A DNA stretch of 64,000 nt, taken from IMG/VR virus record IMGVR_UViG_3300030004_000001, positions 1 through 64,000 of that record; one strand, given 5' to 3'. The number at the start of each line of letters is the position of its first letter. Within the stretch, counting starts at the first letter, position 1. The translations under genes and the position numbers were made by a program. The notes under the pieces are model-generated. The model searched no databases, was not told the origin of the DNA, and saw nothing but the letters and a program-made list of their open reading frames with translations. Source of the DNA: a virus. Shown in pieces: positions 1 through 64,000 of this stretch.

Positions 1-1130
1 CTACTGGTTGTTATTTATTATCTAAATCTTATTATAATTTAACTGGTAATGCTGGTTTAAGATGTCAGACTATTGGAACTGTTAATATGGTACCAGTAGC
101 AAATGAAGTTTATTATTGTGGTCTTGGTATTCCAGTTTCTACCACTACTCCACCAACAGATGGATGTTGGGTCATGTTAACTTCTGGTGGAGTTTATGGT
201 GTTGTAGCTTATAATGGAACGGTTAATAGTATTGGACCAATGCCTGTTGGTCAGACTAGTGTACTTCCCGTACCCGGAGTTAATAATATTTGGACTATTC
301 GAATTCATGATAGAATGGTTTATTTCTTTGTTAATGATATATTATTAGGTTCTATTCCAACTCCGTCAGGTAATGCTTCTCCATTTATGTCTGATGCTTT
401 GCCTGTATTTATTCAACAAATCAATACCGGTACGGTTAGTGGTTCTACATTTTTACAGGTTAAAATTGCGGCAATTAATATAGATCAATTAGATAGTAAT
501 CAGGGAAGGCCGTTTCCCCATATACAAGCCAAAAAAGGTTTAATGGCTTATCAGGGAACCCAAGGTGGAACTATGGGTTCTACCGCTTTATATTCTAATA
601 GTTTAGTGGCTGCTGCTGGTGCTGCTATGACCAATACTGCGGTTGGACCAGGAACTGGTTTAGGTGGACAATTTTCATGGCTTCCGACATTAGCCATTGG
701 AACTGATGGTATTCTTTGCTCTTATCAGGTTCCTACTGGTGGTGTCAACCAAACCCCTCGTACATTAATCATAACCGGCGTACGTATTCAATCTATAGTA
801 ACTACAGCTCTTACTGGTGGTCCGGTATATGAACTTTATTCGTTAGCTTATGGTCATACAGCGGCTTCATTGGCTACTGCCGAATCTGCTTCTTTTACTA
901 CAGCTAGCACTAAGGCGCCAAGACGTATTGTGCTTGGTTTAGAATCATTTCCAGTTACCTCAGCGGTTGGTCAGGTTTCTGCCACTAACTGTCCGGTTGT
1001 AATGCAATTCATATCTCCAGTAATTGTAAATCCAGGTGAGTTTGTAGCTATTGCTGCTAAGAATATTGGAACCGTAACAACTACTGGAGCTATTTTAACG
1101 TTAGTAACTTTTGATGCATATTGGGAGTAA
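1..1130 (+). CDS. Virion structural protein, 5' end outside window
   Basis: The reading frame is open from nucleotide 3 at the left edge, so the gene starts outside the window; the first visible ATG (87) is probably internal. The visible part is rich in Gly, Thr, Ser and Val, with beta-strand-like alternation and no catalytic motif. A segment with FFVNDILLGS resembles lectin or carbohydrate-binding jelly-roll strands (inference only). It ends two bases before a small gene and leads the fibre block, so a capsid-decoration or tail surface role is likely. I do not recognise the family. Confidence 0.7.
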   Translation, partial: TGCYLLSKSYYNLTGNAGLRCQTIGTVNMVPVANEVYYCGLGIPVSTTTPPTDGCWVMLTSGGVYGVVAYNGTVNSIGPMPVGQTSVLPVPGVNNIWTIRIHDRMVYFFVNDILLGSIPTPSGNASPFMSDALPVFIQQINTGTVSGSTFLQVKIAAINIDQLDSNQGRPFPHIQAKKGLMAYQGTQGGTMGSTALYSNSLVAAAGAAMTNTAVGPGTGLGGQFSWLPTLAIGTDGILCSYQVPTGGVNQTPRTLIITGVRIQSIVTTALTGGPVYELYSLAYGHTAASLATAESASFTTASTKAPRRIVLGLESFPVTSAVGQVSATNCPVVMQFISPVIVNPGEFVAIAAKNIGTVTTTGAILTLVTFDAYWE

Positions 1131-1132
1131 TA

Positions 1133-1285
1133 ATGAAAATTGTTAAGTTAGCAGCTTTTGGTTTTACTAAACTCAAAAACGTAGAAGCGGTAAAGGGTGT
1201 AATAGGTAAAAAAATAGAACCTTCTAAGATAATTCCCTTAGCAGATAAACTTAAATTTGCTATGAAAGATATTGGAAAGTGTTAG
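1133..1285 (+). CDS. Small protein with N-terminal KIVKLAA motif (50 aa)
   Basis: A 50-residue ORF starting MKIVKLAAFG, two bases after the previous stop, with GGGAG 8 bases upstream of its ATG inside the end of the upstream gene. It is basic and has no membrane segment. Its first residues match those of five other small proteins in the window (3152, 3323, 4502, 19756, 23267), which is the main reason to believe it is real. Function unknown. Confidence 0.6.
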   Translation: MKIVKLAAFGFTKLKNVEAVKGVIGKKIEPSKIIPLADKLKFAMKDIGKC

Positions 1286-1366
1286 AAGACGACCAATATC
1301 CAGTTCATGAATATTATGATTTTGGGGAAGATGAAGAGTTTTTGATTATTTTGAGAATATTAATAG

Positions 1367-2515
1367 ATGCAAATCAAACCCCTATATCGTGACCCGGCAA
1401 CCGGCTACCTCGTAGAAGCACAGCCGGGCGACTCATTGAATATAGCTTCCGTGGCCGTATTCAATGAATATATAGCCCTATTACAGAACACCACGACGAA
1501 CACATGCTGCGCAATTGTAGACTATACAGCTATTCCTATCACGTCCAATAATATACCTTCTAATATTTTAAGAACATCACCTAGTATTGATTGTGTAATA
1601 TTAGAATCAGGTAATGAAGGCGATACTGTATTAATTGCCGCAACGCATGGAAAAGTTTATACTACACCAACAAGTTTAACTTATACAACTAGTGATACTT
1701 TATATTTAGGAAAAGATGGTTTACTAACCACAATCTCTCCATCATTATCAAATGGAGATCATTGGTTAGTTAGAATAGGAAGAATAGTAAACCATTTTCA
1801 ATTTATATTCGATCCTCAACCTCCAGTAGATTTAACTTCGGGTGGTGGATATACTGGAGATATTCCAACTCTTTCAGCAAATAAATGGTTATGGAATGAT
1901 GGAAATGCCTTATTTTGGAAATCAATAAAAGCTTCTGATATTGCAGCCAATGCAGCAATTGCATCATTTAATATATCTAATTCAAGTTTAGAAGTTGGTC
2001 AATCTATAAATACACCATCATTTACTGCTTCTTATAATGAAACGCCTACTTCCTGTACATTAAAAGATAATATAAATAATATAGTACAGACTCTTACTAA
2101 TGTAAATTCTTTTAATTCTAATTATAACTTTATTGAAAGTTCGCCAGGATCAGTCTCATTTACCCTGGATGCTGTAATGTCTAGTGAGTCTACCGCTAGT
2201 GTTAATTTAAATTGGTATTACAGATTATATTATGGCACAGCAATTAGTTTGACAACACCGTCTAGTTTGAGTTATAATAAACTTAGTTCAGGATTTGCAG
2301 GAACGTTTAATGTAAATGCTGGAACTGGAGAATATATTTATATAAGTTTCCCTTCAAGTTTTGGAACTCCTACGTTTTATGTTGGTGGATTCGAAGGGGG
2401 AATAAGTTTTTTGGAAACAGTTAGTTTTATTAACGCTTATGGAATAACAACTAATTATGATATTTATAAATCAGATAATGCTTCTCTCGGATCTACGACT
2501 GTCGTAGTATCCTAA
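1367..2515 (+). CDS. Tail fibre / receptor-binding-type protein (382 aa)
   Basis: The ATG at 1367 directly follows an in-frame stop, so it is the first possible start. The N-terminus (about 1-150) looks like a fibre attachment part; the middle is Ser/Asn/Thr-rich beta sequence. The last ~100 residues (FYVGGFEGG, then a Tyr/Thr-rich stretch ending STTVVVS) resemble C-terminal domains seen on many phage fibres. The first ~150 nt use C- and G-ending codons unlike the AT-rich rest, suggesting a recombined N-terminal module. Role: virion surface, probably host attachment. Confidence 0.6.
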   Translation: MQIKPLYRDPATGYLVEAQPGDSLNIASVAVFNEYIALLQNTTTNTCCAIVDYTAIPITSNNIPSNILRTSPSIDCVILESGNEGDTVLIAATHGKVYTTPTSLTYTTSDTLYLGKDGLLTTISPSLSNGDHWLVRIGRIVNHFQFIFDPQPPVDLTSGGGYTGDIPTLSANKWLWNDGNALFWKSIKASDIAANAAIASFNISNSSLEVGQSINTPSFTASYNETPTSCTLKDNINNIVQTLTNVNSFNSNYNFIESSPGSVSFTLDAVMSSESTASVNLNWYYRLYYGTAISLTTPSSLSYNKLSSGFAGTFNVNAGTGEYIYISFPSSFGTPTFYVGGFEGGISFLETVSFINAYGITTNYDIYKSDNASLGSTTVVVS

Positions 2516-2533
2516 TTCCTAAAAGGAGATTTT

Positions 2534-2671
2534 ATGTGGTATGTAGTTAGTGCTTTAGCTGGCGTGGTGGTTGGTGCTGCTGGTTATCACATAGTAGCTA
2601 GTAAAATTGGAGCTAAAATTACCGAACTCTCCACCAAGTTTGAAGAAATCATAGCAATTATTAAAAAATGA
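2534..2671 (+). CDS. Small single-pass membrane protein (45 aa)
   Basis: Strong SD (AAAAGGAG) lies 6 bases before the ATG. Residues 2-22 form one hydrophobic, Gly/Ala-rich membrane helix; the rest is an amphipathic helix rich in Lys and Glu. Its stop overlaps the next start (ATGA). Size, topology and closeness to an M15 peptidase fit a holin or spanin-like lysis accessory, but a small virion membrane protein is equally possible. Confidence 0.65.
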   Translation: MWYVVSALAGVVVGAAGYHIVASKIGAKITELSTKFEEIIAIIKK

Positions 2672-3018
2672 TCTGGCCAAAATCTATTCTTATTCATAAG
2701 GATGTATGGCTCCCAACAAATAATATTAATTGGGAAAATAGAAAAGATTCTGACTTTAATCATTGTAGTTATTGTGGAAGTATCTCTCCAGAAGACTTTT
2801 ACAATCTTTTAAAAGATGATAGCAATTTAGTAGAGTTAGCAGATCAAAAATATGGTTTTCCACATAAATTTTATATTTATTTGTTAAATGGTCAAATGTT
2901 TAAATTCTATACTAGACATTTTGTAGATATAGTAGATAAAAAAACTGTTGATACTATATTAGATTTAATTAAAGAAAAGTTACATATTAACTTAATGTCA
3001 CATTTGGATGTTATGTAA
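2668..3018 (+). CDS. Hypothetical protein with one CxxC pair (116 aa)
   Basis: Translationally coupled to the preceding gene (ATGA overlap) and to the next one (TAATG). It starts MIWPKSILIH and has HCSYCGS near residue 32, too few cysteines for a full zinc site unless it dimerises or uses nearby His. The rest is alpha/beta with many aromatic residues (FYIYLL, FKFYTRHF). No function can be assigned; it sits in a string of small genes next to the M15 peptidase. Confidence 0.6.
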   Translation: MIWPKSILIHKDVWLPTNNINWENRKDSDFNHCSYCGSISPEDFYNLLKDDSNLVELADQKYGFPHKFYIYLLNGQMFKFYTRHFVDIVDKKTVDTILDLIKEKLHINLMSHLDVM

Positions 3019-3161
3019 TGGATTCTTTTCAAGTAGATATGAGTAAGTTTTATCAGGATCTTTTGGATTCTCAAAAGCCAGCAGATCCTGAATACATAAA
3101 AGCTTTATGGAAAAATATTTGGGATTTGTATTCATATTCGGATGAAAAGAAATGGGTTTAG
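3018..3161 (+). CDS. Small acidic protein (47 aa)
   Basis: The ATG overlaps the previous stop (TAATG) and the stop overlaps the next start (ATGGGTTTAG). The product starts MDSFQVDMSKFY and is helical and acidic with several Trp/Tyr residues. Tight coupling on both sides is the main evidence that it is translated. Unknown function. Confidence 0.55.
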   Translation: MDSFQVDMSKFYQDLLDSQKPADPEYIKALWKNIWDLYSYSDEKKWV

Positions 3162-3529
3162 TTAAATTATCAGCATCATGGGAATTAACCCAATCTCAGA
3201 TTCCAATTTGGAATACTGAAGTAGTTGATTTGGGTCGTGCCGCTGATGCTCCACAAGCTAATATAGAACGAACTAATGTAGATTTACGTCAAAAGAGTAT
3301 TTGGCCTAAAAAGGATTTAATAATGAAGAAAGGAATAATTAAATTAGCTGCAAGTTCTTTTGGAGATATAAAACCTTCTCATAAAGGAATGTTACATAAA
3401 GCTTTAAATATTCCTGAAGATGAAAAGATTCCAGAAGAAAAACTATTAGAAGCTAAAAATTCAAAAGACGCCCATGTGAGGATTATGGCTAATTACGCTT
3501 TAAATGCTAGGTATAGAGGAAAGAAATAA
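3152..3529 (+). CDS. Protein with GLVKLSA N-terminus and phage small-helical C-terminal domain (125 aa)
   Basis: Starts MGLVKLSASWE, one member of the shared N-terminal motif set. At residue 58 (nt 3323) a second methionine opens a second copy of the motif, MKKGIIKLAAS, preceded by an SD-like AAAAGGA 8 bases upstream, so a shorter 68-aa product may also be made from the same frame. The C-terminal ~45 residues (HKALNIPEDEKIPEEKL, then Lys/Ala-rich helix) match a small domain common in phage structural regions. It is either a fusion of two small genes or a gene with an internal start. Confidence 0.6.
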   Translation: MGLVKLSASWELTQSQIPIWNTEVVDLGRAADAPQANIERTNVDLRQKSIWPKKDLIMKKGIIKLAASSFGDIKPSHKGMLHKALNIPEDEKIPEEKLLEAKNSKDAHVRIMANYALNARYRGKK

Positions 3530-3975
3530 TGACCACTCAGATCACTCCACATTTTACAAAGGAATGTTTAGAGTTTAGCGAAACTGCTAATGAACATCAT
3601 ATTGATAATAGTATTCCAGATAGTCTTTATCCTAAAGCTCAACGTCTTTGCCAGGAAATGGAAGATGTGCGAACTCTTTTGAGTGAGTATTATAAAGAAG
3701 ATACTCCAATTTTTACAAATTCGGGATATCGTTGTCCTGAAGTCAATACTTTAACTCATGGTCAGCCCACTTCTCAACATATGGCTCTTGAGGCTATGGA
3801 TTTTCATACATCTCATCCTCCTATTGATGATTGGAATATTATTAAAGCATCTAAACTTCCATATGATCAACTTATTTTAGAGCATGATAGTGCTGGTCAT
3901 ATTTGGACTCATTATTCAGTATCTAGACCAAATCAGAATGCTCGTCATATGGCATTCACGTTAGAAAAGAAATGA
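3529..3975 (+). CDS. Peptidase M15-family (endolysin or virion peptidoglycan hydrolase, 148 aa)
   Basis: M15-type zinc peptidases cleave D-Ala-containing or L-Ala-D-Glu peptide bonds in peptidoglycan. Visible are SGYRCPEVN at ~65-73, a zinc-ligand block SQHMALEAMDF at ~83-93 (H and D ligands) and the distal HIWTHYS at ~126-132 carrying the last histidine. Length is that of a bare catalytic domain with no cell-wall-binding part or signal peptide. TAATG coupling to the gene before it and ATGA overlap with the membrane protein after it suggest a lysis-like cassette, though its place among fibre genes leaves a tail-tip enzyme possible. Confidence 0.75.
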   Translation: MTTQITPHFTKECLEFSETANEHHIDNSIPDSLYPKAQRLCQEMEDVRTLLSEYYKEDTPIFTNSGYRCPEVNTLTHGQPTSQHMALEAMDFHTSHPPIDDWNIIKASKLPYDQLILEHDSAGHIWTHYSVSRPNQNARHMAFTLEKK

Positions 3976-4145
3976 TTATAATATATATAAGTATATTTTT
4001 AATTATTTTATTATTTATCTGTGATAGATATTTCCCAGATAAAAAAGAAGGTAAAGTATTATTTAAAATAAGTGAACCTTATGATATTAAACCTGCAACT
4101 CAAGTAATTTTCAAAATAAGCAATCCAACCTACAAGGAGTCTTAA
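3972..4145 (+). CDS. Small membrane-anchored protein (57 aa)
   Basis: Overlaps the peptidase stop (ATGA) and ends one base before the next ATG. Residues 1-17 are an almost pure Ile/Leu/Phe membrane helix followed by a Lys/Asp-rich tail. The LLFIC sequence is only a poor lipobox, so lipoprotein processing is doubtful. Position after an M15 peptidase suggests a spanin-like partner, by context only. Confidence 0.55.
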   Translation: MIIIYISIFLIILLFICDRYFPDKKEGKVLFKISEPYDIKPATQVIFKISNPTYKES

Positions 4146-4484
4146 ATGACCGCTTTTTCCCTTCCCTTCAATAAACAGGTTTCTGTTACAGCACAGTTTG
4201 AAGATGCCGCTGGAAATCTTAGTCCCGTATCGGGAGTTACTGTAGTTAGTAGCGATATCACTGTATTAACAGTATCTGCACCTTCTGCTGTAGATTCTGT
4301 TTCTGCTGTAACTTTTGTAGTTACTCCAGTTGGTCCTCTTGGTAATGCTACTGTAACAGTAAGTGGAACTAATACTGCTGGAACTGTAATTACTGGAACT
4401 CAGGATTTCACAATTGGTGCTGATGTTGCTACTCAGGTTAAAATTACAGTAGGTGAGCCTACTGCTATTGTGGCAGCTTCTTAA
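4146..4484 (+). CDS. Ig-like (bacterial Big-type) domain protein (112 aa)
   Basis: Excellent SD (AAGGAG, 8 bases before the ATG). The whole product reads as one immunoglobulin-like beta sandwich: alternating Val/Thr strands, an ATVTVSGTNTAG strand pair and a T-rich C-terminus. No membrane segment. Proteins like this often decorate capsids or tails and bind carbohydrate weakly. Fits its position between fibre genes. Confidence 0.7.
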   Translation: MTAFSLPFNKQVSVTAQFEDAAGNLSPVSGVTVVSSDITVLTVSAPSAVDSVSAVTFVVTPVGPLGNATVTVSGTNTAGTVITGTQDFTIGADVATQVKITVGEPTAIVAAS

Positions 4485-4501
4485 ATTAAAGATTTATTAA
4501 A

Positions 4502-4651
4502 ATGAGTTTAATTAAGTTAGCAGCTACTATAGCAAATAAAGAAGCTCTTAAGAAGACTAAGAAATACCTTCTTAATGGACTTGCTCTTACTGGTGTAGGA
4601 ACTGGTTTGTATGGAGATGCTTTATTGCTTAAGAAGATGCTAAAGAAATAA
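4502..4651 (+). CDS. Small protein with SLIKLAA N-terminus and a membrane helix (49 aa)
   Basis: Starts MSLIKLAAT, another member of the shared motif set, then a Lys-rich stretch and a Gly/Leu-rich hydrophobic segment (residues ~27-43) that could span a membrane, ending in Lys. Four bases separate it from the next gene. Function unknown. Confidence 0.55.
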   Translation: MSLIKLAATIANKEALKKTKKYLLNGLALTGVGTGLYGDALLLKKMLKK

Positions 4652-4655
4652 TATA

Positions 4656-5360
4656 ATGTCAATTGAAATTATTGCAGAATTAGTTGCAAAAAATGGTGCA
4701 TCTTTTGCCCTCATGGATGATAACAACATCCGTGGGGGTTTTAGATGTGTAACTAATTTAACTGAACGTAATTCGATTTCATCCGATAAATTAAAATACG
4801 GAATGAAAGTTTTCGTACAAAGTACAGATTTAGTATATCAATTACAGTCAGATTTAATTACTTGGATAGTAGATACAGCACTAAGCCAGTCATTGCAATC
4901 TGCCTATAATAATGGGAACACAATCCAATTAGTAAATGGTAGTCCTTTTATTATTACAGATGGTACAAATAATATACTAACAGTTTCAAATGATGATATA
5001 ATAAATTTTAACACTACGTTATGTGGACAAAACTATACATCTAATATTACAATTAACGTTGCAACTAATTCTAGTAATATTATTGTTGACACTTCAGATA
5101 AAACTACTTATAGAGCTATTCAATATTTTTACACCATTAGTAATTCAGATGCATCAGGATATGAAACTGGACAGCTTTTTTTAATTCAAGATGGACTTAA
5201 TTCAAGTCTATATGCTATACTCGGTAACAGTATAGGACTGGCAACTGGATCACAATTCTCTTCAATTATTTCAGGAAATAATCTTAATTTAATGGTAACT
5301 ACTGATAATTCTGGTGAGTTTTCTCGAATAGTTCATTTATTTAAAGTAGCTTTAATTTAA
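4656..5360 (+). CDS. Fibre/adaptor protein with phage tail N-terminal module (234 aa)
   Basis: Residues ~25-65 contain GFRCVTNLTERNSI, then GMKVFVQSTDLVYQL, a module found at the start of many phage fibre proteins in which a parameter-like beta unit is followed by a fibre shaft. The remainder is Asn/Ser/Thr-rich beta sequence without a chaperone or enzyme motif. Located directly before a long fibre gene (8-bp gap). Likely a short fibre or adaptor. Confidence 0.6.
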   Translation: MSIEIIAELVAKNGASFALMDDNNIRGGFRCVTNLTERNSISSDKLKYGMKVFVQSTDLVYQLQSDLITWIVDTALSQSLQSAYNNGNTIQLVNGSPFIITDGTNNILTVSNDDIINFNTTLCGQNYTSNITINVATNSSNIIVDTSDKTTYRAIQYFYTISNSDASGYETGQLFLIQDGLNSSLYAILGNSIGLATGSQFSSIISGNNLNLMVTTDNSGEFSRIVHLFKVALI

Positions 5361-5368
5361 GGTAGAAT

Positions 5369-6961
5369 ATGTCCAAAATTATATTACCATTGAATCAAAC
5401 TCATACCATTACTGTAAATAATGGTACTGTAAGATCATTTTTATTTAATGCTGATGGAACTGCTACTATTCCAGGCAATGTTAATCTTGGTAATACTACA
5501 AATGGTTATCATGTAATTTTAAATACAGCAAATATAACTACTTCTGATAAAACTTTTACATTTAATAATAGAAGTGGAACGTTAGCTTTAGAAGATAATA
5601 CCTCTTTAATTAATATGTTACCACCATTAACTGGTAATAGTGGTAAATTCTTATCTACTGATGGATCTACTGTATTTTGGGGATCTGCCGCTGCTGGTGG
5701 ATTAACTACTTTAAATGGTATTGGTACTTCTACTTATAGTGCTCAAACATTTGCTATTGGAACTTCTGGAACTTCGCCAGCTTGGGTAAGTATTTCTAAT
5801 AATACCAATACTCATACTCTTAATATTCCAATGGCCTCAACCGCTTCTGTTACGGCTGGTTTATTAAGTAATACAGATTACGGAAATATTCCTTTTGAAA
5901 ATACTTCCAATACTTTTGCTGGAACTCAGACTTTTACTAATGCTCCAATTATTACTACTCCATCCACAGCCTCTAACGCAGTTGCTACTTATGGACAATT
6001 ACAAACTGCTCAAGCTGGCTTATCTATTCGTCCTCCAGTTGCGGCAATAGATACAGTAGATACCACATTACCAACTAGTAACCCAGTAGTAGATACTTAT
6101 TCGGTGGCTCTTGGTGATCGTATCTTATTTACGGCATTAAGTTCTGGAAACAATGAAGTTTATGTTGCTGGTGGAACACTTTCATCAATGACATGGACTT
6201 TAGCTACTGATGGACAAGCTGGTACCGGTTTACCTAGTAAGGGTGATATTTTATTTATCAAGAATGGTACGGTTCATTCTAATCAACAGTATGCATACGA
6301 AGGAACTAACTGGGTTCAATACAGTGCCGCCCAACCCTGGACTTTCTCTACTGGCTTAAGTGTAGTAGGACAAACAGTAACTGTATCTTTCGGAACAACC
6401 TCTACTACAGCTTGCGTAGGTAATGATTCCAGATTATCTGATTCTAGAACTCCATTAGCACATACTTTAGATGGTGCATTACATACAATTAGTGGTAAAA
6501 CTGCCGGCCAAGTTATGTTGGCTACTTCGGCAACTACTTTTGGTTTTACTACTATTAGTGGTGATTTAGGAATTTCCGCTACTGGCGTAGCAACTATTTC
6601 TACTATTAATAGTATAGCTCTTAGCGATGTTGGTTTACAGCAAAATATAGCTACTTTAGCTGATAACACCAGTACGGCATCATTAGTAACTGGATGTTCT
6701 TGGGCTATCGCAAGTTATAGAACTATTAGAATTTCTTTTAGTATTACTAGAGGTTCTGGAAATTATAGTACGGGATATATAGTATTATTACATGATGGAA
6801 CAACTCCTAGAGTAACTTATATTGAAGATGATTCTATTGGAACTAATGGAATAACTTTTACCACAGCTATTAATACTGGTAATATTCAATTATTATATAC
6901 CACTACATCTACTGGTAGTTCGGCTACTATTAGATTCAGAACTGAAACATTTGCAATATAA
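5369..6961 (+). CDS. Long tail fibre protein (530 aa)
   Basis: Low-complexity Gly/Ser/Thr/Asn beta-strand repeats typical of fibre shafts. Around residues 55-75 is a repeat of the form DKTFTFNNRSGTLAL, and the next gene has the matching DRTYTLPDKSGTVAM, a hallmark of phage fibre head modules. Residues ~230-320 form a knob-like block also found in fibres (GDRILFTALSSG, GDILFIKNG). The last ~90 residues form a separate beta-rich tip, probably the host-contact domain. No catalytic motif. Confidence 0.75.
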   Translation: MSKIILPLNQTHTITVNNGTVRSFLFNADGTATIPGNVNLGNTTNGYHVILNTANITTSDKTFTFNNRSGTLALEDNTSLINMLPPLTGNSGKFLSTDGSTVFWGSAAAGGLTTLNGIGTSTYSAQTFAIGTSGTSPAWVSISNNTNTHTLNIPMASTASVTAGLLSNTDYGNIPFENTSNTFAGTQTFTNAPIITTPSTASNAVATYGQLQTAQAGLSIRPPVAAIDTVDTTLPTSNPVVDTYSVALGDRILFTALSSGNNEVYVAGGTLSSMTWTLATDGQAGTGLPSKGDILFIKNGTVHSNQQYAYEGTNWVQYSAAQPWTFSTGLSVVGQTVTVSFGTTSTTACVGNDSRLSDSRTPLAHTLDGALHTISGKTAGQVMLATSATTFGFTTISGDLGISATGVATISTINSIALSDVGLQQNIATLADNTSTASLVTGCSWAIASYRTIRISFSITRGSGNYSTGYIVLLHDGTTPRVTYIEDDSIGTNGITFTTAINTGNIQLLYTTTSTGSSATIRFRTETFAI

Positions 6962-6976
6962 TACAATCTAAAATAA

Positions 6977-7025
6977 CCATCGTGAATTATTTTTAATAAT
7001 TCACGCTTTCATCTGAAAGCGATGG
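6977..7025 (+). promoter_or_regulatory. Three-way-junction RNA element covering the tailspike start codon
   Basis: Outer stem CCATCG (6977-6982) pairs with CGATGG (7020-7025) and encloses two hairpins: TGAATTATT/AATAATTCA with a TTT loop and CTTTC/GAAAG with an ATCT loop. The ATG at 7022 is inside the outer stem and no SD is visible. This may set translation of the tailspike, or mark an RNA-processing or end site of the fibre transcript. Confidence 0.55.
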
Positions 7026-9502
7026 CGATAATGCAAAAGTTTAAACAAGGGCTTGAGCTCTTTGGTTTACAAATAAGAAATACGGCAGCAGGATTTTTAG
7101 GAATATTTACTCATTCTAATACTGCCGATAGAACTTATACTCTTCCAGACAAATCAGGAACTGTAGCAATGACCTCTGATATTGTTTCTGGAGGAACGGT
7201 TAGTTCTCTTAGTGTAACTTCAGCTAATGGTTTCTCTGGAACAGTTGCTAATTCTACTACTACACCAGCCATCACTATTGGGACCACGGTTGCGGCGGGG
7301 ATGGTCAAGAGTACCGGGACAGGGTTGACGGGGGCTACCGCTGGGACAGATTATGTAAACCCAATTACTCTCGCTGGTGTGTCTGGAGCTTCCGGGGTCG
7401 GTGATTCTATTTATTCTGGGGTGTCCCTTACGCAACATCAAATTAATTCTATGGATATTACATTTGAATCTTTTGGAGCAGATCCTACCGGAGTAAATGA
7501 TAGTACCCCTGCATTTAATTCAGCTATAGCCTATGTGGTTACTATAGGGGCTGGGCTTATTGGCTCAAATAATTCAACAGGGCAAGGTGCAAGAATAAGG
7601 GTAGGAACTCCCGGTGCCATATTTAAGATATCAGGCACCGTTATAGTGGTGTCTGGACTCAAGATAGACTTATCTGGAGCTAGGCTAAATGGTGGTGGAT
7701 ATTTAACTACAAGTAATACCTGTTTCCAATCAGGTTATGTATTGAACGGAGCAGTTGTTTCAAATGATTTAAATTCTGTTTCTTTCACTGCCTCTACTAT
7801 AAATAATAGTAATATCATCACTGTTGTAGGAACTGTAACTGGACAGGGAATATCAGTAGGTGGTGTAGTATATGGAACAGGAATCCCCTATCAAGCATCA
7901 ATTCTAACTTTTGGTACATCAGGAACCACAGGAACTGGAGGAGCAGGAACTTATGCCTTGAGTGCCAATGCCCAAACAACAGGAAGTGGAACCTGCACCC
8001 AGGGTATGCAGTCTTATGTTGTAGGCCTAGAAATTCGTAATGGATTTTTTAGCAATTTCGGCCGGGCTCTATCTATGGCAGGGTGTATTGATGGTTGTAT
8101 CTTTGAAGGCTGTATTTCATACAATTGCTTATATCATATTTATGCCTACAATAGCTTCTACAGTTTGTGGTGCAATCATACTGCTAGAGGTTCTGCTGGG
8201 GGAGCAACTAACGGGGTTTTCCATTTTGATAGCTGGGTTAATGTCCAGGAGATTGAAAGTGTATTCTCTGTGGGACGATATCAGGCTTTTGAGTTCTTTA
8301 ATTATGTTGATGGATTATCATTGAGAAACTGTGGATGTGAAGGTCCAGGAACTAATGGGATGCTGTTTGGCGGGGAAGTAGATTTACTAGAAATACGGAA
8401 CTGTTACTTTGAGAACCTAACTGGCAACGCATTGAATTTCTCGGCAGCCTACCCGCATAAGAACGTGACCATCGACAACAACTGGTTCAACAACGTGGCG
8501 ACCCTTTTCAACGGGGTTCAGATGGGTAGTGGAAGCACTTGGGGTCGTGGCAATCAAGTTAACCCAAGCAACACATGGGTGACTGGAACCATATATAGTG
8601 TAAGCCAGATGGTATTTGCCAATGGGTCAAACTGGGTTTGTACTACTATGCATACCGCTGGGACTTTCGCAACTGACCTAGCAGCAGGTAAATGGACTAC
8701 AGGTGCCTCAGTCTACCTTGGTGATGACATATATAATTATATGGATGTGACAATCCCAGATGCTATAGCCCAGGATGTTAATCACACTATGTTCAGTGGG
8801 ACTATTTCAGGCAATTTACTTACAGTAGGGACCTTCTTTGTTGGAACCACAATTACTGTTAATGGCACTTTATCTGGTCCTGGTATTGCTGCTGGAGTAA
8901 CTATTACTGGGTTTAATAGTGGAACTGGTGGAGTGGGAACAGTAGCTACTCTGTCAGCATCACCTGGAAACTTGTCTGGTGTTCAGATGGGTTGTGCTCC
9001 TTTACCTGTAGCTAATCCAAGTTTCACATTCAGTGCCACAGGTGGGCAATACGCCAAGGTGAACGTCCATGGGCGCATGGTCATCAACTCAAACAGTAAT
9101 GGCCTCGCCTTGGTGGTTGCGGAAGGTGCAGCGTTCACCTACAACCCAAAGCCATTCTGCTACTTCGGTGTGAGCGGCTATATCCCCAACCAAGTGGCGT
9201 TCTGCACTGAGTATTACTCTGGAACCGGTACCGCCACTATCCTGGTCATCGATACACGGATTGTCTATGACCCCTACGTAATGGGGGTTTTCGCTCTCAA
9301 GATCATCGCTGTCGGTGTCAACACCTACGCCCTGTGTGGCAAGTTCTACGGGCTTGCGGTGGCCGTTGATATAAATGGAGGCTCTTTCACTGTTGCTGCT
9401 TCGAACAATACTGGATCTATCCGGTTCACAATCTCAGGCGCAACCGGCTTTACCGCAGCAACTAGCGGGGCTGCGGCTGAAGGCATTATAAGATTGGTAT
9501 GA
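7022..9502 (+). CDS. Tailspike with pectate-lyase-like beta-helix (826 aa)
   Basis: N-terminus (~1-60) is a fibre attachment module (DRTYTLPDKSGTVAM). From ~143 comes ITFESFGADPTGVNDSTPA, the entry motif of the pectate-lyase superfamily beta-helix; right-handed helix rungs follow to ~550, then two beta-rich C-terminal modules. Such tailspikes bind and usually cut capsule or O-antigen polysaccharide. Catalytic residues cannot be named from sequence alone. Base use is mosaic: GC-rich patches at ~7270-7400, 8410-8560 and 9020-9480 interrupt AT-rich sequence, a sign of module exchange. An alternative ATG at 7031 would lie outside the RNA stem. Confidence 0.8.
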   Translation: MAIMQKFKQGLELFGLQIRNTAAGFLGIFTHSNTADRTYTLPDKSGTVAMTSDIVSGGTVSSLSVTSANGFSGTVANSTTTPAITIGTTVAAGMVKSTGTGLTGATAGTDYVNPITLAGVSGASGVGDSIYSGVSLTQHQINSMDITFESFGADPTGVNDSTPAFNSAIAYVVTIGAGLIGSNNSTGQGARIRVGTPGAIFKISGTVIVVSGLKIDLSGARLNGGGYLTTSNTCFQSGYVLNGAVVSNDLNSVSFTASTINNSNIITVVGTVTGQGISVGGVVYGTGIPYQASILTFGTSGTTGTGGAGTYALSANAQTTGSGTCTQGMQSYVVGLEIRNGFFSNFGRALSMAGCIDGCIFEGCISYNCLYHIYAYNSFYSLWCNHTARGSAGGATNGVFHFDSWVNVQEIESVFSVGRYQAFEFFNYVDGLSLRNCGCEGPGTNGMLFGGEVDLLEIRNCYFENLTGNALNFSAAYPHKNVTIDNNWFNNVATLFNGVQMGSGSTWGRGNQVNPSNTWVTGTIYSVSQMVFANGSNWVCTTMHTAGTFATDLAAGKWTTGASVYLGDDIYNYMDVTIPDAIAQDVNHTMFSGTISGNLLTVGTFFVGTTITVNGTLSGPGIAAGVTITGFNSGTGGVGTVATLSASPGNLSGVQMGCAPLPVANPSFTFSATGGQYAKVNVHGRMVINSNSNGLALVVAEGAAFTYNPKPFCYFGVSGYIPNQVAFCTEYYSGTGTATILVIDTRIVYDPYVMGVFALKIIAVGVNTYALCGKFYGLAVAVDINGGSFTVAASNNTGSIRFTISGATGFTAATSGAAAEGIIRLV

Positions 9503-9692
9503 TACTTATCTGTGGGTAAAATGGCGCATGGAGGGCCGGATGTCACCTGATTTTGAGGCGTGGTTGATGCGGAGTGATAAATATAGTAATTTTATTATTA
9601 ATTAAAATATAATTTACTATAGATAATGAAATCAAAAAATATCTAAATTTTCATGATAATTCTGTGTTAAAATAATAAAAAGGAGTGACGCT
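9503..9692 (+). promoter_or_regulatory. Intergenic region with extended -10 promoter
   Basis: A TGTTAAAAT extended -10 lies at 9665-9673 with no clear -35, followed by SD AAGGAG at 9680. The first ~100 nt have the GC-rich composition of the tailspike end and hold only a 21-25 codon frame (ATG 9528/9540 to 9605), possibly a gene remnant brought in with the tailspike tip. Confidence 0.5.
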
Positions 9693-10745
9693 ATGCCAAC
9701 TTTATCCAAAGCCTCTACAGTGGCTTTATATGCTAGTTATTTTACTAGATTAAATAATCTTCCAGCCACAATTAAGCGAGATACTACAGCCAGTCCATTA
9801 GTAAGATCTATTCTTGCTGATGAATTATCTTTACTTCAGGCAATTAGTACTGATAATACTTATAGTATTAATTTTGTAGAACCTCGTGTAACTATTACTC
9901 CATATAGTTCTGGAACTAGACCTTATAAAATTGAAACTGGTACAGCAATTTCATATTCTATTGGAACTACTGGTGGTGAGACTAGTTCTACTAACGTGTT
10001 TAGCGCAAAGATACTTCCGGCGTGGCTTACTTTAAATAGCTCTACCGGTGCTTTAACTGGAACCGCACCAGCTATTACAAGTACTCATTATAACGCAAAA
10101 ACTGGTGGAACTGTTGCTAATTTATCTGATGAATATCCTACATCTTTAGTAAGTGTAAATAATGATTTTGGTCAAGCTGTAAATGGTCCTTATCCATTTA
10201 CGTTTACTGTAGTTTCAGCTAGCACACCTACGGTTACTAGTGCATCTACTATCAATACTACCCCTGGAAATGCATTCACTTATACAATTACCGCTAATAA
10301 TACTCCTACTTCATTTGTTGCTTATGATATTACTACTTTAGGAGCATTAACCACTGTAGCTTCAACCGGAGTAATATCTGGAACAGTCTCTGCTTCTTTA
10401 GCAACTGGAACTTATAATATTTATGTTGCCGGTGTTAATGCAAGTGGAGAAGGTATTGATCAGGCAGTAGTTGTTACAGTTGGAAATGTTCCTGTAGTTT
10501 CTAGTGCTGCTACTTATACTACGGTTCATAATACTGCATTTAGTTATAGTATTACCGCTTCTAATACTCCAACTTCTTACTCTGCAACTGGTTTAGCTGC
10601 ATTAACTGGAGTTTCACTTAATGCTTCAACTGGTGCTATTACCGGAACCGTTACTGCCGTAGCTGGAACTTATGTAATTACAGTTACCGCTACTAATGCT
10701 TATGGTTCTAGCGTTGCTGAGACCGTTACAGTTACTTTAACCTAA
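9693..10745 (+). CDS. Putative-Ig (He_PIG-type) repeat protein (350 aa)
   Basis: An N-terminal ~65-residue helical part is followed by three Ig-like repeats of the He_PIG kind. Diagnostic phrases recur: AFTYTITANNTPTSF, AFSYSITASNTPTSY, and a TG-x-ITGTV turn closing each unit. Likely a surface or fibre-associated protein involved in weak carbohydrate binding. It has its own promoter and SD and ends at a strong terminator, so it is a separate transcription unit closing the virion surface block. Confidence 0.75.
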   Translation: MPTLSKASTVALYASYFTRLNNLPATIKRDTTASPLVRSILADELSLLQAISTDNTYSINFVEPRVTITPYSSGTRPYKIETGTAISYSIGTTGGETSSTNVFSAKILPAWLTLNSSTGALTGTAPAITSTHYNAKTGGTVANLSDEYPTSLVSVNNDFGQAVNGPYPFTFTVVSASTPTVTSASTINTTPGNAFTYTITANNTPTSFVAYDITTLGALTTVASTGVISGTVSASLATGTYNIYVAGVNASGEGIDQAVVVTVGNVPVVSSAATYTTVHNTAFSYSITASNTPTSYSATGLAALTGVSLNASTGAITGTVTAVAGTYVITVTATNAYGSSVAETVTVTLT

Positions 10746-10766
10746 TAAGTTAAATAGCTAAAAAGT

Positions 10767-10790
10767 AAAAGGCCCCTTTCGGGGCCTTTT
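10767..10790. terminator. Bidirectional intrinsic terminator
   Basis: AAAAGGCCCC-TTTC-GGGGCCTTTT, perfect 10-bp stem with T-run on one side and A-run on the other; lies between convergent genes. Confidence 0.9.
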
Positions 10791-10797
10791 CTTTATC

Positions 10798-11250
10798 TTA
10801 ACACTGACGTTCGGGTGGCCATATGCCAAAATGCAAATCTCGTTTCAGTTTCGCAACCATTTCGATTGTCTTTTTTGGCATATCTGGTTCATTGATATAT
10901 TCTGGACGAGTCCAAAAATCAGAACCAAATTTTGCATCAAGTTTATTACCAAGACCTTTATTATTGGGTAAAGTTAAATCTTGAATCAAATAATCTCGAT
11001 TTGAACTATTAACTCTTGCTCCAATAATTCCATTACTGTCGATGACTACACCCCAATAGCGATTTTTCCAGATACCGATTGGACATGCGAATAGACGGGT
11101 CTTTCCCTGCGTAGATTTAATCGGAATAAAGACAAGATTACCTTTCTCCGTTATTACAGCGCTCATTATGTCTCCATCTTTAACATTAAATTCAGACGGA
11201 AGTGTAATGCGCCGACTCTTTCCTACGCGAACTTCAACGATTCCAGACAT
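10798..11250 (-). CDS. AbrB/SpoVT-like DNA-binding N-terminus, unknown C-terminus (150 aa)
   Basis: The first ~45 residues (VEVRVGKSRRITLPSEFNV, then GDIMSAVITEKG) read as a swapped-hairpin AbrB-type domain, a small dimeric DNA-binding fold common in transition-state regulators and antitoxins. The remainder (~100 aa) is unknown and ends in GIWPPERQC. Start chosen by SD AGGTGG five bases upstream. It is the last gene of the minus-strand tRNA transcript and may be processed from it. A regulator of phage or host genes is a reasonable guess. Confidence 0.6.
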   Translation of the reverse strand: MSGIVEVRVGKSRRITLPSEFNVKDGDIMSAVITEKGNLVFIPIKSTQGKTRLFACPIGIWKNRYWGVVIDSNGIIGARVNSSNRDYLIQDLTLPNNKGLGNKLDAKFGSDFWTRPEYINEPDMPKKTIEMVAKLKRDLHFGIWPPERQC

Positions 11251-11267
11251 ATGGCCACCTACAGGAG

Positions 11268-11285
11268 AAGCACTTGGAAGTGCTT
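11268..11285 (-). other. Hairpin between tRNA-Gln and the AbrB-like gene
   Basis: Near-perfect palindrome AAGCACTTCCAAGTGCTT; no T-run, so more likely a processing or stability hairpin than a terminator. Confidence 0.5.
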
Positions 11286-11325
11286 AGTTAAAAGAAAATA
11301 CGCCATGTATTTTCTTTGAATAAAC

Positions 11326-11399
11326 TGGATGAGGTCTAGGGACTCGAACCCTAATCTGCTCCGTCAAAGGGAGCGGTCCTACCGTTGAACGAAACCCCA
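11326..11399 (-). tRNA. tRNA-Gln(UUG)
   Basis: Cloverleaf seen: acceptor TGGGGTT/GACCTCA, anticodon stem GCTCC with loop CTTTGAC, T-arm GGGTTCGAGTCCC. CCA is encoded. Confidence 0.92.
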
Positions 11400-11459
11400 A
11401 ATGTTCGGATTTAACCACTAATCTAATACTCTTCCTCTTATCCGAAAGGTAGAAGAGAT

Positions 11460-11537
11460 TGGTCGGAATGACTGGATTTGAACCAGCGTTATGCTTGCTC
11501 CCAAAGCAAGTGGAAAACCAGACTTTCCTACATTCCG
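11460..11537 (-). tRNA. tRNA-Pro(UGG)
   Basis: Acceptor CGGAATG/CATTCCG, anticodon stem CTTGC/GCAAG with loop TTTGGGA, T-arm CTGGTTCAAATCCAG, encoded CCA. Confidence 0.93.
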
Positions 11538-11539
11538 AT

Positions 11540-11614
11540 TGGTAGTCACGAGGAATTTTGAAATCCTGACCCTCGGTGTGTAAAACCGATGCTCTGCCTC
11601 TGAGCTACGCGACT
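11540..11614 (-). tRNA. tRNA-Val(UAC)
   Basis: Acceptor AGTCGCG/CGTGACT (one wobble), anticodon stem TCGGT/ACCGA with loop TTTACAC, encoded CCA. Only two bases from tRNA-Pro. Confidence 0.93.
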
Positions 11615-11617
11615 ATT

Positions 11618-11872
11618 TATAAGTCTCCAATTATGCCAAATTGGAAAACGATTTTCGCCGCAACGAATTTTAATCTCAATCATTAAGGTCTTCTAGAATC
11701 CCAAAATGATTTTACTGGATTCGCACCAGATTTTTAGATCTCTATTCCAGATCGTCTACTATCATCCTGTACATGACGAAGTGCAATCTGTTTGTTGCGG
11801 TTTATTATATGCGCCTCGGAGGAGTAACCCAACACTTATACAATTCCCGATATTTTAGAACGGCGCATTAGA
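11618..11872 (-). ncRNA. Structured spacer RNA with tRNA-like hairpins
   Basis: No ORF. On the minus strand two domains are visible: one closed by ATGCGCC/GGCGCAT, another by CCGCAAC/GTTGCGG. Inside the second lie AATCATT/AATGATT, a hairpin GATCT-GGAATAG-AGATC and a T-arm-like CTGG-TGCGAAT-CCAG. It mimics parts of a tRNA but lacks a D-arm and a proper anticodon loop. Could be a degraded tRNA or a functional small RNA. Confidence 0.4.
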
Positions 11873-11873
11873 T

Positions 11874-11949
11874 TGGAGCGGATAGCCAGACTTGAACTGG
11901 TCTTCTTCAGCTTGGAAGGCTGAGGCACAAACCCTTATACCATACCCGC
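11874..11949 (-). tRNA. tRNA-Gly(UCC)
   Basis: Acceptor GCGGGTA/TATCCGC, anticodon stem TCAGC/GCTGA with loop CTTCCAA, discriminator T, encoded CCA. Confidence 0.93.
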
Positions 11950-12035
11950 AAAAACTGTTTCATCTACTAGCCATCATCTCCGGACCTTTCGGAACTATTG
12001 AGATTTAGGTTACGGTTAATTTGTAGACTTTCGAT

Positions 12036-12128
12036 TGGTACCCCCTACAGGATTCGAACCTGTGCTACTCGCTAATCTGGCGATCCGGGGTTATAAGGCC
12101 CGTGTGCTAACCACTACACCAAAGGGGC
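12036..12128 (-). tRNA. tRNA with UAU anticodon (Ile) and long variable arm
   Basis: Acceptor GCCCCTT/AGGGGGT, short class-I-like D-arm GTGT-AGTGGTTA-GCAC, anticodon loop CTTATAA (UAU) on a stem with a C-C mismatch next to the loop, T-arm ACAGG-TTCGAAT-CCTGT, encoded CCA. The variable region is ~22 nt with a TCGC/GCGA stem, which is normal for Leu/Ser/Tyr, not Ile. Amino-acid identity is therefore uncertain. Confidence 0.8.
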
Positions 12129-12268
12129 ATTTAAAATATGAGAGTTATTCGATACTCACAAACGCTTTTCTAGTGCATTATCAAGCCCGAAAGTTGAGCA
12201 AGATAGGGAACGGTCTTAAAGTCACCGCCAAACTATCGCAGATAAGTCAAGGGACTAAATCTGCAATC

Positions 12269-12523
12269 TTATCGATTCCCGCGTTCCTTGCTCCCGCGGG
12301 AATTGGCCTTGGGCGGCGTCATATAGCGAGCCGCTTTATTAGCGACCTTCTTGTTGCTCATGGGATTGGCCGGAACGTTGTTCTTGTTCCAGGAAGTTCC
12401 GATGGCGTTTTTCCATTCGATCTTCTGAACGAAAACGAATCCACCTTTCTTGATAGCTTCTTCGGCCCGTTCATTGGAGACGCGGGTAACTTCATTGGTC
12501 TTGGTATTACAGATGCACTTCAT
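12269..12523 (-). CDS. Small basic protein in tRNA cluster (84 aa)
   Basis: Excellent SD (GGAGGAG) before the ATG. Sequence starts MKCICNTKTNEVTRVSNERA and is Lys/Asn/Arg-rich, with codon use richer in G and C than its surroundings. A phrase KGGFVFVQKIEWK resembles small conserved phage proteins of unknown function in tRNA regions. Nucleic-acid binding is plausible from charge (inference). A plus-strand frame across the same bases is a shadow. Confidence 0.65.
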   Translation of the reverse strand: MKCICNTKTNEVTRVSNERAEEAIKKGGFVFVQKIEWKNAIGTSWNKNNVPANPMSNKKVANKAARYMTPPKANSRGSKERGNR

Positions 12524-12529
12524 GGGATT

Positions 12530-12812
12530 TCTCCTCCATGCGGTTGGTTGAAAAGAAAGTTAAGGTTCATGTTACCTTTAGTGGGTGATCAAACCCATTA
12601 AGCCAAGTGTGGTGGCCTACCTTAACATAACATCCTATAGGTTTTCTAAGATGTTGCCTAGATTATGCTATTATTATTCCGATAGGCAACGAATCGGTAA
12701 TAGGCATTGGATTTACCTATACTATATTCTCAACTGCAATACATTCCGCTTAGTAACGGTTTCGTTGAGACTCGCTAAAGTTTGGTTCTCATACTATACC
12801 AAGTATGAAAAC
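12530..12812 (-). ncRNA. Structured non-coding spacer
   Basis: About 280 nt between tRNA-Lys and the next gene without a plausible ORF. Stems visible on the minus strand: GTTGCCTA/TAGGCAAC, AACATC/GATGTT, TTAAGGT/ACCTTAA enclosing TGGGT-TTGATC-ACCCA. The last stem ends just upstream of the SD of the gene at 12523, so it may be a leader that controls it, or a stand-alone RNA. Confidence 0.4.
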
Positions 12813-12815
12813 GAT

Positions 12816-12892
12816 TGGTGGACCCACCCGAACTCGAATCGGGAACAACCACATTAAAAGTGTGGGGCTCTAACCAGTTGAGCTATAGGTCC
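12816..12892 (-). tRNA. tRNA-Lys(UUU)
   Basis: Acceptor GGACCTA/TGGGTCC, anticodon stem CCACA/TGTGG with loop CTTTTAA, T-arm CCCGATTCGAGTTCGGG, encoded CCA. Confidence 0.93.
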
Positions 12893-12900
12893 AATTTTTA

Positions 12901-13296
12901 CTAAGATTTTCGTTGATGTGTTTTTCTGTATTCTTTCACATAATCTGCTTGAGCTTTCCTACATAATTCACAGTGACAATACCTATACGACGATAATGTT
13001 CCGTGATTTATTTTTGCATCTTTTTGGTTTAGGTCAATTAATGTTTTCTTTTGATGACATTTTTGGCAAAGTAATTGACATTTATTAATCTCTGTCCAAA
13101 ATTTTATTTCACTCATAGATGACATTTTTGCAATGGAAGTAATTTTTGTTGATCTGTCAATATGATCAAATTGTAAATCTTCAGTTGAATTACATTCTTT
13201 GCATTTACCTCCAAGTTTTTCAACAGCAACCAATCTTCGTTTTTGCCATCTATTTTTCATATAATTATTCATATATTCGTTACTACTTCCGGTCAT
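12901..13296 (-). CDS. HNH endonuclease (131 aa), probable free-standing homing enzyme
   Basis: Zinc/HNH layout: GGKCKEC at ~29-35, LQFDHID at ~42-48 (catalytic His), QLLCQKCHQKKT at ~74-85. A second Cys/His group follows near the C-terminus (HGTLSSYRYCHCELC), a small zinc or DNA-contact unit seen in other phage HNH proteins. HNH homing enzymes nick DNA and spread within tRNA clusters and other phage genes. It sits 8 bp from tRNA-Lys, on the same strand. Confidence 0.8.
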   Translation of the reverse strand: MTGSSNEYMNNYMKNRWQKRRLVAVEKLGGKCKECNSTEDLQFDHIDRSTKITSIAKMSSMSEIKFWTEINKCQLLCQKCHQKKTLIDLNQKDAKINHGTLSSYRYCHCELCRKAQADYVKEYRKTHQRKS

Positions 13297-13424
13297 AAAA
13301 TCCTTTCTTTAAAATTTACCGATATCACTTTTATAATCGGCTGTTACAGAATTAACCGGTAGTGATTTCTCGTTGAAATCTACTATCTGCATCTAAAGGT
13401 TCATCTCCCCAGATTAACCTTTAT

Positions 13425-13500
13425 TGGTAGAGATAACGGGATTCGAACCCGTGTTAATGCCGTGAAGGGGCAACGTCCTAAACCACTAGACGATATCTCT
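13425..13500 (-). tRNA. tRNA-Glu(UUC)
   Basis: Acceptor AGAGATA/TATCTCT, anticodon loop CCTTCAC, T-arm ACGGGTTCGAATCCCGT, encoded CCA. Followed upstream on the transcript by a hairpin AAAGGTT/AACCTTT (13393-13422). Confidence 0.92.
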
Positions 13501-13650
13501 ATTGTAAACGACCAGTTTAGGGGCATGTATTTATTATATCACGCAAGCGTGACAATTAGCCAGCCAAGATAACTGGAAACTCAGTTTTACATCATGAATA
13601 TTATCGTTTATTCCTCATGATAACCATTTACTATTAGAAATGGTAAGAAT

Positions 13651-13951
13651 TGGTGCTCCCAGTGGGTCACGATCCCACAATCCCTTTCGGGCGTCAGATT
13701 TTACTTACCACTATAGTTTTCACTACCAGACATTATCTGTTTGTGGTCTGGACTATCCCTTCACCATAACATATCTGTTTTAGGTGGGTGATTATAGTCT
13801 CTGCACGTTCCGATTTCTCGGCTTCGCTCAGGATTGGCATCGGCATTATCCGTTAAGCGTTCCCTGAATTTACACCTTACTAACATACCGTTTCCAATAT
13901 GCCGACCCATTTTATCGAGTCTGATGCGTATACCAATTCCGCCATGGGAGC
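13651..13951 (-). tRNA. tRNA-Leu(UAA) interrupted by a group I intron
   Basis: The 5' exon (13918-13951) starts GCTCCCATGGCGG and ends after TCAGACT; the 3' exon (13651-13703) starts TAAAATCTGA and ends TGGGAGC-A-CCA. Joined, they give a full class II tRNA: acceptor GCTCCCA/TGGGAGC, anticodon stem TCAGA/TCTGA with loop CTTAAAA (UAA), variable arm CCC-GAAA-GGG, encoded CCA. The T-loop is unusual (ATCGTGA). The intron lies between U33 and U34, one base before the site used in cyanobacterial tRNA-Leu introns. Confidence 0.88.
13704..13917 (-). ncRNA. Group I self-splicing intron (214 nt, no ORF)
   Basis: The conserved core is readable on the minus strand: P element AATTCAGGGAAC (13859-13870), Q element AATCCTGAGCGAAGCC (13820-13835), R element GTGCAGAGACT (about 13797-13807) and S element AAGGGATAGTCC (13750-13761). 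P1 forms between exon GACT and intron GGTC, giving the required U-G pair at the 5' splice site. The last intron base is G. Everything needed for self-splicing seems present. Confidence 0.88.
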
Positions 13952-13959
13952 GACGGTAA

Positions 13960-14962
13960 ATCAATTTTAAAAAATTAACTCTCATCCTTTTAGCAACCAT
14001 ATAAGATGAAAGCACTTGTGATTTCGATATTTGAGATTATGACATCCTCATATACTGGTTCCAAGTTGCCCGGCTTCCAGTAATATCCCCCATCACTCCA
14101 ATTTAGCGCGCTAATAAAAACTATCAGCCCTTGCTTGGCTCCCATTTATTTATAGTAGGGAATCACTTTTAAAATACTAGGACTCATTTTGAGGACTAAC
14201 TTCAGTCAACTCAGCCAAGTCTGATGGCCTATCCCAGCTTAACGTCGGAGCCGATCCCGTTTATTCTTGGCAATTAAAATACGGTTTCTGGATAACCGAA
14301 AACCCAAAGTCCTCATAAGAGGCTATCTGATAAATCCCCAATCTTATCTTTGATTCGATTGGTTCCCATTACTCCATCTACAGATTGTGACTCTGTTTGA
14401 TGTTTCTTGGCAATTAGATATGTCTGCGAGACATTATCTAATCGAGCGCTGAATAAGACCGCAAGGTTGCACCTTGGTATTAGACGGTTTATTCAAATTA
14501 CGCTGTTATGTATTAACGGGAATTCTAATTACCCGTAGCGTAGAGGTTTGCCTTTGATGCCCTCACCGCGCCAACCGCCTAACCGGTTTTAACACTTCGG
14601 CTAATAGCGCGTCAATTAAATCAATTGACCCTTGCAGCCGCTCCCTCTTATTTGTAAGTGGGGAATCACTTTTATTGAGTTGGAGTATTTGCTTTTGCTC
14701 CAACCTATCTTCGGGTGATCGTTGCAACGATCAAGCAGTTACCCTATCGGTTTTCTATTATGACCGAAAACATACCCAATCAATTCTTATCACCGTTCTG
14801 ATTGGGTAAGAACAGGTGAATGCAGGAGACTTCTACATGCTGCCTACGTCAAAGGCAATAAGCCAATGATATCAACAGTTTCCGCTGCAAACGGCGAATG
14901 ATTATAGAACATGTCTTTGCAGGACAAGTCTTTTATCATTCCTTAAACATGTAGAAGTCTCC
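13960..14962 (-). ncRNA. Candidate large ornate ncRNA (~1 kb, GOLLD/ROOL-like context)
   Basis: No ORF and no tRNA in 1 kb, yet packed with helices. The RNA would begin at the promoter at 14959: its first 15 nt GGAGACTTCTACATG pair perfectly with CATGTAGAAGTCTCC ~115 nt later. More stems: TACCCAATCA/TGATTGGGTA, GATCGT-TGCA-ACGATC, GTTGGAG/CTCCAAC, GTCAATT/AATTGAC, CAAGGT-GCA-ACCTTG, ACGGG/CCCGT, ATTAGATA/TATCTAAT. Two ~75-nt modules repeat (14105-14175 and 14595-14680), and AATTGCCAAGAA occurs twice. Size, tRNA-cluster position and complexity match the known giant phage RNAs; I cannot match a covariance model by eye. Confidence 0.6.
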
Positions 14963-14977
14963 ATATATCTTATAACA
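14959..14977 (-). promoter_or_regulatory. Extended -10 promoter block (copy 1)
   Basis: Minus strand TGTTATAAGATATATGGAG, nearly the same as copies at 18647 and 36186. No good -35. GGAG is the likely 5' end of the ~1 kb RNA. Confidence 0.6.
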
Positions 14978-14981
14978 GAAT

Positions 14982-15389
14982 TTACTCAGTTTTTGCAGAA
15001 TCCTTGAGGAAATACTTTTCGGATCGCCTCAAAAACCTTTTAAAGTGCTTCTGAACGGATTCGGGAATCTTATAAGCTCCTTCATTCATTCTGTCAATGG
15101 CCCTAGACTCAGCTTCCTTCTTTGTATATCGATCACGCTTATTGCAGAGAGAGAAGCCAACAACTACCTGACCATTAACCTTATCAGAAATAAGAACTCC
15201 AATAGGATTGCGATTGTAAAGACAATTCAGAATATCTTTGAGATCAGCCTGAATCTCATTAATTTGTGCAGCATTATCAACATTAAGTACTGGCAGATCA
15301 TCGATCAATGCCATAATATCGACGACCTTTCTTTCAATCACTTCAGGATTGAAGTTCTTCTTGTTATGACGGACGTATTCCTTGAGCAT
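14982..15389 (-). CDS. Hypothetical helical protein (135 aa)
   Basis: The longer frame runs into tRNA-Arg, so the start is the ATG at 15389 (MLKEYVRHNKKN) with SD AGGAG 7 bases upstream. Mostly helical and charged; a segment NPIGVLISDKVNGQVVVGFSL forms the only beta part. C-terminus very basic (KRFLRRSEKYFLK). Codon use is richer in C/G than flanking genes. No family recognised; it stands alone between tRNA-Arg and the large RNA. Confidence 0.65.
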   Translation of the reverse strand: MLKEYVRHNKKNFNPEVIERKVVDIMALIDDLPVLNVDNAAQINEIQADLKDILNCLYNRNPIGVLISDKVNGQVVVGFSLCNKRDRYTKKEAESRAIDRMNEGAYKIPESVQKHFKRFLRRSEKYFLKDSAKTE

Positions 15390-15414
15390 TATCTCTCCTA
15401 TGAGATTGGTTGAT

Positions 15415-15490
15415 TGGTCTTCCCACCGTGGCTCGAACACGGGTCTAGAACTTAGAAGGTTCTTGCTAAATCCAACTCAGCTATGGGAAG
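15415..15490 (-). tRNA. tRNA-Arg(UCU)
   Basis: Acceptor CTTCCCA/TGGGAAG, anticodon stem AGAAC/GTTCT with loop CTTCTAA, encoded CCA. Reads AGA, a common codon in this AT-rich phage. Confidence 0.93.
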
Positions 15491-15498
15491 AAAGTGAA

Positions 15499-15705
15499 TT
15501 ATCGTTTTAAATTATTCCAAGCAGTTACAGTATCTTCCCATTCTTTATCAAAAGGTCCTAAATAGTGACAATCTGTACATTCAACATATCTTAATTTAAG
15601 TTTACCATTATAAACAACATTGAGTGATTTTTGTAAATCTCCATTTGGATCTATAAATGCTTCATTACCTGTATTTTTACATCTAGGACATGGTTTGAAA
15701 TTCAT
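15499..15705 (-). CDS. Lar-like zinc-ribbon protein (68 aa)
   Basis: CPRC at ~6-9 and CTDC at ~43-46 form a four-cysteine zinc ribbon, and the C-terminus ends TVTAWNNLKR. This is the layout of the Lar family, whose founding member (Rac prophage Lar) eases type I restriction; most homologues are untested. Starts next to the upstream gene with no gap. Confidence 0.65.
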   Translation of the reverse strand: MNFKPCPRCKNTGNEAFIDPNGDLQKSLNVVYNGKLKLRYVECTDCHYLGPFDKEWEDTVTAWNNLKR

Positions 15706-15930
15706 TCATCCTCTCCAATCAATTATCTTATGAGAAAAGTCAGTGTCATAATGATCAAAATCTTCAATAGTATTTACCAATTTAATATCAGGAAATTTAT
15801 CCTTTAAATCATTAACTCCATTTGGAGATTTAGAAACCAAAGTATAGTTTGTATCAGTAGGAATATAACGAATATATCCACCATATTCCTGATCTGCCAT
15901 AATTTGAGAATAATATAAATAAGATTTCAT
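15706..15930 (-). CDS. Hypothetical protein (74 aa)
   Basis: Tyr-rich N-terminus (MKSYLYYSQIM) and a predicted alpha/beta fold; no motif recognised. Its stop abuts the next ATG, so the two small genes are co-translated. Lies between tRNA-Ala and the Lar-like gene. Confidence 0.55.
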   Translation of the reverse strand: MKSYLYYSQIMADQEYGGYIRYIPTDTNYTLVSKSPNGVNDLKDKFPDIKLVNTIEDFDHYDTDFSHKIIDWRG

Positions 15931-15949
15931 ATTATCTCCAAAATTAAAT

Positions 15950-16023
15950 TGGTGGAGTTTACGAGACTCGAACTCGTGTTTGAAACTTGCAAAGCTACCG
16001 TTCTCCCACTGAACTAAAACCCC
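15950..16023 (-). tRNA. tRNA-Ala(UGC)
   Basis: Acceptor GGGGTTT/AAACTCC, D-arm GTTC/GAAC, anticodon loop TTTGCAA, T-arm ACGAGTTCGAGTCTCGT, encoded CCA. The anticodon stem GTAGC/GTTTC is poor (one mismatch and a wobble). Confidence 0.85.
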
Positions 16024-16026
16024 AAT

Positions 16027-16101
16027 TGGCGTCCTCTGTTAGATTCGAACTAACGACCATCCGGTTAACAGCCGGAAGCTCTGCCATTGAGCTAAGAGGA
16101 C
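16027..16101 (-). tRNA. tRNA-Asn(GUU)
   Basis: Acceptor GTCCTCT/AGAGGAC, anticodon stem TCCGG/CCGGA with loop CTGTTAA, discriminator G, encoded CCA. Confidence 0.94.
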
Positions 16102-16112
16102 ATTTTATGAAA

Positions 16113-16202
16113 TGGCGGTAGATGAAAGATTCGAACTTTCGGACCCTTTTAAAGGTCGCCGCATTAGTAGGGCGGTGCTATAGACCACTCAGCCAATCTA
16201 CC
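16113..16202 (-). tRNA. tRNA-Ser with ACU anticodon
   Basis: Class II tRNA: acceptor GGTAGAT/ATCTACC, discriminator G, D-arm GCTGAGTGGTCTATAGC, variable arm GACCTTTAAAAGGGTC, T-arm GAAAG-TTCGAAT-CTTTC, encoded CCA. Anticodon loop CTACTAA gives ACU, where bacteria normally have GCU; a C-T mismatch closes the loop. Confidence 0.85.
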
Positions 16203-16203
16203 G

Positions 16204-16485
16204 ATTATTGGGAGAATAAATATTCTCCCTAGCAAACTGTCATTATGGCCATCCGGTCATGGTATAGTTTGCTAATTTCCATCTTACATAACGAGGCCAC
16301 ATTCAATTCTGTGTGGATTAGTTATGCTATGATGGTGTTTATTTGGCATTCACATTTGATGCCTACTCCATAGTATTGTGACGTAGCCCTCGATCGACAC
16401 CAATTACATTGTGAGGACTTCAACGGGACGTAACTATGCAAGCTGAACTATTCAGAATTGATTGTCACGCTGAATAGTTCTTTGT
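16204..16485 (-). ncRNA. Structured non-coding spacer
   Basis: About 280 nt between two tRNA-Ser genes with no ORF. Inverted repeats: GGGAGAATA/TATTCTCCC, AGCAAACT/AGTTTGCT, CCATC...GATGG enclosing CATAAC/GTTATG and CCACA/TGTGG, and GAACTATTCAG/CTGAATAGTTC (11 bp). They are nested and consistent with one folded RNA. Strand is taken from the neighbouring tRNAs. Confidence 0.45.
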
Positions 16486-16575
16486 TGGCGGAAAGCGAGA
16501 GATTCGAACTCCCGGTGAGCGTAAACCCACGATAGTTTTCAAGACTATTGCCTTAAACCACTCAGCCAGCTTTCC
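16486..16575 (-). tRNA. tRNA-Ser(UGA)
   Basis: Class II: acceptor GGAAAGC/GCTTTCC, anticodon stem ATAGT/ACTAT with loop CTTGAAA, discriminator G, encoded CCA. Confidence 0.94.
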
Positions 16576-16580
16576 AGTTA

Positions 16581-17015
16581 TTAATCTAATCCAAAATTTT
16601 CACGGTAATTTGCTTCTTCTTCAGTTGGAGGATCAAGAATTTCCGGTTGATAATATTCTGAATAAATAATTTCCATAGCTTTATCGCCATCTGCATAAAA
16701 TAAATTTGGATTCGTTATGTTAAATCTATTACAAAAAGATTGACCAATTCTTATATCTTTATAGATTTGAACTTCTTTATTATATTCTTTTAAAAAATCG
16801 GTAATCTGTTCATGATTTAAATGACAGTATGTAGCTTGTTTTGAAGGGAATTTTTCACCAAACGCAATCCTTAATTGATAAATCCTTAAAGCACCTTTAT
16901 TTTTACAAGTTCCCATATAATTAGGAATTTCTTCTTTAGGTTGTGCATTAAAAAATTCCTGCATTTCCCACAATGCTTTTTCTACATTCTCAATTAGAGT
17001 ATTAAGATCTTGCAT
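16581..17015 (-). CDS. Hypothetical protein (144 aa)
   Basis: Helical N-terminus with an acidic surface, three cysteines (CKNKG, CHLN, FCNRF) and an acidic C-terminal tail (PPTEEEANYRENFGLD). Overlaps the phosphoesterase stop by 14 nt, with SD AAAGGAG eight bases upstream of its ATG. No family recognised. Part of a three-gene run inside the tRNA cluster. Confidence 0.6.
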   Translation of the reverse strand: MQDLNTLIENVEKALWEMQEFFNAQPKEEIPNYMGTCKNKGALRIYQLRIAFGEKFPSKQATYCHLNHEQITDFLKEYNKEVQIYKDIRIGQSFCNRFNITNPNLFYADGDKAMEIIYSEYYQPEILDPPTEEEANYRENFGLD

Positions 17016-17529
17016 TGTAATCTCCTTTCTGTTTTTCCAATCTATAAAAAACTTCTTCGAGTAAAATAGGTTTAAAATCAGTCCATTCTACACAAACATT
17101 TAAATATCTATTATCCATGATTTTATTACTATGCAAGTGACCATGAATATTTCCACCACACCATCTAGCTAAACTATCAGGATGAATGGGGATATGGGAT
17201 AATAAATATTTATCAAGTTTATGTGATCCACGAATATCTTTAAAATATTTAGCATATTCTTTTAAATCAAAGATATCATGATTACCACGAATTAAAACTT
17301 TTCTACCATTTAATTTTTCAAAAATAACTAGATCTCTTTTATGAAAAACAACATCACCTAAATGATAGATTTTATCTTCAGGTTTCACTATATCATTCCA
17401 ATTTTGAACTAAAGCTTCATCCATATCTTTTACATTATTCCAGGGGCGAACTTTAATTCCATCTTCTTTTAAAAAATTACAAATATTCTCTTGACCAAAA
17501 TGAGTATCGCTTATTAAATAGACTTTCAT
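17002..17529 (-). CDS. Calcineurin-like metallophosphoesterase (175 aa)
   Basis: All metal-binding blocks are present in order: SDTHFG (~7-12), HLGDVV (~56-61), GNHD (~82-85), LSHIPIH (~109-115) and GHLH (~130-133). This small single-domain form occurs in many phages and bacteria and acts on phosphoesters such as nucleotides or RNA ends; the substrate is unknown. In a tRNA cluster an RNA-repair role is conceivable but not shown. ATGA overlap with the HNH gene upstream. Confidence 0.85.
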   Translation of the reverse strand: MKVYLISDTHFGQENICNFLKEDGIKVRPWNNVKDMDEALVQNWNDIVKPEDKIYHLGDVVFHKRDLVIFEKLNGRKVLIRGNHDIFDLKEYAKYFKDIRGSHKLDKYLLSHIPIHPDSLARWCGGNIHGHLHSNKIMDNRYLNVCVEWTDFKPILLEEVFYRLEKQKGDYNARS

Positions 17530-18059
17530 AAATACCTATTTTTCTGTTTAGCCCAATATCCTCGTGGTGGTTTTTCTATTCCATATTTTTTACACCACTT
17601 ACCAATCATCCTACCACTTACATTATAAAATTTACCTATTTCTTCAGAAGGAATTTTCCAAATGATTTTTTCTAAATCTTCTTTAGATGCAATGTCTTTT
17701 TCTTGATCTATTCTATAACATTCCACAGAACAATATTGCTTTTCAATAGAATCAGGTTGGAATTCTTTTTTACAATATCTACAAATTTTTAATTCTAAAT
17801 AAACTGGATGATGAAGTTTACAATGTTCAGATGATGTTAATATTTCTAAATTTTCTGGATCATTATTTAATCTATTTTCGTCTATATGATGTACATGTTC
17901 AAAGTCTTCTAAATATCTATTTAATTTATTTTCCATAACTAATCTATGAAAATAAACAGATTTTGAATTTTTCCATGCATTTGGATGTGTTGGATAATAT
18001 ACCGTTATGTAACCTAAAGGATGAAGTGTTTGTGTAAATGATTTTAAATCATGTAACAT
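17526..18059 (-). CDS. HNH homing endonuclease with zinc and HTH parts (177 aa)
   Basis: HNH core EHVHHIDENRLNNDPENLEI (~54-73) followed by SSEHCKLHH. A four-cysteine cluster (ICRYC at ~92-96, YCSVEC at ~109-114) and a C-terminal helix-turn-helix (EEIGKFYNVSGRMIGKWCKK) would bind the DNA target. Full-length and apparently intact. Lies directly downstream of tRNA-Thr, a usual landing place for free-standing homing enzymes. Confidence 0.85.
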   Translation of the reverse strand: MLHDLKSFTQTLHPLGYITVYYPTHPNAWKNSKSVYFHRLVMENKLNRYLEDFEHVHHIDENRLNNDPENLEILTSSEHCKLHHPVYLELKICRYCKKEFQPDSIEKQYCSVECYRIDQEKDIASKEDLEKIIWKIPSEEIGKFYNVSGRMIGKWCKKYGIEKPPRGYWAKQKNRYL

Positions 18060-18075
18060 ATTTTCCTTTATAAAT

Positions 18076-18163
18076 TGGAGCCAAGAACAGGATTCGAACC
18101 TGCGATGGATTATTAGTCGGCAGCTTACAAGGCTGTTCCCTTCGACCGCTTGGGCATCTTGGC
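18076..18163 (-). tRNA. tRNA with UGU anticodon (Thr) and class II body
   Basis: Acceptor GCCAAGA/TCTTGGC, D-arm CCC-AAGCGGTCGAA-GGG like Tyr/Ser/Leu tRNAs, anticodon stem CAGC/GCTG with loop CTTGTAA (UGU), ~17-nt variable arm with CGA/TCG stem, T-arm CAGGTTCGAATCCTG, discriminator T, encoded CCA. Thr tRNAs are normally class I, so identity is uncertain. Confidence 0.8.
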
Positions 18164-18165
18164 AA

Positions 18166-18640
18166 ATGGCAGTTTATGGATATCTGCCAACCAACTACTT
18201 TCATTTTTGTATAGCAAACAGGAGTTTTACCACTCACCATATATAGTAAGTCTTATCGGAGGAACTGGAAATATCTTTGCGATATCGATGGCTTACAATC
18301 GATAACGTTTAAGTTTATCTCATCGTTATAGTCATAACGCTCATCCCCCGTTAACGCGACGGTTAGTAATATGAGTCGTATAGGGTTGGATACCTATTTT
18401 CCCGCATTCCGCTAAGACAGTCCTAAAACTGTCCTAGTCAGACGATTAATTATTTCATTATAAAACCAAGTAGCATCACTACTCAGATTATCAATTAGAA
18501 GTTTTCAGCCTCGCAAGGCATGTTGTAATTGTAACACACGGTCGAAACCTGTCAACAAGATATTTAAAGAATATGTCGTGGCTCGCTCCAAATCACGATT
18601 ATTAAAAGTTTTATCTTTTAATAAAGGTGATTTGATATAA
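18166..18640 (-). ncRNA. Structured leader / non-coding RNA upstream of tRNA-Thr
   Basis: About 475 nt without a real gene. Stems on the minus strand: AAATCAC/GTGATTT plus TTATTAAAAG/CTTTTAATAA forming one ~17-bp hairpin (18589-18634), GCCT-TGCG-AGGC, GACAGT/ACTGTC, GTTATGAC-TATAAC and ATATC/GATAT. Two promoters feed it (18647 and 18528). It may be the tRNA-cluster leader or another RNA of the 14 kb type. A 63-codon frame at 18049-18240 runs across the tRNA and is rejected. Confidence 0.45.
18528..18555 (-). promoter_or_regulatory. Near-consensus sigma70 promoter
   Basis: Minus strand TTGACA, 16-nt spacer, TGT-TACAAT (extended -10). Drives the tRNA cluster leftwards; the GCCTTGCGAGGC hairpin begins near the expected RNA 5' end. 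Confidence 0.75.
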
Positions 18641-18646
18641 TAATCT

Positions 18647-18665
18647 CTCCATATATATTATAACA
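18647..18665 (-). promoter_or_regulatory. Extended -10 promoter block (copy 2)
   Basis: Minus strand TGTTATAATATATATGGAG, preceded by a T-run; identical to the copy at 36186. Divergent from the sigma-gene promoter 27 nt away. Confidence 0.65.
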
Positions 18666-18691
18666 AAAAAATGGTGTTTTTTGCGAACATG

Positions 18692-18700
18692 TGTTATCAT
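18692..18700 (+). promoter_or_regulatory. Extended -10 promoter of the sigma-like gene
   Basis: TGT-TATCAT ends 7 bases before the ATG at 18708; no SD fits, so the transcript may be leaderless or nearly so. Confidence 0.45.
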
Positions 18701-18707
18701 AGAACTT

Positions 18708-19379
18708 ATGTCGAACGAACTGATTCTACAATACCAGAAAGATCCAACGAATAAAGAAATCGAACAGAAATTACTCGATATGCATGGATCTTATATTAAA
18801 GCCAACATTAATAAATGGGCCGGGATAGTCCCTGATATAATCATTCATTCATATGGTAAGAAATATGCGTTAGATGCTTTCAAGACTTATAATCCAATTA
18901 AAGGATCCATTAACACCCATCTATATAACAATATCTCCCAACTCTCCAGACTAATCTATCAACACCAAAATGCAATTCGCTTACCAGAGCAACAGATACA
19001 GTTAATCGGAAAAGTTAATGCATCTAGAGATATTCTAACTGATGAATTGGGCCGTGAGCCAACCACAGAAGAAATAGCTGATAATTTATCTTTACCAAAA
19101 GCACATATAGCTAAAGTAATTAGAAATCAAAGAGCAGATTTTCTAAATGATTCTGATACAGATATGCAACATGCTTATGGTGATCATGATAATGAGATAG
19201 GAAATAAGATATTTCAATTTAGACAGACTCTGAATGATACAAGAAAAGATCAATTTGATAGTTTTACAGGATATAACAACGTAACTCCATTAAGTCCTCA
19301 ACAATTTGGTTTAAAATTTAAACTTAAACCTTACGAAGTATCAAGACTTAAAACATTATTTGCTAAAGGGTTAAAATAA
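18708..19379 (+). CDS. Sigma70-family-like transcription factor (223 aa)
   Basis: Region 2-like core ALDAFKTYNPIKGSINTHLY (~45-64), then RLIYQHQNAIRLPEQ and a region 3 typical of sigma factors (ELGREPTTEEIADNLSLPKA, ~116-135). The C-terminus (PQQFGLKFKLKPYEVSRL, ~198-215) reads as a weakened region 4 helix-turn-helix. Phage sigma-like proteins of this type redirect RNA polymerase to phage promoters. ATG 18708 preferred over an upstream TTG that would overlap the -10. TAATG overlap with the next gene. Natural partner: the fused RNAP at 23579. Confidence 0.75.
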   Translation: MSNELILQYQKDPTNKEIEQKLLDMHGSYIKANINKWAGIVPDIIIHSYGKKYALDAFKTYNPIKGSINTHLYNNISQLSRLIYQHQNAIRLPEQQIQLIGKVNASRDILTDELGREPTTEEIADNLSLPKAHIAKVIRNQRADFLNDSDTDMQHAYGDHDNEIGNKIFQFRQTLNDTRKDQFDSFTGYNNVTPLSPQQFGLKFKLKPYEVSRLKTLFAKGLK

Positions 19380-19759
19380 TGGCAACTCAAATTACTCGTA
19401 CCCAGATATTAACTGATAGAGTTATTACTGTTACTATTAGCTTAACAGCTAAAGATGCTACAGATGATGCGTTGGTTAAAAAGTTTGGTGATATTCAAAT
19501 TATGCCTAGTGGATATTTTAATGATCCAGCAGATTCTACCTATCCTCAGTTTATGGTAAACGCGGGAACAGAACCTATCGATTTTTTTACAGCAGGATCT
19601 ATCGTTGCTACATTCGCTAATGATACATTAGCTCTTGCAGATCTTCAGAGACGTGCTTTATTATGGGGTAACGCTATCCAGTTAACTATACAGAATGCCA
19701 TGATAGCTTTACGTGCTTTAGTTGATTCTACTACCTCTACTAGTGTGGTGACAATATGA
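19379..19759 (+). CDS. Probable virion protein (126 aa)
   Basis: Thr/Ala-rich mixed alpha/beta protein without recognised motif. Coupled to the sigma-like gene (TAATG) and to the next gene (ATGA). Its place at the head of the baseplate run and its neutral, non-enzymatic composition suggest a tail or baseplate component. Confidence 0.55.
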   Translation: MATQITRTQILTDRVITVTISLTAKDATDDALVKKFGDIQIMPSGYFNDPADSTYPQFMVNAGTEPIDFFTAGSIVATFANDTLALADLQRRALLWGNAIQLTIQNAMIALRALVDSTTSTSVVTI

Positions 19760-20097
19760 GTTTGGTTAAATTAGCTTGGGATTCTAAAATGGATGAATTT
19801 GAAAATATTTTTAAATCAAAAACTCTAAAACAAATGCAACCATATAAATATTTTGAAGATAAACATAAACAAAAAGCTAAAGAATGGATTAAATACTATC
19901 AGTTAGAACCTAATGATCCATTAACACATACCGTAGGAAAAGAACAAAGAAAATGGACTAATGCAGTCTATGATAGATATAATAAATATAAATCTCATAT
20001 TAGAAATAGAAATATGAAACGTGGATTAGCTGGACTTGCTGCCGTTACTGTTTTGGGCGGAATTGTAAAAAACAGTTTAAATAAAGATAAAAAATAA
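19756..20097 (+). CDS. SLVKLA-motif protein with C-terminal membrane helix (113 aa)
   Basis: Starts MSLVKLAWD, part of the shared motif set. A Lys/Tyr-rich helical middle (residues ~15-90) is followed by one hydrophobic segment GLAGLAAVTVLGGIV and a Lys-rich end, i.e. a tail-anchored layout. ATGA overlap with the gene before. Could be an injected or membrane-contact virion protein; not recognised. Confidence 0.6.
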   Translation: MSLVKLAWDSKMDEFENIFKSKTLKQMQPYKYFEDKHKQKAKEWIKYYQLEPNDPLTHTVGKEQRKWTNAVYDRYNKYKSHIRNRNMKRGLAGLAAVTVLGGIVKNSLNKDKK

Positions 20098-20101
20098 CAA
20101 T

Positions 20102-20521
20102 ATGGCCTATTTAAATTATTTAGCTCAGATTAAAACATTCCTAACTAACTGGTCATCTTGTATGGCTGGTAATGGAAGTACTAATACTTTTGATTATAAA
20201 ATTAGTACGGCAAAAGAATTAAATAATTTGAAGAATGCAGTTACTGTAAATGATATGGTTCAGATGGGTAATGCCTATTATGATCAGGTTGGAATAGGTA
20301 GAGCAATGACTGAATTATATAAAAAACCTAAAGATTATTTTGCTGATTTTGTAGCATTTAATACTACTCAATTAGCTGATTTAACTAATTTAGGTAACGA
20401 AGTAACAAATTCATATACTAATATTTCAGATACTAGTTTAAGTAATAAGTCAATTAAATCTATTTCAGCTAAATTACAATTAAAACTTTCCTTAATAAGT
20501 TCACCATATGACAACAATTAA
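20102..20521 (+). CDS. Probable tail/baseplate protein (139 aa)
   Basis: Helical, Asn/Thr/Ser-rich, no motif recognised. Overlaps the gp25-like gene by 14 nt. Position between the membrane protein and baseplate wedge genes suggests a structural role. Confidence 0.5.
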   Translation: MAYLNYLAQIKTFLTNWSSCMAGNGSTNTFDYKISTAKELNNLKNAVTVNDMVQMGNAYYDQVGIGRAMTELYKKPKDYFADFVAFNTTQLADLTNLGNEVTNSYTNISDTSLSNKSIKSISAKLQLKLSLISSPYDNN

Positions 20522-20933
20522 TTTAGATATTACAAATAGAGATTTATACGGAAATGTGACTTTTTTATTAAAGTCTGCTAGAGTTTATGGTATCGAAAAT
20601 GTAATTCAGAAAGTAACTACTTGTTTGTTATCATCCAAGAAAACTACTTATTTTGGTAATATATATGGCAGCGATGCATTACAGGCTGGTAAATATAATT
20701 TTAATGCAGATGGAGTTACAGATTTTAAATTACAAATTACAGATGATTTAGTAAATATTAAAAGTTCTATTCAAACTGATGAAACTACATATAACATTCC
20801 CGTAGCAGATAGATTAAAAGATATAGCTATTCAAGACGTAGTATTTGATAATACAACTTTAACAGTAAGTTTATCATTGTTAATTTCTACTAATTCTGCT
20901 TCCACTATTATTCAATTGCCGGTGAAATCGTGA
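20508..20933 (+). CDS. gp25/GPW-like baseplate wedge protein (141 aa)
   Basis: Layout fits the gp25-like family: an early YGIENVIQKVTTCLLSSKK stretch (~24-42), then FGNIYGSDAL, and a C-terminal beta part with PVADRLKDIAI. In contractile-tail phages gp25 forms part of the inner baseplate wedge. The next gene is J-like, the usual neighbour. Overlaps it by 4 nt (GTGA). Confidence 0.6.
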   Translation: MTTINLDITNRDLYGNVTFLLKSARVYGIENVIQKVTTCLLSSKKTTYFGNIYGSDALQAGKYNFNADGVTDFKLQITDDLVNIKSSIQTDETTYNIPVADRLKDIAIQDVVFDNTTLTVSLSLLISTNSASTIIQLPVKS

Positions 20934-22615
20934 ATTCAACAGATCTGATTAAATTTTCAACTGATGTATTACAAGCAGATTCTAATTATGCTAATGTAGA
21001 TTTATCTACATCAGGTGCATTTTACAATTTAACCATTCTACCATTTTCGGTTTTAACAAAGCCATTAAGAGATTTGATTAATTCAAATATGAACGCATTA
21101 GCATTAGGAACTATGACTAGTGCTCAATTAGATAGTTGGGCTACTAATTTATTTCTTACACGTAGAACTAATAATTTAATGACCGTAGCTATTACAATTT
21201 ATTTAACAAATAGTACAGAAACGATAGAACCTTTAATGGTCTATACTACTGATACTTTTACTACAAATCAGAATAAGATTTTTTATCCAATTCAAGATTA
21301 TATTTTTATATTTAGTTCATTACCGGTAGATTCAACAGGTAATTATAGATATGCTACCATTATTGCATCTTCAACTCAGGATTATACAGTTACAGCAGCT
21401 AATACAATTAAATCAACTTCTTTAACTCATCCATCACTTTCTTATGTTACAAATGCGGCAGCCTCTTCAACTCCAATTGAGGCTCAAACAGATACAGACT
21501 TTATAACAAGTATTCAGTCTGCAATATCCGCACGAAATAATACTACCGCAAATGCAATTTACACTAATTTAGAAGCTGCATATACTTCAATAACAGATAT
21601 TTTAGCTATTGGATATAATGATCCTGAAATGCAGAGAGATATCGCTGTTGCAGCGCGTGATTGGTCGGGTCACTTTGGTGGAATGACAGATATTTACGTT
21701 CGCACTCCACTGACTGCTGTGACGGCTACGGTTACGGGCACTAGAAATTCTACCAACAATGGCTACACTTTTATTCTTCGTAAATACGCAGGTTATGATT
21801 GGGATTCTATTGATGACTCATCACCCACCCCTCTCTCATTAACCCCCTGGATTGCTGTAACTTCTACTAATCCATTACCTTCAATGCCTATAGTATTATT
21901 TGACTGGGCAGATACAACAATAACTAACACAACTATAACTACAGCGACCAATGGATTACCAAATGTATTAGTTGAAGTAATGCCAGATCCAGAATTAAAT
22001 GCATATGGTAAAAATTATCGTTATTCAATATATGAAAATCTTAGAATAACGGTTTATACAAACACAGCAGTAAATTCTTCTGAAACAATTGTATTAGCCT
22101 ATTCTACTTTATCAAATATTGAAGATATGCAAACATATATGAACTCTTCAGTTGCTAGAGTTTTAACTTCTAATAATTTAGTAAAATCTTTCCTTCCAGT
22201 TGAGATAAAGGATTTGACTATTGTTTATGATTCTAGTTATACTGTAGATACGACAACGTGGGCAACTACTCTTGCTGATTTAATTAATAGCTGGTCATCA
22301 ACTCAACCAATTAGATTATCTACATTATTAACCGATTTCGTAGCTCCAGTTCGTTTGGATGAAGTGTGGAGTGATACAACTTCTTCATTACCATATACTT
22401 TTGATAGTAATGGCAATATTACTGGAACTAATGTTTCAACATCTTTTCCTTCTTACATAACTATGTCATTAAATAATATAGATGGTTCTTTTCAATATTA
22501 TATTTCTACTAGACAGATTTATCCAATGGTCAAAACTGGATTATCTTCAACTTATAGAACTTGTCGTTATTTTGTAGATTCTTCAAATATTCATTTTGTA
22601 GCGGGGACATGGTAA
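20930..22615 (+). CDS. Baseplate J-like protein (561 aa)
   Basis: GTG start overlapping the preceding stop. Contains the J-family pattern: an N-terminal helical part, a beta-rich middle and the block EAQTDTDFITSIQSAISARN followed by helix and AIGYNDPEMQRDI. J-like/gp6-like proteins form the baseplate wedge ring in contractile tails. A patch at ~21640-21860 uses more GC-ending codons than the rest. Confidence 0.65.
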   Translation: MNSTDLIKFSTDVLQADSNYANVDLSTSGAFYNLTILPFSVLTKPLRDLINSNMNALALGTMTSAQLDSWATNLFLTRRTNNLMTVAITIYLTNSTETIEPLMVYTTDTFTTNQNKIFYPIQDYIFIFSSLPVDSTGNYRYATIIASSTQDYTVTAANTIKSTSLTHPSLSYVTNAAASSTPIEAQTDTDFITSIQSAISARNNTTANAIYTNLEAAYTSITDILAIGYNDPEMQRDIAVAARDWSGHFGGMTDIYVRTPLTAVTATVTGTRNSTNNGYTFILRKYAGYDWDSIDDSSPTPLSLTPWIAVTSTNPLPSMPIVLFDWADTTITNTTITTATNGLPNVLVEVMPDPELNAYGKNYRYSIYENLRITVYTNTAVNSSETIVLAYSTLSNIEDMQTYMNSSVARVLTSNNLVKSFLPVEIKDLTIVYDSSYTVDTTTWATTLADLINSWSSTQPIRLSTLLTDFVAPVRLDEVWSDTTSSLPYTFDSNGNITGTNVSTSFPSYITMSLNNIDGSFQYYISTRQIYPMVKTGLSSTYRTCRYFVDSSNIHFVAGTW

Positions 22616-22616
22616 T

Positions 22617-23264
22617 ATGAAAGCTTCTGAATTTTTAATGGCAAAAGCATTAGAACATGATGATTTTCAATTAACTAAAATTGCTCAGGATTTATATGGT
22701 ACTGAGGAAGATATTGATTATATCGATAAAGAAGCTGGAATTGCATCAGGTTTATTAGCTGCTGGTTCGCAATTACTTAAAAGTAACGTAATTAGAAATG
22801 CTGCTATTGGTGCAGGGGTAGGTAGTTTAACTGGCGCTGCTTCTGCACAGTCAGGTAATAGATTGGCCGGAGCATTTAAAGGTGGATTAATTGGTGCTGT
22901 TACTGGTGGTATTGGAAGTGCTAGTACTAATATTTTAAAGACTATGAAAACTCCAGGAGTTACGTTCAATAGGGCTTTAGCTCAAGAAGGTAATAATATT
23001 ACCGCAGTAGGAACTAAGGCTAGTAGAGCATTCGATATTGGTCGTTCAAATAGAACTTTCTTAAATAGACCTACTCCAATGGGAACTTCAATTCCAGAAT
23101 CTGCTCCAAAAGTTATATTACCAACTCCAACTAAAGATGAGGCAATAAAGGCTGGATTTGGTAGTCCTATCGAACCTCCATTACCCGCTGCTGGAGCAAC
23201 TACTTTACAACAGCCAGCTACTAAAAATTCTATCTTTAAACCAAAACCATTACTGAGAAGTTAA
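22617..23264 (+). CDS. Glycine-zipper membrane-active virion protein (215 aa)
   Basis: After a charged N-terminus (MKASEFLMAKALEHDD) comes a Gly/Ala-rich zone at ~40-105 with GxxxG spacing (AAIGAGVGSLTGAAS, FKGGLIGAVTGGIGS), typical of glycine-zipper pore or ejection proteins. The C-terminal third is Pro-rich and disordered (PILPTPT-like). Likely packed in the virion and inserted in the host membrane during entry (inference from composition and place). Confidence 0.55.
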   Translation: MKASEFLMAKALEHDDFQLTKIAQDLYGTEEDIDYIDKEAGIASGLLAAGSQLLKSNVIRNAAIGAGVGSLTGAASAQSGNRLAGAFKGGLIGAVTGGIGSASTNILKTMKTPGVTFNRALAQEGNNITAVGTKASRAFDIGRSNRTFLNRPTPMGTSIPESAPKVILPTPTKDEAIKAGFGSPIEPPLPAAGATTLQQPATKNSIFKPKPLLRS

Positions 23265-23266
23265 AT

Positions 23267-23566
23267 ATGTCATTAGTTAAGTTAGCAGCAATGCCGCTTT
23301 TAGTAATAAATAATTCGGATCCTAATGCTGGATCTTCTAAAACGTTTAATGGCAAAAATGTTGCTGCTGCTGCGGTTGGTGGAACAACAGGTTTTGCATT
23401 AAGCGATGCCATTGAACATACTAAAGGTTTTGATGAAACTAAATTATTACATAGATATGGTAAAAGAATGGGTTCTATTGTTGGTGGTTTTGCTGGTGCT
23501 GCTGGAACTTATACTCTTTTACATAAAAAGCAGAAAGAACAAGAACCTAAATTCTATATGCTTTAA
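23267..23566 (+). CDS. SLVKLAA-motif glycine-rich membrane protein (99 aa)
   Basis: Starts MSLVKLAAMPLL. Two Gly/Ala-rich hydrophobic stretches (VAAAAVGGTTGFALS at ~32-46 and SIVGGFAGAAGTYTLL at ~70-85) suggest membrane insertion; C-terminus basic. It lies 12 bp upstream of the RNA polymerase gene, so the two are surely co-expressed. Unknown role, possibly virion-associated. Confidence 0.6.
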   Translation: MSLVKLAAMPLLVINNSDPNAGSSKTFNGKNVAAAAVGGTTGFALSDAIEHTKGFDETKLLHRYGKRMGSIVGGFAGAAGTYTLLHKKQKEQEPKFYML

Positions 23567-23578
23567 TTAAGGGTCGTG

Positions 23579-26500
23579 ATGAATCATCAGATAACTAAAG
23601 AAAATACTCAACCAATTATTGATGTTATTCATAATAACATTAAAGAGATTTTTCCTTTAACTGTAGGTAATAAAACTATAGAAGTAAAGAATATAGAGAC
23701 AGTTGGTTGGGATAAGGCTGATCCAACCAACTATTATGATATTGCTAATGCAAAAGCACACGATAAGACTTACGGGGTAAATCTAGTCGCAGATGTAGAG
23801 TTATCCCAAGATGGTAAAGTAATAGATAAAAAGAAAATGAAATTAGCTACAGCACCGGTAATGGCTGGTGATGGAACTTTCATTGTTGGTGGATCACAGT
23901 ATCAAGTTGATCATCAGTTAAGATTGCGGCCCGGTATTTATTCTCGTATTAAACAGAATGGCGAAATTGAAGCACATGTAAATCCAAATGGTTTTAAAAA
24001 TTTACGTTTAGCCGTAGACCCCGCTACAAAGAAATTAACTGTAAATGTAAATCAGGCAAATATTAATGCTATTCCAGTATTAAGAATTCTTGGTATTTCT
24101 GATACTGAAATTAAAAAATCATTTGGTGATGATGTATATGATGCTAATATTAAAATTCTTGGCAAGAAGGGTGATGAAGAAATTAAACGTTTCTTTAAAT
24201 CCGTTCATCCTTATGATGAATTACCGGAGACTAATAAGTTAATAGCAGAACATTTATCTCTCTCACTAAGAGAAGCTAAACTAGATCCTAAAGTAACTAA
24301 AATTACATTAGGTCAAGAATATGATCACGTTAATGGAAATGCTTTATTAAGAGGATTTCAGAAAGTAATTAATGTTTCTCGTGGAACTGAACAACCTGAT
24401 GATCGTGATGCATTAGCATTTAAAACTATTCATTCAGTTGAAGATTTTGTTAATGAACGATTAAAGAAAAATAAGAAATCAATTCAATTTGCTATTCAGA
24501 ATAGAATGCGTAAAAATGATAAACTTGATCAGATTATGAATTCTGGTCATATTAATCAGCATGTATTCTCATTTTTTAATTCTGCTGCACTTTCAGAAAT
24601 TCCTTCACAGATTAATCCATTATCAGTAATTAATAGTTCATTTAAAACTACTATTACTGGTGAAGGTGGTATTGAAAATGCAGAATCAATTATGCCAGAA
24701 TCTCAAGCCTTACATCCTAGTCATTTAGGATATCTTGATCCAATCAATACTCCTGAGTCAAAAAAGATTGGTGTTACTTTAAATTTAGCTATTGGAACTA
24801 CTAAAAAAGGAAATGAACTTCTCAGTAAATTTAGAAACATAAAAACTGGTAAAGAAGAAGATATTTCAACTATCGATGCTTATCATAAAGTTATTGCTTT
24901 ACCCGGTCAAGAATTAAAAGGTCAAGTAACTGCTATTAAACATGGCAAACAAGTAGAAGTTGATGCTAGTGAAGTTACTCATGAGCTTCCTAATGCCTAT
25001 TCGGCCTTTACTATGGCTTCTCAGGCATTACCTGCAATGAATCATAATCAGGGTAATAGAGCTGGAATGGCCTCTAGACATATTAATCAGGCTATCTCAC
25101 TTAAACATCGTGAAGCACCTTTAGTTCAAGTTCAATCACCACTTTCCAAAGACATGAGTACTGAAGAATTTTTTGGTAAAAAATTCCAAATTGCGCTTCA
25201 TGCTAGAAATGAAGATGGAATTATTCAAGATATTACTAAATCACATATTATCTTTAAAGGTGATAGTGGTAAGGTATATGAATATCCTATTTTTAATAAT
25301 TTTGATCTACAAAATAAATCTTATTTACATCATGAAATTGAAAATCTTAAAATAGGCGATAGATTTAAAAAGGGTGATCTTATTGCCGATTCTAATTTTA
25401 GTAAAGGTGGCGTATTGTCACTCGGAACTAATCTTCGAACTGCTTATATGCCATGGAAAGGTTTAAATTTTGAAGATGGCATTGTAGTATCCGAATCAGC
25501 AGCTAAAAAATTAACTTCAAATCATTTATTTCAAGATAATATCGATAAAGATAATGATTCGGTATTAGTTAATAAAAGAAAATTTGTAACCTTATATCCA
25601 TCTAAATATACAAAAGCTCAATTAGATAAAATTAGTGATAATGGAATAGTAAAGGAAGAAGTTACTTTACAACCAGGGGATCCTTATGCTTTAGTATTAC
25701 ATAAGGCTCAGGGGACTCAAGAAGATCTTATGTTAAATAGATTACATAAATCTCTTGTACAACCTTATAAAGATATGTCTAAAACTTGGGAACAGTTAAC
25801 TCCCGGAAAAATTACTAGATCAGTAGAAAATACCAGAAATGTAAAGATTCATGCTAAATATGAAGCACCTGCAATTATAGGTGATAAACTTGCATTAAGA
25901 CATGGTAATAAGGGAGTCATTACCTCAATAGTTGCAGATAAAGAAATGCCTACTACTAAAGAGGGTAGATCTACCGAGGTATTAATTAGTCCCTTAAGTA
26001 TTGTTACTCGTATGAGTCTTGGTCAAATGTTGGAAAATTCTGCAAGTAAAATTGCAGAAAAAACTGGTAAACCTTATATTATTGAAAATTTTTCAAAAGA
26101 TAATCAATTAGAAAAAATTAAAAATGATTTAAAGAAACATAATATATCGGATACGGAAGAATTATTTGATGAACATGGAAATTCTTTTGGACAAGTGTTA
26201 GTAGGAAGTCCATTAATTGAAAAATTATTTAAGACTGCAAAAGCTAACGTTTCCGCTAGAGACAGTGGTGCCTATGATATAGATAATAAGCCAATTAAGG
26301 GTGGTGAGGATGGTTCGAAGGCTATCGACCAATTGACTCTTTATGGCTTATTATCGCACGGTGCGCGAGGCATTATTAATGAGGTTAGCACGGTCAAGGG
26401 TGATGGAAACGCCCAGTTTTGGCAGAATCTCCAAAATGGCTTACCCATACCTAAACCTCAAGTTCCATTTGTATATAAGAAATTTGAAGCAATGCTTCAT

Positions 26501-29500
26501 GCTGCTGGTATTAATGTTAGACATGATGGTTCTAGAAAAATATTATTACCTCTAATTGATTCTCAAATAGATGAATTAGCTGGAGATAACGAAATTGAAT
26601 CTTTTGGTATGTTAGATCATAATTTTGAACCAATCAAAGATGGGTTGTTTGATCGTCATACAACTGGTGGTTCAAATGGTGATAAATGGGCAAAAATTAC
26701 ATTAGCTCATCCATTAGTTAATCCAATGTATGAAAATGCTGTCAAAACCATCTTAGGTCTTAAGGACTCTGAATTTAAAACAATTATAAAATTGGAAGGT
26801 GGTCATGATAAAATTAAAGGAATGTTGGCTAATCTCAATGTTCATGAGCAGATTGATAATCTTACGGCAGGTATCAAGACTGCGCCGAAAACTAAAAAAG
26901 ATAAGCTGGTTAAACAACTTAAAATTTTCAAGTCACTTGATTCACTCAAGCTCTCTCCCGTTAACGCTTATATTACTTCCGTGGTTCCGGTTGTCCCTCC
27001 TACTTTCAGACCTATCTTTGAAATTCCCGGTGGGCATGTACAAACACATAGTTTAAATAATTTATATAGAGATTTGGGTTTAATTAATAATACTATCAAA
27101 GAGCTTGGACGTACTCCTGAATTGACAGATGCACTTTATAATTCTCTGGGTGCAATTCAGGGTGTAAATAATCCAATTACTAAACAAAATGAAATTAAAG
27201 GTGTTAAGGGTGCCATTCAAATTATCACAGGATCTGGTTCACCTAAATATGGGTTCTTTCAAAATAAAACATTACGTAAACAACAGGATTTATCAGGAAG
27301 AGCAACTGCTGTATTAAATAATAATCTTAATATGGATCAAATTGCTATTCCTGAAAAAATTGCTAAAGTAATTTACAAGCCATTTGCTATTAAAGAATTA
27401 ATTAAAAATGGTTATAGTTATCAAGAATCTGTAGATCATATAGATCATTTAGATAATATTGGAAAAAAGGCTGTTCAAGCTGCGATGTCAGATCGTCCAG
27501 TGTTAATGAATCGCGCTCCATCATTACATAAATTTTCAATTATGGCATTTCAGCCAACATTAACTAAAAATCTTTCTATTGAAGTTCCAGGGCTTATCGT
27601 TAAACCTTTTTCATTAGATTTTGATGGAGATACATTAGTTCTGCATGTGCCAGCTACCGAAAAAGCACGTAAAGAATCTTTTGGATTAATGCCAAGTAAG
27701 AATTTATATAATCCTAGAATGCGTACTTTAAATTATGCTCCAGATCAGGGAGCTATTCTAGGATTGCATTTACTTTCTCAAACTGAAGAAGGTTTAGTTA
27801 AGATAAATGATTTATTTCCAAAAGATATTTTGCCTATTGGTTCAAAAATTACTAAAAAGATGGTGGATAAAATACTTGCAAATTTAGCAGAAAAGTATCC
27901 AGAAAAATATAATGAAATTACTACCAAATTAAAACAAATGGGCGATACTTATGCTACTAAAGCAGGATTTTCTTTATCCTTAGCAGATCTTCCTAATAAT
28001 TCTAAAGAAGTTAATAAAGAATATAAATCTGCTGTAGGTTTATTAAAATCAAAATCATTAAGCGATGAAATTAAACTAAACGCTTTACTTAAAGCTGATA
28101 AATTTATTAAAGATAATGCATTAAATGACAAAACTAATAATTTTGTGACTATTGTAGCTTCTGGTTCTAGAGGATCGTCTGAACAGATAAAACAGATGTT
28201 ATTTGCCCCTGGAGTTATGAGTGATCATAATGGAGATCCATTACTTCATCCAGTTTTAACTAATTATTCACAAGGTATGCCCTTTAACGATTATTGGACT
28301 ACTTTATATTCTGCACGTAAAGCTGCTTTAGATAAACAGTTAATGACTGCTAAACCTGGCGCTTTAAATAAAGAGGTAGTAAATACTACAATGAGTATTG
28401 TAATATCGGAAAATGATTGTGGAACTAAATTAGGTATTCCTATGAATACCGATGATAATAATCTTGTAGGAAGATATTTAACGAATGGCACATTAGTGAA
28501 TAAAAGTAATATAGAATCTATACGTGATAAACATAAAGAAGTAATAGTTAGATCACCTACCACCTGTAGGGCATCACATGGGATTTGTCAGAAATGCTTT
28601 GGTATTGATGAATATGGTAAACTTCCAGATATTGGTCATAATGTTGGAATTAAATCAGCTCAAGCAGCAACAGAACCTTTAACTCAGGCAGCTATGAAAA
28701 CTTTCCATATGGGTGGAACGGTTTCTGGTGGTGGTGGTGTATTTGGTGGTTTTGAACATGTCAATAATTTTCTCGTTTCTCCAGAAACTTTTAAAGATCG
28801 AGCTACGTTATCAAAATTAGATGGAAAGATTACAAGTATAACTCCAGGGTCTGCCGGTGGTTTCCATGTTAATGTAAATGAACAAGATCATTTTATAACT
28901 CCTGGCTCTGGTAGTCTTAAAGTTAAAGAAGGTGATAAAGTAAAGAAAGGCGATTTATTAAATAATGGTATTCCTCATCCTAAAGAAGCTATACATCTTT
29001 TAGGTGAATTAGGTGGGCTTCATAAAATTACAGAGACTCTTCATAATATTTATAAAAATTCTGGCATTTCTATTGATAGAAGAAATTTAGAGACAATTGT
29101 TAGAGGTATGACAGGATTTGGAATAGTAGAAGATGAAGGAACTCATAAACATTTCGTAAAGGGAGATGTAGTACCTTTAAGTCAAATTTATGAATTTAAT
29201 ACAACAACTAATAAATCCTATAAATTACCTTTAAATGATGCTTTTGGAAAAAGTTTAGATGAAAATATCGGATCTTTTAAAATTGGAAATATAGTTAATT
29301 CTAATATGATTAAATCTTTACAAAAAACACATAAAGAAATTACTGTAAAGGAAAATCCTGTAACTTATGAACGTACCTTACTGGGAGTACAGCAAGCACC
29401 ACTTAAGTCTCACGACTGGGCTAATCAGCTTGCTTTCCGATATCTCAAACGTGGTTTGCAGGAAGGATCAACTTATGGTTATTCTTCAGATGTTCATGGA

Positions 29501-29563
29501 TATTCTCCTATAGCTCCATTTGTTACTGGTCAAATGGAAGATGGACCAGAAGGAAGATATTAA
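23579..29563 (+). CDS. Single-chain fused RNA polymerase beta-beta' (1994 aa)
   Basis: One uninterrupted frame holds both large subunits of cellular-type RNAP. Beta part: GTFIVGGSQY (~98), GYLDPINTPESKKIG (~384-398), MPWKGLNFEDGIV (~624-636), GDKLALRHGNKG (~768-779), TRMSLGQMLE (~811) and a C-terminal anchor YGLLSHGARGIINEV (~922). Beta' part: KDGLFD (~1020), ITLAHPLVNPM (~1040), VPPTFRPI (~1139), LSGRAT (~1238), LNRAPSLHKF (~1308), catalytic DFDGD (1347-1351), zinc site ENDCGT + TTC-GIC-KC (~1611-1673), EPLTQAAMKTFHMGG (~1700, trigger-helix region). The N-terminal beta' zinc finger is missing. ATG 23579 chosen over GTG 23576 by SD AAGGG. Transcribes phage genes, perhaps from within the virion. 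Confidence 0.93.
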   Translation: MNHQITKENTQPIIDVIHNNIKEIFPLTVGNKTIEVKNIETVGWDKADPTNYYDIANAKAHDKTYGVNLVADVELSQDGKVIDKKKMKLATAPVMAGDGTFIVGGSQYQVDHQLRLRPGIYSRIKQNGEIEAHVNPNGFKNLRLAVDPATKKLTVNVNQANINAIPVLRILGISDTEIKKSFGDDVYDANIKILGKKGDEEIKRFFKSVHPYDELPETNKLIAEHLSLSLREAKLDPKVTKITLGQEYDHVNGNALLRGFQKVINVSRGTEQPDDRDALAFKTIHSVEDFVNERLKKNKKSIQFAIQNRMRKNDKLDQIMNSGHINQHVFSFFNSAALSEIPSQINPLSVINSSFKTTITGEGGIENAESIMPESQALHPSHLGYLDPINTPESKKIGVTLNLAIGTTKKGNELLSKFRNIKTGKEEDISTIDAYHKVIALPGQELKGQVTAIKHGKQVEVDASEVTHELPNAYSAFTMASQALPAMNHNQGNRAGMASRHINQAISLKHREAPLVQVQSPLSKDMSTEEFFGKKFQIALHARNEDGIIQDITKSHIIFKGDSGKVYEYPIFNNFDLQNKSYLHHEIENLKIGDRFKKGDLIADSNFSKGGVLSLGTNLRTAYMPWKGLNFEDGIVVSESAAKKLTSNHLFQDNIDKDNDSVLVNKRKFVTLYPSKYTKAQLDKISDNGIVKEEVTLQPGDPYALVLHKAQGTQEDLMLNRLHKSLVQPYKDMSKTWEQLTPGKITRSVENTRNVKIHAKYEAPAIIGDKLALRHGNKGVITSIVADKEMPTTKEGRSTEVLISPLSIVTRMSLGQMLENSASKIAEKTGKPYIIENFSKDNQLEKIKNDLKKHNISDTEELFDEHGNSFGQVLVGSPLIEKLFKTAKANVSARDSGAYDIDNKPIKGGEDGSKAIDQLTLYGLLSHGARGIINEVSTVKGDGNAQFWQNLQNGLPIPKPQVPFVYKKFEAMLHAAGINVRHDGSRKILLPLIDSQIDELAGDNEIESFGMLDHNFEPIKDGLFDRHTTGGSNGDKWAKITLAHPLVNPMYENAVKTILGLKDSEFKTIIKLEGGHDKIKGMLANLNVHEQIDNLTAGIKTAPKTKKDKLVKQLKIFKSLDSLKLSPVNAYITSVVPVVPPTFRPIFEIPGGHVQTHSLNNLYRDLGLINNTIKELGRTPELTDALYNSLGAIQGVNNPITKQNEIKGVKGAIQIITGSGSPKYGFFQNKTLRKQQDLSGRATAVLNNNLNMDQIAIPEKIAKVIYKPFAIKELIKNGYSYQESVDHIDHLDNIGKKAVQAAMSDRPVLMNRAPSLHKFSIMAFQPTLTKNLSIEVPGLIVKPFSLDFDGDTLVLHVPATEKARKESFGLMPSKNLYNPRMRTLNYAPDQGAILGLHLLSQTEEGLVKINDLFPKDILPIGSKITKKMVDKILANLAEKYPEKYNEITTKLKQMGDTYATKAGFSLSLADLPNNSKEVNKEYKSAVGLLKSKSLSDEIKLNALLKADKFIKDNALNDKTNNFVTIVASGSRGSSEQIKQMLFAPGVMSDHNGDPLLHPVLTNYSQGMPFNDYWTTLYSARKAALDKQLMTAKPGALNKEVVNTTMSIVISENDCGTKLGIPMNTDDNNLVGRYLTNGTLVNKSNIESIRDKHKEVIVRSPTTCRASHGICQKCFGIDEYGKLPDIGHNVGIKSAQAATEPLTQAAMKTFHMGGTVSGGGGVFGGFEHVNNFLVSPETFKDRATLSKLDGKITSITPGSAGGFHVNVNEQDHFITPGSGSLKVKEGDKVKKGDLLNNGIPHPKEAIHLLGELGGLHKITETLHNIYKNSGISIDRRNLETIVRGMTGFGIVEDEGTHKHFVKGDVVPLSQIYEFNTTTNKSYKLPLNDAFGKSLDENIGSFKIGNIVNSNMIKSLQKTHKEITVKENPVTYERTLLGVQQAPLKSHDWANQLAFRYLKRGLQEGSTYGYSSDVHGYSPIAPFVTGQMEDGPEGRY

Positions 29564-29566
29564 AAT

Positions 29567-29655
29567 TTGGAATTCGTCATATTTTATGCGATAATGACTA
29601 TACACGTAATTCTCAAATAGTTAAAGAAAAGCGTGTATAGTTCACACGCTTTTCT
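29567..29655 (+). promoter_or_regulatory. Promoter and two mutually exclusive leader hairpins
   Basis: TTGGAA (29567-29572), 17-nt spacer, TGC-GATAAT (29590-29595). The RNA starts near 29600. Hairpin 1: CTATACACG/CGTGTATAG (29598-29640). Hairpin 2: AGAAAAGCGTGT/ACACGCTTTTCT (29625-29655). They share 29632-29636, so only one can form. No U-run follows, so termination is not obvious. Confidence 0.6.
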
Positions 29656-29832
29656 ATTCACTAATCAAACATTCGATCTAAAATATAGACAACAATCTTA
29701 CAACTTAAATCTTCTTCAACGTCCAATATTTTATTCAACTCTAATTCTCTATATAATCCTAATATTAAATTCTTTAACATTTAATTCTCGTGTAGCCAAT
29801 TTCTCTAAGACATTAAATCGGAGTAGAAAGCA
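29656..29832 (+). other. G-poor, C-rich untranslated leader
   Basis: About 150 nt with only about 7 Gs and many C/T runs, hence unstructured. Resembles a Rho-loading or protein-binding leader. A GTG-started 69-codon frame covers it but has no SD and reads as a composition artefact. Confidence 0.4.
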
Positions 29833-31572
29833 ATGTCCTTAAACGAATTATTCGTCTTAAATTCATCCATTCGTTTATCGGCTGATATGAATAGTTGGGG
29901 CGATCAAGTTATAAGCCAACTTATTAAATCATATCCGTCGCTCTCAAGTTTGGTGGGAGAAGTTGTTTTCGCCAAGACCGATACCGTAAAAGGTAATGCA
30001 TTGGGATACATTACTTTAATCGGTAAAGTTCAGAGGATTCCATTTATTGTCGATGAATATGATCTAAATCCATTAGACATATATATAGACAATGGTAAAT
30101 ATCTACCTCTTTCAGAAAGAGCAGTTAATAGTTTAAATTCTAGAACTTGGCCCTTTCGTCTTATATCCCAAACAGAAAGAAATGGAATTCTTAAGACTGC
30201 TTCGTTATTCGAGAATAATGGCATTTTGAAGGCAGAGTTTGTAAAAAAGAATAAAGAAACTTTTGAAAAAATTGCTGCTGAGTTTCCAGAAATTTTAGAT
30301 AACTTTACTATCCGCAATACTCAGAAGGCCAATTCTGAATTTGCAGTACGTTGTTTTATTAAAGAAGCCGCAGATGCAAAACCAATTGTGGTCCGCGATC
30401 TTATTGCTGAAGATAAAGATTATAAAATTTCAGAATTTGCTGATAAATTCGGAAAAGATTTTCTTTCTGAATTAATGAGTAAGGGTGAAGCTATTGTTTC
30501 AAATATGCCTCCTAAAGTTAGATTAGCAATTGATAGTATGGAAATTAAGGGACTTTATAAAACTTCTGAAAATAGAGAAGGTTATCTTTGGCATAATGGA
30601 ACTCCAATCGTAGCCAAGAGATTTGATCATTATCGTATGTCTGATTTAAAACGATCATCTATAGCTCCCTCTATTATTATAACAGAATGTGGCAAGTATT
30701 TTCAAAATGGAACATTAACAACTAAAGATGCCGGCAACGTTCCTAAGCATAAAGATAAGGTAGCTCCACAAAATGGTGATTATGCAGTAATTACCATTGG
30801 AGATAGTTGCTTTGGTCCATTTTTTATTAATAGTATTACAAAAATGGGTGCTGATAAAATTTACAATATTACTACTGATGAATTAAAAGTAGTAAATCTT
30901 AAGACTAGTGAAGATATTAAAACTATAGTACAGTTAGATGAGAATAATTATTTATTCTCACAGAATGCTCAGATTTTTAAAATTCATGTATCTGATATTG
31001 AGAATCCAAAAGATTTTGTTAAATCTGCTGGTTTGAAAGTTTCAGTATCAAAGCAGTTAGATGGTAACTTCTTAATTAGTGATTCTGGAATTTCTGGAAT
31101 AGATTCTAATAAACTGAAAAATTTAAAGAAGGGTGATGCTACGGTAGTTTTAATGCATTGTGGCTTATCTGAGACAGATGCTAAATATGCCCTGATGCGG
31201 GCATTAACTAATAATACTTATTCTTTTGATGCACCAGAAAAACAGAAAGTTTCCTCAGATAAAGATGTAACCTTAGAAAAGAAGGCTGAGGAAATTGTAA
31301 GTTACTGTAATGAAAATGAAGTATTAAAAATGGCCGCTGTGAGTGGCGATAAATCTAACGTGGATTTAGCCTTGGGACTTAATTTAATTAATTATAGTAA
31401 TATTAAACGATTTAAATTAATAGTTCCAGAAATTTATACTATGTTAGATAAATTATGTAAATTACTAATTATTAAGCGCATTAATCGTAATTTATTTAAC
31501 TTAGATGATACTCAACTTTCTCAAGCCATTCGCGCTTTGGACGAGATTTCGTTTGCCCTTAATTCCTTGTGA
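29833..31572 (+). CDS. Large protein of unknown function downstream of RNAP (579 aa)
   Basis: SD GGAG ten bases before the ATG, after its own promoter and a 230-nt leader. Starts MSLNELFVLNSS. N-terminal ~110 residues are mixed (VGEVVFAKTDTVKGNALGYI, RIPFIVDEYDLNPLDIYI), the middle is Lys/Asp-rich alpha/beta, and the last ~80 residues are helical. No enzyme motif. Forms a pair with the next gene (GTGA overlap). Lying between the RNAP and RNR it could be an RNAP accessory or inner-virion protein. Confidence 0.6.
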   Translation: MSLNELFVLNSSIRLSADMNSWGDQVISQLIKSYPSLSSLVGEVVFAKTDTVKGNALGYITLIGKVQRIPFIVDEYDLNPLDIYIDNGKYLPLSERAVNSLNSRTWPFRLISQTERNGILKTASLFENNGILKAEFVKKNKETFEKIAAEFPEILDNFTIRNTQKANSEFAVRCFIKEAADAKPIVVRDLIAEDKDYKISEFADKFGKDFLSELMSKGEAIVSNMPPKVRLAIDSMEIKGLYKTSENREGYLWHNGTPIVAKRFDHYRMSDLKRSSIAPSIIITECGKYFQNGTLTTKDAGNVPKHKDKVAPQNGDYAVITIGDSCFGPFFINSITKMGADKIYNITTDELKVVNLKTSEDIKTIVQLDENNYLFSQNAQIFKIHVSDIENPKDFVKSAGLKVSVSKQLDGNFLISDSGISGIDSNKLKNLKKGDATVVLMHCGLSETDAKYALMRALTNNTYSFDAPEKQKVSSDKDVTLEKKAEEIVSYCNENEVLKMAAVSGDKSNVDLALGLNLINYSNIKRFKLIVPEIYTMLDKLCKLLIIKRINRNLFNLDDTQLSQAIRALDEISFALNSL

Positions 31573-32396
31573 TAAATTATCCTTTCCATAAACTGCTTTT
31601 CTATCTTCTGGTAATTGCAAAATTCCGTAGGGTAGAGTATGCCAGTTTATTGAATACATACTTACCATCTATTAAATTTGATTTCGAAGATCCTTTTGAA
31701 TATATTCAGAAAATAGTCAAGGAAATTCCCTTACCTGCTGGAGTATATTCAAACAAAGAAGATCCTTCTAGTTTAATTATTTACTTAAGTAGATTTAAAC
31801 TAAGAGAATTACATACAGTCTTCAATCAGGAACAATTCGAAGATATAATTTTCGATACAGATCTGAGACGTAAAATAGATGCAATGGCACTGTCTCCATC
31901 TTTTCGAAAAATTGATATTATAAGAGAATTCCCTTCTATCAATCATGAATATATTGAAATTTATTTAGATTGTTTTGCTAATTTCGACCAGATAGATAGT
32001 CGAAATATATATGTATCTAAATATATTGGTGATCCATCAGAAAGATCTTTATTAATTAAAGTATTGACTACCACATCACGAATTCACTTAAAAACCATTT
32101 TAGGTATTAGAACTAATTTAGATCCAAAGACAATTATTGAGAAATCATTAAGCGTTATGGATATGAAATCTGATTTAGCTTTAATTAATGAAGATGATGA
32201 CAAATTAGAAAGATGGACTAAATTAAGAATATCTATTGCAGAGAAATTAATTAAAATGGGCGCTGGTAGTAAGACAGACCTCGATAATCTCATGGAAGCT
32301 TTAAAGGCCGAACCTGATTTTAAAGATCCAGTAATCTATACTAAAGAAGATTTAGAAAATGAATTTAGTCAAGCTAAAGATGAGTTACCTTCATAG
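31569..32396 (+). CDS. Hypothetical protein (275 aa)
   Basis: GTG start overlapping the previous stop (GTGA), so translationally coupled. Helical and charged throughout; acidic C-terminus (KEDLENEFSQAKDELPS). No membrane segment or motif recognised. Presumably works with the 579-aa protein upstream. Confidence 0.6.
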   Translation: MINYPFHKLLFYLLVIAKFRRVEYASLLNTYLPSIKFDFEDPFEYIQKIVKEIPLPAGVYSNKEDPSSLIIYLSRFKLRELHTVFNQEQFEDIIFDTDLRRKIDAMALSPSFRKIDIIREFPSINHEYIEIYLDCFANFDQIDSRNIYVSKYIGDPSERSLLIKVLTTTSRIHLKTILGIRTNLDPKTIIEKSLSVMDMKSDLALINEDDDKLERWTKLRISIAEKLIKMGAGSKTDLDNLMEALKAEPDFKDPVIYTKEDLENEFSQAKDELPS

Positions 32397-32399
32397 TGC

Positions 32400-32471
32400 T
32401 TGACATTCGGTTGCACGTCTGCTAGACTTAAAAACATCAGCCCCATCGAGTTTGAATAAACGATGGGGCTG
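32400..32471 (+). promoter_or_regulatory. Strong sigma70 promoter with 5'-terminal hairpin
   Basis: TTGACA (32400-32405), 17-nt spacer ending TGC, TAGACT (32423-32428). CAGCCCCATCG (32438-32448) pairs with CGATGGGGCTG (32461-32471), an 11-bp hairpin starting within a few nt of the expected RNA 5' end. It may stabilise the RNR mRNA; it may also stop readthrough from upstream, though no U-run follows. Confidence 0.75.
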
Positions 32472-32507
32472 AAATAACTATACTCAAAAATAAGTTGGAG
32501 GATGTTA

Positions 32508-33548
32508 ATGTCTGAATTTTTCGTAAGAGATTTAGATCCAGAAATGGGTACCGCAGTAGCAAATCGCACCTATTTACGCCGAGGGGAAAACTGGGGAGAT
32601 TTGGCTAAGCGAGTTGCATTAGGTAACTCTTTACTAGACCCATCAGGAGAAAATGATAGATTGGATTTAGAAAAAGCTATTTGCAATGCATCATTTCTTA
32701 CTGCGGGTCGGCATCTTCAACATGGGGATGCAGACCAACCTAATCGAAACATAGAAGTTTTCACAAATTGTTCAACAGCTTGCACTTCTTTTATGGAATT
32801 TTTGTTACTTTTAAATGGTTCAGGTGTTGGACGTAATTATAGTGATGAATTTATGGTAACTGACTGGCGGAACATGCCGCATCTTTATTGCGTATTAAGT
32901 GCGGATCATCCTGATTTTGAAAGACAATATTTTAAAGATTATACTCCTAAAGTTAATGTAATTGCTTTAGAAGATGTTGAAGCTTATCCACAGAATCCAG
33001 ATCTATTTCATGAAGTAGAAGATAGCCGTGAAGGATGGGCTAAAGCTTTAGAAATTTTAGAAGTTGCTGCATTTGAAAAACATCCTCATGATCATTATGT
33101 TTTTGATTTTAGTAAAATTCGTAAATACGGATCACCTATTAAAGGTATGCAGAATAGACCTGCTTCAGGACCATTACCTTTAATTTACGCTTTTAAACAA
33201 GTTGCTAAAGTTAAATATAATCAAGGAATGATGCCATGGATGCAGACAATAGTTATAGATCATTATTTCTCAGAGGCAGTAGCGAACGGCGGAGCAAGAA
33301 GGTCTGCACGAATCGCAGTTAAATACTGGAGAGATAAAGAAATAATGAAATTTATTCATCTTAAGAGAGATAGACCAGAACTTTGGTCATCGAACGATTC
33401 TGTAGGAGTAGAAAATTTATTCTGGAAAGAAGCAAAAATTCTAGGATCAACTGCTAATAATCTTTACTTAGAAATTACCAAAAGTGTATTTCAAGATCTT
33501 ACTGGTGAACCAGGTCTTATCGCGCTTGATCAATTGACCATCAAATAA
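32508..33548 (+). CDS. Adenosylcobalamin-dependent (class II) ribonucleotide reductase, N-terminal part (346 aa)
   Basis: Reduces ribonucleotides to deoxyribonucleotides with a B12 radical. Visible class II features: VANRTYLRRGENW near the N-terminus, FLTAGRHLQHGD, FTNCSTACTSF (first redox Cys), LLLNGSGVGRNY, GGARRSARIA and GEPGLIALDQ. The protein stops ~35 residues before the catalytic NPCGE motif, which is in the next gene. ATG 32508 chosen by SD GGAGG; ATG 32502 lies too close. Strong own promoter. Confidence 0.85.
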   Translation: MSEFFVRDLDPEMGTAVANRTYLRRGENWGDLAKRVALGNSLLDPSGENDRLDLEKAICNASFLTAGRHLQHGDADQPNRNIEVFTNCSTACTSFMEFLLLLNGSGVGRNYSDEFMVTDWRNMPHLYCVLSADHPDFERQYFKDYTPKVNVIALEDVEAYPQNPDLFHEVEDSREGWAKALEILEVAAFEKHPHDHYVFDFSKIRKYGSPIKGMQNRPASGPLPLIYAFKQVAKVKYNQGMMPWMQTIVIDHYFSEAVANGGARRSARIAVKYWRDKEIMKFIHLKRDRPELWSSNDSVGVENLFWKEAKILGSTANNLYLEITKSVFQDLTGEPGLIALDQLTIK

Positions 33549-33562
33549 AAGGAATAATCAAT

Positions 33563-35008
33563 ATGATTGGATCTACTAAATATCAATTATCAGAAGGTGC
33601 AAAAAAGCTTCATGAATATACATCTAATATAATTAATAAATCCAAATATCCTCATATTACTAATCCATGCGTAACTAAAGATACTCAGATTACAACTACT
33701 GATGGAATTAAATTAGTTTCTGAATTAATTGGAATCCCATTTTCCGTGAAATTTAATGGTAAAATTTATCAATCATTAAAAGGATTCTGGTCAACAGGTA
33801 AAAGAGATATTTATAATATAACTACGAAAAATAAATCAATTAAAGCTACACCTAATCATAAATTTGGAACACATGGATATACTGGATTAGTTTGGAAAAG
33901 ATTAGATGCATTTAAGGTTGGTGACTTCATTGCAACTGATGGATTAGATGAAAAAATAGTTTCAATTACTAAATGTGATAGTGAGGAAGCTTTTGACTGT
34001 ACCATTGAAGATATTCATTGCTATGTTTCTAATGGATTCTTGAGCCATAATTGTGGTGAGATCACATTGAAATCTGATGGCGGCTATTGTGTCATAGGGG
34101 ATATCGTACCTTTTTTCTGTTCTACTTTAGATGAAGTTAAATCAACGGCAGAATTAGCTACTCGATTTTTAATTAGAACAAATCTTATGAGTGCAATTTA
34201 TTCTGATGAAGTAAAACGGACTAATCGTATCGGAATTGGAATGACATCAATTCACGAGTTTGCCTGGAAATTCTTTGGCTATGGTTTTCGTGATTTAATT
34301 GATGAGAATCTATCTCAACCATTCTGGAATTTTATTGACGAGCTACGGCAGACGGCAGAAAATGAAGCGGCCAGATACTCGCTGTCACTTAGTTTAAATA
34401 TCCCACATACCGTAACCACCTTGAAGCCGAGCGGATCTATAAGTAAGCTATATAATTTAACTGAGGCAGCTCACCTTCCCTATAAACGTTATTATTTACG
34501 ATGGGTTCAATTCCAAAAAGATGATCCTCTTTTAGAACAATATAAAAAAGATGGATATCCAGTAAGAGAATTAACTAGTATAGCTTCTACTAGTATTGTT
34601 GGATTTCCAACTCGTCCTCTTATTACTACTTTAGGAATGGGAGATAAATTAGTTACCGCTGCTGAAGCTACTCCAGAAGAACAGTATAAGTGGTTGATGT
34701 TATTAGAGAAATATTGGTTAGGAGAAGGAAAAAACAATCAGGTGAGCTATACTCTTTCCATACCTACTGATAAATTCACATTAGAAGACTTTAGGGAAAC
34801 GTATATTAAATATCAATCTCAAATTCGTTGTTGTACAGTATTACCAATTATTAGTGATGATACTCTTAAAACGTTATATGAATATCTTCCTAATGAGGAT
34901 ATATCTGAAGAAGAATTTATTGCTATTCAAAATCATATTCAGAAGAAACGGGATGTGGAATTTAGTATGGATGAGTTACAGTGTAGTTCTGGTGCATGTC
35001 CTCTCTGA
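33563..35008 (+). CDS. Class II ribonucleotide reductase, C-terminal part with intein (481 aa; 353 aa after splicing)
   Basis: Starts 14 nt after the N-terminal gene with SD AAAGGA. Residues 1-35 end in NP; the intein (36-163) follows; the extein resumes with CGEITLKSDGGYCVIGDI, so splicing rebuilds the active-site motif NPCGE and the second redox Cys (GGYC). Later class II landmarks: HTVTTLKPSGSISKL and the C-terminal redox pair CSSGAC. The protein cannot work until the intein is removed. Ends at a terminator. Confidence 0.88.
   Translation: MIGSTKYQLSEGAKKLHEYTSNIINKSKYPHITNPCVTKDTQITTTDGIKLVSELIGIPFSVKFNGKIYQSLKGFWSTGKRDIYNITTKNKSIKATPNHKFGTHGYTGLVWKRLDAFKVGDFIATDGLDEKIVSITKCDSEEAFDCTIEDIHCYVSNGFLSHNCGEITLKSDGGYCVIGDIVPFFCSTLDEVKSTAELATRFLIRTNLMSAIYSDEVKRTNRIGIGMTSIHEFAWKFFGYGFRDLIDENLSQPFWNFIDELRQTAENEAARYSLSLSLNIPHTVTTLKPSGSISKLYNLTEAAHLPYKRYYLRWVQFQKDDPLLEQYKKDGYPVRELTSIASTSIVGFPTRPLITTLGMGDKLVTAAEATPEEQYKWLMLLEKYWLGEGKNNQVSYTLSIPTDKFTLEDFRETYIKYQSQIRCCTVLPIISDDTLKTLYEYLPNEDISEEEFIAIQNHIQKKRDVEFSMDELQCSSGACPL
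33668..34051 (+). other. Mini-intein (128 aa) at the RNR catalytic cysteine
   Basis: N-terminal splice block begins CVTKDTQITTTDG (block A); TPNHKF (block B) carries the conserved T-x-x-H; the C-terminal blocks are DCTIEDIHCYVSNGFLSHN, ending in the usual HN before +1 Cys. No homing endonuclease domain, so it is a minimal intein. Confidence 0.93.
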
Positions 35009-35027
35009 ATAAGATAATAGATAAAAG

Positions 35028-35050
35028 AAAAGCCCCATTACTGGGGCTTT
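35028..35050. terminator. Bidirectional intrinsic terminator
   Basis: AAAGCCCC-ATTACT-GGGGCTTT between the convergent RNR and minus-strand genes. Confidence 0.88.
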
Positions 35051-35052
35051 AT

Positions 35053-35277
35053 TTATTTCTGGACTTTTACGAGATGATGGTCTGGATAATCAGGATCATA
35101 TCCGATTCCATCATAGTATTTAAATACAGCTTCTGCTTCTTGTTCGTATTCTTGTTGTACTTCTCCTTCATACTTTAACTGATCGGAGTCTAAGCATCCT
35201 GTTCTTTTATCCCGCTCCCAATTCTCCTTTGCTAAAAGAGCGATAGCTTCCTTTAATGGAAGAATAATCTCTTTCAT
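35053..35277 (-). CDS. Small acidic helical protein (74 aa)
   Basis: SD GGAG-AAGAAA precedes the ATG. Glu/Lys/Tyr-rich; a helical first half, then a DPDYPDHHLV tail. No motif recognised. Last gene of the short minus-strand operon that begins at 36178. Confidence 0.6.
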   Translation of the reverse strand: MKEIILPLKEAIALLAKENWERDKRTGCLDSDQLKYEGEVQQEYEQEAEAVFKYYDGIGYDPDYPDHHLVKVQK

Positions 35278-35296
35278 TTTCTTCTCCTATGAGAAA

Positions 35297-35836
35297 TTAA
35301 TCCCACAAACTCTGCCAATGACGAGCCAAAAGAATTTTAGCTCGAAATGCCTTCTTGTTTAGTGGAGCAGCCCATGCATCATAAAGTTCTTTATTGAATC
35401 TAGGAGTTTCAGTTTCTTTCATTTGAAAACAACCTTCATGATCAGGAGAAGGAATCCATTCAATAGGTTCTTTACTGAAGGTACCTTCAGGAACAGTGTC
35501 TTTGTCCCGCAGTTCTTGTGAAGCTTCCAATCCATCAATAATTTCTTGAAGGATAGAATCCCATTTTTCCATACTTAAACCATTAGGATATCCATTCGTG
35601 TATTTCTTAAGATTTCGAATCATTCCCAATATTACAGATTCGAGATAAGAATCCATATCCCAACGATCACAAGAGGCGTATCCTCTATAACCTCTTTGAC
35701 AAAAATACTTAATAGTTCTCCAGTAAGTATTGGGGTTAATCCAATGCCACCAGAAACGCCAAACTGGATGATGCCAATTAATGAAAGCCCTATAACCACT
35801 AGAGCGAAGTGGGTAAAAACCTAGAGAGTAGTGCAT
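35297..35836 (-). CDS. Hypothetical Trp-rich phage protein (179 aa)
   Basis: SD AAGGA before the ATG. N-terminal 55 residues are very rich in Trp/Tyr/Arg (WHHPVWRFWWHWINPNTYW), the rest is helical with an acidic middle. The phrase GYASCDRWDMDSYLESVI is typical of an uncharacterised phage protein family I have seen without a known role. No membrane prediction is convincing despite the aromatics. Confidence 0.65.
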   Translation of the reverse strand: MHYSLGFYPLRSSGYRAFINWHHPVWRFWWHWINPNTYWRTIKYFCQRGYRGYASCDRWDMDSYLESVILGMIRNLKKYTNGYPNGLSMEKWDSILQEIIDGLEASQELRDKDTVPEGTFSKEPIEWIPSPDHEGCFQMKETETPRFNKELYDAWAAPLNKKAFRAKILLARHWQSLWD

Positions 35837-35977
35837 TTAAAATTCCTTATGAAGATGAATTCTTGTTTTGAGAAGATTTTTCAAACCAATTTTAAAAGAA
35901 TTATATTTGAAATGACAAATCCAATCCTGCCAATTATAGTTATATTGGCCACAACCACACTTGAAACGAATAAACAT
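35837..35977 (-). CDS. Tiny CxC protein (46 aa)
   Basis: SD GAGGAG is 6 bases before the ATG. Sequence MFIRFKCGCGQYNYNWQDW, then a Cys-His pair and a Lys/His-rich tail: a small zinc-ribbon-like protein. Its stop is adjacent to the next ATG. Confidence 0.65.
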   Translation of the reverse strand: MFIRFKCGCGQYNYNWQDWICHFKYNSFKIGLKNLLKTRIHLHKEF

Positions 35978-35986
35978 TTCATCTCC

Positions 35987-36178
35987 TCAAATTGTAGCAT
36001 GTTTGAAAAGAAACTTTCTATCCGCATCGGTCATCCGAAAATGAATTTTCTTTGTCATTTCGAATGCATGATCCAAAATGATCTTTCTATCCAAAGAACC
36101 GTAATGCTTTTTGCAAAAATTCATTGCACCGATAAAGTCAGGTAGATATACCTGTCCGCGATAAATGTCATTTGACAT
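35987..36178 (-). CDS. Small basic protein (63 aa)
   Basis: SD GGAGG is 8 bases before the ATG and is part of the promoter block just upstream. Sequence MSNDIYRGQVYLPDF, then helical with several Lys/His/Arg. First gene of its operon. Unknown function. Confidence 0.65.
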   Translation of the reverse strand: MSNDIYRGQVYLPDFIGAMNFCKKHYGSLDRKIILDHAFEMTKKIHFRMTDADRKFLFKHATI

Positions 36179-36185
36179 ATATTAC

Positions 36186-36204
36186 CTCCATATATATTAT
36201 AACA
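36186..36204 (-). promoter_or_regulatory. Extended -10 promoter block (copy 3)
   Basis: Minus strand TGTTATAATATATATGGAG, identical to copy 2, with TTTT before it; its GGAGG doubles as the SD of the gene at 36178. Confidence 0.68.
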
Positions 36205-36284
36205 AAATAACATCAATTATTGCATATTCAAAAAATGTGTCACACGTAACTTTCCTGTTACCACTATCTTGACGTAAACATTCG

Positions 36285-36293
36285 TGCTACAAT
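36285..36293 (+). promoter_or_regulatory. Extended -10 promoter of the phosphoesterase gene
   Basis: TGC-TACAAT; no good -35 at 17 nt. Divergent from copy 3. Confidence 0.5.
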
Positions 36294-36315
36294 ACTTATG
36301 ATCGTAGGAGAACCA

Positions 36316-37410
36316 ATGGTAATTAAGAGTAAAATTAAAGATCCAGAATTAGCTAATCGTGATGAGAAAATACGTCTACTTAATCTTGATCTTAAGAAGC
36401 TACAGCGCGAAGCAGTAAATGATAGAACTATAAGATCTGAAATATTTAAATTATCTAATGTAAAATATAAAACTCCAAAATGGCTCAATGATAAAAAGGA
36501 AATTAATAGGAACTCATCACCAGGGGTTCCTATTTTAATATTATCTGATTGGCATGGTGGTGAGGTTGTCAATCCTAAAGAAATCTATAATGTCAATAAA
36601 TATAATTTAGAAATAATGGAAAAACGTGCTAAGACCTTAATTGAAACTACAGTTAACCTTTTAAAATATAGTAACTCACTAGCACCAATCTACCCTGGAA
36701 TAGTAGTTCCAATTTTAGGTGATATGATTAGTGGAGATATTCACGAAGAACTTCGAGAAAGTAATGAACTTCCCAGTATTCCAACCGTAGTATACATGTC
36801 AAATATTTTAATAAAATGTTTAGATATTTTAATCAAAGAGTTTAATTATGTATTCGTGCCATGCGTTACGGGAAACCATGGACGTAATACATTGAAAATG
36901 CGTGCCAAACAACGTGCATATACTAGTTACGATTGGCTTCTTTATCAAATGTTAGAAAGTCATTATTCTCTAAAATATAAAGATACAGAATCTCCAATTC
37001 AGTTTATGATTCCTCTTTCTCCAGATCAATCATTTAAAGTATATAATACAAAATTTCTTATTACTCATGGGGATACATTAGGTAAGGGTGGTGATGGGAT
37101 CATCGGTGCTATGGGACCTATTATAAGGGGAGACCAAAAAACTAGAGCCCGCAATTTACAAATTGGTATACCTTATGATATTATGTTATTGGGGCATTAT
37201 CATCAATTAGTTTGGCATTCTAGATTTATTTCAAATGGATCACTTGTAGGATATAATTGTTATGCTTCAAATGTTTTACGTGCTCCATTTGAACCTCCTA
37301 AGCAGGCATTATTTATTGTCCATCCGGATCATAATGTCACAATGAAAATGGATGTATTAGTAGAACATGAAATAAAAAAGAAGACAGAATGGGTTTCCAT
37401 AGCTAAATAA
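36316..37410 (+). CDS. Calcineurin-like metallophosphoesterase with N-terminal helix (364 aa)
   Basis: Metal-binding blocks in order: LSDWHGGE (~76-83), LGDMISGD (~134-141), TGNHGR (~190-195), THGDTLGKG (~251-259), LGHYHQ (~292-297). A ~60-residue charged helix precedes the domain. SD AGGAG favours ATG 36316 over 36298. It stands alone with its own promoter and terminator. Could act on DNA ends with the Rad50-like ATPase at 57611 as an Mre11/SbcD-like nuclease, or on other phosphoesters; the variant DWH in place of DxH is noted. Confidence 0.8.
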   Translation: MVIKSKIKDPELANRDEKIRLLNLDLKKLQREAVNDRTIRSEIFKLSNVKYKTPKWLNDKKEINRNSSPGVPILILSDWHGGEVVNPKEIYNVNKYNLEIMEKRAKTLIETTVNLLKYSNSLAPIYPGIVVPILGDMISGDIHEELRESNELPSIPTVVYMSNILIKCLDILIKEFNYVFVPCVTGNHGRNTLKMRAKQRAYTSYDWLLYQMLESHYSLKYKDTESPIQFMIPLSPDQSFKVYNTKFLITHGDTLGKGGDGIIGAMGPIIRGDQKTRARNLQIGIPYDIMLLGHYHQLVWHSRFISNGSLVGYNCYASNVLRAPFEPPKQALFIVHPDHNVTMKMDVLVEHEIKKKTEWVSIAK

Positions 37411-37413
37411 AAA

Positions 37414-37436
37414 TTGCCCCTTAATGGGGCATTTTT
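37414..37436. terminator. Intrinsic terminator
   Basis: TTGCCCC-TTAAT-GGGGCA followed by TTTTT; between convergent genes. Confidence 0.85.
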
Positions 37437-37437
37437 A

Positions 37438-37680
37438 TTATTCCTGAGTAAAGATAACTTTATAGTTCTTAGGAAGAATTTCCCAGTATTCACTATCAGT
37501 TACATTTATCCAATCAGTACTAAATTTACCAACTTCCCAAGTCTCATCTTCATCAGACAAAACAAGACCAGCATTCATATTTGTAAACAATACAATATTT
37601 CCATGCTTCTTAAGACGAGCTAAAAGAGGAAACTTAATAGGTTCAACTTGAATATCATTATTTTTAAATTCAATCTTCAT
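37438..37680 (-). CDS. Hypothetical protein (80 aa)
   Basis: ATG 37680 (MKIEFKNNDIQVEP) chosen by SD GAGGAG upstream rather than the TTG at 37704. Beta-rich: KHGNIVLFTNMNAGLVLSDE, WINVTDSEYWEIL. This resembles small conserved phage proteins of unknown role. Overlaps the preceding small frame by 11 nt. Confidence 0.6.
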   Translation of the reverse strand: MKIEFKNNDIQVEPIKFPLLARLKKHGNIVLFTNMNAGLVLSDEDETWEVGKFSTDWINVTDSEYWEILPKNYKVIFTQE

Positions 37681-37777
37681 TTTTAGGCTTCTCCTCAGAT
37701 TCAAGAATATGTTCAGCGGTTTTTACGATAATTTCAGCCCATCTTTTAATTTCAGTTACTATTTCAGGAAAGTCCAT
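37670..37777 (-). CDS. Possible tiny acidic protein (35 aa)
   Basis: ATG 37777 just past the stop of the upstream gene; helical, acidic (MDFPEIVTEIKRW..., ending EKPKNED). Fills a gap in a tightly packed operon and carries the SD of the next gene. Confidence 0.45.
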   Translation of the reverse strand: MDFPEIVTEIKRWAEIIVKTAEHILESEEKPKNED

Positions 37778-37778
37778 A

Positions 37779-38084
37779 TTACCATCCTTGAACATAAATC
37801 ATGGTAAGTTCGTCTTTATCTTCCATAAATTCTTCTAGAAGATTAAGTAAACTTTTTTCGAAATTACGTTCTTCATCAAGTTCTGATCTACTTTTAAGGC
37901 ATTGTATAATATTCTTTAAATAAATAAGACTATATTCCATACCTGCTGTACAATTATCTAAATCATCGCATATAATTTCATCACATAAATATTTAAAATA
38001 TTCATCTCCTATTTCGTAAGATGAAGCAAGTTCTCCACATAAATCTTCTAAACTATAAACTTCAAAATTAACTGGTTGTAACAT
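37779..38084 (-). CDS. Hypothetical acidic helical protein (101 aa)
   Basis: Start set at ATG 38084 (MLQPVNFEVY) because SD GGAG lies 10 bases upstream; earlier ATGs lie deep inside the Cys-rich gene. Acidic (ELDEERNFEKSLLNLLEEF) and helical; no motif. Overlaps the upstream gene by 17 nt. Confidence 0.55.
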   Translation of the reverse strand: MLQPVNFEVYSLEDLCGELASSYEIGDEYFKYLCDEIICDDLDNCTAGMEYSLIYLKNIIQCLKSRSELDEERNFEKSLLNLLEEFMEDKDELTMIYVQGW

Positions 38085-38814
38085 CTGCGCATTTCTCCGA
38101 ACAACAGTTCTCATCATTCTTACCATAAACTACTTCATTTTCATTTACCTTTTTTCCACAAATTTCACAATCAACTCCAGCCTCTTTATAACAAGATGGG
38201 CAAAGCCATTGATTTTCAAATTCTTGTAATTCTGTATTTCTATAGTCTTCTTCACAACTTTCGCAATGGCTAATTATATTATTCATACAAGTTTCACAAA
38301 ATACTTTATCCATATTTTGAATATAGAAAGTTTCATCTTCATGAAATAATCCACCGCATTCATCACATTCTTGATATTTATTAAAACAAGTTTGACACAT
38401 TAACTTTCCATCAATTCTGGCCCAATCAGATTCTAATTTTATATAAGATTCAATATCTGAAGATTCATTTAAACAATAAAATCCTAAATCACCATAGATA
38501 ATCTTTTCTTTTCCAGAATAATAAATTTTATTTACATCAATGGAATATTTTTCACCGCATTCTTCACAATGACAAATTTCTACATAATCTGTTTCTGGGC
38601 CGTAAGATTTATTTGATTCAATAATAATATTACCTTCTAAGGAAGTTTCATTGTCCATATGTTCCATAATGGACAATTCATTTTTCTTCTCGCCTAAGCA
38701 AGCAGGGCAACCGATTCCCTGCTTGATTGAGTCGGCTTCCCAAGCTGCTACGTCGCCATGGTTTAATCCATATACATCCCATGGTTCACCACACTTGATA
38801 CATTTAATATCCAT
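38068..38814 (-). CDS. Multi-CxxC zinc protein (248 aa)
   Basis: About ten zinc-knuckle pairs spread over the whole length: CIKC, CPAC, CEEC, CQTC, CDEC, CETC, CESC, CPSC, CEIC and a final CCSEKC. The first 45 residues (KCIKCGEPWDVYGLNHGD...) form a module common in phage proteins. The later part reads like a series of LIM/treble-clef fingers, unusual in phage. Likely a scaffold or nucleic-acid contact protein; not a known enzyme. TAATG coupling upstream. Confidence 0.7.
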   Translation of the reverse strand: MDIKCIKCGEPWDVYGLNHGDVAAWEADSIKQGIGCPACLGEKKNELSIMEHMDNETSLEGNIIIESNKSYGPETDYVEICHCEECGEKYSIDVNKIYYSGKEKIIYGDLGFYCLNESSDIESYIKLESDWARIDGKLMCQTCFNKYQECDECGGLFHEDETFYIQNMDKVFCETCMNNIISHCESCEEDYRNTELQEFENQWLCPSCYKEAGVDCEICGKKVNENEVVYGKNDENCCSEKCADVTTS

Positions 38815-39284
38815 TAGTCATATTCCATAAAAAGATCAGAAACAACAATCTTCATATTTTTAGTTTGCATGAAACAATGAGGACCAAAATCAAGTTTAAA
38901 TCTAATCTTACTAAAATAATCAAATGTTAAAATTTCTTGTACAATTCTATCTTTAATCCAAACTTTTTCATTGATAGCATTTTTAATAATTTCCAATCGC
39001 GTAATCTTTTTAACATCAACTATAGGATACAATTCTTCACGTCTAATAATATAAATTTTATTAATCACATCTTCTACGAGATCATAAATCTTTGGAATAT
39101 GTTGATATTTACCATTTTCTAACGCATGTTTATAATATAAATATTTAGGATATTCTTTAGTTACTACAATTACCTTATTGTTATTACAATCATATATTCG
39201 TGTCTTAGGACTTTCGTAGATACATCCATAATCGCAATCAAGACTGTTTGTTAGATTCTGTAAAATACCGTTCTTGAGCTTCAT
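38814..39284 (-). CDS. Hypothetical protein (156 aa)
   Basis: Overlaps the preceding gene by 47 nt if the ATG at 39284 is right; a later non-ATG start is possible. Lys/Ile/Tyr-rich; a middle part (YPKYLYYKHALENGKYQHI, IPKIYDLVED) looks like a small kinase-like beta/alpha segment, but no catalytic residues are visible. Unknown function. Confidence 0.5.
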   Translation of the reverse strand: MKLKNGILQNLTNSLDCDYGCIYESPKTRIYDCNNNKVIVVTKEYPKYLYYKHALENGKYQHIPKIYDLVEDVINKIYIIRREELYPIVDVKKITRLEIIKNAINEKVWIKDRIVQEILTFDYFSKIRFKLDFGPHCFMQTKNMKIVVSDLFMEYD

Positions 39285-39855
39285 GAATTTCTTCCTTAAT
39301 AGTTTCTACTAGTTGATCATATTCCCAAAAATAATCTGTAGATGCATCAAGTCTAACTTTAGGTTTAGATTCACAAGCCTCATAATAATGAAGAAGTTCT
39401 CGTAATGCCAAATATCCATCTTCGACAAAACTTTGCTGATCTTCAGGTGAATGTAATTTCCAATCCCATTCACCATAACCATCCATTCCTGCACCGATTT
39501 GAGATTTAAGATTATCAGATTCAAGTGTGAATTCTACATTATAATAATTATGATTAGTAATTTTTAAAGTAATTGAATCATCAAATAATCTACTTACTTC
39601 ATTATAAAAAAATGATTCAATTTCATCTAAAATATATTCGTAAACATCTTTTCCAGATTTAATATGTTTTTCAATAATGTCTCTAGCTATATCTTGACAT
39701 TCGTAACTATCATCACTTAATTCATCTTTAAAATAAAGCCATTCAGTTTGACCTTCATCATCCATTATAGCTTCATCTATTCGTTCAATTATATCTTTAT
39801 CAATATTAAATAATTGAATAAAATTTTCAAAGGATTCCTTGTAATTATAGATCAT
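39238..39855 (-). CDS. Hypothetical acidic protein (205 aa)
   Basis: Strongly acidic N-terminal half (DEAIMDDEGQTEWLYFKDEL) and a GAGMDGYGEWDWKLHSPEDQ segment in the middle. No motif recognised. Two bases separate it from the gene upstream. Acidic, DNA-mimic-like composition is worth noting but not evidence of function. Confidence 0.6.
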   Translation of the reverse strand: MIYNYKESFENFIQLFNIDKDIIERIDEAIMDDEGQTEWLYFKDELSDDSYECQDIARDIIEKHIKSGKDVYEYILDEIESFFYNEVSRLFDDSITLKITNHNYYNVEFTLESDNLKSQIGAGMDGYGEWDWKLHSPEDQQSFVEDGYLALRELLHYYEACESKPKVRLDASTDYFWEYDQLVETIKEEIHEAQERYFTESNKQS

Positions 39856-39857
39856 TA

Positions 39858-40601
39858 TTAATAACCCGCTTCTTCTGCACGATAATCTCTTTTACAACTA
39901 CGTTTATTAGTATTGATAGACCATGGAGAACTATATTTTAAATCTTGTTCGTAGTATTCATCAGAATAACTTTGAGTGTAATTTACTTTGCAAACTTCTT
40001 TATCTGCATAATCACCATAACTCATATAGAAATTATGATATTCAATTGGTCCATCACAATCACTTCCACCAGTTTCATTGGTAATTTCCCAATAAGGAAA
40101 TCCTTGTTCATCTAATACTAATTCAATATATAAATGTCCATAATCATGACCTTCATCAGTACGTTCATAGTAATTAATTTGCGCACTACCATGAACAAGT
40201 TCAAGAATAAAATATTGTCTATAAGCTGGAATTTTAAGAACTTCACCAGTATTCTGGTCAAAAAGAAAACGACCTTCATTATCTTGAATTGATTCATTTT
40301 CAAGATTAGTATTAAAGAAAACTTTACCATAACCATCAATGATATTAAAATGTCTATTTTCTACTGGTTCACGAATATAGAAAGATTTTGGAAATTTAAA
40401 TTCAACAATTTCATATTTATCTTTTTCATTAGGAAATTCTTTTTCAAGTATCTTTTCTGTATATTCTTTATTATTGGCAAAATAATAATATCCAGCAAGA
40501 CTCTCGTATAAATTATTACCAGTAGTGAATGGAAATTCTTTTTCTCCAGAATATTCGGTTGGAAATAATTTTGTTTCTTTATTGCGAATGATGTACATCA
40601 T
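39858..40601 (-). CDS. Hypothetical protein (247 aa)
   Basis: Starts MMYIIRNKETKLFPTEY; the ATG overlaps the previous stop (ATGA). Tyr/Glu/Asn-rich mixed fold; segments GHDYGHLYIELVLDEQGFPY and GGSDCDGPIEYHNFYMS look like beta strands with acidic turns. No family recognised. Part of a run of acidic accessory genes. Confidence 0.6.
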   Translation of the reverse strand: MMYIIRNKETKLFPTEYSGEKEFPFTTGNNLYESLAGYYYFANNKEYTEKILEKEFPNEKDKYEIVEFKFPKSFYIREPVENRHFNIIDGYGKVFFNTNLENESIQDNEGRFLFDQNTGEVLKIPAYRQYFILELVHGSAQINYYERTDEGHDYGHLYIELVLDEQGFPYWEITNETGGSDCDGPIEYHNFYMSYGDYADKEVCKVNYTQSYSDEYYEQDLKYSSPWSINTNKRSCKRDYRAEEAGY

Positions 40602-40774
40602 GGAATATATTCAAATTTAAGTTTACCTTCTTCGGCTAGAATATTATAAATCTCTTCATTATTTTCTACATTATCAATTTCTTCACTATACATTTCCTTA
40701 AAAGTTTCACATTTTGGATAACTTTCTGGATCTAATTCAAATTCTTTAACTAGCATTACTTTGATTTTTGGCAT
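40598..40774 (-). CDS. Small acidic protein (58 aa)
   Basis: ATG 40774 (MPKIKVMLVKEFELDPESYP) with AAAGGA upstream, ending in an ATGA overlap with the next gene. Acidic and helical. Unknown. Confidence 0.55.
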   Translation of the reverse strand: MPKIKVMLVKEFELDPESYPKCETFKEMYSEEIDNVENNEEIYNILAEEGKLKFEYIP

Positions 40775-40776
40775 AT

Positions 40777-40986
40777 CTATTTATTCCTTTTATGACGATT
40801 AATAGAAGCTAACTTACGACGTTCATGTCGATTATAACTATTAAATTCAGATTGAGTCATTTCTTTACGACGAATAACCACTTCACCCTCACGCAATTCA
40901 GAGATCATTTTATTTCGAATCTCATCTTCATCTTTACCAGTATAAACTTTTTGAACAATTTCATCTTTATAGCGAGTTTCTTGCAT
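40777..40986 (-). CDS. Small basic protein (69 aa)
   Basis: ATG 40986 (MQETRYKDEIVQKVY) chosen by SD GAGGA; the longer frame would run into the ligase gene. The C-terminus is very basic (NRHERRKLASINRHKRNK), suggesting nucleic-acid or ribosome contact. Directly follows the ligase gene. Confidence 0.6.
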   Translation of the reverse strand: MQETRYKDEIVQKVYTGKDEDEIRNKMISELREGEVVIRRKEMTQSEFNSYNRHERRKLASINRHKRNK

Positions 40987-40987
40987 A

Positions 40988-42271
40988 TTAGTTTCCTCGA
41001 ATTTTAATTGCGCCAGCATGACGCGGGATCCCATACTTACTTAATATCTGATAAGTAAATTCTAGACTTAATCCAATATAATCTTGCTTATTATTCCAAA
41101 TTTCTTGACGCTTTTCATGAGAAAGTTTTCCGGGTGCAATTTCAAAAGTTTTATCAAGCCATTTAACCATGAACTTTCCAACCATACCTTGATGACTAGC
41201 TTCCCCCTCTAAAATATCTACAATCTTACCTTCTGTTGATTCTTGAGGTTTAATCTTAATCCAATCATCACTTCTCTTAGTCCCAACAGAAGGACTATAG
41301 ATATGATCAATTGTTTTCAATACCGCACCCTCATACTTTTGTTCTAGAAATTGTTGATAATAACCATCAATTAAAGTATAGAATTGATCTTCGTTAGAAG
41401 GAGTAATTTTAAAAGATGGAATAACTCTAAAATTAATTAATGAAGGTGTATTATTAATTAACATACAAGTTCTTTCATAAACACTTTCGTACGTTTCGGT
41501 ATGATTTTTACTTAACCATTGAGTTAATTTATAACTTCCAAAGAGAGTTAAGATAGAATCTTCAACTTGTTCAGTTTTACGTCGAATAGCTCCAACCTCT
41601 TCTAAACAAGCTCCAGATTCTACTTCACCATCCATAACAAAACAACTATCCCAAAATGCATCATTAACTTGTTTTTCAAGAATTTGCAAGGATGTAATAT
41701 CTTTTCCAGTACGTGTATAAAATTTAATTCCTTGATTTGGATATTTAATTCCAATACATCTCATACCATCAATTTTTGGCTGAATAACATATGAGTTATT
41801 AAATTTAATATTCTTTACTTTATCTAATCTTTTAGCAAACATTACTTCAAATTGTTTAATATTTAACTTCTTACAATACTTATTCACATCTGTAGCATTA
41901 ATACCAAGACGTAACTTATTGTCGAGAATATTAAGAAACATCTCAACTTCATCAGAACCATTTAATTGATTAGCAAAATCAATACATTTCTGATTAGCTG
42001 CATTACCTCTAAGCTCTTCTGAAGATAGGATATTTAATAGGCTAAAAAGTTCTTCGTCTAACTCTTGGTTAGATTTAAATGACAATAGACCAATATCAGA
42101 AAGTCCAGAATTAATTTTATCTACAACAGCAAAAAACCTCACATCTTTATCAAAAATAATATTAAGTAATTTTGGATAAAAATCTCCTTGATTGGCAATT
42201 TCATCTAATAAATAAGCTTTATCAATCTTCTTCCCAACTTGACCGATCTGTACTAATTGTTTCAAGATCAT
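40988..42271 (-). CDS. ATP-dependent DNA ligase (427 aa)
   Basis: Seals nicks during replication and repair. Ligase motifs in order: I QPKIDGMR (~164-171, nucleotidyl Lys), III-like FYTRTGKDI (~183) and MDGEVE (~213-218), IV YEGAVLKT (~307-314), V WIKIKPQ (~331-337). The N-terminal ~140 residues are helical, like a T4-type ligase DNA-binding part. Start ATG 42271 with SD GGAG inside the end of the upstream gene (50-nt overlap). Confidence 0.9.
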   Translation of the reverse strand: MILKQLVQIGQVGKKIDKAYLLDEIANQGDFYPKLLNIIFDKDVRFFAVVDKINSGLSDIGLLSFKSNQELDEELFSLLNILSSEELRGNAANQKCIDFANQLNGSDEVEMFLNILDNKLRLGINATDVNKYCKKLNIKQFEVMFAKRLDKVKNIKFNNSYVIQPKIDGMRCIGIKYPNQGIKFYTRTGKDITSLQILEKQVNDAFWDSCFVMDGEVESGACLEEVGAIRRKTEQVEDSILTLFGSYKLTQWLSKNHTETYESVYERTCMLINNTPSLINFRVIPSFKITPSNEDQFYTLIDGYYQQFLEQKYEGAVLKTIDHIYSPSVGTKRSDDWIKIKPQESTEGKIVDILEGEASHQGMVGKFMVKWLDKTFEIAPGKLSHEKRQEIWNNKQDYIGLSLEFTYQILSKYGIPRHAGAIKIRGN

Positions 42272-42428
42272 CTATGTAAACTCCACAGATAGAACATCTC
42301 TCATTGAGGAAGTTCTTATCATTATTCATTATAGGAAGGTGATTACTACGCGCATGTTTAGCGCAATAGCAGTCACCGTATTCAGGATCGTAATATCCAA
42401 TTACTTTAAGTGCAATGTTTTGAGGCAT
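42222..42428 (-). CDS. Small zinc-finger-like protein (68 aa)
   Basis: Has DCYCAKHA at ~19-26 and ERCSICGVYIDD at ~43-54: CxC plus CxxC, probably one zinc site. Overlaps both neighbours (28 nt and 50 nt). The pattern with a terminal CSICG resembles small phage proteins of unknown function. Confidence 0.6.
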   Translation of the reverse strand: MPQNIALKVIGYYDPEYGDCYCAKHARSNHLPIMNNDKNFLNERCSICGVYIDDLETISTDRSSWEED

Positions 42429-43027
42429 TTCTCAAACTCGTTATACGATTCAAACTTGAGGATTTCTGGACGATCAGGGCATTCAAAGAAAGTCTTCACG
42501 ACTGTCCACTGTCCATCCGTTTCTTTGGAGATAGTAACTTTATTACTAAGATATCGTTTATTCTTTCCAATAATAATATTTTTACCCTTAACGTTTGCGA
42601 TCTTAATCTCTACATCGATAATTCCAGTATTAATATGATCATAAAGATCCTTTTTGTATAACTGATTTTCTACTTTCTGCCTATATTCAAAAGTATGAAC
42701 TTCCTTAAGTTTATGCTCCGAAGATAGAATCCTCTCAATTTTTTCTTTAGTAGTACATCCACTAATATCAATAACACCTTCAAGTAGATTTTCTTCGGAT
42801 AACTTTTTAACCCCAGTAGGATGATTTGGAATTTCAATATTAATCAAATAATATTTAACCCCACGACCCTTACCACCCTTCTTAACTTCCTGAAGATCTA
42901 ATGCTGCATTAACTAACCTCTTAATATCATTAAGATTATCATCTCCAAATTCATTTCTCAGATCATCTACACTGGCTCCAGATGTTCCATGTTTACCAAG
43001 ACTTTTCAAAAGATCAGCTAACCGCAT
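42401..43027 (-). CDS. Winged-helix protein, array member 3 (208 aa)
   Basis: N-terminal ~60 residues form a winged helix: helix, GASVDDLRNEFG, helix, then wing GKGRGVKYYLI. The same layout occurs in the two genes upstream. The C-terminal ~110 residues are beta-rich and resemble the C-terminus of the next paralogue (IGKNKRYLSNKVTI against IGQKISRTVYNKMGI). Likely DNA-binding; role unknown. TAATG overlap with the gene upstream. Confidence 0.65.
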   Translation of the reverse strand: MRLADLLKSLGKHGTSGASVDDLRNEFGDDNLNDIKRLVNAALDLQEVKKGGKGRGVKYYLINIEIPNHPTGVKKLSEENLLEGVIDISGCTTKEKIERILSSEHKLKEVHTFEYRQKVENQLYKKDLYDHINTGIIDVEIKIANVKGKNIIIGKNKRYLSNKVTISKETDGQWTVVKTFFECPDRPEILKFESYNEFEKCLKTLHLK

Positions 43028-43632
43028 TAAATTTCTCCAGAAAAAAGAATTCTTAGATATTCCCTCATATCTTCATAATCATTAAAAGTCTCTACTTCAA
43101 ATGATTCAGTATGAGTATTATATTTATTAATAATAAACTTTCTTCCAATTTGTTTAATTCCCATCTTATTATAAACTGTGCGAGAGATCTTTTGACCAAT
43201 TACATTCTTCTTTTTTACCTTATCATATCTTACAAAATTCTGTTCTATAACAGATCCAGATTTGAAGAATGAAACTAAATCTTTATCATCTTTTCCAAAC
43301 TTCATAATATTACAAAATACACCTTCTCCAGAAACTGGTTTATCTGATTTCAAAATAGATTCCAATTCTGAATGATCTAATGAATCTGCAAATTCTTCAA
43401 CTTCCGATTCTTTCTTTGGTTCTGGTTTTACGGGCTCTATACCTTTAGCATAATATCTAGTTCCGCGCTTTTTACCTTCTGTAAAAATTTCATCATTATT
43501 AAGTCCAGATTTAATATATTGTTTCAATAAAGATTCATCTTCGAATAATTCTTTTAACTCTCCCATTGAAGCGCCAGTTGGTTGAGTTTTCAAATATGTT
43601 ACTAACTCTCTAAGACTATCCATTTTTGACAT
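43027..43632 (-). CDS. Winged-helix protein, array member 2 (201 aa)
   Basis: Begins with a winged helix (TGASMGELKELFEDESLL, wing EGKKRGTRYYAKG), a charged linker (~65-95), then a C-terminal beta domain similar to the downstream gene. The pair looks like a tandem duplication that has diverged. Overlaps its neighbour upstream by 17 nt. Confidence 0.65.
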   Translation of the reverse strand: MSKMDSLRELVTYLKTQPTGASMGELKELFEDESLLKQYIKSGLNNDEIFTEGKKRGTRYYAKGIEPVKPEPKKESEVEEFADSLDHSELESILKSDKPVSGEGVFCNIMKFGKDDKDLVSFFKSGSVIEQNFVRYDKVKKKNVIGQKISRTVYNKMGIKQIGRKFIINKYNTHTESFEVETFNDYEDMREYLRILFSGEI

Positions 43633-44545
43633 TTGTTAGCCCATATATGAAACTAATACCATCTTTTATATTTTCAAATTTCTTAAGTTGATTTATAGTT
43701 CCATTTTTCATAAATTTAATTTGAAAAATATCATTTCTATCTAAACCAACACTAATTGCAGTTGCTTCATCGGAAATAAGAAAATTACTTAATTCATCGA
43801 TACGTTCTTCTACTCTTCGTTCTTTACTTAACTCTTCCATAATACTTTCAACTTCACTACAAGATACTGTTTTATAAATATATTTAGAAGACTTTCTAAC
43901 GCCTTCGTGATAAATCTCTTCTTCATTACAAAGTTTATTTAATACATCAATAATATCACTTCTACTTAATTCTAATTCTTCAATTATCATTGGAATTGTT
44001 ACTACTTTACGCTTTTTAATAAAATCTAAAATATCACTATAATTATTACTTGGTGTATCATTCTTATTTTCTTTAACTTCTTCAGATTCAGAATCACCTT
44101 TACCAACTAATCTATATTTGGTCCAACGTAAAGATCCTTGTGATTCCACTTTCTTTTCTTCAATCAATTCCTTAACTGATGACAAGATGTTAGGAACTGA
44201 AACATCATCAATTCCCAACTCAGTTCTAGCCCACCACCCTGGAAACTTTTCTGACAGGTCTAGGATGCGTTGCTTTAAATCAGAATTAGAGGTATTGAAA
44301 GTTTCAGATACTTCTACTTCTTCTTTTAAATTCATATTAGATGTATAATAGGCTCCTTTTTTATTACCGATCATTTGAATTCTATTTTCGATACGCAAAT
44401 TATTTAAGGCATAGCGCAAAACAAATTCAGGGTTATTTGGATACTTCTCAAACAAATCTTTTGTTGTAAAAGTTTCTTTTGTAGAAGCAAATTTTAATAT
44501 CTTTTCTTCTAACTCAATTGGAATGTCTTTCTTTTCGATTCCCAA
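43616..44545 (-). CDS. Triple winged-helix protein, array member 1 (309 aa)
   Basis: TTG start at 44545 supported by SD AGGAA. Three winged-helix units can be seen, each ending in a basic wing: NKKGAYYTS (~62-70), SLRWTKYRL (~142-150) and VRKSSKYIYK (~215-224). A short C-terminal domain (FQIKFMKNGTINQLKKF) echoes those of the two genes downstream. DNA binding is very likely; whether as regulator or in replication is open. Confidence 0.65.
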   Translation of the reverse strand: MGIEKKDIPIELEEKILKFASTKETFTTKDLFEKYPNNPEFVLRYALNNLRIENRIQMIGNKKGAYYTSNMNLKEEVEVSETFNTSNSDLKQRILDLSEKFPGWWARTELGIDDVSVPNILSSVKELIEEKKVESQGSLRWTKYRLVGKGDSESEEVKENKNDTPSNNYSDILDFIKKRKVVTIPMIIEELELSRSDIIDVLNKLCNEEEIYHEGVRKSSKYIYKTVSCSEVESIMEELSKERRVEERIDELSNFLISDEATAISVGLDRNDIFQIKFMKNGTINQLKKFENIKDGISFIYGLTNVKNG

Positions 44546-44547
44546 CT

Positions 44548-44775
44548 TTACAATTCCTCAGGAATTAATTCCTCTTCAGTATAATATTTACCATCAACTT
44601 CATAATTAATGCTTAATACTTCGCCACAGACTTCTTCTGTTTTAGCATCTTGTTTACTAATTAAATTCCATAATTTTTCATTATCTTCATTTAATTCTTT
44701 CAAATGATCTAAATTTTCTATTTCAAATTCAATATTTTCCGTAACATTATGCTCAAGAATCATTGTTACTTTCAT
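44548..44775 (-). CDS. Small acidic protein (75 aa)
   Basis: Starts MKVTMILEHNVTENIEF; Glu/Asn-rich, one C, ends EEELIPEEL. Overlaps the ThyX-like stop by 1 nt. It carries the SD of the next gene. Unknown. Confidence 0.55.
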   Translation of the reverse strand: MKVTMILEHNVTENIEFEIENLDHLKELNEDNEKLWNLISKQDAKTEEVCGEVLSINYEVDGKYYTEEELIPEEL

Positions 44776-45407
44776 TATACTTCTCCAAGAATTAATTCCT
44801 TAAAATAAGGAAGTTGTTCGATTGCAGGGCAGATAACTTCACGCCATTCTGGCATTCTGTGATTAAGTCTGTCTCTATGTATGGACGCAAGACATTCATA
44901 ACTAAATGATCTATTACGAGCCTGTAACCAACCTTCCGGTAAACATGACTTCAGAATTTCAATTGGAATTTCTTGTCGAGAACCATATTGAAGAACTAAT
45001 GAATCAATATTCCATTTAAATTGATTAATTACATATTCGGGAGTATAATCTACAAACATATCTTTAGTAATTTCTTTAACTTCTTTTAAAAGTGTATACA
45101 TGGTACTTTCAGAAGAGATATTACCCACACCAACACTATAAGTATCCAGTTCAGCCCATATAGAACGTGGCATATTAATGTGGAACCAAGCCGTAATACC
45201 TCTACGAAATTTACTATGCACAGGACCTTGTTTAATTAATTTAGATGCAAGAGCGGCATCTTTAGGACCAAGAATTAAGTTAGTGTCATAAGGAAATTTT
45301 GCTTTTAATTCAATTCGAGAATCACCTTTTGATTTAGTTGGAAATCTCATTCCAGCGGTAGATGCTATAAAACCAGCAACTTCAATTAATTTAAATTCTA
45401 CATTCAT
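44775..45407 (-). CDS. ThyX-like protein, divergent (210 aa)
   Basis: Resembles the flavin-dependent thymidylate synthase fold: HSKFRRGITAWFHINMPRS followed by WAELDTYSVG, ISSESTMYTL (place of the S-x-E-x-S-x-R-Y motif) and NRSFSYECLASIHRDRLNHRMPEW (C-terminal helix). The classical RHR motif is not clear, so it may be inactive or use another substrate. It would make dTMP, next to RNR-supplied precursors. Alternative: an unrelated phage protein. Confidence 0.45.
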   Translation of the reverse strand: MNVEFKLIEVAGFIASTAGMRFPTKSKGDSRIELKAKFPYDTNLILGPKDAALASKLIKQGPVHSKFRRGITAWFHINMPRSIWAELDTYSVGVGNISSESTMYTLLKEVKEITKDMFVDYTPEYVINQFKWNIDSLVLQYGSRQEIPIEILKSCLPEGWLQARNRSFSYECLASIHRDRLNHRMPEWREVICPAIEQLPYFKELILGEV

Positions 45408-45416
45408 ATCATATCC

Positions 45417-45611
45417 TTATGACAGACCAATTAAGTTATCAACTAAAATTTCTTCAAGTTCAATATTATATAAATAATGTTCAATACAATTAATATTTTC
45501 TGTTAATAAAATTTCAGTAGGAATATTAAAATGTAATTGTAGATTACACTTAATAGATCTATTAATATTTATAGTTTCAAGTTTATCAATTTCATATTTG
45601 ATAGAATGCAT
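45417..45611 (-). CDS. Hypothetical protein (64 aa)
   Basis: Ile/Asn/Leu-rich (MHSIKYEIDKLETININ), one base from the gene upstream; no motif. Probably real by packing, otherwise unsupported. Confidence 0.45.
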   Translation of the reverse strand: MHSIKYEIDKLETININRSIKCNLQLHFNIPTEILLTENINCIEHYLYNIELEEILVDNLIGLS

Positions 45612-45612
45612 A

Positions 45613-46020
45613 TTAAAGATTTGGATTAAGTGAAATCTTATAATTCATAGCTTTATCAAATGCTGTGAAGATAGGTTCCATACAAGCACTCCAGTCAAAT
45701 TCTTCAGATTGGTCTGTGTATGTATTCCCACTATCTTCATCCATATATTCATAATTAGAACATTCAATTTGCTCCGCGACAACCCCATCTAACAAAATTA
45801 ATTTTTCCAAATCATTATTACCTAAAGATCCAACCACGGGAAATCGAAAACTACAATATCGATTCTTGCCATATTCATCAGGATTATTGAATCTGATATA
45901 GCAAAAATCATGATCAATTCTACTAGTCCATTTCCAGGTGTGGCCGTAGAGATTGGCACACAATACCTGAAGTGAACCTAATGAAATAATTCTAACTTTA
46001 TTTACTAACCAAGTGATCAT
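45613..46020 (-). CDS. Hypothetical protein (135 aa)
   Basis: ATGA overlap with the upstream gene. Aromatic- and Cys-containing N-terminal half (GHTWKWTSRIDHDFCYIRF) and an acidic middle (YEYMDEDSGNTYTDQSEEFDW). No motif recognised. Confidence 0.55.
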   Translation of the reverse strand: MITWLVNKVRIISLGSLQVLCANLYGHTWKWTSRIDHDFCYIRFNNPDEYGKNRYCSFRFPVVGSLGNNDLEKLILLDGVVAEQIECSNYEYMDEDSGNTYTDQSEEFDWSACMEPIFTAFDKAMNYKISLNPNL

Positions 46021-46208
46021 TCTACTTTCCTTCCATCAATTTCAATCACTTTACTTATACCAGTTTTTTCATCTAATTCAAGTGTTAATTCGAATTCATC
46101 ACAAGTATGACTAAACATTTTAGTAGCTTCATAAGATAAACCTATTTCAACTCCTTTATCCCATAAAGAATCATCATTACCATGAACGTAAACCTTAACT
46201 ATCTTCAT
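46017..46208 (-). CDS. Small protein (63 aa)
   Basis: ATG 46208 (MKIVKVYVHGND) is preceded by SD GGAGAGG; the longer frame starts inside the upstream gene. Beta-rich, acidic. The first residues MKIVKV loosely recall the VKLA motif but lack LA, so I do not include it in that set. Confidence 0.55.
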   Translation of the reverse strand: MKIVKVYVHGNDDSLWDKGVEIGLSYEATKMFSHTCDEFELTLELDEKTGISKVIEIDGRKVE

Positions 46209-46509
46209 TATCCTCTCCATAAGTTTCATCTAAATATTCTTTAGTTTCTTCTTCAGTTTTAAATGGACCTGACCAATCTGTACTATCAAGATAACCGGGC
46301 ATTGTCAAACGACCAAACCATCCCTGTTTTGATTGATAAAGACCTAATTCTTTTGCATATTCTATAGTAAATGGATGATAAGGATCATTATCTTCTGGAC
46401 AAATCTCTTCTACAATATCCTCAAAAGACAATATACCTTGAGGTACACAAGTAATACCATTTTTACTTTCAATAATATCAAACCAATCAAATACAATTTC
46501 TGGTATCAT
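46195..46509 (-). CDS. Acidic protein (104 aa)
   Basis: Very acidic (EDIVEEICPEDNDPYHP, ending YGEDNEDS) with a central GWFGRLTMPGYLDSTDWSGPF. Segments like the last are seen in small conserved phage proteins around RNase H or ligase genes. ATGA overlap with RNase H. Confidence 0.55.
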   Translation of the reverse strand: MIPEIVFDWFDIIESKNGITCVPQGILSFEDIVEEICPEDNDPYHPFTIEYAKELGLYQSKQGWFGRLTMPGYLDSTDWSGPFKTEEETKEYLDETYGEDNEDS

Positions 46510-46964
46510 TTACCTCTCCATGTCCCCGCAGCCTTCTGAGCCAATTCGTCAACAATTTCATTTAGAGTATTTCCATTATGTCCACGAACCCAAGTAGCTT
46601 TAACACTTTTATGTCGCTTAATTGCAGCATGTAACAATACCATTAAATCATGATTTAAACGCTTAGGATCTTTAATAAAAGAATTAATCCAGATATTAAC
46701 CGAGTTGACGAGATAGGTAGCATCGGAAATAATCTCCACATGACATGGATGTTTTAGATAATTCAAACCATCGATAGCACCTTGTAGCTCCATTCGATTA
46801 TTAGTTGTATTAATTATCTGTTTTGAAAAACTACTTTCTTTTTTTAATTCATAAAGTTCATATTCTGTATTATAAACTAAGTATTGAACTAAAAATGCAT
46901 ATCCACCTACATTACGTTTTCTAGAATATGCTCCATCTGTTATTAGTAATACTTTACTATTCAT
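46506..46964 (-). CDS. Ribonuclease HI (152 aa)
   Basis: Cuts RNA in RNA-DNA hybrids, e.g. removes Okazaki primers. The four catalytic acids are in place: TDGAY (D~9), NNRMELQGA (E~58), SDATY (D~81) and EIVDELA (D~139), with TWVRGHNGN carrying the conserved His. Normal length for a bare RNase HI domain. The SD is weak (GGAAT). Confidence 0.9.
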   Translation of the reverse strand: MNSKVLLITDGAYSRKRNVGGYAFLVQYLVYNTEYELYELKKESSFSKQIINTTNNRMELQGAIDGLNYLKHPCHVEIISDATYLVNSVNIWINSFIKDPKRLNHDLMVLLHAAIKRHKSVKATWVRGHNGNTLNEIVDELAQKAAGTWRGK

Positions 46965-46978
46965 ATTATTCCTAAATA

Positions 46979-47005
46979 GGTGTGTGACTTTTTAGATCAC
47001 ACACC
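46979..47005 (-). terminator. Intrinsic terminator-like hairpin
   Basis: GGTGTGTGA/TCACACACC, 9-bp stem, just after the stop of the gene at 47015; short U-run only. Confidence 0.65.
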
Positions 47006-47014
47006 TTTAGTTAT

Positions 47015-47527
47015 TTATACTTCCTTCAGACAATTATCGTAGCGTTCGAGAATTTCCTTAAGAAGTCCTTCAGTATCTTCTAAAGCAACATTCTCATAAT
47101 GCCAATCGAGAATATCCTTCTGCTTAGCAATAAGATAAAACAGGATATTTTCATGATCACATTCATAATTATGAAGAACATTAATAAATGCTTCAAGTCC
47201 AACGCGAATGCGATAATTATCTAATTCGAAATCTGCAATTACACTATTCTCACGAATATTTACTTTATAATTTTCAGTTACAAAAATATACTTATAAAGA
47301 AAACTATTACCAAAACTCTTATTAATAGCAAGAATTCGAGTAGCTTCAGGAATTTTCTTAAGACGATCTAACTGTTCAATGCAAGTGAGAATTTCATCAG
47401 TAGAACCAATATGTTTACCTTTAAGTTCAAGAGCAAGAAAAATATTATCTTCATTAATAAAACCAGTAGTAGCAAAACTTTCATTCTTCTTAATGCGCTG
47501 TTCTAACTTGCGGTAATCGAAAGACAT
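47015..47527 (-). CDS. Hypothetical protein (170 aa)
   Basis: ATG 47527 (MSFDYRKLEQRIKKNES) preferred: its SD GAGG is in the stop region of the broken DUF2829 gene. Codon use is richer in C than average. Alpha/beta with many charged residues; a LFYLIAKQKDILDWHYENV helix near the end. No family recognised. Ends at a terminator hairpin. Confidence 0.6.
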   Translation of the reverse strand: MSFDYRKLEQRIKKNESFATTGFINEDNIFLALELKGKHIGSTDEILTCIEQLDRLKKIPEATRILAINKSFGNSFLYKYIFVTENYKVNIRENSVIADFELDNYRIRVGLEAFINVLHNYECDHENILFYLIAKQKDILDWHYENVALEDTEGLLKEILERYDNCLKEV

Positions 47528-47529
47528 TA

Positions 47530-47611
47530 TTATACCTCGAACCAATCATCAGCAAGGATATCAGAAATAGAAGGAACCCAAGGAACACAAGATTCATCAA
47601 CGGACTTAAGC
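47530..47611 (-). pseudogene. C-terminal fragment of DUF2829 (Tad2-like) gene
   Basis: Reading LKSVDESCVPWVPS then ISDILADDWFEV-stop, which matches the usual end of DUF2829 proteins (VPW...DxLAxDW). It has lost its start because of the inserted element; the N-terminal part is at 48836-49032. Confidence 0.8.
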
Positions 47612-48835
47612 TTGACATCCTCCCCACGGCTAAAGCCGGGGGATTCCCTTAATTAGAGTCTTATGTCCAAGACCGACATTGAGAATATTAATAGCTGCAT
47701 TCACGTCACGATCATGAAGTGTATGACAACTTTCACATTCCCATTGCCTTACGGATAAGCCGCTTAGACCTTGATGTTCGCCGATTTCTCCACAAACATT
47801 ACAAGTGCGACTTGTCCAACTCTCGTTAACCTCTTTAAACTCAATACCAAGCTTAATAGCTTTATATGCAAGCATTGAGCGTAGCTGGGACCATCCAGCA
47901 TCGAGGACAGATTTAGCCATTTTAGTTTTCGTTAACTTAGATGAAGATACATCTCCAACTATTACCAATTTAGAATCTTTTAATATATTGTTGGCAGTTT
48001 TATGATTCCAATCTTTTCTAATATTTTTGATTTTAGCATATATTTTAGTTACTTGATGCTTCTTGTTAGCTCGTTGAGCCATTGCTAATTGTTTTTCATA
48101 ATATTTAGTAATATTTTCTCTATTATATTTACGACCATCTGAAAGAGTGGCATTTGTAGATAATCCTAAATCTATACCAATTTCAGAATTACCAGTTTGT
48201 TTTTTAAAATCTACTTCAACCGCAAAGTTAATATACCAATGTCCACGAGAATCTTCATTTAAGGATATTGTGCGAATATCTTTAGGAATCTCTCTTGTTT
48301 TCCAAAATTTAAATGTCTTACCACTAAATGTAAAAAATGCATCTTTATTAAGTTTAATGTTTTGATTTGTACATGGAATCCATCCAAGAGATCTCCTTGA
48401 TCCTTTTGAAGTTCTCCAATTAAGTTTTTGTTTTTTAAATTGATAACGTTTTGTGGTATATTCTTTACAAATCTGTTGTATAGTGGCTGAGTTTAGATTT
48501 AATTCTTTACTAGATCCTTTAGTTAAATTATTTAAATCATAATAATTTAACCATTTAGAATATTTCTTTAATTGATTGTACGAGGCTTCATTACAGTAAT
48601 TCCAAACTGTATTTACTGTATTAGCCCATCTTTTTAGATGGTGACTCTTAGAGCCACCATCTTTAATTCTGAACTTATAAGTGAGTAACAATATATCCTC
48701 TCTTGGCACCGTCCAAATAGGACATTAATGGTAGTGCCTTACCATGATTTATTTTAACACCCTTATGAGAGAAAATGATAGTGGGCAATTTATGCCTTGT
48801 ATCCCCATAGCTAAAGCTAGGGGTTTTACGGCACT
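47612..48835 (-). mobile_element. IS200/IS605-type element with tnpB only
   Basis: Right end: hairpin CCCCGGCTTTAGCCGTGGGG followed by AGGATGTCAA, the classic IS605-family right-end form. Left end: hairpin CCCCTAGCTTTAGCTATGGGG-like at 48801-48823. No TnpA transposase, so it would need one in trans. Inserted in a DUF2829 gene; joining CAAAT (48836 side) to GCTTAAG (47611 side) restores the frame with no target duplication, as expected for this family. Confidence 0.85.
47630..48691 (-). CDS. tnpB: TnpB RNA-guided nuclease (353 aa)
   Basis: TnpB uses an omega-RNA from the element's right end to cut DNA and favour retention of the element. RuvC-I IGIDLGLSTNATLSDG (~170-185); the RuvC-II block reads LVIVGDVSSSKL, without the usual Glu (VxxED); zinc ribbon CNVC and CESC (~301-330); RuvC-III HDRDVNAAINI (~333-343). 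This GDVSS variant is a known TnpB subgroup. TTG 48691 has SD AGAGAGG; GTG 48709 is an alternative. Stop lies in the right-end hairpin. Confidence 0.88.
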   Translation of the reverse strand: MLLTYKFRIKDGGSKSHHLKRWANTVNTVWNYCNEASYNQLKKYSKWLNYYDLNNLTKGSSKELNLNSATIQQICKEYTTKRYQFKKQKLNWRTSKGSRRSLGWIPCTNQNIKLNKDAFFTFSGKTFKFWKTREIPKDIRTISLNEDSRGHWYINFAVEVDFKKQTGNSEIGIDLGLSTNATLSDGRKYNRENITKYYEKQLAMAQRANKKHQVTKIYAKIKNIRKDWNHKTANNILKDSKLVIVGDVSSSKLTKTKMAKSVLDAGWSQLRSMLAYKAIKLGIEFKEVNESWTSRTCNVCGEIGEHQGLSGLSVRQWECESCHTLHDRDVNAAINILNVGLGHKTLIKGIPRL

Positions 48836-49032
48836 ATTTGATAAGGACGGAATTTTACAATAGTTCCAGCAGGCATATTTAATGCCTTCTGAGTATTTTC
48901 ATTAATAGAAATACCATCTGGATATCCTAGTTGATAAAAAGCAAATTGACCAGAACCATTCCAACCAGAACGAGACATTCGTTTACCTTCTTTTAATAAA
49001 CAAAGAGCCGTACTAAACGTCAAACAATCCAT
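48836..49032 (-). pseudogene. N-terminal fragment of DUF2829 (Tad2-like anti-Thoeris) gene
   Basis: MDCLTFSTALCLLKEGKRMS then RSGWNGSGQFAFYQLGYPDG is the DUF2829 signature (LKEGKxxxRxGWNGxGxF). Tad2 proteins of this family sequester the cyclic signalling molecule of Thoeris defence. The frame continues 10 nt into the inserted element to a stop at 48826; the rest of the gene is at 47530-47611. The truncated product lacks the last third and is probably inactive. Confidence 0.8.
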
Positions 49033-49607
49033 TATTCATATTCTCCGAGTAAAAGCTTCGAGTAGACGAAGGCCATAGTCTCAGTGTCACTCAATGCTCT
49101 ATGGGCATTAGTATTAATGAAATTAAAATATTCAGCTAATACCTTAAGTGAATCTCCCTTAGTAGGAAGATTACTACGTCGAGATAATTGCATAGAACAT
49201 TCAAATGGTGGAAGAATCATTCCATGTCCAGTTCGGATTAGGTTGAACTCCAACATCCGCTTATCGAATGCGGAGTTATGTGCCACGCATTTAATTGGTT
49301 TTACTTCTTCAACCCAATTACAGAAATCATTATATACTTCATCTCCACGGGCATTTGCCAGTTCAGAATTAGTAATACTCGTAATTTCAGTAATCTTTTC
49401 GCTAACTGGAAAACCCGGATTAATTAATTCTTCAAAAGTTTTAAACTCAATATTAAATCCATCATAGATTGTGGCAATGGCTCCAATCTCAATGATATGT
49501 TCTTGTTTACCAAGCCCGGTCGTTTCAGTATCAATAAATAGAAGATTTCCTGTATATGGATATTTTTCATATAGCTTTTCAATAATTCCTTCGATACGTA
49601 ATTCCAT
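49032..49607 (-). CDS. DnaQ-like 3'-5' exonuclease (191 aa)
   Basis: DEDDh exonuclease: FIDTETTGLG (~24-33, two acids), HIIEIGAIA, CVAHNSAFDKRMLEF (~112-126) and HRALSDTET (~168-176). Such enzymes proofread or trim 3' ends; in this block probably a partner of the phage polymerase (not in this window). Start ATG 49607 with AAGGG upstream. Overlaps the DUF2829 gene by 1 nt. Confidence 0.88.
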   Translation of the reverse strand: MELRIEGIIEKLYEKYPYTGNLLFIDTETTGLGKQEHIIEIGAIATIYDGFNIEFKTFEELINPGFPVSEKITEITSITNSELANARGDEVYNDFCNWVEEVKPIKCVAHNSAFDKRMLEFNLIRTGHGMILPPFECSMQLSRRSNLPTKGDSLKVLAEYFNFINTNAHRALSDTETMAFVYSKLLLGEYE

Positions 49608-49632
49608 TCTCTTAACCCTTTATAAGCAGCTA

Positions 49633-49663
49633 AAAAAAAGGGGAAATTACTTTCCCCTTTTTT
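49633..49663. terminator. Strong bidirectional terminator
   Basis: AAAAAAGGGGAAA-TTAC-TTTCCCCTTTTTT; isolates the gene at 49681. Confidence 0.9.
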
Positions 49664-49680
49664 CTTAGATATTTAAATAA

Positions 49681-50172
49681 TTAAGCGTCTTCCGCAACCG
49701 CTTCATCCTCGGGTTCGGCAGTATCAGTGGCGCTATCGAAATCACGAACGTATTCCAGCTTGTAATACGCATCGCCATTAGGACCATCCTTGAGGGGAAC
49801 AGCCTCGCCACTCTTCAGCTTAACGAGCCAGTTGGTTCCGGGCTCACGACCAGTATTCGAAATAGCCTCATACTGGAAATCCTTACGCAACTTATCAGCC
49901 TTAGCGGTCAGAGTATCGTCAAGCTTAACAACTCCACCAAGAATAGCCTCGATGAGCTGCTTGGAACGAATACTAACCACACCAGAACTCTGGCCGGCCT
50001 TACGCACTACAGAACTAATAGAACTCTGCACCTTTTCGCTGTCAGACTCATTAATGGCCTGTCCAACGATAATAGCAAGCTTGGCTGGGTTAACGGAACC
50101 GACGAATCCACGGAAGGACTGGCCAAACTCAGTAGCGGGCTTGCGGGGGGCGCGGGTCTTAGCTTCAGACAT
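49681..50172 (-). CDS. Abundant-looking protein with basic N-terminus and acidic tail (163 aa)
   Basis: Single-gene unit with a sigma70 promoter (50224), SD AGGAGAG and a strong terminator. Unlike its neighbours it is rich in GC-ending codons, as in highly expressed genes. Layout: basic N-terminus (KTRAPRKPATEFGQ), helical middle (SVVRKAGQSSGVVSIRS), beta part (GTNWLVKLKSGEAVPLKDG) and acidic end (EPEDEAVAEDA). Basic body plus acidic tail recalls SSB or histone-like proteins, but I do not recognise it. Confidence 0.7.
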   Translation of the reverse strand: MSEAKTRAPRKPATEFGQSFRGFVGSVNPAKLAIIVGQAINESDSEKVQSSISSVVRKAGQSSGVVSIRSKQLIEAILGGVVKLDDTLTAKADKLRKDFQYEAISNTGREPGTNWLVKLKSGEAVPLKDGPNGDAYYKLEYVRDFDSATDTAEPEDEAVAEDA

Positions 50173-50223
50173 TTTTCTCTCCTAGAGACGGTCAACAACG
50201 GTGCTGCCGTATGGTGTATTAGA

Positions 50224-50252
50224 AGTATCACACGTTTCGGATGTGACTTCAA
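50224..50252 (-). promoter_or_regulatory. Sigma70 promoter of the gene at 50172
   Basis: Minus strand TTGAAG, 17-nt spacer ending TGT, GATACT. A small hairpin ACGG-CAGCA-CCGT follows near the RNA 5' end. Confidence 0.7.
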
Positions 50253-50300
50253 GAAATTTCGAAAAAAAACGTATGGTGAAAATTTTTTCTGAAAAAGCGA

Positions 50301-50723
50301 CTAATCACTTGTTAATAGAAAGTTTTGAAAATCTTCTTTTGATGATGGTATTAAGTTAACCGTTATTTCTTTATATGAAGTTTTCAACCAGTCATTATTT
50401 TTATCCTTTTCGAAATAGTTAAGAAATGATTTAATTTTATCCCGTGAAGTAGCTGACGAACTGCTAATTAACTTCACATATGTATTATAACAAAAACTAG
50501 GCTCTTTTTGCAACTTGATAATTTTATACTTAATATTAGTAATAGCTTTTAATTTATCAATTAGATTTTCTTCAAATATAGTAGAACTATAATTATGAAC
50601 TAAAATTTGCTTTGGTTTATATCTATAAATAATAATAATGTGTCCGTCTCTAAAAACTTTAATAGATTTTTGATTTAAGGAAAGTTGAAGCAATTTCTTA
50701 AACTGGTCAATCTTTTCTTTCAC
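50301..50723 (-). CDS. Hypothetical basic protein (140 aa)
   Basis: GTG start overlapping the clamp-like gene's stop (TAAGTG). Lys/Ile/Asn-rich alpha/beta; N-terminal helix (MKEKIDQFKKLLQLSLNQK), beta hairpin GHIIIIYRYKPKQILV. Unknown function; last gene of the replication operon. Confidence 0.55.
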   Translation of the reverse strand: MKEKIDQFKKLLQLSLNQKSIKVFRDGHIIIIYRYKPKQILVHNYSSTIFEENLIDKLKAITNIKYKIIKLQKEPSFCYNTYVKLISSSSATSRDKIKSFLNYFEKDKNNDWLKTSYKEITVNLIPSSKEDFQNFLLTSD

Positions 50724-51766
50724 TTAGAAAGTCCTCCAACAAAAGTTAATTGAGGACTTTTCCTCGCTACAAACATCTGATTATTTTTAGCTAACAAAAT
50801 TTCAATGTAAGGAGTATTTTTAGTAAACTCTGTAGATGTAATTACACCTAGATGATCAAAAGGAATTTTAATAGAAATACTATCTTCATTATTAAATTTA
50901 ACATCTCCAACTAAGAATTCTGCACTTTGTAAATATATAAGTTTTAATGTATTTTTATCAAAAATCATTTCTACAGATCTTACATCAACATCACTCTTTT
51001 TATGTAAACTTTGAATAATATTAAAAATAGAATTTAATTCACTAGTATTAATCTCTGCTATAATTTTATGAAATTCATTTACTTTATCTGAAATTGGTTT
51101 AATAATTGCAGACTTAGAGTTTGTTTGTGGAATATATATTTCACAATTATCATTTGAGAAAAAGATGTGATTTTCGTTCGCATCCATTTTATCAAATGTA
51201 TCAACAAATATTTTTGGAGCTACTTTAAGATTGATTTTGAAATTTGGAAGATTAGAATTTAATGGAACATAAACTACTTCATGAGGACTTGCATAGTAGA
51301 TTAAATTTCCATCAAATACAATTGGATAGTTTTCAACTAAACATAATGGAACTACTGACTTTAATCTATCAAAGAAAACTTGTTCTACATTATTCCAATT
51401 ATTATGATCTTTCATTTGATAAACTTTGTCAGGAGAATCTGCTACAATTGTAAATTTATGTAAATCAGTTTTTACATTTAATCTATAATTATCAGTATTT
51501 AGATTAAATTTAATATCTACATCTTTTGGCATACTACTGATGATAGTATAGAATTTAAATACATCTACACAAAATTCTCCTAACAATGGTGATCCGTGGT
51601 TATTTAAACTAATTTGTTTAATACCAGAATCACCATCGCAGCACCAATAAGTTATTTGCTTTTCAGTTCCCTTTATTTTTACATTTTTACATAATTCATA
51701 AGATGATTTCTCATTTGCAAATTCTTTTACTTTTTTTAAATATTTAGTTAATACACTAGCGATCAT
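50720..51766 (-). CDS. Sliding-clamp-like protein (DnaN fold, 348 aa)
   Basis: Beta-clamp pattern: an early helix, a strand set, then FCVDVFKFYTIISSMPKDV followed by KFNLNTDNYRLNVKTD and FTIVADSPDKVY, which follows the rhythm of domain 1 of bacterial DnaN (VPARKLFDIVRSLP...). Two further similar repeats (~120-230, 230-348) would make the three domains of a dimeric ring. It would tether the phage polymerase. Sequence similarity is low. ATGA overlaps on both sides. Confidence 0.6.
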   Translation of the reverse strand: MIASVLTKYLKKVKEFANEKSSYELCKNVKIKGTEKQITYWCCDGDSGIKQISLNNHGSPLLGEFCVDVFKFYTIISSMPKDVDIKFNLNTDNYRLNVKTDLHKFTIVADSPDKVYQMKDHNNWNNVEQVFFDRLKSVVPLCLVENYPIVFDGNLIYYASPHEVVYVPLNSNLPNFKINLKVAPKIFVDTFDKMDANENHIFFSNDNCEIYIPQTNSKSAIIKPISDKVNEFHKIIAEINTSELNSIFNIIQSLHKKSDVDVRSVEMIFDKNTLKLIYLQSAEFLVGDVKFNNEDSISIKIPFDHLGVITSTEFTKNTPYIEILLAKNNQMFVARKSPQLTFVGGLSK

Positions 51767-52983
51767 AAATATTGATCCACTAACTGATCTTGAATTTCTT
51801 CTTCTAATTCTTCTACATCTTCTTCAGTTAACTTAATTGAATTAAATTTAGTATATTGAGAATTGGTTGCAATTTTAGCAATCTTCTTTTGAACATCTTC
51901 AGATAAGTTAAATTTCTTCACAATCTTCTTAACTTTAGTATTTGACATATTTAATTGTTCAAAGATTGCACCTTCAGGAACTTCAGCTTCTTTTAAAATA
52001 TCAATTAATTTTAATGTATCTTCAAATTCGATTTTATCATAACTTTGGGGACCATATTGCTCATCCTTAAATTTAATTGGACTATTATTATCAATCCAAA
52101 GTTTTAAAATCTCTTCCATATTTTTAATGCGAATAGAAGCTAGTTTATAAGCTCCAAATAATTTAACTGCATCTTCTTCAGTATTAATTTGTTCAATCTT
52201 AGCAAAAGCATTTTTATATGCAGGACAAGTAGCTCGACTTTCGCAAAGAATACAATGTCCCCCAGCACTAGGTTCTGGAGGATTTTCTTGACTAAGAAGA
52301 TTATTAAGAGCTTCAATCTCTTCAACAATCATTGGAGCGAGAGTATCTAATTCTTCTCGATAAATATCAAAATAATCTGAAATGAATCCATAACGAATAA
52401 AGTTAAATCTAAACTTAATTACATTCAATTCAGGATATTTCATCAAAAGAAGCAATGAGTAAATCTTACGCTGCAAAGATTTACTCATATAATCTTTAGT
52501 ATAAATAGTTCTTACACTTTTATAATCATCAACATAACCAATATCACCGTCAGCATAAAAAAGATCCACACCACCAGAAAGATATGGATTAGGATCTTCG
52601 GTAATATTTAAATCTTTATCAATTGCATATCGTGCTTCAATATCAATAAGTTCAAATTCTTTCAGAGCAGACCAGTTAAAATTAGTCTTAATATTATCTA
52701 AAATTAAAAGAGCTTCTGCAATTTGATCTTCTTGAAGTACATTAAGATATTTATATTTAATTTTATCAAATTCAGTATAATCAGTATCAACTTTATTCTT
52801 AATACAATATTTTCCATATTCTTCTAATACATCATGAAGAACGGTTCCTAACTTTGCAAATTTATTTTTATAACCGGGAAGCTTGAGACGATAAGTATTA
52901 TAGCACCACAAGCGACATTGATGCATTGCATTAATAGCCGAATACCTAGCTCCGATTACTGCCAGATTCGAGTTGTTTGCCAT
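51763..52983 (-). CDS. Cas4/RecB-like PD-(D/E)XK nuclease with Fe-S cluster (406 aa)
   Basis: YSAINAMHQCRLWCYNTY at the N-terminus (first Cys), LGTVLHDVLEEYGKY helix, then GGVDLFYADG and GYVDDYKSV (PD-DxK catalytic core, ~150-165), LQRKIYSLLL (QxxxY motif) and HCILCESRATCPAY (~245-258) with the other three cluster cysteines. Such nucleases resect DNA ends in recombination. Overlaps the gene upstream by 38 nt. Confidence 0.82.
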   Translation of the reverse strand: MANNSNLAVIGARYSAINAMHQCRLWCYNTYRLKLPGYKNKFAKLGTVLHDVLEEYGKYCIKNKVDTDYTEFDKIKYKYLNVLQEDQIAEALLILDNIKTNFNWSALKEFELIDIEARYAIDKDLNITEDPNPYLSGGVDLFYADGDIGYVDDYKSVRTIYTKDYMSKSLQRKIYSLLLLMKYPELNVIKFRFNFIRYGFISDYFDIYREELDTLAPMIVEEIEALNNLLSQENPPEPSAGGHCILCESRATCPAYKNAFAKIEQINTEEDAVKLFGAYKLASIRIKNMEEILKLWIDNNSPIKFKDEQYGPQSYDKIEFEDTLKLIDILKEAEVPEGAIFEQLNMSNTKVKKIVKKFNLSEDVQKKIAKIATNSQYTKFNSIKLTEEDVEELEEEIQDQLVDQYL

Positions 52984-53689
52984 TTAAATATTGCTCCACG
53001 ACAGACTTCAGACCAATGATATCAAATTTATTCAGATAAAAGAATATCACAATAGCTTCTTCAAAATTATAATCTACATGGTTATGGCACTCTAAACGAG
53101 CTATTCTCGTATAGGTGCCATATTTAGATCTTAATTTATTAACCTGTACAGTTAATCTTTTTTCTAAAGCTAATAGCTCATTAGATGGATAATGAGATTT
53201 ATAACAAGTGGTAGTCTCATCTACCATAAAGAATCCGGGATATTCCTGAGACATTCTTTCTAAGCAATACTCTTCATCACAATCATAATCCGCATTTACA
53301 GCATCGATAAGATGCTGGTTTTTACTAAATCTATGAATCCAATCTAATTTTTCTTTTTTATAGATTAATTCTATATCTTCTTCAAGATCCATTTTTTCAA
53401 TTATATTATATTGAGGAAATGGATCTTCTAATTCTATATCTTCTTGATATTCTTCTAATACTACTTTTTCTTTTTTAACTTTAGGTTTAACTTCTACATA
53501 AATTAAAGTATCACAATAACATATAACTTTACCTTTATGTATACTATAAGATGGATTTACTAAATTTGAAATAAGTATTCTTTCAGGTACCTTTAATGGA
53601 GTAATTTTTCGAAATACAATACTACATTCTTTAAAGGCTATATTATTGCATTTTATTTTTAGATTATTGAAGGCAATGAATTTAGCCAT
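52946..53689 (-). CDS. Hypothetical protein (247 aa)
   Basis: N-terminus beta-rich (MAKFIA, NLKIKCNNIAFKEC), acidic middle (YQEDIELEDPFPQ) and a helical C-terminal half containing LALEKRLTVQVNKLRS and CHNHVDYNFEEAIVIF. No motif recognised. Lies between the nuclease and the RDF-like gene, so a recombination accessory is possible. Confidence 0.55.
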   Translation of the reverse strand: MAKFIAFNNLKIKCNNIAFKECSIVFRKITPLKVPERILISNLVNPSYSIHKGKVICYCDTLIYVEVKPKVKKEKVVLEEYQEDIELEDPFPQYNIIEKMDLEEDIELIYKKEKLDWIHRFSKNQHLIDAVNADYDCDEEYCLERMSQEYPGFFMVDETTTCYKSHYPSNELLALEKRLTVQVNKLRSKYGTYTRIARLECHNHVDYNFEEAIVIFFYLNKFDIIGLKSVVEQYLNGKQLESGSNRS

Positions 53690-53705
53690 AATAATTTATC
53701 TTTCT

Positions 53706-54605
53706 CTAAAAAGAAAATTCATCAGAATCTTCAGTAATTGCTTCTTTAGGTTCATCTACAATTTCAACATCGATTGGCTTTTCACTCTTTGTAGTAGGTG
53801 GAATTTCATCATTAGAACCATCATAAGCTTCCTTTTCAGCAGCCGTAGAAAGTTCTTTCATAACCTCCTTATTTGGAAGCGCACCCATAGAAAGATGCTT
53901 TGCTTGAGCCTCCATTAAAGTTCCGATTGTGGTTCCAGCACCTTCTGCAATCTCATTATAACTAAATGGAATCTCAAGTTCTACAGTAGGAACATTTGTG
54001 TTCTTACCACCTACACTTACCTGAACCATTACAACATGCAATCTTACTTTAAGACCAAAGAGAGTTTTACGAATTGCATAGATGTTTTGTAATGCATCGT
54101 TGATTTTGCCTATAGTCATGATGGAATGAGTGGTAAATTTAATAATTCCACCAGAGATTTTCATTTCTGGGATTATTACACTTAGCACTCCAGTTGGTTT
54201 GCAAGTATTAATGATTCCTTTATTTGTTTTAGTTAATCGAAACTCACAAGTTTTATAATTACATTCAATTTCTTTCTTATTTCCATCAGAATCAGTCCTA
54301 ATTGCAGTTTCGCCATTACCACGACAATTGCATGTTGTCCCAGGATAGTTGAAAAAATCCGTGTAGAAAACTTCTTCAGGATGATGATCAATCAATACGA
54401 CATCGACTAGCTTAGGCTCAATTGTACCATATTTCGCTTTGAAATATTCTTCTAATTTCTTAAATCTTGGAGCAGTTTTAGTTTTTGGATCAAATGGATG
54501 CGTAATAATAAAATGATCTAATTTGATTGGGTAGTTTTTCTCTGCATGTCTCTCGCCTATAGCCAAACGAGCTTGGATGGTATGTTGATATATGTTAAGA
54601 GTCAA
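53706..54605 (-). CDS. Recombination directionality factor-like protein (Gp3-like family, 299 aa)
   Basis: TTG start with SD GGAG. The family fold is recognisable: FYTDFFNYPGTTCNCRGNGE followed by a 4-Cys zinc site (CNC..., ECNYKTC, NTC), KPTGVLSVIIPEM, then HSIMTIGKINDALQNIYAI. Some relatives act as RDFs that steer serine integrases, but most phages with this gene also use it in unknown ways. C-terminal ~80 residues are acidic and disordered. Confidence 0.65.
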   Translation of the reverse strand: MTLNIYQHTIQARLAIGERHAEKNYPIKLDHFIITHPFDPKTKTAPRFKKLEEYFKAKYGTIEPKLVDVVLIDHHPEEVFYTDFFNYPGTTCNCRGNGETAIRTDSDGNKKEIECNYKTCEFRLTKTNKGIINTCKPTGVLSVIIPEMKISGGIIKFTTHSIMTIGKINDALQNIYAIRKTLFGLKVRLHVVMVQVSVGGKNTNVPTVELEIPFSYNEIAEGAGTTIGTLMEAQAKHLSMGALPNKEVMKELSTAAEKEAYDGSNDEIPPTTKSEKPIDVEIVDEPKEAITEDSDEFSF

Positions 54606-54606
54606 T

Positions 54607-55023
54607 CTATTCTCCTTCTATGATTAGTTGATTTATATAACTTTCTAGATTTTTATATTCAGTATAAGGAATTATTAACAATCTAATATCTCTTTCAGCA
54701 CAATATTGTTCCTTAAGATCATCGCGTTTTAACTGAGCATTAAAGGCTTCTATAGTTTTATAAAAAGTATTAGGATAAATATAATGATAATTTTGACATA
54801 TTTCAATATTAGTTCTCTTGCTTAATCCAAGTTTCGTATGAGCGCATTTATCACACCAGCTATGCATATTTCTAATAGAATGTAAATTAGCTTGCCATTT
54901 ATGACCTTCTTTACATCTCCAAGACATTTTACTAATAGCATCTTTATATTCTGTAGAATCACAAAATCCATTATTTGCTTTTGCGGCTTTTTGACAATCC
55001 AATAAAGTTAATTTTTTACTCAT
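54607..55023 (-). CDS. Zinc-ribbon protein with shortened Vsr/homing-type nuclease part (138 aa)
   Basis: N-terminal treble-clef ribbon: SWRCKEGHKWQANLHSIRN then WCDKCAHTKLG. The C-terminal ~35 residues (YCAERDIRLLIIPYTEYKNL) match the end of Vsr-like nucleases, but the middle catalytic stretch (usually IEFDGxQH) is absent, so it looks internally deleted and inactive. ATG 55023 (MSKKLTLLDC) used; it overlaps the helicase stop by 4 nt. Confidence 0.55.
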   Translation of the reverse strand: MSKKLTLLDCQKAAKANNGFCDSTEYKDAISKMSWRCKEGHKWQANLHSIRNMHSWCDKCAHTKLGLSKRTNIEICQNYHYIYPNTFYKTIEAFNAQLKRDDLKEQYCAERDIRLLIIPYTEYKNLESYINQLIIEGE

Positions 55024-56627
55024 TTCTCTAATAACCACCTTAAAGAAGTCTGTCTGGATTTCTGTTTATTTTGTATCGCTTCTTGTAGGACATTTTCTGA
55101 TGGAGCTATAATAAGAATTTTATTTTTAGCTCTTGTAATAGCTGTATAAATTAAATTTCTATTCAAAATACTGCTCTCATTCACAAATAGAACAACTTTA
55201 TTATACTCTGAGCCCTGTGATTTGTGAACCGTAATCGCATAAGATAATTCAAGCTGCCATAATAAAGAATGTGAATATTCAATAATTTTATCTTTATATT
55301 CAACTCTAATTATACTTAAATTACTATTAATAATTACACCACATTCTCCATTAGATATACCCAAATCTTTATTATTTTTTACATGAATAACATGATCTCC
55401 GGTATGAAATCCATCAATCTTACTAGGATTTAAAATGTTCTGAGCTATCTTATTTATGATAGTCGAACCTTTTTCCTTAAGCACAGAAAGATACTGGGCA
55501 TCACGCCATTCTGGGTGTTGGCAAATTTTAGATGCTATTCTTTCTAGATCCCATCTTTTAGGAAAATAAGATAATACCTGATGGTCACTTCCGTAGACGA
55601 GATTATTACCAGCGTGAATATTATGTGCTGACTTAATGATCGATCCAGGTGATTGCCTCATGATTATATCTAAATGGTAACTCAATCCGATCCTTGAGTC
55701 AAGAACACACTTAAGAACCTCACCTGGACCAATTGAAGGCAACTGATTTGGATCTCCGACAAGCAAAAGACAACATCCTTCACCTATTCCATTAGAAACC
55801 CATCCTGCAATCTCAGCATCAAGCATCGATGTTTCATCAATAATAACAATCTTATTTTCAATAATATTAACATAACCATTAGGATTAAAGAAAAAACTAT
55901 GTAGAGTAGATGCGGGTATTCCACATAGTTCAGACATTCGAGAGGCCGCCTTACCAGTAGGAGCTAGTAAAACTACATTGTCAGAGCCGAAAGATTCGAC
56001 TATTGCTCTAACCGTTGTAGTTTTACCAGTTCCCGGTAAGCCAGTTAAAATTACAAGTTTATTATACTCAAGTGCATCAACGACGTTCTTTTGGTCATTA
56101 TTTAATTCTTCATATAAAAATGAATAGTCTTTCCTAAATCCTGTAAAATAACCATTTTGTTTTGCCAAGTTCTTTAACAACTCTGCAAAACTTCTCTCAG
56201 AATTATAATATTTCGAAAGAAAGTAATTGCCTTTATCGCTTACAAAAAGCAGTCCCTCATTTTGTAATGAATTGATTGCTTTTTGTTTTACATAGTCTGT
56301 GAAGTTGCAGCTTTTAATAAATGAATTTATTTGCCATTCTTTTCCATAAGTATGTCCCTGACTAGCAATACGATCGAGAGCAGCTTGTAAATAAGTTTTA
56401 CCTTTTTCTACTTCATCATCTATATGAAATTTTTCTGCAAGTTGTTCACATAGCTTTAAACTAAATCCATTTTCAATATTATAGAGACACCATGGATTCA
56501 TTTTAACTAATATTAACATTCTTTCTAATTGAAGTTCGTCATAATTATCTAAAACATATAGTGGAATTCCTAATTCTCGAAGTTGTAATTGATAATTAAA
56601 TAACTTAGTCTTTAATGCTGCAATCAT
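55020..56627 (-). CDS. RecD-like SF1 DNA helicase (535 aa)
   Basis: Helicase motifs in order: LTGLPGTGKTTTVRA (~193-207, Walker A), LLAPTGKAASRMSE (Ia), IVIIDETSMLDAEIA (Walker B), LLLVGDPNQLPSIGPGEV (III), IIMRQ (IV), and near the C-terminus AITVHKSQGSEYNKVV (V) and YTAITRAKNKILI (VI). The N-terminal ~170 residues are the helical domain typical of RecD2. Unwinds DNA in replication or repair. Confidence 0.9.
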   Translation of the reverse strand: MIAALKTKLFNYQLQLRELGIPLYVLDNYDELQLERMLILVKMNPWCLYNIENGFSLKLCEQLAEKFHIDDEVEKGKTYLQAALDRIASQGHTYGKEWQINSFIKSCNFTDYVKQKAINSLQNEGLLFVSDKGNYFLSKYYNSERSFAELLKNLAKQNGYFTGFRKDYSFLYEELNNDQKNVVDALEYNKLVILTGLPGTGKTTTVRAIVESFGSDNVVLLAPTGKAASRMSELCGIPASTLHSFFFNPNGYVNIIENKIVIIDETSMLDAEIAGWVSNGIGEGCCLLLVGDPNQLPSIGPGEVLKCVLDSRIGLSYHLDIIMRQSPGSIIKSAHNIHAGNNLVYGSDHQVLSYFPKRWDLERIASKICQHPEWRDAQYLSVLKEKGSTIINKIAQNILNPSKIDGFHTGDHVIHVKNNKDLGISNGECGVIINSNLSIIRVEYKDKIIEYSHSLLWQLELSYAITVHKSQGSEYNKVVLFVNESSILNRNLIYTAITRAKNKILIIAPSENVLQEAIQNKQKSRQTSLRWLLEK

Positions 56628-56778
56628 TAGTCTTTCTTAGTTCTATTTGATCCTTGATTAGATTGTAGAGGATTTTCCAAGATTCTTTATCTAGATCAGC
56701 GTTTGATATAAGTTTTTCACATTTTTTACAACCTTCTATATTGATAGCAAGTCTTCCTATTTCTTTCCAATCATACAT
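56605..56778 (-). CDS. Small protein with CKKC (57 aa)
   Basis: ATG 56778 (MYDWKEIGRLAINIEGCKKC); overlaps the helicase start by 23 nt. Helical with one CxxC. Fills the gap between two certain genes. Unknown. Confidence 0.5.
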   Translation of the reverse strand: MYDWKEIGRLAINIEGCKKCEKLISNADLDKESWKILYNLIKDQIELRKTNDCSIKD

Positions 56779-56782
56779 TTTA

Positions 56783-57466
56783 CTAAAGTCCTAAATCCTT
56801 ATACTTCTTAGCTGCTTCCATAACTCTCATAGGATAAGCAAGATTAGGAACTCCAACTCGCTTATCCTTTTTACCGTAAAGTTCATCCGTGTTCTCCTTT
56901 CCCCAGAAGTAAGAATGTAAAGTCATAGTCCAATCATCAATCTTTTCCATACCCGCTTCTATATGTCCAGCATGAAGATCTGTAAGAATAGAAATACCAA
57001 TAATCGAATTCACAATAGGATCATATAGAATATTGGGATTATATTCAATACGTTCATTTCGTAAATAAGGACGAGCATATTGAGGGAGAATTTGCATTAA
57101 TCCCTTAGCATTACAACTAGAAGTAATAGAAGTGGTCCATTGACTTTCCACTTCAATCAATCCACAAATCATAGATAATTGAATATTCCTAAGATAACAT
57201 AAATCATAAATAGTATCTCGCAGTTTTACTTTCTGCTCTACAGGAATATTCATATTAGAATCAATAACTTTCAATAATACATTCTTGCGATTACTTTCAG
57301 TATAATTAGCAAGAACCAATTGATTATTCTTATCGATCCTTTCCATTTTATTATATAGTTTCAGGCCGCCAAATACCGCTGTCCCAGCAATGGCCAGTAC
57401 GATTATCGTATTAGAAATATATGGAATAAGATGATTACCAATATTAATTATTTTCTGATCAGTCAT
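56783..57466 (-). CDS. Membrane-anchored lytic transglycosylase (227 aa)
   Basis: One N-terminal membrane segment (IIVLAIAGTAVFGGLKLY, ~21-38), a helical stalk, then the SLT domain: MICGLIEVESQWTTS (~99-113, catalytic Glu) and CNAKGLMQILPQYARPY (~118-134). Cleaves peptidoglycan glycan strands. SD AGGAGG before ATG. Odd place among replication genes; an early role in entry or host-cell remodelling is possible. Confidence 0.8.
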   Translation of the reverse strand: MTDQKIINIGNHLIPYISNTIIVLAIAGTAVFGGLKLYNKMERIDKNNQLVLANYTESNRKNVLLKVIDSNMNIPVEQKVKLRDTIYDLCYLRNIQLSMICGLIEVESQWTTSITSSCNAKGLMQILPQYARPYLRNERIEYNPNILYDPIVNSIIGISILTDLHAGHIEAGMEKIDDWTMTLHSYFWGKENTDELYGKKDKRVGVPNLAYPMRVMEAAKKYKDLGL

Positions 57467-57627
57467 TCACTATCCTCCTTAACCTTAATAAATGACTGCC
57501 CTTCAGAAAGTAAAGGGCAGTCACTAAAACGGTTATCATAAATAATTACGGATCCGCCGGGAGAGCGCATCCAAACTTTTCCTTCTTTTTTGAATACTAC
57601 GTATTCAAAACTACCTGTCTTCTCCAT
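57463..57627 (-). CDS. Small protein (54 aa)
   Basis: ATG 57627 with SD GGAG; starts MEKTGSFEYVVFKKEG, beta-rich, ends in an ATGA overlap with the transglycosylase. Overlaps the Rad50-like gene by 17 nt. Unknown. Confidence 0.6.
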   Translation of the reverse strand: MEKTGSFEYVVFKKEGKVWMRSPGGSVIIYDNRFSDCPLLSEGQSFIKVKEDSE

Positions 57628-59278
57628 TACAACTCTCCAATTTAAATTTGTTCATATTAAAAATATTTAAGTTAGGAATTTTTAATTGACCAAGATCACC
57701 AACATAAGAACCGAAATACTGTATTACATTACTTTCGGCTGCATAGAAAGTAATATACTTCTCCAATTCATTCTTATCAATAATCTCCATGCGATCTAAT
57801 GTGAATAGATTGCAATTTGTAAACATATCTTTAAGAATAGCGGTGCAGATTCGGAGCTTCATACTGTCTGCTAATCTACGAATCGGCAAACCCTGAAAGA
57901 ATAGGCCATCCTTAGATAATGATATTCCCTTTAATCCTATTGTCAACCTTCCAGGGATTACCTCTTTCAATAACTTATTCAGTTTCTCAAGAGAAAGATT
58001 TAATTCCTCTTGACGCTTTCTAGCTTCATCAACTCCTGTGATAGTTCCAATATCTTTAGCTAACCTAGCCTTATATAATTCATCTTTCATCTGAACTAAC
58101 TTGGCTTCAGTTTCAGTAATATCAATTGGATCTGCTTCGAAAATCTCAAGTTCCTTCAAAATACTTTCAGCTCTATCAAGTTCAAGTTGTTTTCGCTTTA
58201 AGTCTTTGGCAGTTTCAATATCTTGCTTAAGCTTTTCAGATTTAGTTTTTAATTCAGTAACATTAGTAAATTTAATTTTACCATTATCAGTTAAAGTCTT
58301 TTCGGACTTTTCAAGCTTTTGTTTATAAGGTTTCATATCTGTAGTGCATTTAATCAATCCACTGATGGGACAATTAATTTCGCCACTACTGAGTTTACTT
58401 AAAGTTGCCTTGATATTAGAAACTTCACTCCTATCCTTAGCCAGTTCTACCTCTAACGTAGAAACTTGTTTATTAATCTCTTCTAATTCTTTAATAGAAT
58501 TATCAAGATTTTCTAATACACTCTTACCATCTTCTAATTCTTTCTTAATAATTTTTACGTTTTCTTCAGTCTTAGTTTTAATATCAATATTTTTCTTACC
58601 AATATCAATTCGAATGTTTGTATCTTTAGCTTTTCGTAAATCTGCCTCGGTATTATTAACGAGATCTTCCATAAACTTTAATTCTTCTTCGGTTACTTGT
58701 TTAATAATTTGAGCCCCAGCAGTTTTAGCATCAAAATCTTTTACAATAGCATTAACACCAGTACGTTCTTTATATAATCCATCGTAATGTTTTTGGATTG
58801 CATTAACTGGATTTTCCGCTAAATCCACTTTTTCCAATCCATATAATTTAATTTCTTCGCTAGTTAACTTCACTCGTTTACTAATAGTAGAAGAGATAAA
58901 TTCGTTCAAATCTTTAGGTTTCATATTAATCATATCTGTTGGGCTAAATAGAAATGGATTATAAGTTTTATTTAAAACATCTTGAGGTTTATTAAGCGGC
59001 TTCTCATCGGGTCCATACAAATAAAGCTTACTGGATCCACCACGAGTTAAACGGCGCTCGATTCGTGACTGGTTATTTGATACCAAAATAACCTCACAGG
59101 TAGCGGTTCCATTTCTCACAAGAAACTCATCATTTCCACCAATCACAGCCCACTGAATGGCCTGTAGAATACTGCTCTTGCCCTGATGAGATTTACCCTG
59201 AAACATGTTAAATTTCTTACAATCAAACTGAATATTTTCAATTGGTCCGAAGTTATTAATAATGACTGACTTAATCAT
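57611..59278 (-). CDS. Rad50/SbcC-like SMC ATPase (555 aa)
   Basis: Walker A QGKSHQGKSSILQA (~27-40), a long coiled coil (~170-420) with a hinge-like CPISGLIKC around 290-300, signature region RRLADSMKLR (~470) and Walker B LFTLDRMEII (~505). In Mre11-Rad50 systems it loads the nuclease on DNA ends. The signature is not the classical LSGGE, and the hinge has C-x7-C rather than CxxC. No nuclease gene is adjacent; the phosphoesterase at 36316 is a candidate partner. Confidence 0.8.
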   Translation of the reverse strand: MIKSVIINNFGPIENIQFDCKKFNMFQGKSHQGKSSILQAIQWAVIGGNDEFLVRNGTATCEVILVSNNQSRIERRLTRGGSSKLYLYGPDEKPLNKPQDVLNKTYNPFLFSPTDMINMKPKDLNEFISSTISKRVKLTSEEIKLYGLEKVDLAENPVNAIQKHYDGLYKERTGVNAIVKDFDAKTAGAQIIKQVTEEELKFMEDLVNNTEADLRKAKDTNIRIDIGKKNIDIKTKTEENVKIIKKELEDGKSVLENLDNSIKELEEINKQVSTLEVELAKDRSEVSNIKATLSKLSSGEINCPISGLIKCTTDMKPYKQKLEKSEKTLTDNGKIKFTNVTELKTKSEKLKQDIETAKDLKRKQLELDRAESILKELEIFEADPIDITETEAKLVQMKDELYKARLAKDIGTITGVDEARKRQEELNLSLEKLNKLLKEVIPGRLTIGLKGISLSKDGLFFQGLPIRRLADSMKLRICTAILKDMFTNCNLFTLDRMEIIDKNELEKYITFYAAESNVIQYFGSYVGDLGQLKIPNLNIFNMNKFKLESCNGEDR

Positions 59279-62200
59279 TTTTTATCCTATCATATGTATC
59301 CATTAGTTTCTCATAGTCTATAGCTATAGCGGTAATTGGTTTATTCCAATCAATTTTATTTTTATCGTTTGGAATTGGATAATGTTTAAGTTTACCATCT
59401 GAGGTAGTTTCAATAATTCCACTTTCTTTTAAATCTTCTGTAAATTTTCCAATAATAATAGGAAGACTATTATCAATCTGCATATTCATACATTTAATAA
59501 CTGAATTAGCAGAAACAATTAAAAGTTTACGTCCACCGGGACCATTTTGAGTTGGTGGGTAAGTAATATCCTTAATTGGATAGTTTGGAAAATTACGTTT
59601 AGGATCTTGCCATCTTTCATTATTATAAACTCTAATTCCAATAGTTTCGCTATTAATAATCTGACACAACATGTCAATAACTTTATAAGTTGAAGATTGT
59701 TTTTCAATACGCACAATTTGATTTTTAATCTGAGTCTTCCAATATTTTACGAATTTCTCAAAAGTTTCATCAATTTCAATACTAGTAGCAACTCCCTCGG
59801 TTTTCATAAATTCACAAATTTGTTCGAATGAACTTACTAATCTAGAAACCATATCTGATGGTCGTTCAGCATTATTTTTATTATCTTTAAGAATTTCTAC
59901 AAATACATTTTTCCATTTTCTTAAAGATGTTGAATAAGGAACAATTCCACGTTTCTGAGCCCAAGCAATTAACCGTGGAGTAATACCTCTCATCAGATCT
60001 AGATTAATAATGCTATCATTATAAAAATTAATCATTTTACGATAATGAACTTCTCGTTCTGCCGATATTTCTTTTGTGCATCTACGAATACGTAAAGTAA
60101 GCATTCGAGCGGCAATGGATTCTGGAACATTTTCATTTTCTGATTCTGAAGTAATAATGGCAGAACAAGTTAACTTATTTCCACCCTTAATCTTCGTAGC
60201 AGAAGAATCCATTCTAGTTCTAGTAGTTCCACCATAAAGTTTATGAATGAATTTATCAAATTCATCACTTGCCATTTCTTCAAGTTTTAAATCATCAATA
60301 CAATGAGTCATATTTCCAATTTTCATTAATTGATGTTCGAGAGATAATGAAGTTCCATTCCATCCAAGTAAATCATTGCCAGCTTTAAATTTACCGAGTA
60401 AAGACATAGCCATAATAGCTGCGGTAGTTTTATATGCTCCACTCTGGCCAGCAAGATAAATTGGAAATCCATGATCGTTTTCAACAATACCAATACCTTG
60501 TAATTCTCTGGTACAGGAATCGAAAACTAAACTAATTAAACTATCAATAACATTAGAATCATGAACATGACGTAAATCATACCAAAAAATATCTAATGCT
60601 CTCTTGTAATCTTCCTCATTTAAAACTTCTAATTCAAATGGAAGATTATTAACCACAGCATCTCTACCGAACAAATTAACATCAAAATTTTCATTTTGTT
60701 TAATTATTCCATTAATAATAGATACTTTAGGAAATAAACAAAATAATTCAGTTTTAAAATAAGTCATACAAAAATCTTGAAATGGTCTACCTAAACATGG
60801 AAATACATAAGATTTATTACCTACAGGAATACTACTCATTAAACTTGTAATTTTATCAAACTTACCATTTCTAAGATCGTTGTTGTAATAAACCAAATCT
60901 GTTAAACTAGCCTTAGTAGCTAGAAAAGCTTTCATTTTCTTAAGATCAACAATATCATCTGATATTATTTCACCAGATCCTGCACTTTTACCATTAATAA
61001 CAATTTCTACGGTATAGTACTTTTCAGACGTATTATCATTATAATTGTAATAAGTTATTTCATCATTAATTCTCATATAAAAATTAGTAGCTTTGTAATT
61101 TACTTTTGACCCATCATCATTAATTTTAGTTTCTATAATATGCCCTAAAGCATCAATTGAGAAATTCTCAATCATAACCTCTCTTTGATGAGAGGTAATA
61201 TTATTTTCAATATCTTCACTGATTGCGAACTCTCTCTTAACTAATTCTTTAAAAACTTCTCTTTGTGAATATTGTAGAATTTCAGAAATGAATAATACAT
61301 ATTTAACCTGAACCTCTCGTCTATTATCTTCATTTTTAATACTAGCACAAAACTTTTTAATAGCTTCAATCGCATATCTTGAGAGACTAATTTGTTCAAT
61401 CGAAGATATAGTTTCCAATTGATAATCATTATATTTAAGATAATCTTCCAAATCAAATTTAGCTTTTACGTATGAGAGTTTACCCCAATCCGTAATTAAT
61501 AAATCATCTGAATTCATTTCCCTAGCTACTCTAGCGCAGGTTCTTACGATCGGATGATTTTTAGGAGCTACGTCTTCATCTACCTCAGAAATATCATAAT
61601 CAGGTAGATATAAAACCTTATTGATCTGATCCTTAAAGATAGTTGCAGAACCACCTTTAGATCCCATTGCAAAAATAATATTTAATGAGTCATTAAATTT
61701 CTTTTCGAAATCAGGATCGTTACATTTTTTTAAATGTCTATATACTGCTATAGCATAAGCTACGAGATTCATTTCTCCTTCAACTAGTATGTTTCTACGA
61801 GTTTGTGGACGAAATTTAAATCTCTGACCATTATAAAAACAAACGTGACCTACAGGAATCCATTCAGCAAAATCCTTTACATCTAATTGACGAAAACGTA
61901 AACCACATAATGCTCCGTCAACATTATATAAAGGATATACTAAACCATTATCCTCTAGATCTTTTCTATATATATTAAGTTCTTTATTATCATTTCCTTT
62001 TCTTAAAATTCCCTGACCTTTAAGAATATTAAATACTACATCATACTTTGGAACAATACCTAATTTCATAGGTTTAATAAAATCTGCTTCAAATGGAATA
62101 TTTCTATTTTCAAAAAATTTTACAATTCCAATAGGACGCCTAGATGGATTATTAATTAAAAAATCCATATTATTTTCACAGGCTTCCCAGACTTCTTTAA

Positions 62201-62609
62201 TTTTAGAACCAAGATTAAAAGGTGTATGTCCAAGTTTCTCAATACCTTTTTTCTTAATATTTTCTGGCCATTGTACTTGAGCAAGATCACATGCCATTTG
62301 CAAGGCATGAGCAAAATTAATAGCTCCACCACATTTCTGTAATATATCAAGGACATTATAAGACTTTCCAGCCTTTTCAGATCCTTCGTTTTTATCGGTG
62401 AAATCGGTGAGAAGATTTTTATCAGGAACATAACATAAACTTGGACTATTATCTTCGCGCCAAGAGATTTTAGCTCTCGGCCTTGACTCCACTCTTACAA
62501 ATTCTTCTCCAGTTAATTTTGTGTAAAGTTGATCAATCGGAATTTTTGATTTTACACTTTCCACAAATTTATTAAATTCAGAAGTTACCTTATCTTCTTC
62601 GTCTGACAC
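59271..62609 (-). CDS. Primase-helicase (TOPRIM plus DUF927-type ATPase, 1112 aa)
   Basis: N-terminal ~110 residues resemble a DnaG-type domain without zinc cysteines. TOPRIM-like centre: NILVEGEMNLVAYAI (~272-286) and KVLYLPDYDIS (~329-339, D-x-D). The ATPase follows with GQSGAYKTTAA (~735, Walker A), HCIDDLKLEEMA (~775, Walker B), SAIITSESENE and Arg-rich RMLTLRIRRC. Such fusions lay primers and unwind at the phage fork. Overlaps the Rad50-like gene by 8 nt. Confidence 0.8.
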   Translation of the reverse strand: MSDEEDKVTSEFNKFVESVKSKIPIDQLYTKLTGEEFVRVESRPRAKISWREDNSPSLCYVPDKNLLTDFTDKNEGSEKAGKSYNVLDILQKCGGAINFAHALQMACDLAQVQWPENIKKKGIEKLGHTPFNLGSKIKEVWEACENNMDFLINNPSRRPIGIVKFFENRNIPFEADFIKPMKLGIVPKYDVVFNILKGQGILRKGNDNKELNIYRKDLEDNGLVYPLYNVDGALCGLRFRQLDVKDFAEWIPVGHVCFYNGQRFKFRPQTRRNILVEGEMNLVAYAIAVYRHLKKCNDPDFEKKFNDSLNIIFAMGSKGGSATIFKDQINKVLYLPDYDISEVDEDVAPKNHPIVRTCARVAREMNSDDLLITDWGKLSYVKAKFDLEDYLKYNDYQLETISSIEQISLSRYAIEAIKKFCASIKNEDNRREVQVKYVLFISEILQYSQREVFKELVKREFAISEDIENNITSHQREVMIENFSIDALGHIIETKINDDGSKVNYKATNFYMRINDEITYYNYNDNTSEKYYTVEIVINGKSAGSGEIISDDIVDLKKMKAFLATKASLTDLVYYNNDLRNGKFDKITSLMSSIPVGNKSYVFPCLGRPFQDFCMTYFKTELFCLFPKVSIINGIIKQNENFDVNLFGRDAVVNNLPFELEVLNEEDYKRALDIFWYDLRHVHDSNVIDSLISLVFDSCTRELQGIGIVENDHGFPIYLAGQSGAYKTTAAIMAMSLLGKFKAGNDLLGWNGTSLSLEHQLMKIGNMTHCIDDLKLEEMASDEFDKFIHKLYGGTTRTRMDSSATKIKGGNKLTCSAIITSESENENVPESIAARMLTLRIRRCTKEISAEREVHYRKMINFYNDSIINLDLMRGITPRLIAWAQKRGIVPYSTSLRKWKNVFVEILKDNKNNAERPSDMVSRLVSSFEQICEFMKTEGVATSIEIDETFEKFVKYWKTQIKNQIVRIEKQSSTYKVIDMLCQIINSETIGIRVYNNERWQDPKRNFPNYPIKDITYPPTQNGPGGRKLLIVSANSVIKCMNMQIDNSLPIIIGKFTEDLKESGIIETTSDGKLKHYPIPNDKNKIDWNKPITAIAIDYEKLMDTYDRIKND

Positions 62610-62620
62610 TAGGACTCCAA

Positions 62621-64000
62621 TTAAAGTGATTTTGCTTTTTCTAGATAATAATCTTTTAGGAATTTATCAAGTTTCTTACGTGATTTTACTGCTGCCCATA
62701 TTTTACTTTCAATAGTGTTTGATGTGACTAATTTATACTCAGTAACTTCTCTTGTTAAACCACGTCTATAGTTTCTATCATGCGACTGTGCATAAAACTC
62801 ATAATTTTCAGTACATGAATAGTAGAATGATGCATTAGATTTTAACCACGTATGGCCGAACATGGCTGCTTGTGGCATGGCTACCATAATTCTACAACTT
62901 TTATCATTTAGCCATCTATCTAGTAATTCATTGCGTTTAGTATCATTTAAACCACCATAAATATAAGAAGCTATATCCTTATACTTATTATAGATTGTTT
63001 CGATTTCCCACCTAAAGGTTGCCCATACTATAATGTTATTGTCATCAGATTCAGCTAAGAACTTAGTAATAAAGTTATCTAATGCTTCTAGCTTAGCATT
63101 CCATGGTAAAGATACTCGATGTATCTTACCATTTTTATCTTCTACTACCGTGAACCCATTCATAATCTGCATTAAACGAATTCTGACCGCAACTTCATGT
63201 TGAATTCTTAATTTACCATCTATTATTTCTCCATCATCTCCAAAACCTTGTACGGCACTTATATAATCTTTCTCTATCTTTTTATAAAGCTTCATATGAT
63301 CTTCATGAAGATCTACGTTTATAGTAACGAAGCTCCTAAGAGGGAGGTCGTAAACGTCTGAGCGTTTAATAAAGTAAGAAACAAGATCTATGCGCTTACG
63401 AATTTCTTGTTCTGCGTTATATCTTGGGAAATATTTCATAACTGGACCAATTGATCTTTGAGCACCATATCTAGATTCAAATTGACTATATGAATCTCCT
63501 AGAACTGATCCTAAAGCCTTCATTTGTCCCCAGATTTGGAAAATTGAATTTGGAGCAACAGTTCCTGATGCTAGAGATATATATTTTGCATATTTACTTA
63601 TTTTTATAAATGCACGAGTTCTATAAGATGAATGTCCTTTTAATGAAGAAGATTCATCATAGTAAATTGCATCAAATTTTTGCATTTCGAAAAAATTATC
63701 TTTGATATAACTATGTTCTCCAGTTTTAGTTTTTTCAAAACACCAATTTTGCAGTTTATCATAATTAATGAATGATATTTGACCATCGCAAAATAAATTG
63801 TCAGGATCTCGTAGATTGAATGGTTTAAAATCGGAAAATTGACGCAAATCTTTAAACCATACATTATCATTTAATAACGATAAAGGTGCAAATACTATTG
63901 GTTTACGAATTAAACCATCATGTAATAATTTACCTAAAATGAATATACCTATTGGAGTTTTACCAGTACCTTGCTCAGCAAAACATCCAACCTTCTTTGC
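62621..64000 (-). CDS. SNF2-type DEAD-box helicase, 5' end outside window
   Basis: The frame is open past the first ATG (63847) to the right edge, where the missing Walker A (EQGTGKTPIG) is coded, so the gene starts outside. Visible: AKKVGCFAEQGTGKT (I), DAIYYDESSSLKG (II), ISLASGTVAPNS (III), IIVWATFRWEIE (IV), and the C-terminal SNF2 motifs MVAMPQAAMFGHTW and YAQSHDRNYRRG (VI). Probably remodels DNA at replication or recombination sites. Confidence 0.88.
   Translation of the reverse strand, partial: AKKVGCFAEQGTGKTPIGIFILGKLLHDGLIRKPIVFAPLSLLNDNVWFKDLRQFSDFKPFNLRDPDNLFCDGQISFINYDKLQNWCFEKTKTGEHSYIKDNFFEMQKFDAIYYDESSSLKGHSSYRTRAFIKISKYAKYISLASGTVAPNSIFQIWGQMKALGSVLGDSYSQFESRYGAQRSIGPVMKYFPRYNAEQEIRKRIDLVSYFIKRSDVYDLPLRSFVTINVDLHEDHMKLYKKIEKDYISAVQGFGDDGEIIDGKLRIQHEVAVRIRLMQIMNGFTVVEDKNGKIHRVSLPWNAKLEALDNFITKFLAESDDNNIIVWATFRWEIETIYNKYKDIASYIYGGLNDTKRNELLDRWLNDKSCRIMVAMPQAAMFGHTWLKSNASFYYSCTENYEFYAQSHDRNYRRGLTREVTEYKLVTSNTIESKIWAAVKSRKKLDKFLKDYYLEKAKSL

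Follow-up and report, generated by a model that had tools for sequence, protein, structure and literature searches.

A virus record from an uncultured phage codes for an RNA polymerase (RNAP) of bacterial type, whose beta and beta' subunits are fused in one chain and retain their catalytic motifs, together with a sigma-70-family factor whose gene lies in a baseplate gene cluster, a linkage that is conserved in related phages; the genome also carries a promoter-like motif. We consider it probable that the sigma factor and the single-chain RNAP are packaged in the virion, injected, and used to start early transcription from promoters of this motif. Within this proposal, packaging in this particular phage, injection, formation of a sigma-RNAP holoenzyme, promoter recognition, and timing are the parts that we infer.

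A plus-strand gene run encodes a sigma factor, baseplate proteins, and a fused RNAP

The window analyzed here comprises bases 1-64,000 of a 157,395-base IMG/VR virus record, which may be incomplete. In our list of open reading frames (ORFs), every ORF from 18681/18708 to 32396 is on the plus strand, as a first-pass annotation had described for the sigma-like, baseplate, glycine-rich, and RNAP genes. The order is a sigma-70-family factor, a baseplate wedge, two small Gly-zipper-like proteins, the fused RNAP, and a pair of 579- and 275-aa proteins, with smaller genes and one hairpin interspersed. Several of the products have relatives in the cultured Salmonella phage Arash (OQ632216):

18708..19379, plus strand: compact sigma-70-family factor of 223 aa, orthologue of the Arash virion protein gp10 (likely start ATG 18708, with the ORF open from 18681; Sigma70_r3, PDB profiles, fold)
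19379..19759, plus strand: 126-aa protein of the sigma-baseplate cluster, kept in L002 and L004 (blastp, HMM)
19756..20097, plus strand: 113-aa protein (ORF list; no relatives found)
20102..20521, plus strand: 139-aa protein, kept in L002 and L004 (blastp, HMM)
20508..20933, plus strand: 141-aa protein, relative of the Arash virion protein gp12 (iterated HMM family GP12, E 7e-9)
20930..22615, plus strand: baseplate wedge, 561 aa, orthologue of the Arash virion protein gp13 (phrog_6; HMM)
22617..23264, plus strand: 215-aa protein containing a weak Gly-zipper stretch (E 0.022, under cut-off; sequence)
23267..23566, plus strand: 99-aa "VKLA" protein immediately 5' of the RNAP gene (sequence begins MSLVKLAAMP)
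23576..29563, plus strand: single-chain beta-beta' RNAP, 1995 aa (Pfam Rpb2/Rpb1; orthologue of Arash gp206 plus gp216)
about 29625..29654, plus strand: strong hairpin, probable terminator, 3' of the RNAP gene (-17.9 kcal/mol, z -6.55)
29833..31572, plus strand: 579-aa protein of an RNAP-adjacent family (beside RNAP in 16 loci; leave-out HMM to Arash gp218)
31569..32396, plus strand: 275-aa partner of the 579-aa gene, kept in L002-L004 (blastp, HMM)

The RNAP gene starts at either GTG 23576 or ATG 23579; the ATG is 12 bp past the gene for the 99-aa protein, the gap given in the first-pass annotation, and this protein has a relative in L002 only. Both of the proteins that had been called glycine-rich membrane proteins are in the run, but for this description Pfam returned only sub-threshold Gly-zipper matches (E 0.01-0.02). 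Since the hairpin separates the sigma-to-RNAP genes from the 579/275-aa pair, the run is probably read as two transcripts. The 141-aa gene lies directly 5' of the wedge gene.

The RNAP is an intact beta-beta' fusion

Pfam profiles matched the RNAP in the order Rpb2_3, Rpb2_6, and then Rpb1_1 to Rpb1_5, and the scores (E 3.5e-39 for Rpb2_6 and 3.9e-22 for Rpb1_2) show that it can be aligned to cellular beta and beta' profiles; its top PDB matches were bacterial beta' chains. Alignment to E. coli RpoB plus RpoC placed the junction, where RpoB ends and RpoC begins, at about residues 984-987. The same alignment revealed the beta catalytic lysines (GDKLALRHGNKG), the beta' DFDGD motif, the bridge helix, and the trigger loop, as well as the second zinc site, with site 1 lost, and clamp helices ~10 residues shorter than those of E. 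coli. With every catalytic motif present, the enzyme is intact and belongs to the bacterial-type multi-subunit class. It is the one RNAP match in the record.

About 25 viral contigs carry a related RNAP, and same-order fusions in a single ORF recur in L002, L003, L004, L021, L022, L025-L027, L030, L031, and L036, so the beta-beta' fusion is no assembly accident. In a tree of 832 columns, built on a small reference set without archaeal, mReC, or phiKZ-type sequences, all of these RNAPs clustered together, separate from bacteria and from the phages Carin-5 and GN1 (support 99-100), with the RNAP studied here grouping with those of Arash and D69. In Arash, D69, L037, L039, L040, and L029, beta' is split just after the DFDGD domain, at about residue 1400, and the rooting of the tree implies that the fusion preceded the splits. 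L029 had been a candidate for separate beta and beta' genes, which was ruled out by its split falling inside beta'. Records labeled as Staphylococcus, Enterococcus, or Listeria phages with rpoB/rpoC-like sequence, which were unverified, were excluded because they probably represent bacterial contamination.

HMM searches for alpha and omega gave no match in the 157,395-base record or in ten relatives (11 records), while the control genomes did match, bearing out at HMM sensitivity the absence of both subunits noted in the first-pass annotation.

The sigma factor is kept with baseplate genes

The 223-aa protein matched Sigma70_r3 above the Pfam cut-off (E 1.1e-7), and a profile built from five orthologues matched PDB sigma chains over regions 2-3 (E 4.6e-12). 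Its AlphaFold model (pLDDT 75) matched SigB, SigS, and SigA across residues 1-223 with Z scores of about 10-11, the large whole-chain rmsd resulting from a different placement of the domains. On the basis of the profile matches in regions 2-3 and the full-length match of the predicted model, the protein is a member of the sigma-70 family with regions 2, 3, and 4. A sigma HMM trained on this clade alone reached both Arash gp10 (4.6e-24) and D69_0011 (1.1e-23), and a search in the opposite direction succeeded as well. Among 20 RNAP-bearing records searched, 13 have a sigma orthologue, including nine of the ten that are at least 150 kb long; in this search it was not found in some of the shorter records or in G017, the most divergent long record.

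The 561-aa family matched phrog_6 (baseplate wedge) in three of five members (E 4.7e-9), and a leave-out HMM of the wedge reached Arash gp13 at 1.3e-30. The gene order gp8-type, gp6-type, sigma, gp12-type, and wedge recurs in Arash, D69, L044-L046, and L049, with a few extra genes inserted and with the gp6-type gene first in Arash and D69. In L047 and L051 the sigma gene lies upstream of gp12-type and wedge genes, and in L048 and L050 it lies near gp8/gp6-type genes. In each locus examined, sigma thus sits in the baseplate cluster or close to it, and the placement of sigma among baseplate genes that had been noted in this phage extends to its relatives. The sigma-wedge cluster of this phage, like those of L002 and L004, is also joined to the RNAP gene and the 579/275-aa pair.

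RNAP and sigma orthologues are abundant in particles of a relative

In the published Arash virion mass spectrometry data (PMC10585845), gp206 was the most-detected particle protein, with 128 unique peptides and 3516 spectra, and unique peptides were also listed for gp216 (40), the sigma factor gp10 (24), the wedge gp13 (29), gp218 (36), and gp217 (38). gp206 and gp216 are orthologous to about residues 22-1399 and 1425-1995, respectively, of the RNAP studied here, and the Arash RNAP is about 31% identical to it. gp217 is a SNF2-type helicase by domain, and its homologue in this phage lies at 91529-93028 of the record. These orthologues supported the virion packaging of RNAP and sigma that the first-pass annotation had guessed from gene position. 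Its further premise that late-only expression would refute packaging was off: late synthesis is what one would expect of a protein that is assembled into new particles.

The Arash virion list also includes replication enzymes, and its authors raise the possibility of carry-over. RNAP and sigma could accordingly be intracellular proteins whose presence in particles is carry-over, with host RNAP reading the motif early and the phage enzyme transcribing later genes. In favor of this reading, Arash particles also contain replication proteins, at a low level; moreover, in YerA41, whose particles have RNAP subunits and a sigma factor associated with them, the RNAP genes are expressed early despite these particle-associated proteins, and sigma is expressed late (PMC7354516). 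However, when signals were computed per length, the Arash RNAP, sigma, and the other virion proteins named above were comparable to the major capsid protein or the portal, while the primase, ligase, and other enzymes were about 5 to 50 times lower. Arash also encodes a second sigma factor, gp196, which is missing from the virion list. The capsid-level signal of RNAP and sigma together with the missing gp196 argues for specific packaging in Arash, and we regard carry-over as unlikely.

We give hardly any weight to the idea that neither protein is packaged in this phage and that their place among structural genes reflects late timing only: divergent phages keep the sigma-baseplate order, and few Arash virion proteins were detected as well as gp10 and gp206/gp216. 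Packaging in this phage is well supported by homology, having been observed in its relative Arash only. Since relatives of RNAP and sigma occur at high levels in the particles of a cultured phage, this phage probably injects a transcription machine of its own to turn on its earliest genes.

In the scenario that we favor, sigma and RNAP would be made together with the structural proteins, and both would be built into the particle, the sigma gene being inside the baseplate gene cluster. Both would then enter the cell with the DNA, where sigma would direct the alpha- and omega-less RNAP to promoters of the form GCAAAA-16 bp-TGTTATAAT (GGTATAAG in relatives) before non-structural genes. Transcription by a sigma-directed RNAP at these promoters would make early transcription independent of the host RNAP core.

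A 579-aa protein is the constant neighbor of RNAP

Members of the 579-aa family lie downstream of RNAP in 16 loci. A leave-out HMM linked this family to Arash gp218 at 1.4e-5 with the larger training set only; HMMs trained on this clade alone did not recover gp218, and direct comparison of the profiles was weak (23% probability). From its position and the leave-out HMM, the 579-aa protein is probably a relative of the virion protein gp218. A fold search with its low-confidence model (pLDDT 62) gave no PDB match below E 0.35. The 275-aa protein could not be tied to Arash gp219 (hhalign E 0.26), and a gp219 HMM did not reach it.

These data bear on the idea that RNAP is packaged but that sigma serves the host core, with the phage enzyme using another specificity factor, possibly the 579-aa protein. 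The constant immediate neighbor of RNAP is indeed the 579-aa family and not sigma, PhiKZ-type virion RNAPs function without sigma, and the clamp helices, which are a sigma-binding site, are shortened here. Nevertheless, sigma accompanies RNAP across the clade, both are in the Arash virion, and the 579-aa model, itself of low confidence, shows no RNAP-factor fold, making this division of roles very unlikely in our view.

A promoter-like motif recurs in related genomes

Using word counts and position-weight models, we found a promoter-like motif, new here, that has sigma-like spacing. In this genome and G001 it consists of TGCAAAA, 16 bp, and TATAAT within TGTTATAATATA; Arash, D69, G011, and G012 have GGTATAAG or GTTATAAG instead, and G008 has GGCATAAG. 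The motif is present in at least seven genomes. Sites scoring above 13 bits numbered 18 in this genome, 12 in G001, 37 in Arash, 26 in D69, 25 in G011, 23 in G012, and 12 in G008, compared with 0-9 in Markov genomes; because these genomes also served to train the models, the counts describe the motif rather than independently test it. The recurrence of GGTATAAG in several genomes is the stronger point. Sites on the strand opposite the RNAP gene made up 18/18, 11/12, 36/37, 26/26, 23/25, 20/23, and 11/12 of these totals, respectively, a bias that partly follows gene orientation (binomial p 3.9e-6 to 0.14). For 72 of 74 sites in four genomes, the next gene within 300 bp was not a detected structural gene, although detection of structural genes is incomplete outside Arash. 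In G003 the motif seeds failed, and G010 had weak, mixed-strand sites; sigma is present in both. The following candidates lie in the window:

14953..14998, minus strand: promoter-like motif with TATAAG, 39.0 bits
18632..18659, plus strand: host-type promoter candidate 5' of sigma (TTGATA-16-TATATT), 10/12 matches, may be chance
18641..18686, minus strand: promoter-like motif within the sigma leader (CGCAAAA...TGTTATAATATATATGG), 46.9 bits
36180..36225, minus strand: promoter-like motif, 51.3 bits
50468..50513, minus strand: promoter-like motif within an ORF call, 32.6 bits

The site in the sigma leader reads away from sigma, toward a minus-strand tRNA region.

The motif also bears on who reads it. 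Its spacing is sigma-70-like, and in this genome its -10 element is the consensus TATAAT with a TG extension, as the carry-over explanation would have it; because TATAAT is the host consensus, host RNAP could read the motif here. In Arash and D69, however, the -10 element ends in G where the host sigma-70 consensus has T, and canonical host-type promoters were near background in the leaders of both phages. Host-type promoters were clearly enriched in G011 and suggestively so on the RNAP strand of this genome; the region as a whole had no excess of host-type matches. In G011, a second class, TTGACA-N17-TATATT, precedes its RNAP gene and several genes on the same strand. We provisionally assign the motif class to the packaged sigma-RNAP pair, with host RNAP as the leading alternative, particularly in this genome. 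The broader proposal, that a large and mostly uncultured clade injects a two-protein, alpha- and omega-free holoenzyme that fires dedicated GCAAAA-N16-TGTTATAAT/GGTATAAG early promoters, is one for which we see the chances as evenly balanced.

Relationship to known phage RNAPs

Of the virion RNAPs studied in depth, those of the phiKZ type have no sigma, and the N4 enzyme bears no relation to bacterial RNAP. The crAss-like and N4 RNAPs are large single chains in the virion, and the N4 enzyme is T7-type. The crAss enzyme cannot be aligned to COG0085/COG0086 (PMC7481178), whereas the RNAP described here, in contrast with the crAss/YonO-type and N4 enzymes, is plainly bacterial beta/beta'. If our proposal is correct, alpha and omega would be dispensable once beta and beta' are fused, and the pair would provide a simple purified setup for studying transcription initiation in minimal form. 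It would also predict that early transcription does not depend on host RNAP in phages that infect several different hosts, and the motif is a directly testable promoter candidate.

Arash and the Vibrio phages D69, D181, and D148 share with this phage an orthologous RNAP, a sigma in the baseplate cluster, the wedge, portal, capsid, and terminase, and the motif family. In the Arash/D69 type, however, beta' is split and the sigma-baseplate and RNAP clusters are far apart in the genome, whereas here the enzyme is one chain. The available part of the Arash paper (PMC10585845) does not describe the fusion, the sigma-RNAP pair, or the promoters. The Yersinia phages YerA41 and GN1, a relative of YerA41, and the Cobetia phage Carin-5 likewise encode phage beta and beta', with a sigma gene adjoining them in Carin-5, but their beta and beta' genes are separate and GN1 and Carin-5 are on a distant branch. 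RNAP and sigma in particles had thus already been listed for YerA41 and for Arash; what is new is the single-chain form, the conserved linkage, and the promoter class. Beyond the papers cited, our literature search, whose terms were partly narrow and which left subscription journals mostly uncovered, yielded no earlier fused beta-beta' virion RNAP with a sigma factor.

The mReC RNAPs of Caudovirales (PMC7481178) are also bacterial-alignable beta/beta' enzymes of tailed phages, and the RNAP studied here branches apart from cellular RNAP as they do (small reference set, no mReC sequences). They were reported as beta and beta' subunits alongside PF07068 capsids, with sigma and virion unmentioned, while the capsid of this phage had no PF07068 match and a weak PF05065 match only. 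With phiKZ-type virion RNAP (PMC7598289), the enzyme shares the double-psi-barrel and the lack of alpha and omega, as well as a virion-carried state that is predicted here. The phiKZ-type enzymes differ in that they consist of four to five polypeptides, come in two sets, and lack a sigma, compared with one set, one chain, and a sigma here. The beta' of phiKZ-type enzymes is split after the catalytic domain (PMC7598289), similar to the split in the Arash-type relatives.

Additional virion proteins of Arash and their homologues

The baseplate clusters of Salmonella phage Arash and Vibrio phage D69 encode a separate protein of 221-226 aa whose homology is to zinc site 2 of beta' and its surroundings in the RNAP of our phage (residues ~1563-1698, E 5.5e-8), and the published Arash virion list includes this protein, gp7, with 7 unique peptides (PMC10585845). 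The SNF2-type helicase gp217 was strongly detected in the same virions (38 unique peptides, PMC10585845); this helicase, which has a homologue in our phage, may be an additional packaged factor for transcription or DNA. The genes concerned are as follows (L-numbers denote the sequence stretches analysed).

L013:7425-8105, zinc-site-2-like protein, Arash gp7, baseplate cluster
L016:7783-8448, zinc-site-2-like protein, D69_0008, baseplate cluster
L015:11261-12679, SNF2-type helicase, Arash gp217
Record bases 91529-93028, minus strand, gp217 homologue in this phage

Promoter-like motifs

Two promoter-like motifs, located near 18641-18686 and 14953-14998, share the minus strand with the tRNA genes.

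11326-18163, minus strand, 13 tRNA genes

In the related virus genome G011 (L067-L075), a second, highly uniform promoter-like class, TTGACA-N17-TATATT, precedes the RNAP gene and several genes on the same strand.

Inteins and suspect records

Unverified "Staphylococcus/Enterococcus phage" records (GenBank OR844998, L054, and similar) contain bacterial-like rpoB/rpoC and were set aside; since the single such record tested clusters with E. coli in the RNAP tree, they probably represent contamination.

Inteins, together with LAGLIDADG or Hom_end domains, occur in the RNAP genes of several relatives. Vibrio phage D181 has an RNAP fragmented around a homing-endonuclease ORF.

L041:9679-19257, L033:9839-17809 and L007:3001-10932, intein-containing RNAP genes

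In the window, two neighbouring ORFs together encode a ribonucleotide reductase, and PF14890, a domain for intein splicing, matches the second of them (E 1.5e-12); the reductase is either interrupted by an intein or a split-intein enzyme.

32502-33548, plus strand, ribonucleotide reductase, first ORF
33563-35008, plus strand, ribonucleotide reductase, second ORF

What the first reader, a model, noticed from the sequence alone, without database searches (positions are those of the whole stretch)
23579..29563. RNA polymerase beta and beta' fused in one phage protein
A single ~1994-residue frame carries conserved blocks of both catalytic subunits in cellular order, including DFDGD, the beta NTPE block, the second beta' zinc site (four Cys kept) and the trigger-helix block. 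Phage multisubunit RNAPs known to me are split (phiKZ, AR9) or strongly diverged single chains (YonO, crAss gp66); this one keeps many cellular-type motifs. The first beta' zinc finger and most of the clamp start are deleted at the joint (~950-1030).
Basis: partly seen in the sequence, partly recalled or inferred. Interest (0 to 1): 0.88.

Follow-up and report, generated by a model that had tools for sequence, protein, structure and literature searches.

The report
Phage one-piece RNA polymerase with own sigma
This phage encodes the two catalytic halves of a bacterial-type RNA polymerase as one 1,994-residue protein, alongside a sigma-like factor and a strand-restricted set of candidate promoters, in a family of fused polymerases found in many uncultured phages, which suggests these phages carry a compact transcription machine of their own.

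Summary
Confirmed. ORF 23579-29563 (+) is one intact 1,994-aa frame. Residues ~1-980 are a β-like half and ~980-1994 a β′-like half, with the key catalytic residues conserved. The first β′ zinc finger is cleanly absent; most of the clamp start is not.

It is not a singleton. One IMG/VR scan confirmed 422 stretches encoding relatives. Of 103 records analysed, 86 (a few redundant) carry a single full-length ORF. Of 81 family members scorable, none has the first zinc finger; 63 of 65 bacterial RpoC do. In Salmonella phage Arash and Vibrio phages D69/D181 the chain is broken inside β′, not at the β/β′ border. The clade is monophyletic (100/100) against the bacterial and other phage RNAPs sampled.

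Best reading: a σ-dependent virion RNA polymerase. A σ70-like gene lies 5 kb upstream in the same structural-gene run, and 27 of 31 long records carry a σ70-region-3 match. No α or ω was found. A promoter-like motif (CAA-N15-TGnTATAA) lies only on the strand opposite the polymerase in five related phages. In Arash, published mass spectrometry finds the RNAP as the most-detected virion protein, plus the σ. Packaging and promoter use by the fused form are inferred, not shown. I found no description of this family in the papers searched.

The parts
23579..29563 (+). fused beta-beta' RNA polymerase, 1,994 aa, one frame
   Evidence: 86 of 103 family records carry a full-length single ORF
23579..26533 (+). 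beta-like half (residues 1-985)
   Evidence: AlphaFold2 model pTM 0.69; Foldseek to bacterial beta E 3e-63, TM 0.68-0.70 normalised by the query
24587..24670 (+). rifampicin-pocket segment, residues 337-364; gapless against E. coli 510-537 with Q513E, D516S, H526S, R529K, S531T: predicted rifampicin-insensitive
   Evidence: the insensitivity is an inference
25442..25480 (+). AYMPWKGLNFEDG block (residues 622-634), equivalent to the beta E813/D814 region
26516..26758 (+). beta/beta' joint (residues ~980-1060): beta C-terminus runs directly into beta'; first beta' zinc finger absent near residue ~1030
   Evidence: CxC...CxxC present in 0 of 81 family members versus 63 of 65 bacterial RpoC
26519..29563 (+). 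beta'-like half
   Evidence: model pTM only 0.40, but Foldseek to bacterial beta' E 8e-50
27617..27631 (+). catalytic DFDGD, residues 1347-1351
28283..28378 (+). bridge helix, residues 1569-1600
28418..28597 (+). second beta' zinc site, C1614, C1663, C1670, C1673
   Evidence: all four invariant in alignment A2
28673..28753 (+). trigger helix/loop, residues 1699-1725; the ~187-residue E. coli trigger-loop insertion is absent
18681..19379 (+). sigma70-family-like protein, 232 aa as called (likely ATG start at 18708)
   Evidence: Pfam Sigma70_r3 1e-7, over cut-off; PHROG sigma factor 5e-5; homologous to Arash virion sigma gp10, E 2e-17
20930..22615 (+). structural (baseplate-like) protein homologous to Arash virion protein gp13, upstream in the same gene run
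   Evidence: E 2e-11; 'baseplate-like' is inferred
22617..23566 (+). two small glycine-zipper-like proteins immediately upstream of the polymerase (215 and 99 aa); role unknown
   Evidence: Pfam matches weak, below cut-off; the 99-aa one has a similar protein at the same place in L005 by reading the sequences
29833..32396 (+). two proteins of unknown function downstream (579 and 275 aa), with similar proteins downstream in L005, L006 and L007 by reading the sequences
   Evidence: no significant Pfam or PHROG match
14962..14995 (-). promoter-like motif (CAA-N15-TGTTATAA...ATATATG)
18650..18683 (-). promoter-like motif
36189..36222 (-). promoter-like motif
50477..50510 (-). promoter-like motif (inside a called minus-strand ORF)

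Best explanation
The protein is a catalytically competent DNA-dependent RNA polymerase in which beta and beta-prime became one chain. It is made late together with virion proteins, packaged with a phage sigma70-like factor, and injected with the DNA. There the core + sigma holoenzyme transcribes the early/replication genes from a phage-specific promoter (CAAwA about 18 bp before TGkTATAA) that lies only on the early strand. Covalent linkage of beta and beta-prime replaces the bacterial need for the alpha dimer to bring the two subunits together, and the beta-prime zinc-binding domain has been dispensed with. Shown: the fusion, the conserved catalytic set, the zinc-domain loss, the sigma-like gene, no detectable alpha or omega, the motif set and its strand restriction. 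Inferred: catalytic activity, packaging in this phage, the sigma-core pairing, the assembly role of the fusion, and promoter use.
For: Catalytic residues conserved, with conservation across the family. Polymerase and sigma lie on the + strand with terminase, head protease and tail/baseplate-type genes, while DNA polymerase, helicase, ligase and nuclease lie on the - strand. Sigma70 region-3 matches in 27 of 31 long records, 20 over cut-off. No alpha in this phage (control rings in 13 of 14 genomes) and no credible alpha and no omega in 17 records; the record has a 127-bp exact terminal repeat, so it is probably complete. Motif: 18 copies in this genome, all on the - strand, 0-1 in each shuffle. 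The CAA-N15-TGNTATAA pattern is strictly opposite to the polymerase strand in five phages: 19/0, 10/0, 5/0, 6/0, 3/0. In Arash (35 sites) and D69 (25 sites) the hexamer is mostly TATAAG and all sites are on the - strand. In Arash, virion mass spectrometry gives RNAP gp206 3,516 spectra (the most of any protein), gp216 1,210 and sigma gp10 467 (PMC10585845).
Against: Virion data come from a relative whose enzyme is split and ~30% identical, and its authors note the protein could be left over from expression in the infected cell. The window sigma has no significant region-2 match. The strict motif was found only in this phage's close relatives and in D69/Arash; in the other ~25 family records it is absent or at noise level. 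TGTTATAAT in this phage resembles a host extended -10 element. The C-half model is weak (pTM 0.40), and the two halves were never modelled together.
Confidence: 0.66

Rival explanations
1. Non-virion polymerase: host RNAP transcribes early genes from the extended -10 motif, and the fused enzyme with its sigma is made in the cell and transcribes middle or late genes.
For: TGnTATAAT is a good host-type extended -10 in this phage. A few + strand genes have TTGACA-type promoters, so host RNAP probably contributes somewhere.
Against: Polymerase and sigma lie among late-type structural genes; Arash virions contain both in quantity; in Arash and D69 the strand-restricted hexamer is mostly TATAAG, a poor host -10.
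Confidence: 0.2
2. The sigma-like protein redirects host RNAP to phage promoters, and the fused polymerase works without sigma, as crAss gp66 and N4 enzymes do.
For: Many phages use their own sigma with host RNAP (own knowledge; PMC7598289 says so for jumbo phages without RNAP); this sigma is small and diverged.
Against: Sigma70-region-3 matches accompany the polymerase in 27 of 31 records; in the window phage and L005 the sigma gene sits in the gene run leading to the polymerase, and in Arash both are in virions. The beta-prime clamp helices that bind sigma region 2 in bacteria align, though shortened.
Confidence: 0.08
3. Assembly error, frameshift or decaying gene.
For: Metagenome assembly; in-frame stop in L015/L024 and probable frame breaks in L020 and L029.
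Against: Full-length single ORFs in 86 of 103 records and codon-position conservation through the joint.
Confidence: 0.01

Closest known systems
Salmonella phage Arash gp206 + gp216 and Vibrio phages D69/D181 RNAP (annotated as beta subunits or hypothetical)
   Same: Same clade (100/100), beta fused to the N-terminal part of beta', sigma homologue (Arash gp10), similar promoter architecture on the opposite strand
   Different: beta' C-terminal third is a separate gene 0.6-5 kb away; D181 also carries a group I intron in the beta part
mReC phages (Weinheimer & Aylward 2020, PMC7481178)
   Same: Phage RNAP still recognisable by cellular beta/beta' profiles
   Different: Described as beta and beta' subunits with no fusion reported, and a Gp23-type capsid (PF07068); among 30 records searched PF07068 is found only in L034, which has separate genes. 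Whether some mReC contigs belong to the fused family could not be checked
crAss-like phage phi14:2 gp66
   Same: Single-chain two-barrel virion RNAP
   Different: So diverged that COG0085/0086 profiles do not detect crAss RNAPs (PMC7481178); the present protein matches Pfam RNAP domains at up to 3.5e-39
P23-45 gp64/gp96 (PMC10770324) and YonO
   Same: Single-chain two-barrel phage RNAPs
   Different: Chaban et al. place single-subunit phage RNAPs in a clade separate from cellular-type enzymes; gp96 is fused to the tape measure protein and lacks a clamp
phiKZ/AR9 virion and non-virion RNAPs
   Same: Phage RNAPs independent of host alpha and omega
   Different: Four or five polypeptides; AR9 beta matches only at ~24% identity over ~18% of the query
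Helicobacter/Wolbachia RpoB-RpoC fusions
   Same: beta and beta' in one chain in cellular order
   Different: From own knowledge: cellular enzyme, ~2,890 aa in H. pylori, working with alpha. Their sequences were not compared here

Membership tests
Cellular-type two-barrel (beta/beta') RNA polymerase | DxDxD catalytic motif, bridge helix, trigger helix, beta catalytic lysines | tested here: met
Cellular-type two-barrel (beta/beta') RNA polymerase | beta' N-terminal zinc-binding domain of bacterial enzymes | tested here: not met
   0 of 81 family members versus 63 of 65 bacterial RpoC
Cellular-type two-barrel (beta/beta') RNA polymerase | Separate beta and beta' polypeptides with alpha2 and omega | tested here: not met
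   single ORF; no alpha or omega found
mReC | Deep phage clade in the RNAP tree, described as beta and beta' subunits | tested here: inconclusive
   The fused clade is distinct from the one mReC-like record identified, L034; the published mReC sequences could not be fetched
mReC | Gp23-type major capsid (PF07068) | tested here: not met
   no match in the window genome or other fused-family records; present in L034
crAss-like virion RNAP | Sequence too diverged for cellular RNAP profiles | tested here: not met
   Pfam E-values down to 3.5e-39
phiKZ/AR9-type RNAP | beta and beta' divided over four or more polypeptides | tested here: not met
Virion RNA polymerase | Polymerase present in virions and injected | not testable with these tools
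   Virion detection only in relative Arash
Virion RNA polymerase | Gene expressed with late/structural genes | tested here: inconclusive
   genomic position among structural genes; expression not measured
sigma70-family factor (window:18681-19379) | sigma region 3 | tested here: met
   Sigma70_r3 1e-7, over cut-off
sigma70-family factor (window:18681-19379) | sigma region 2 | tested here: inconclusive
   no PF04542 match in G000; a diverged region 2 is suggested only by reading the sequence
Helicobacter/Wolbachia-type RpoBC fusion | Full-length beta joined to full-length beta' | not tested
   No sequences of those fusions were retrieved; length comparison rests on own knowledge

The most novel reading that the evidence does not exclude
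A large phage lineage carries a single-chain cellular-type core polymerase which, with one small sigma70-like protein and without alpha or omega, forms a complete two-protein virion holoenzyme that reads its own, host-orthogonal early promoters. That would make it the most compact sigma-dependent cellular-type transcription system known to me.
Probability: 0.5. Interest if true: 0.78.

Novelty: new variant of a known kind. Interest (0 to 1): 0.62.

Why it matters
Single-chain phage RNAPs are known, but those described are strongly diverged from cellular enzymes. This family keeps the cellular β/β′ catalytic core in one chain, comes with a σ70-like protein, and has a candidate promoter set, so questions about α-free assembly, the function of the β′ zinc domain and σ-core co-evolution become testable with a two-component system. 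It may also be useful as an orthogonal polymerase. The Arash/D69 branch, where the chain is cut inside β′ rather than at the β/β′ border, bears on how RNAP subunits fuse and split. Cultured members (Arash on Salmonella; the Vibrio phages D69/D181) mean experiments could start now.

Tried and rejected
Assembly artefact or frameshift: rejected by 86 full-length ORFs and codon-position conservation.

Simple equation with mReC: not supported, but not excluded, since mReC sequences could not be retrieved. A further scan with a NADFDGD-clade alignment (A5) listed no contig from the mReC reference metagenomes 3300017989 or 3300000786 among its best 80.

The k-mer scan of upstream regions first gave pieces such as GGACCTTT and ATCCAGTT that look like tRNA fragments; the tRNA cluster lies among those regions, so they were set aside. 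A first pass of the motif script failed on an empty seed set and was redone. L007's genome gave no convincing motif: 24 weak matches on both strands.

A first count of zinc-finger cysteines was invalid for bacteria because the HMM envelope cut the domain off; redone on whole ORFs.

The σ search by an HMM limited to ±10 kb loci found only 4 loci; a Pfam search of whole records was the right test.

Comparing window 29833-31572 with the Arash portal protein gave no homology. The PF00940 search was uninformative because the control did not ring. One Rfam call was over the size limit, one Pfam call had a coordinate error, and the crAss RNAP paper is not held.
Full report
THE OBSERVATION. The ORF at 23579-29563 (+) is a single open frame of 1,994 aa. 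Pfam finds β domains (Rpb2_3, Rpb2_6) in its first half and β′ domains (Rpb1_1, _2, _4, _5) in its second half, in cellular order (Rpb1_1 is below the curated cut-off and Rpb1_3 is not significant). phmmer against the PDB returns bacterial β′ chains at 5e-82. A residue map against E. coli shows the key catalytic positions kept: DFDGD 1347-1351, R1312, bridge helix, trigger helix MKTFH 1706-1710, four cysteines of the second zinc site, and β E632, D633, K770, K778, R811; β R687 and H1237 are not kept. The first β′ zinc finger is gone.

STRUCTURE. AlphaFold2 on the β half (13-sequence alignment) gave pTM 0.69, and Foldseek matched bacterial β over most of its length, E 3e-63, TM ~0.68-0.70 normalised by the query. 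The β′ half alone modelled poorly (pTM 0.40), though Foldseek still found bacterial β′ (E 8e-50, TM ~0.33). The 1,200-residue limit prevented a joint model, so the assembled crab-claw shape is not demonstrated.

A FAMILY, NOT A SINGLETON. IMG/VR holds close relatives with the same fusion at 70, 58 and 49% identity. An alignment-based scan confirmed 422 relatives, of which the best 80 loci were fetched. Of 103 records analysed (a few are duplicates), 86 carry one full-length ORF of 1,903-3,192 aa (stop-to-stop lengths). The longest ones contain intein-like insertions, most beginning with Cys and ending HN, GN or SN at conserved motifs; at the DFDGD site of L033 the aligned insert begins differently. 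None of 81 scorable family members has the first β′ zinc motif, versus 63 of 65 bacterial RpoC. The active-site motif is NADFDGD in 67 of the 88 fused or split rows; the window has the rarer SLDFDGD.

CULTURED RELATIVES ARE SPLIT ELSEWHERE. In Salmonella phage Arash and Vibrio phages D69/D181 (~30% identity), β and the N-terminal part of β′ through DFDGD are one ORF, and the β′ C-terminal third is a second gene. In D181 the β part is further interrupted at residue 488/490 by a group I intron (Rfam RF00028, 101 bits) followed by a homing endonuclease, so that break is an intron and not a fission.

PHYLOGENY. IQ-TREE (LG+F+R5) on concatenated β+β′ puts fused and Arash-type enzymes in one clade (100/100) apart from 14 bacterial RNAPs, from four other phage RNAPs (Carin-5, YerA41, Rhizobium TM30, L034) and from the fused ORF L110. 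Relations among the window group, the Arash-type group and the rest are unresolved (46.5/49), so whether the Arash split is ancestral or derived is open. No archaeal outgroup was available. L110, a 2,039-aa fused ORF in a Candidatus Jettenia MAG contig, branches with the bacteria and looks like a separate fusion.

GENOME CONTEXT. The record is 157,395 bp with a 127-bp exact terminal repeat, so it is probably complete although the database classes it as linear. The + strand carries terminase (phrog_675, 2e-55), a head protease, tail/baseplate-type genes, the σ-like gene and the polymerase. The - strand carries DNA polymerase (phrog_405, 4e-226), helicase, ligase and nuclease, with one minor-tail-like exception.

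σ, α, ω. window:18681-19379 matches Sigma70_r3 (1e-7) and is homologous to Arash gp10 (E 2e-17). Region 2 is not significant in this phage. Of 31 long records searched (including L034, which is outside the fused family), 27 have an r3 match at E<=0.01, 20 over cut-off. α was not found in this genome; across 17 records the only α match at E<=0.1 was a 27-aa fragment interrupted by stops, and no ω match was found.

PROMOTERS. A de novo search found 18 copies of a 36-bit motif (GCAAaA...TTTTGTTATAATATAtATG), all on the - strand, versus 0-1 per shuffled genome. The reduced pattern CAA-N15-TGNTATAA occurs 19/0 here, 10/0 in L005's phage, 5/0 in L006's phage, 6/0 in D69 and 3/0 in Arash, always on the strand opposite the polymerase; seven other records have one to four matches, near the reversed-pattern control, and the rest have none. 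PWM searches give 25 sites in D69 and 35 in Arash, all -, with the hexamer mostly TATAAG. An unusual last base in the -10 hexamer argues against host σ70 in those phages; in this phage the hexamer is TATAAT, so host use cannot be excluded. The pattern was not found in the distant family members, which may use other promoters.

VIRION EVIDENCE. In Arash particles, RNAP gp206 was the most detected protein (3,516 spectra), with gp216 (1,210) and σ gp10 (467) (PMC10585845). The authors note such enzymes could instead be left over from high expression during infection. Nothing here shows packaging of the fused form itself.

MECHANISM. The most economical account is a virion holoenzyme made late, packaged, injected, and used for early genes, as established for φKZ vRNAP and crAss gp66. 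Here it would use a σ70-like factor and a covalently joined β-β′ core. The idea that fusion substitutes for α-driven assembly is inference.

NOVELTY. Searches of open-access papers found no description of this family. Subscription papers and preprints were not searched. I therefore file it as a new variant of a known kind.

Noticed in passing
L025, L026, L033 (RNAP ORFs): Intein-like insertions in fused RNAPs at conserved sites (window residues 393, 646, 940, 1351, 1707); L033 has three, including one at the catalytic DFDGD motif, giving a 3,192-aa ORF.
   Followed up: partly
L003:4485-4765: Group I intron (RF00028) interrupts the polymerase gene of Vibrio phage D181, with a homing endonuclease ORF after it; a second group I intron lies at L003:688-895.
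   Followed up: yes
L110:1572-7691: A 2,039-aa fused beta-beta' ORF in a Candidatus Jettenia MAG contig that branches with bacteria, apparently an independent fusion.
   Followed up: partly
window:32502-35008: B12-dependent ribonucleotide reductase in two adjacent ORFs; the second contains an intein-like insertion at the NPC/GEI site.
   Followed up: no
window:47630-48709: TnpB/IS605 OrfB-like protein (Cas12f1-like_TNB, 6e-24) in a phage genome.
   Followed up: no
window:11326-18163: Cluster of 13 tRNA genes on the minus strand.
   Followed up: no
window:53706-54605: Recombination-directionality-factor-like protein (Gp3-like, 2e-25); integrases were not searched for.
   Followed up: no
window:19756, 22617, 23267; L005; L007: Several small neighbouring proteins begin with a shared M(S/I)(L/I)(V/I)KLA-type N-terminus, possibly a targeting or processing signal.
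   Followed up: no
L015 and L024, position 12212: One in-frame TGA inside an otherwise intact fused RNAP, at the same position in two contigs.
   Followed up: no
L035:7425-8105: Arash virion protein gp7 (226 aa) shows weak similarity (E 6e-6) to the beta' bridge/trigger region although gp216 already encodes that part.
   Followed up: no

What the first reader, a model, noticed from the sequence alone, without database searches (positions are those of the whole stretch)
47530..49032. TnpB element interrupts a Tad2-like anti-Thoeris gene and the empty site can be rebuilt
Joining 48836 to 47611 gives a continuous DUF2829 protein (…RFPYQ-M-L-KSVDESC-like junction; …VPW…LADDW end). The element is an IS605-type with both hairpin ends but no TnpA. 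It shows a defence-counter gene lost, or switched if the element can excise.
Basis: seen in the sequence. Interest (0 to 1): 0.75.

Follow-up and report, generated by a model that had tools for sequence, protein, structure and literature searches.

The report
TnpB insertion inactivates phage anti-defence gene
A small selfish DNA element carrying an RNA-guided nuclease has landed inside a phage gene of a family that soaks up bacterial alarm signals; the gene is almost certainly dead, and precise removal of the element would not restore it, so this is an ordinary insertion in an interesting gene, not a demonstrated switch.

Summary
A Tad2-like gene (PF11195) is split: 64 codons at 49032-48841 and 26 codons at 47610-47530 (both minus strand), separated by a 1,229-base IS200/IS605-type element (47612-48840) carrying one gene, tnpB. 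No TnpA is found in the 157-kb virus. Ends were placed by IS608 chemistry, multi-copy bacterial relatives and one natural empty site: cleavage sites TTAT and TCAA, guides AAAA and GAAT. At those boundaries the two flanks do NOT make an open reading frame: the joint reads ...RPYA-stop. Fourteen of fifteen homologues need two residues where the exact joint is five bases short, so a small deletion beside the element is likely. Precise excision would therefore not revive the gene; the 'switch' idea is not supported. TnpB is intact, with the relocated RuvC-II glutamate known from other TnpBs; its predicted guide is the interrupted gene itself. The nearest relative virus lacks the tad2 block. Best reading: a trans-mobilised tnpB-only IS that inactivated an accessory counter-defence gene. 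New member of a known kind.

The parts
48841..49032 (-). 5' part of the tad2-like gene (64 codons, MDCLTF...KFRPY); the present ORF runs 4 codons into the element and stops there (48826-49032, 68 aa)
   Evidence: PF11195 E 3.4e-10 in place, 9.2e-10 as protein; sequence
47530..47610 (-). 3' part of the tad2-like gene (LKSVDESCVPWVPSISDILADDWFEV + stop), no start codon of its own
   Evidence: PF11195 E 4.4e-7
47612..48840 (-). tnpB-only IS200/IS605 element, 1,229 bases
   Evidence: boundaries from IS608 rules, multi-copy relatives, one natural empty site
48841..48844 (-). left cleavage/target site TTAT (predicted TAM)
   Evidence: paired with guide AAAA; TTAT-AAAA and TTAC-AAAG covary among relatives
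48803..48827 (-). left end: guide AAAA (48824-48827) and hairpin CCCCTAGCTTTAGCTATGGGG (48803-48823)
   Evidence: 39-base left end 95-97% identical in Helicobacter and Alicyclobacillus phage elements
47612..47646 (-). right end: guide GAAT (47643-47646), hairpin CCCCCGGCTTTAGCCGTGGGG (47622-47642), cleavage site TCAA (47612-47615)
   Evidence: IS608 values in PMC5934647
47630..48709 (-). tnpB, 359 aa with the listed GTG start (true start probably a TTG a few codons later); D180, E296 (alternative position), D335, four zinc-binding Cys intact
47592..47611 (-). predicted guide segment of the TnpB RNA (first ~16-20 bases of the right flank, i.e. the interrupted tad2 gene)
   Evidence: by analogy with ISDra2 TnpB (PMC8612924); not shown here
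47015..47527 (-). 170-aa neighbour of unknown family, absent with tad2 from the nearest relative virus
   Evidence: no Pfam match

Best explanation
A tnpB-only (IS1341-like) member of the IS200/IS605 family, moved in trans by a TnpA encoded elsewhere (host or co-infecting element), inserted 3' of a TTAT site in an accessory tad2-like gene of a large phage. The gene was cut into an N-terminal fragment, ended by a stop inside the element, and a C-terminal fragment without a start, so the signal-sponge protein is lost (inferred). A small deletion (five bases relative to homologues) arose beside the left end, probably by slippage between short repeats of the target site, so even exact excision leaves a frameshift and stop. 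TnpB, which looks catalytically intact, would use the flanking tad2 sequence as its guide and cut any TTAT-flanked uninterrupted copy of that site, which helps keep or spread the element. Shown here: the split, the ends, the boundaries, the out-of-frame joint, the intact TnpB triad, and absence of TnpA in the record. Inferred: trans mobilisation, loss of function, guide use, and the order of events.
For: Both halves match PF11195. Left and right ends fit IS608 rules: CR TCAA and GR GAAT identical, CL TTAT with GL AAAA in place of TTAC/AAAG. The last base of CL and GL covary: 14 TTAT-AAAA, 4 TTAC-AAAG, 1 TTGC-AAAG, no crossed case; Fisher p about 9e-5, or 0.006 after collapsing related copies. 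In 11 Sphaerotilus loci the right end stops at ...GATGTCAA and the next base is free. Six Acinetobacter elements share TTATCAAATGG at unrelated sites, so CAAAT is element sequence. An Acinetobacter empty site aligns across TTAT|right flank with no gap at the joint. The window joint gives RPYA-stop. Tad2 homologues, including PDB 8v3e, have two residues between PY and [LMI][KR]. D180/E296/D335 conserved in 61/61, 59/61, 61/61 aligned proteins. At least 23 relatives carry a tnpA divergent from tnpB; the window record has none.
Against: No empty or intact allele of this very gene was found, so the five-base deficit is inferred from distant homologues (under 50% identity). The window's TnpB is only about 43-50% identical to those of the multi-copy families used to set the ends. 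If the right end were TCAAG, the joint would be in frame (90 aa) but two residues short. Some truncated proteins keep activity; not tested.
Confidence: 0.85

Rival explanations
1. Reversible switch: the element excises cleanly during infection and restores a full Tad2.
For: Hairpin ends and guide/cleavage pairs are intact, so a TnpA in trans could excise the element. A join at 48836/47611 gives a 92-aa open frame.
Against: The in-frame join keeps five bases that belong to the element. The exact joint is frameshifted and stops. No TnpA in the record. The only second copy has the element.
Confidence: 0.05
2. RNA-guided homing: TnpB with its tad2-derived guide cuts uninterrupted tad2 alleles of co-infecting phages, and repair copies the element across, a phage counterpart of the plasmid gene drive. 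This is an added role, compatible with the best explanation.
For: TnpB triad intact; guide would be the flank, TAM the TTAT site; plasmid gene drive by TnpB is reported in PMC11870625.
Against: No relative with an uninterrupted allele was found, so no target is known; activity untested.
Confidence: 0.2
3. The tad2 gene was already broken (five-base deletion) before the element landed.
For: The exact joint is already a non-functional frame.
Against: Slippage between TTAT repeats at the left junction explains the loss simply after insertion; selection on the gene would have opposed it before.
Confidence: 0.12
4. IStron-like: the insert is spliced from the mRNA, so a full protein is still made.
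For: TnpB-carrying self-splicing introns are known (general knowledge, not looked up here).
Against: No intron family match in the window at Rfam gathering scores or in the region at E<=1; flanks at the element's ends are out of frame.
Confidence: 0.02

Closest known systems
IS608 (Helicobacter pylori, IS200/IS605 family)
   Same: Hairpin ends, CR TCAA, GR GAAT, insertion 3' of a tetranucleotide read by a left guide (PMC5934647)
   Different: TTAT/AAAA instead of TTAC/AAAG; no tnpA here
tnpB-only IS605 elements of Acinetobacter, Azomonas, Sphaerotilus
   Same: TnpB about 43-50% identical, same right end GGGGAGGATGTCAA, no tnpA match beside tnpB in many copies, relocated RuvC-II Glu
   Different: Multi-copy in bacterial genomes; here single copy in a phage
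ISDra2 TnpB
   Same: Predicted RNA-guided nuclease fold (Foldseek E 1.7e-17 for 8h1j)
   Different: ISDra2 uses TTGAT and the canonical RuvC-II Glu (general knowledge); about 20% identity in the fold alignment
Tad2 / ModTad2 (PDB 8v3e, 9eib)
   Same: Best solved relative, E 1.1e-21 (read-through protein)
   Different: Here the gene is split and probably dead

Membership tests
IS200/IS605 (IS608-like, tnpB-only) | Subterminal hairpins with guide tetranucleotides 5' of each | tested here: met
IS200/IS605 (IS608-like, tnpB-only) | Insertion 3' of target tetranucleotide, no duplication or loss | tested here: inconclusive
   Met for a relative with a natural empty site; for the window no empty site exists in the data and the joint is five bases short of homologues
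IS200/IS605 (IS608-like, tnpB-only) | TnpA (Y1 transposase) present, as in autonomous members | tested here: not met
   so only non-autonomous (tnpB-only) membership is claimed
TnpB RNA-guided nuclease | RuvC D-E-D and zinc finger | tested here: met
   D180, E296 at the alternative position, D335, C303/C306/C325/C328; motif as in PMC10711439
TnpB RNA-guided nuclease | RNA-guided, TAM-dependent cleavage | not testable with these tools
   needs biochemistry
Tad2 (anti-Thoeris) | PF11195 domain over its full length | tested here: met
   only when both parts are read together (71 bits); each part alone is partial
Tad2 (anti-Thoeris) | Continuous open reading frame | tested here: not met
Tad2 (anti-Thoeris) | Sequesters gcADPR / relieves Thoeris | not testable with these tools
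   sequence relatives also include AcrIIA7

The most novel reading that the evidence does not exclude
The phage-borne TnpB acts as an RNA-guided homing nuclease: its guide is a counter-defence gene, so in mixed infections it destroys or converts tad2 alleles of competing phages, trading immune evasion for the element's spread.
Probability: 0.15. Interest if true: 0.6.

Novelty: new member of a known kind. Interest (0 to 1): 0.33.

Why it matters
It is a clear natural case of an IS inactivating a phage gene of a counter-defence family, with every boundary placed. It shows that an open frame after joining flanks is not proof of the empty site: the family's own end rules gave a different joint and reversed the conclusion about reversibility. 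If the TnpB is active, it would make RNA-guided homing between phages testable at a defined site.

Tried and rejected
Looked for an intact or empty allele by DNA, by exact 20-mers from each flank, by protein and by family in 21 virus records: none, except the identical contig (L004/L190) and distant homologues. Considered the TTATC|TCAAG, TTATCA|G and TTAT|C joints: open frames, but each contradicts the ends seen in multi-copy relatives. Looked for known RNA families at the site: only sub-threshold chance hits. PADLOC labels TnpB as Cas12f-like: set aside, because the NCBIfam TnpB model fits better; CRISPR arrays were not searched for. A missing canonical RuvC-II glutamate first suggested a dead nuclease (TldR-like); rejected because the alternative Glu is present and conserved in 59 of 61 aligned proteins. 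One alignment call failed on a frame with a stop and was repeated with clean frames.

Full report
Setting. The window is the first 64 kb of a 157,395-base IMG/VR virus record. It has 13 tRNA genes, a ribonucleotide reductase match, tail genes and a 1,995-aa protein with RNA polymerase beta matches: a large phage; the stretch around the finding has no DNA match in named phages beyond the element's left end.

The observation. On the minus strand a PF11195 (Tad2-like, DUF2829) gene starts at 49032 and is interrupted after RPY. A second PF11195 piece ends at 47530. Each piece passes the family cut-off alone, and read together they match the whole profile (71 bits). Between them is a TnpB gene flanked by two hairpins that occur nowhere else in the record. 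No Y1 transposase is found in the whole record. This is far beyond chance.

Where the element ends. For IS608, PMC5934647 gives CL TTAC, CR TCAA, GL AAAG, GR GAAT, with insertion exactly 3' of the tetranucleotide. The window has GAAT before the right hairpin and TCAA after it, and AAAA before the left hairpin. In phage and bacterial relatives the left guide and target change together: AAAG with TTAC (four cases; one TTGC), AAAA with TTAT (fourteen cases), no crossed case; some of these are related copies, so the collapsed test is weaker (p about 0.006). In Sphaerotilus, 11 copies end at GATGTCAA with a free next base, and their left guide CAAG goes with TGAC. Six Acinetobacter elements share TTATCAAATGG at unrelated sites, so CAAAT is element sequence. 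A natural empty site in another Acinetobacter genome aligns through TTAT|right flank with no gap at the joint. The element is therefore 47612-48840, 1,229 bases.

What the joint says. Joining 48841 to 47611 gives CGT CCT TAT GCT TAA: RPYA-stop, 65 aa. In 14 of 15 homologues, including the solved ModTad2 (8v3e), two residues separate the PY-like position from a hydrophobic-basic pair (read by eye from the alignment). The window joint is five bases short of that. Slippage between short repeats of the target site after insertion would be a simple cause; this step is inference. Consequence: exact excision would not restore the gene. The N-terminal fragment ends in the element and lacks the C-terminal third; in Tad2 the ligand pocket includes strand beta4 and helix alpha3 (PMC12043709), which I place in the missing part from general knowledge of the fold, so the product is probably inactive.

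TnpB. The canonical RuvC-II glutamate position is Gly here and in 60 of 61 aligned proteins, but a glutamate with six residues between it and the zinc finger (E296) is kept in 59 of 61, D180 and D335 in all. This is the alternative glutamate described in PMC10711439. The AlphaFold model (mean pLDDT 80) matches ISDra2 and ISFba1 TnpB complexes. The right flank, that is tad2 itself, would be the guide, by analogy with ISDra2 (PMC8612924). At least 23 relatives carry a tnpA divergent from and beside tnpB, so a trans source of TnpA is plausible; none is known for this host.

Context. The one other copy found, a 6,736-base contig, is 100% identical to 41238-47973 and carries the insertion; it starts inside tnpB, so it says nothing on excision. 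In the nearest relative virus found, the exonuclease homologue (57% identical) is followed directly by the RNase H homologue (72%) and then a homologue of the 45613-46020 gene (59%). The tad2 gene, the element and the 170-aa neighbour are all absent there. So tad2 sits in an accessory slot. TTAT occurs about every 87 bases per strand; nothing suggests that tad2 was singled out.

Conclusion. Ordinary mechanism, well-placed boundaries, interesting target gene.

Noticed in passing
same virus record, about 119280-120383 minus strand (locus L002:1486-2589): A second, different TnpB (38% identity in the matched part, canonical RuvC-II Glu) with its own IS605-like ends, at the very start of a MazG-like gene beside a dCMP-deaminase-like gene (both names by eye, not searched). 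The flanks can be read in frame if the right end is at TATTC, which was not verified.
   Followed up: partly
47015-47527: 170-aa protein without Pfam match; absent together with tad2 in the nearest relative virus, so possibly a second accessory or counter-defence gene.
   Followed up: partly
41238-47973: 100% identical over 6,736 bases to contig IMGVR_UViG_3300029911_000856 (L190).
   Followed up: yes
L084, L085, L087 (Helicobacter prophages) and L086 (Alicyclobacillus phage KKP_3916): Elements with nearly the same 39-base left end lie in phage genomes of very different hosts; L085 appears internally deleted.
   Followed up: partly
23576-29563: 1,995-aa protein with matches to phage RNA polymerase beta subunit families.
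   Followed up: no
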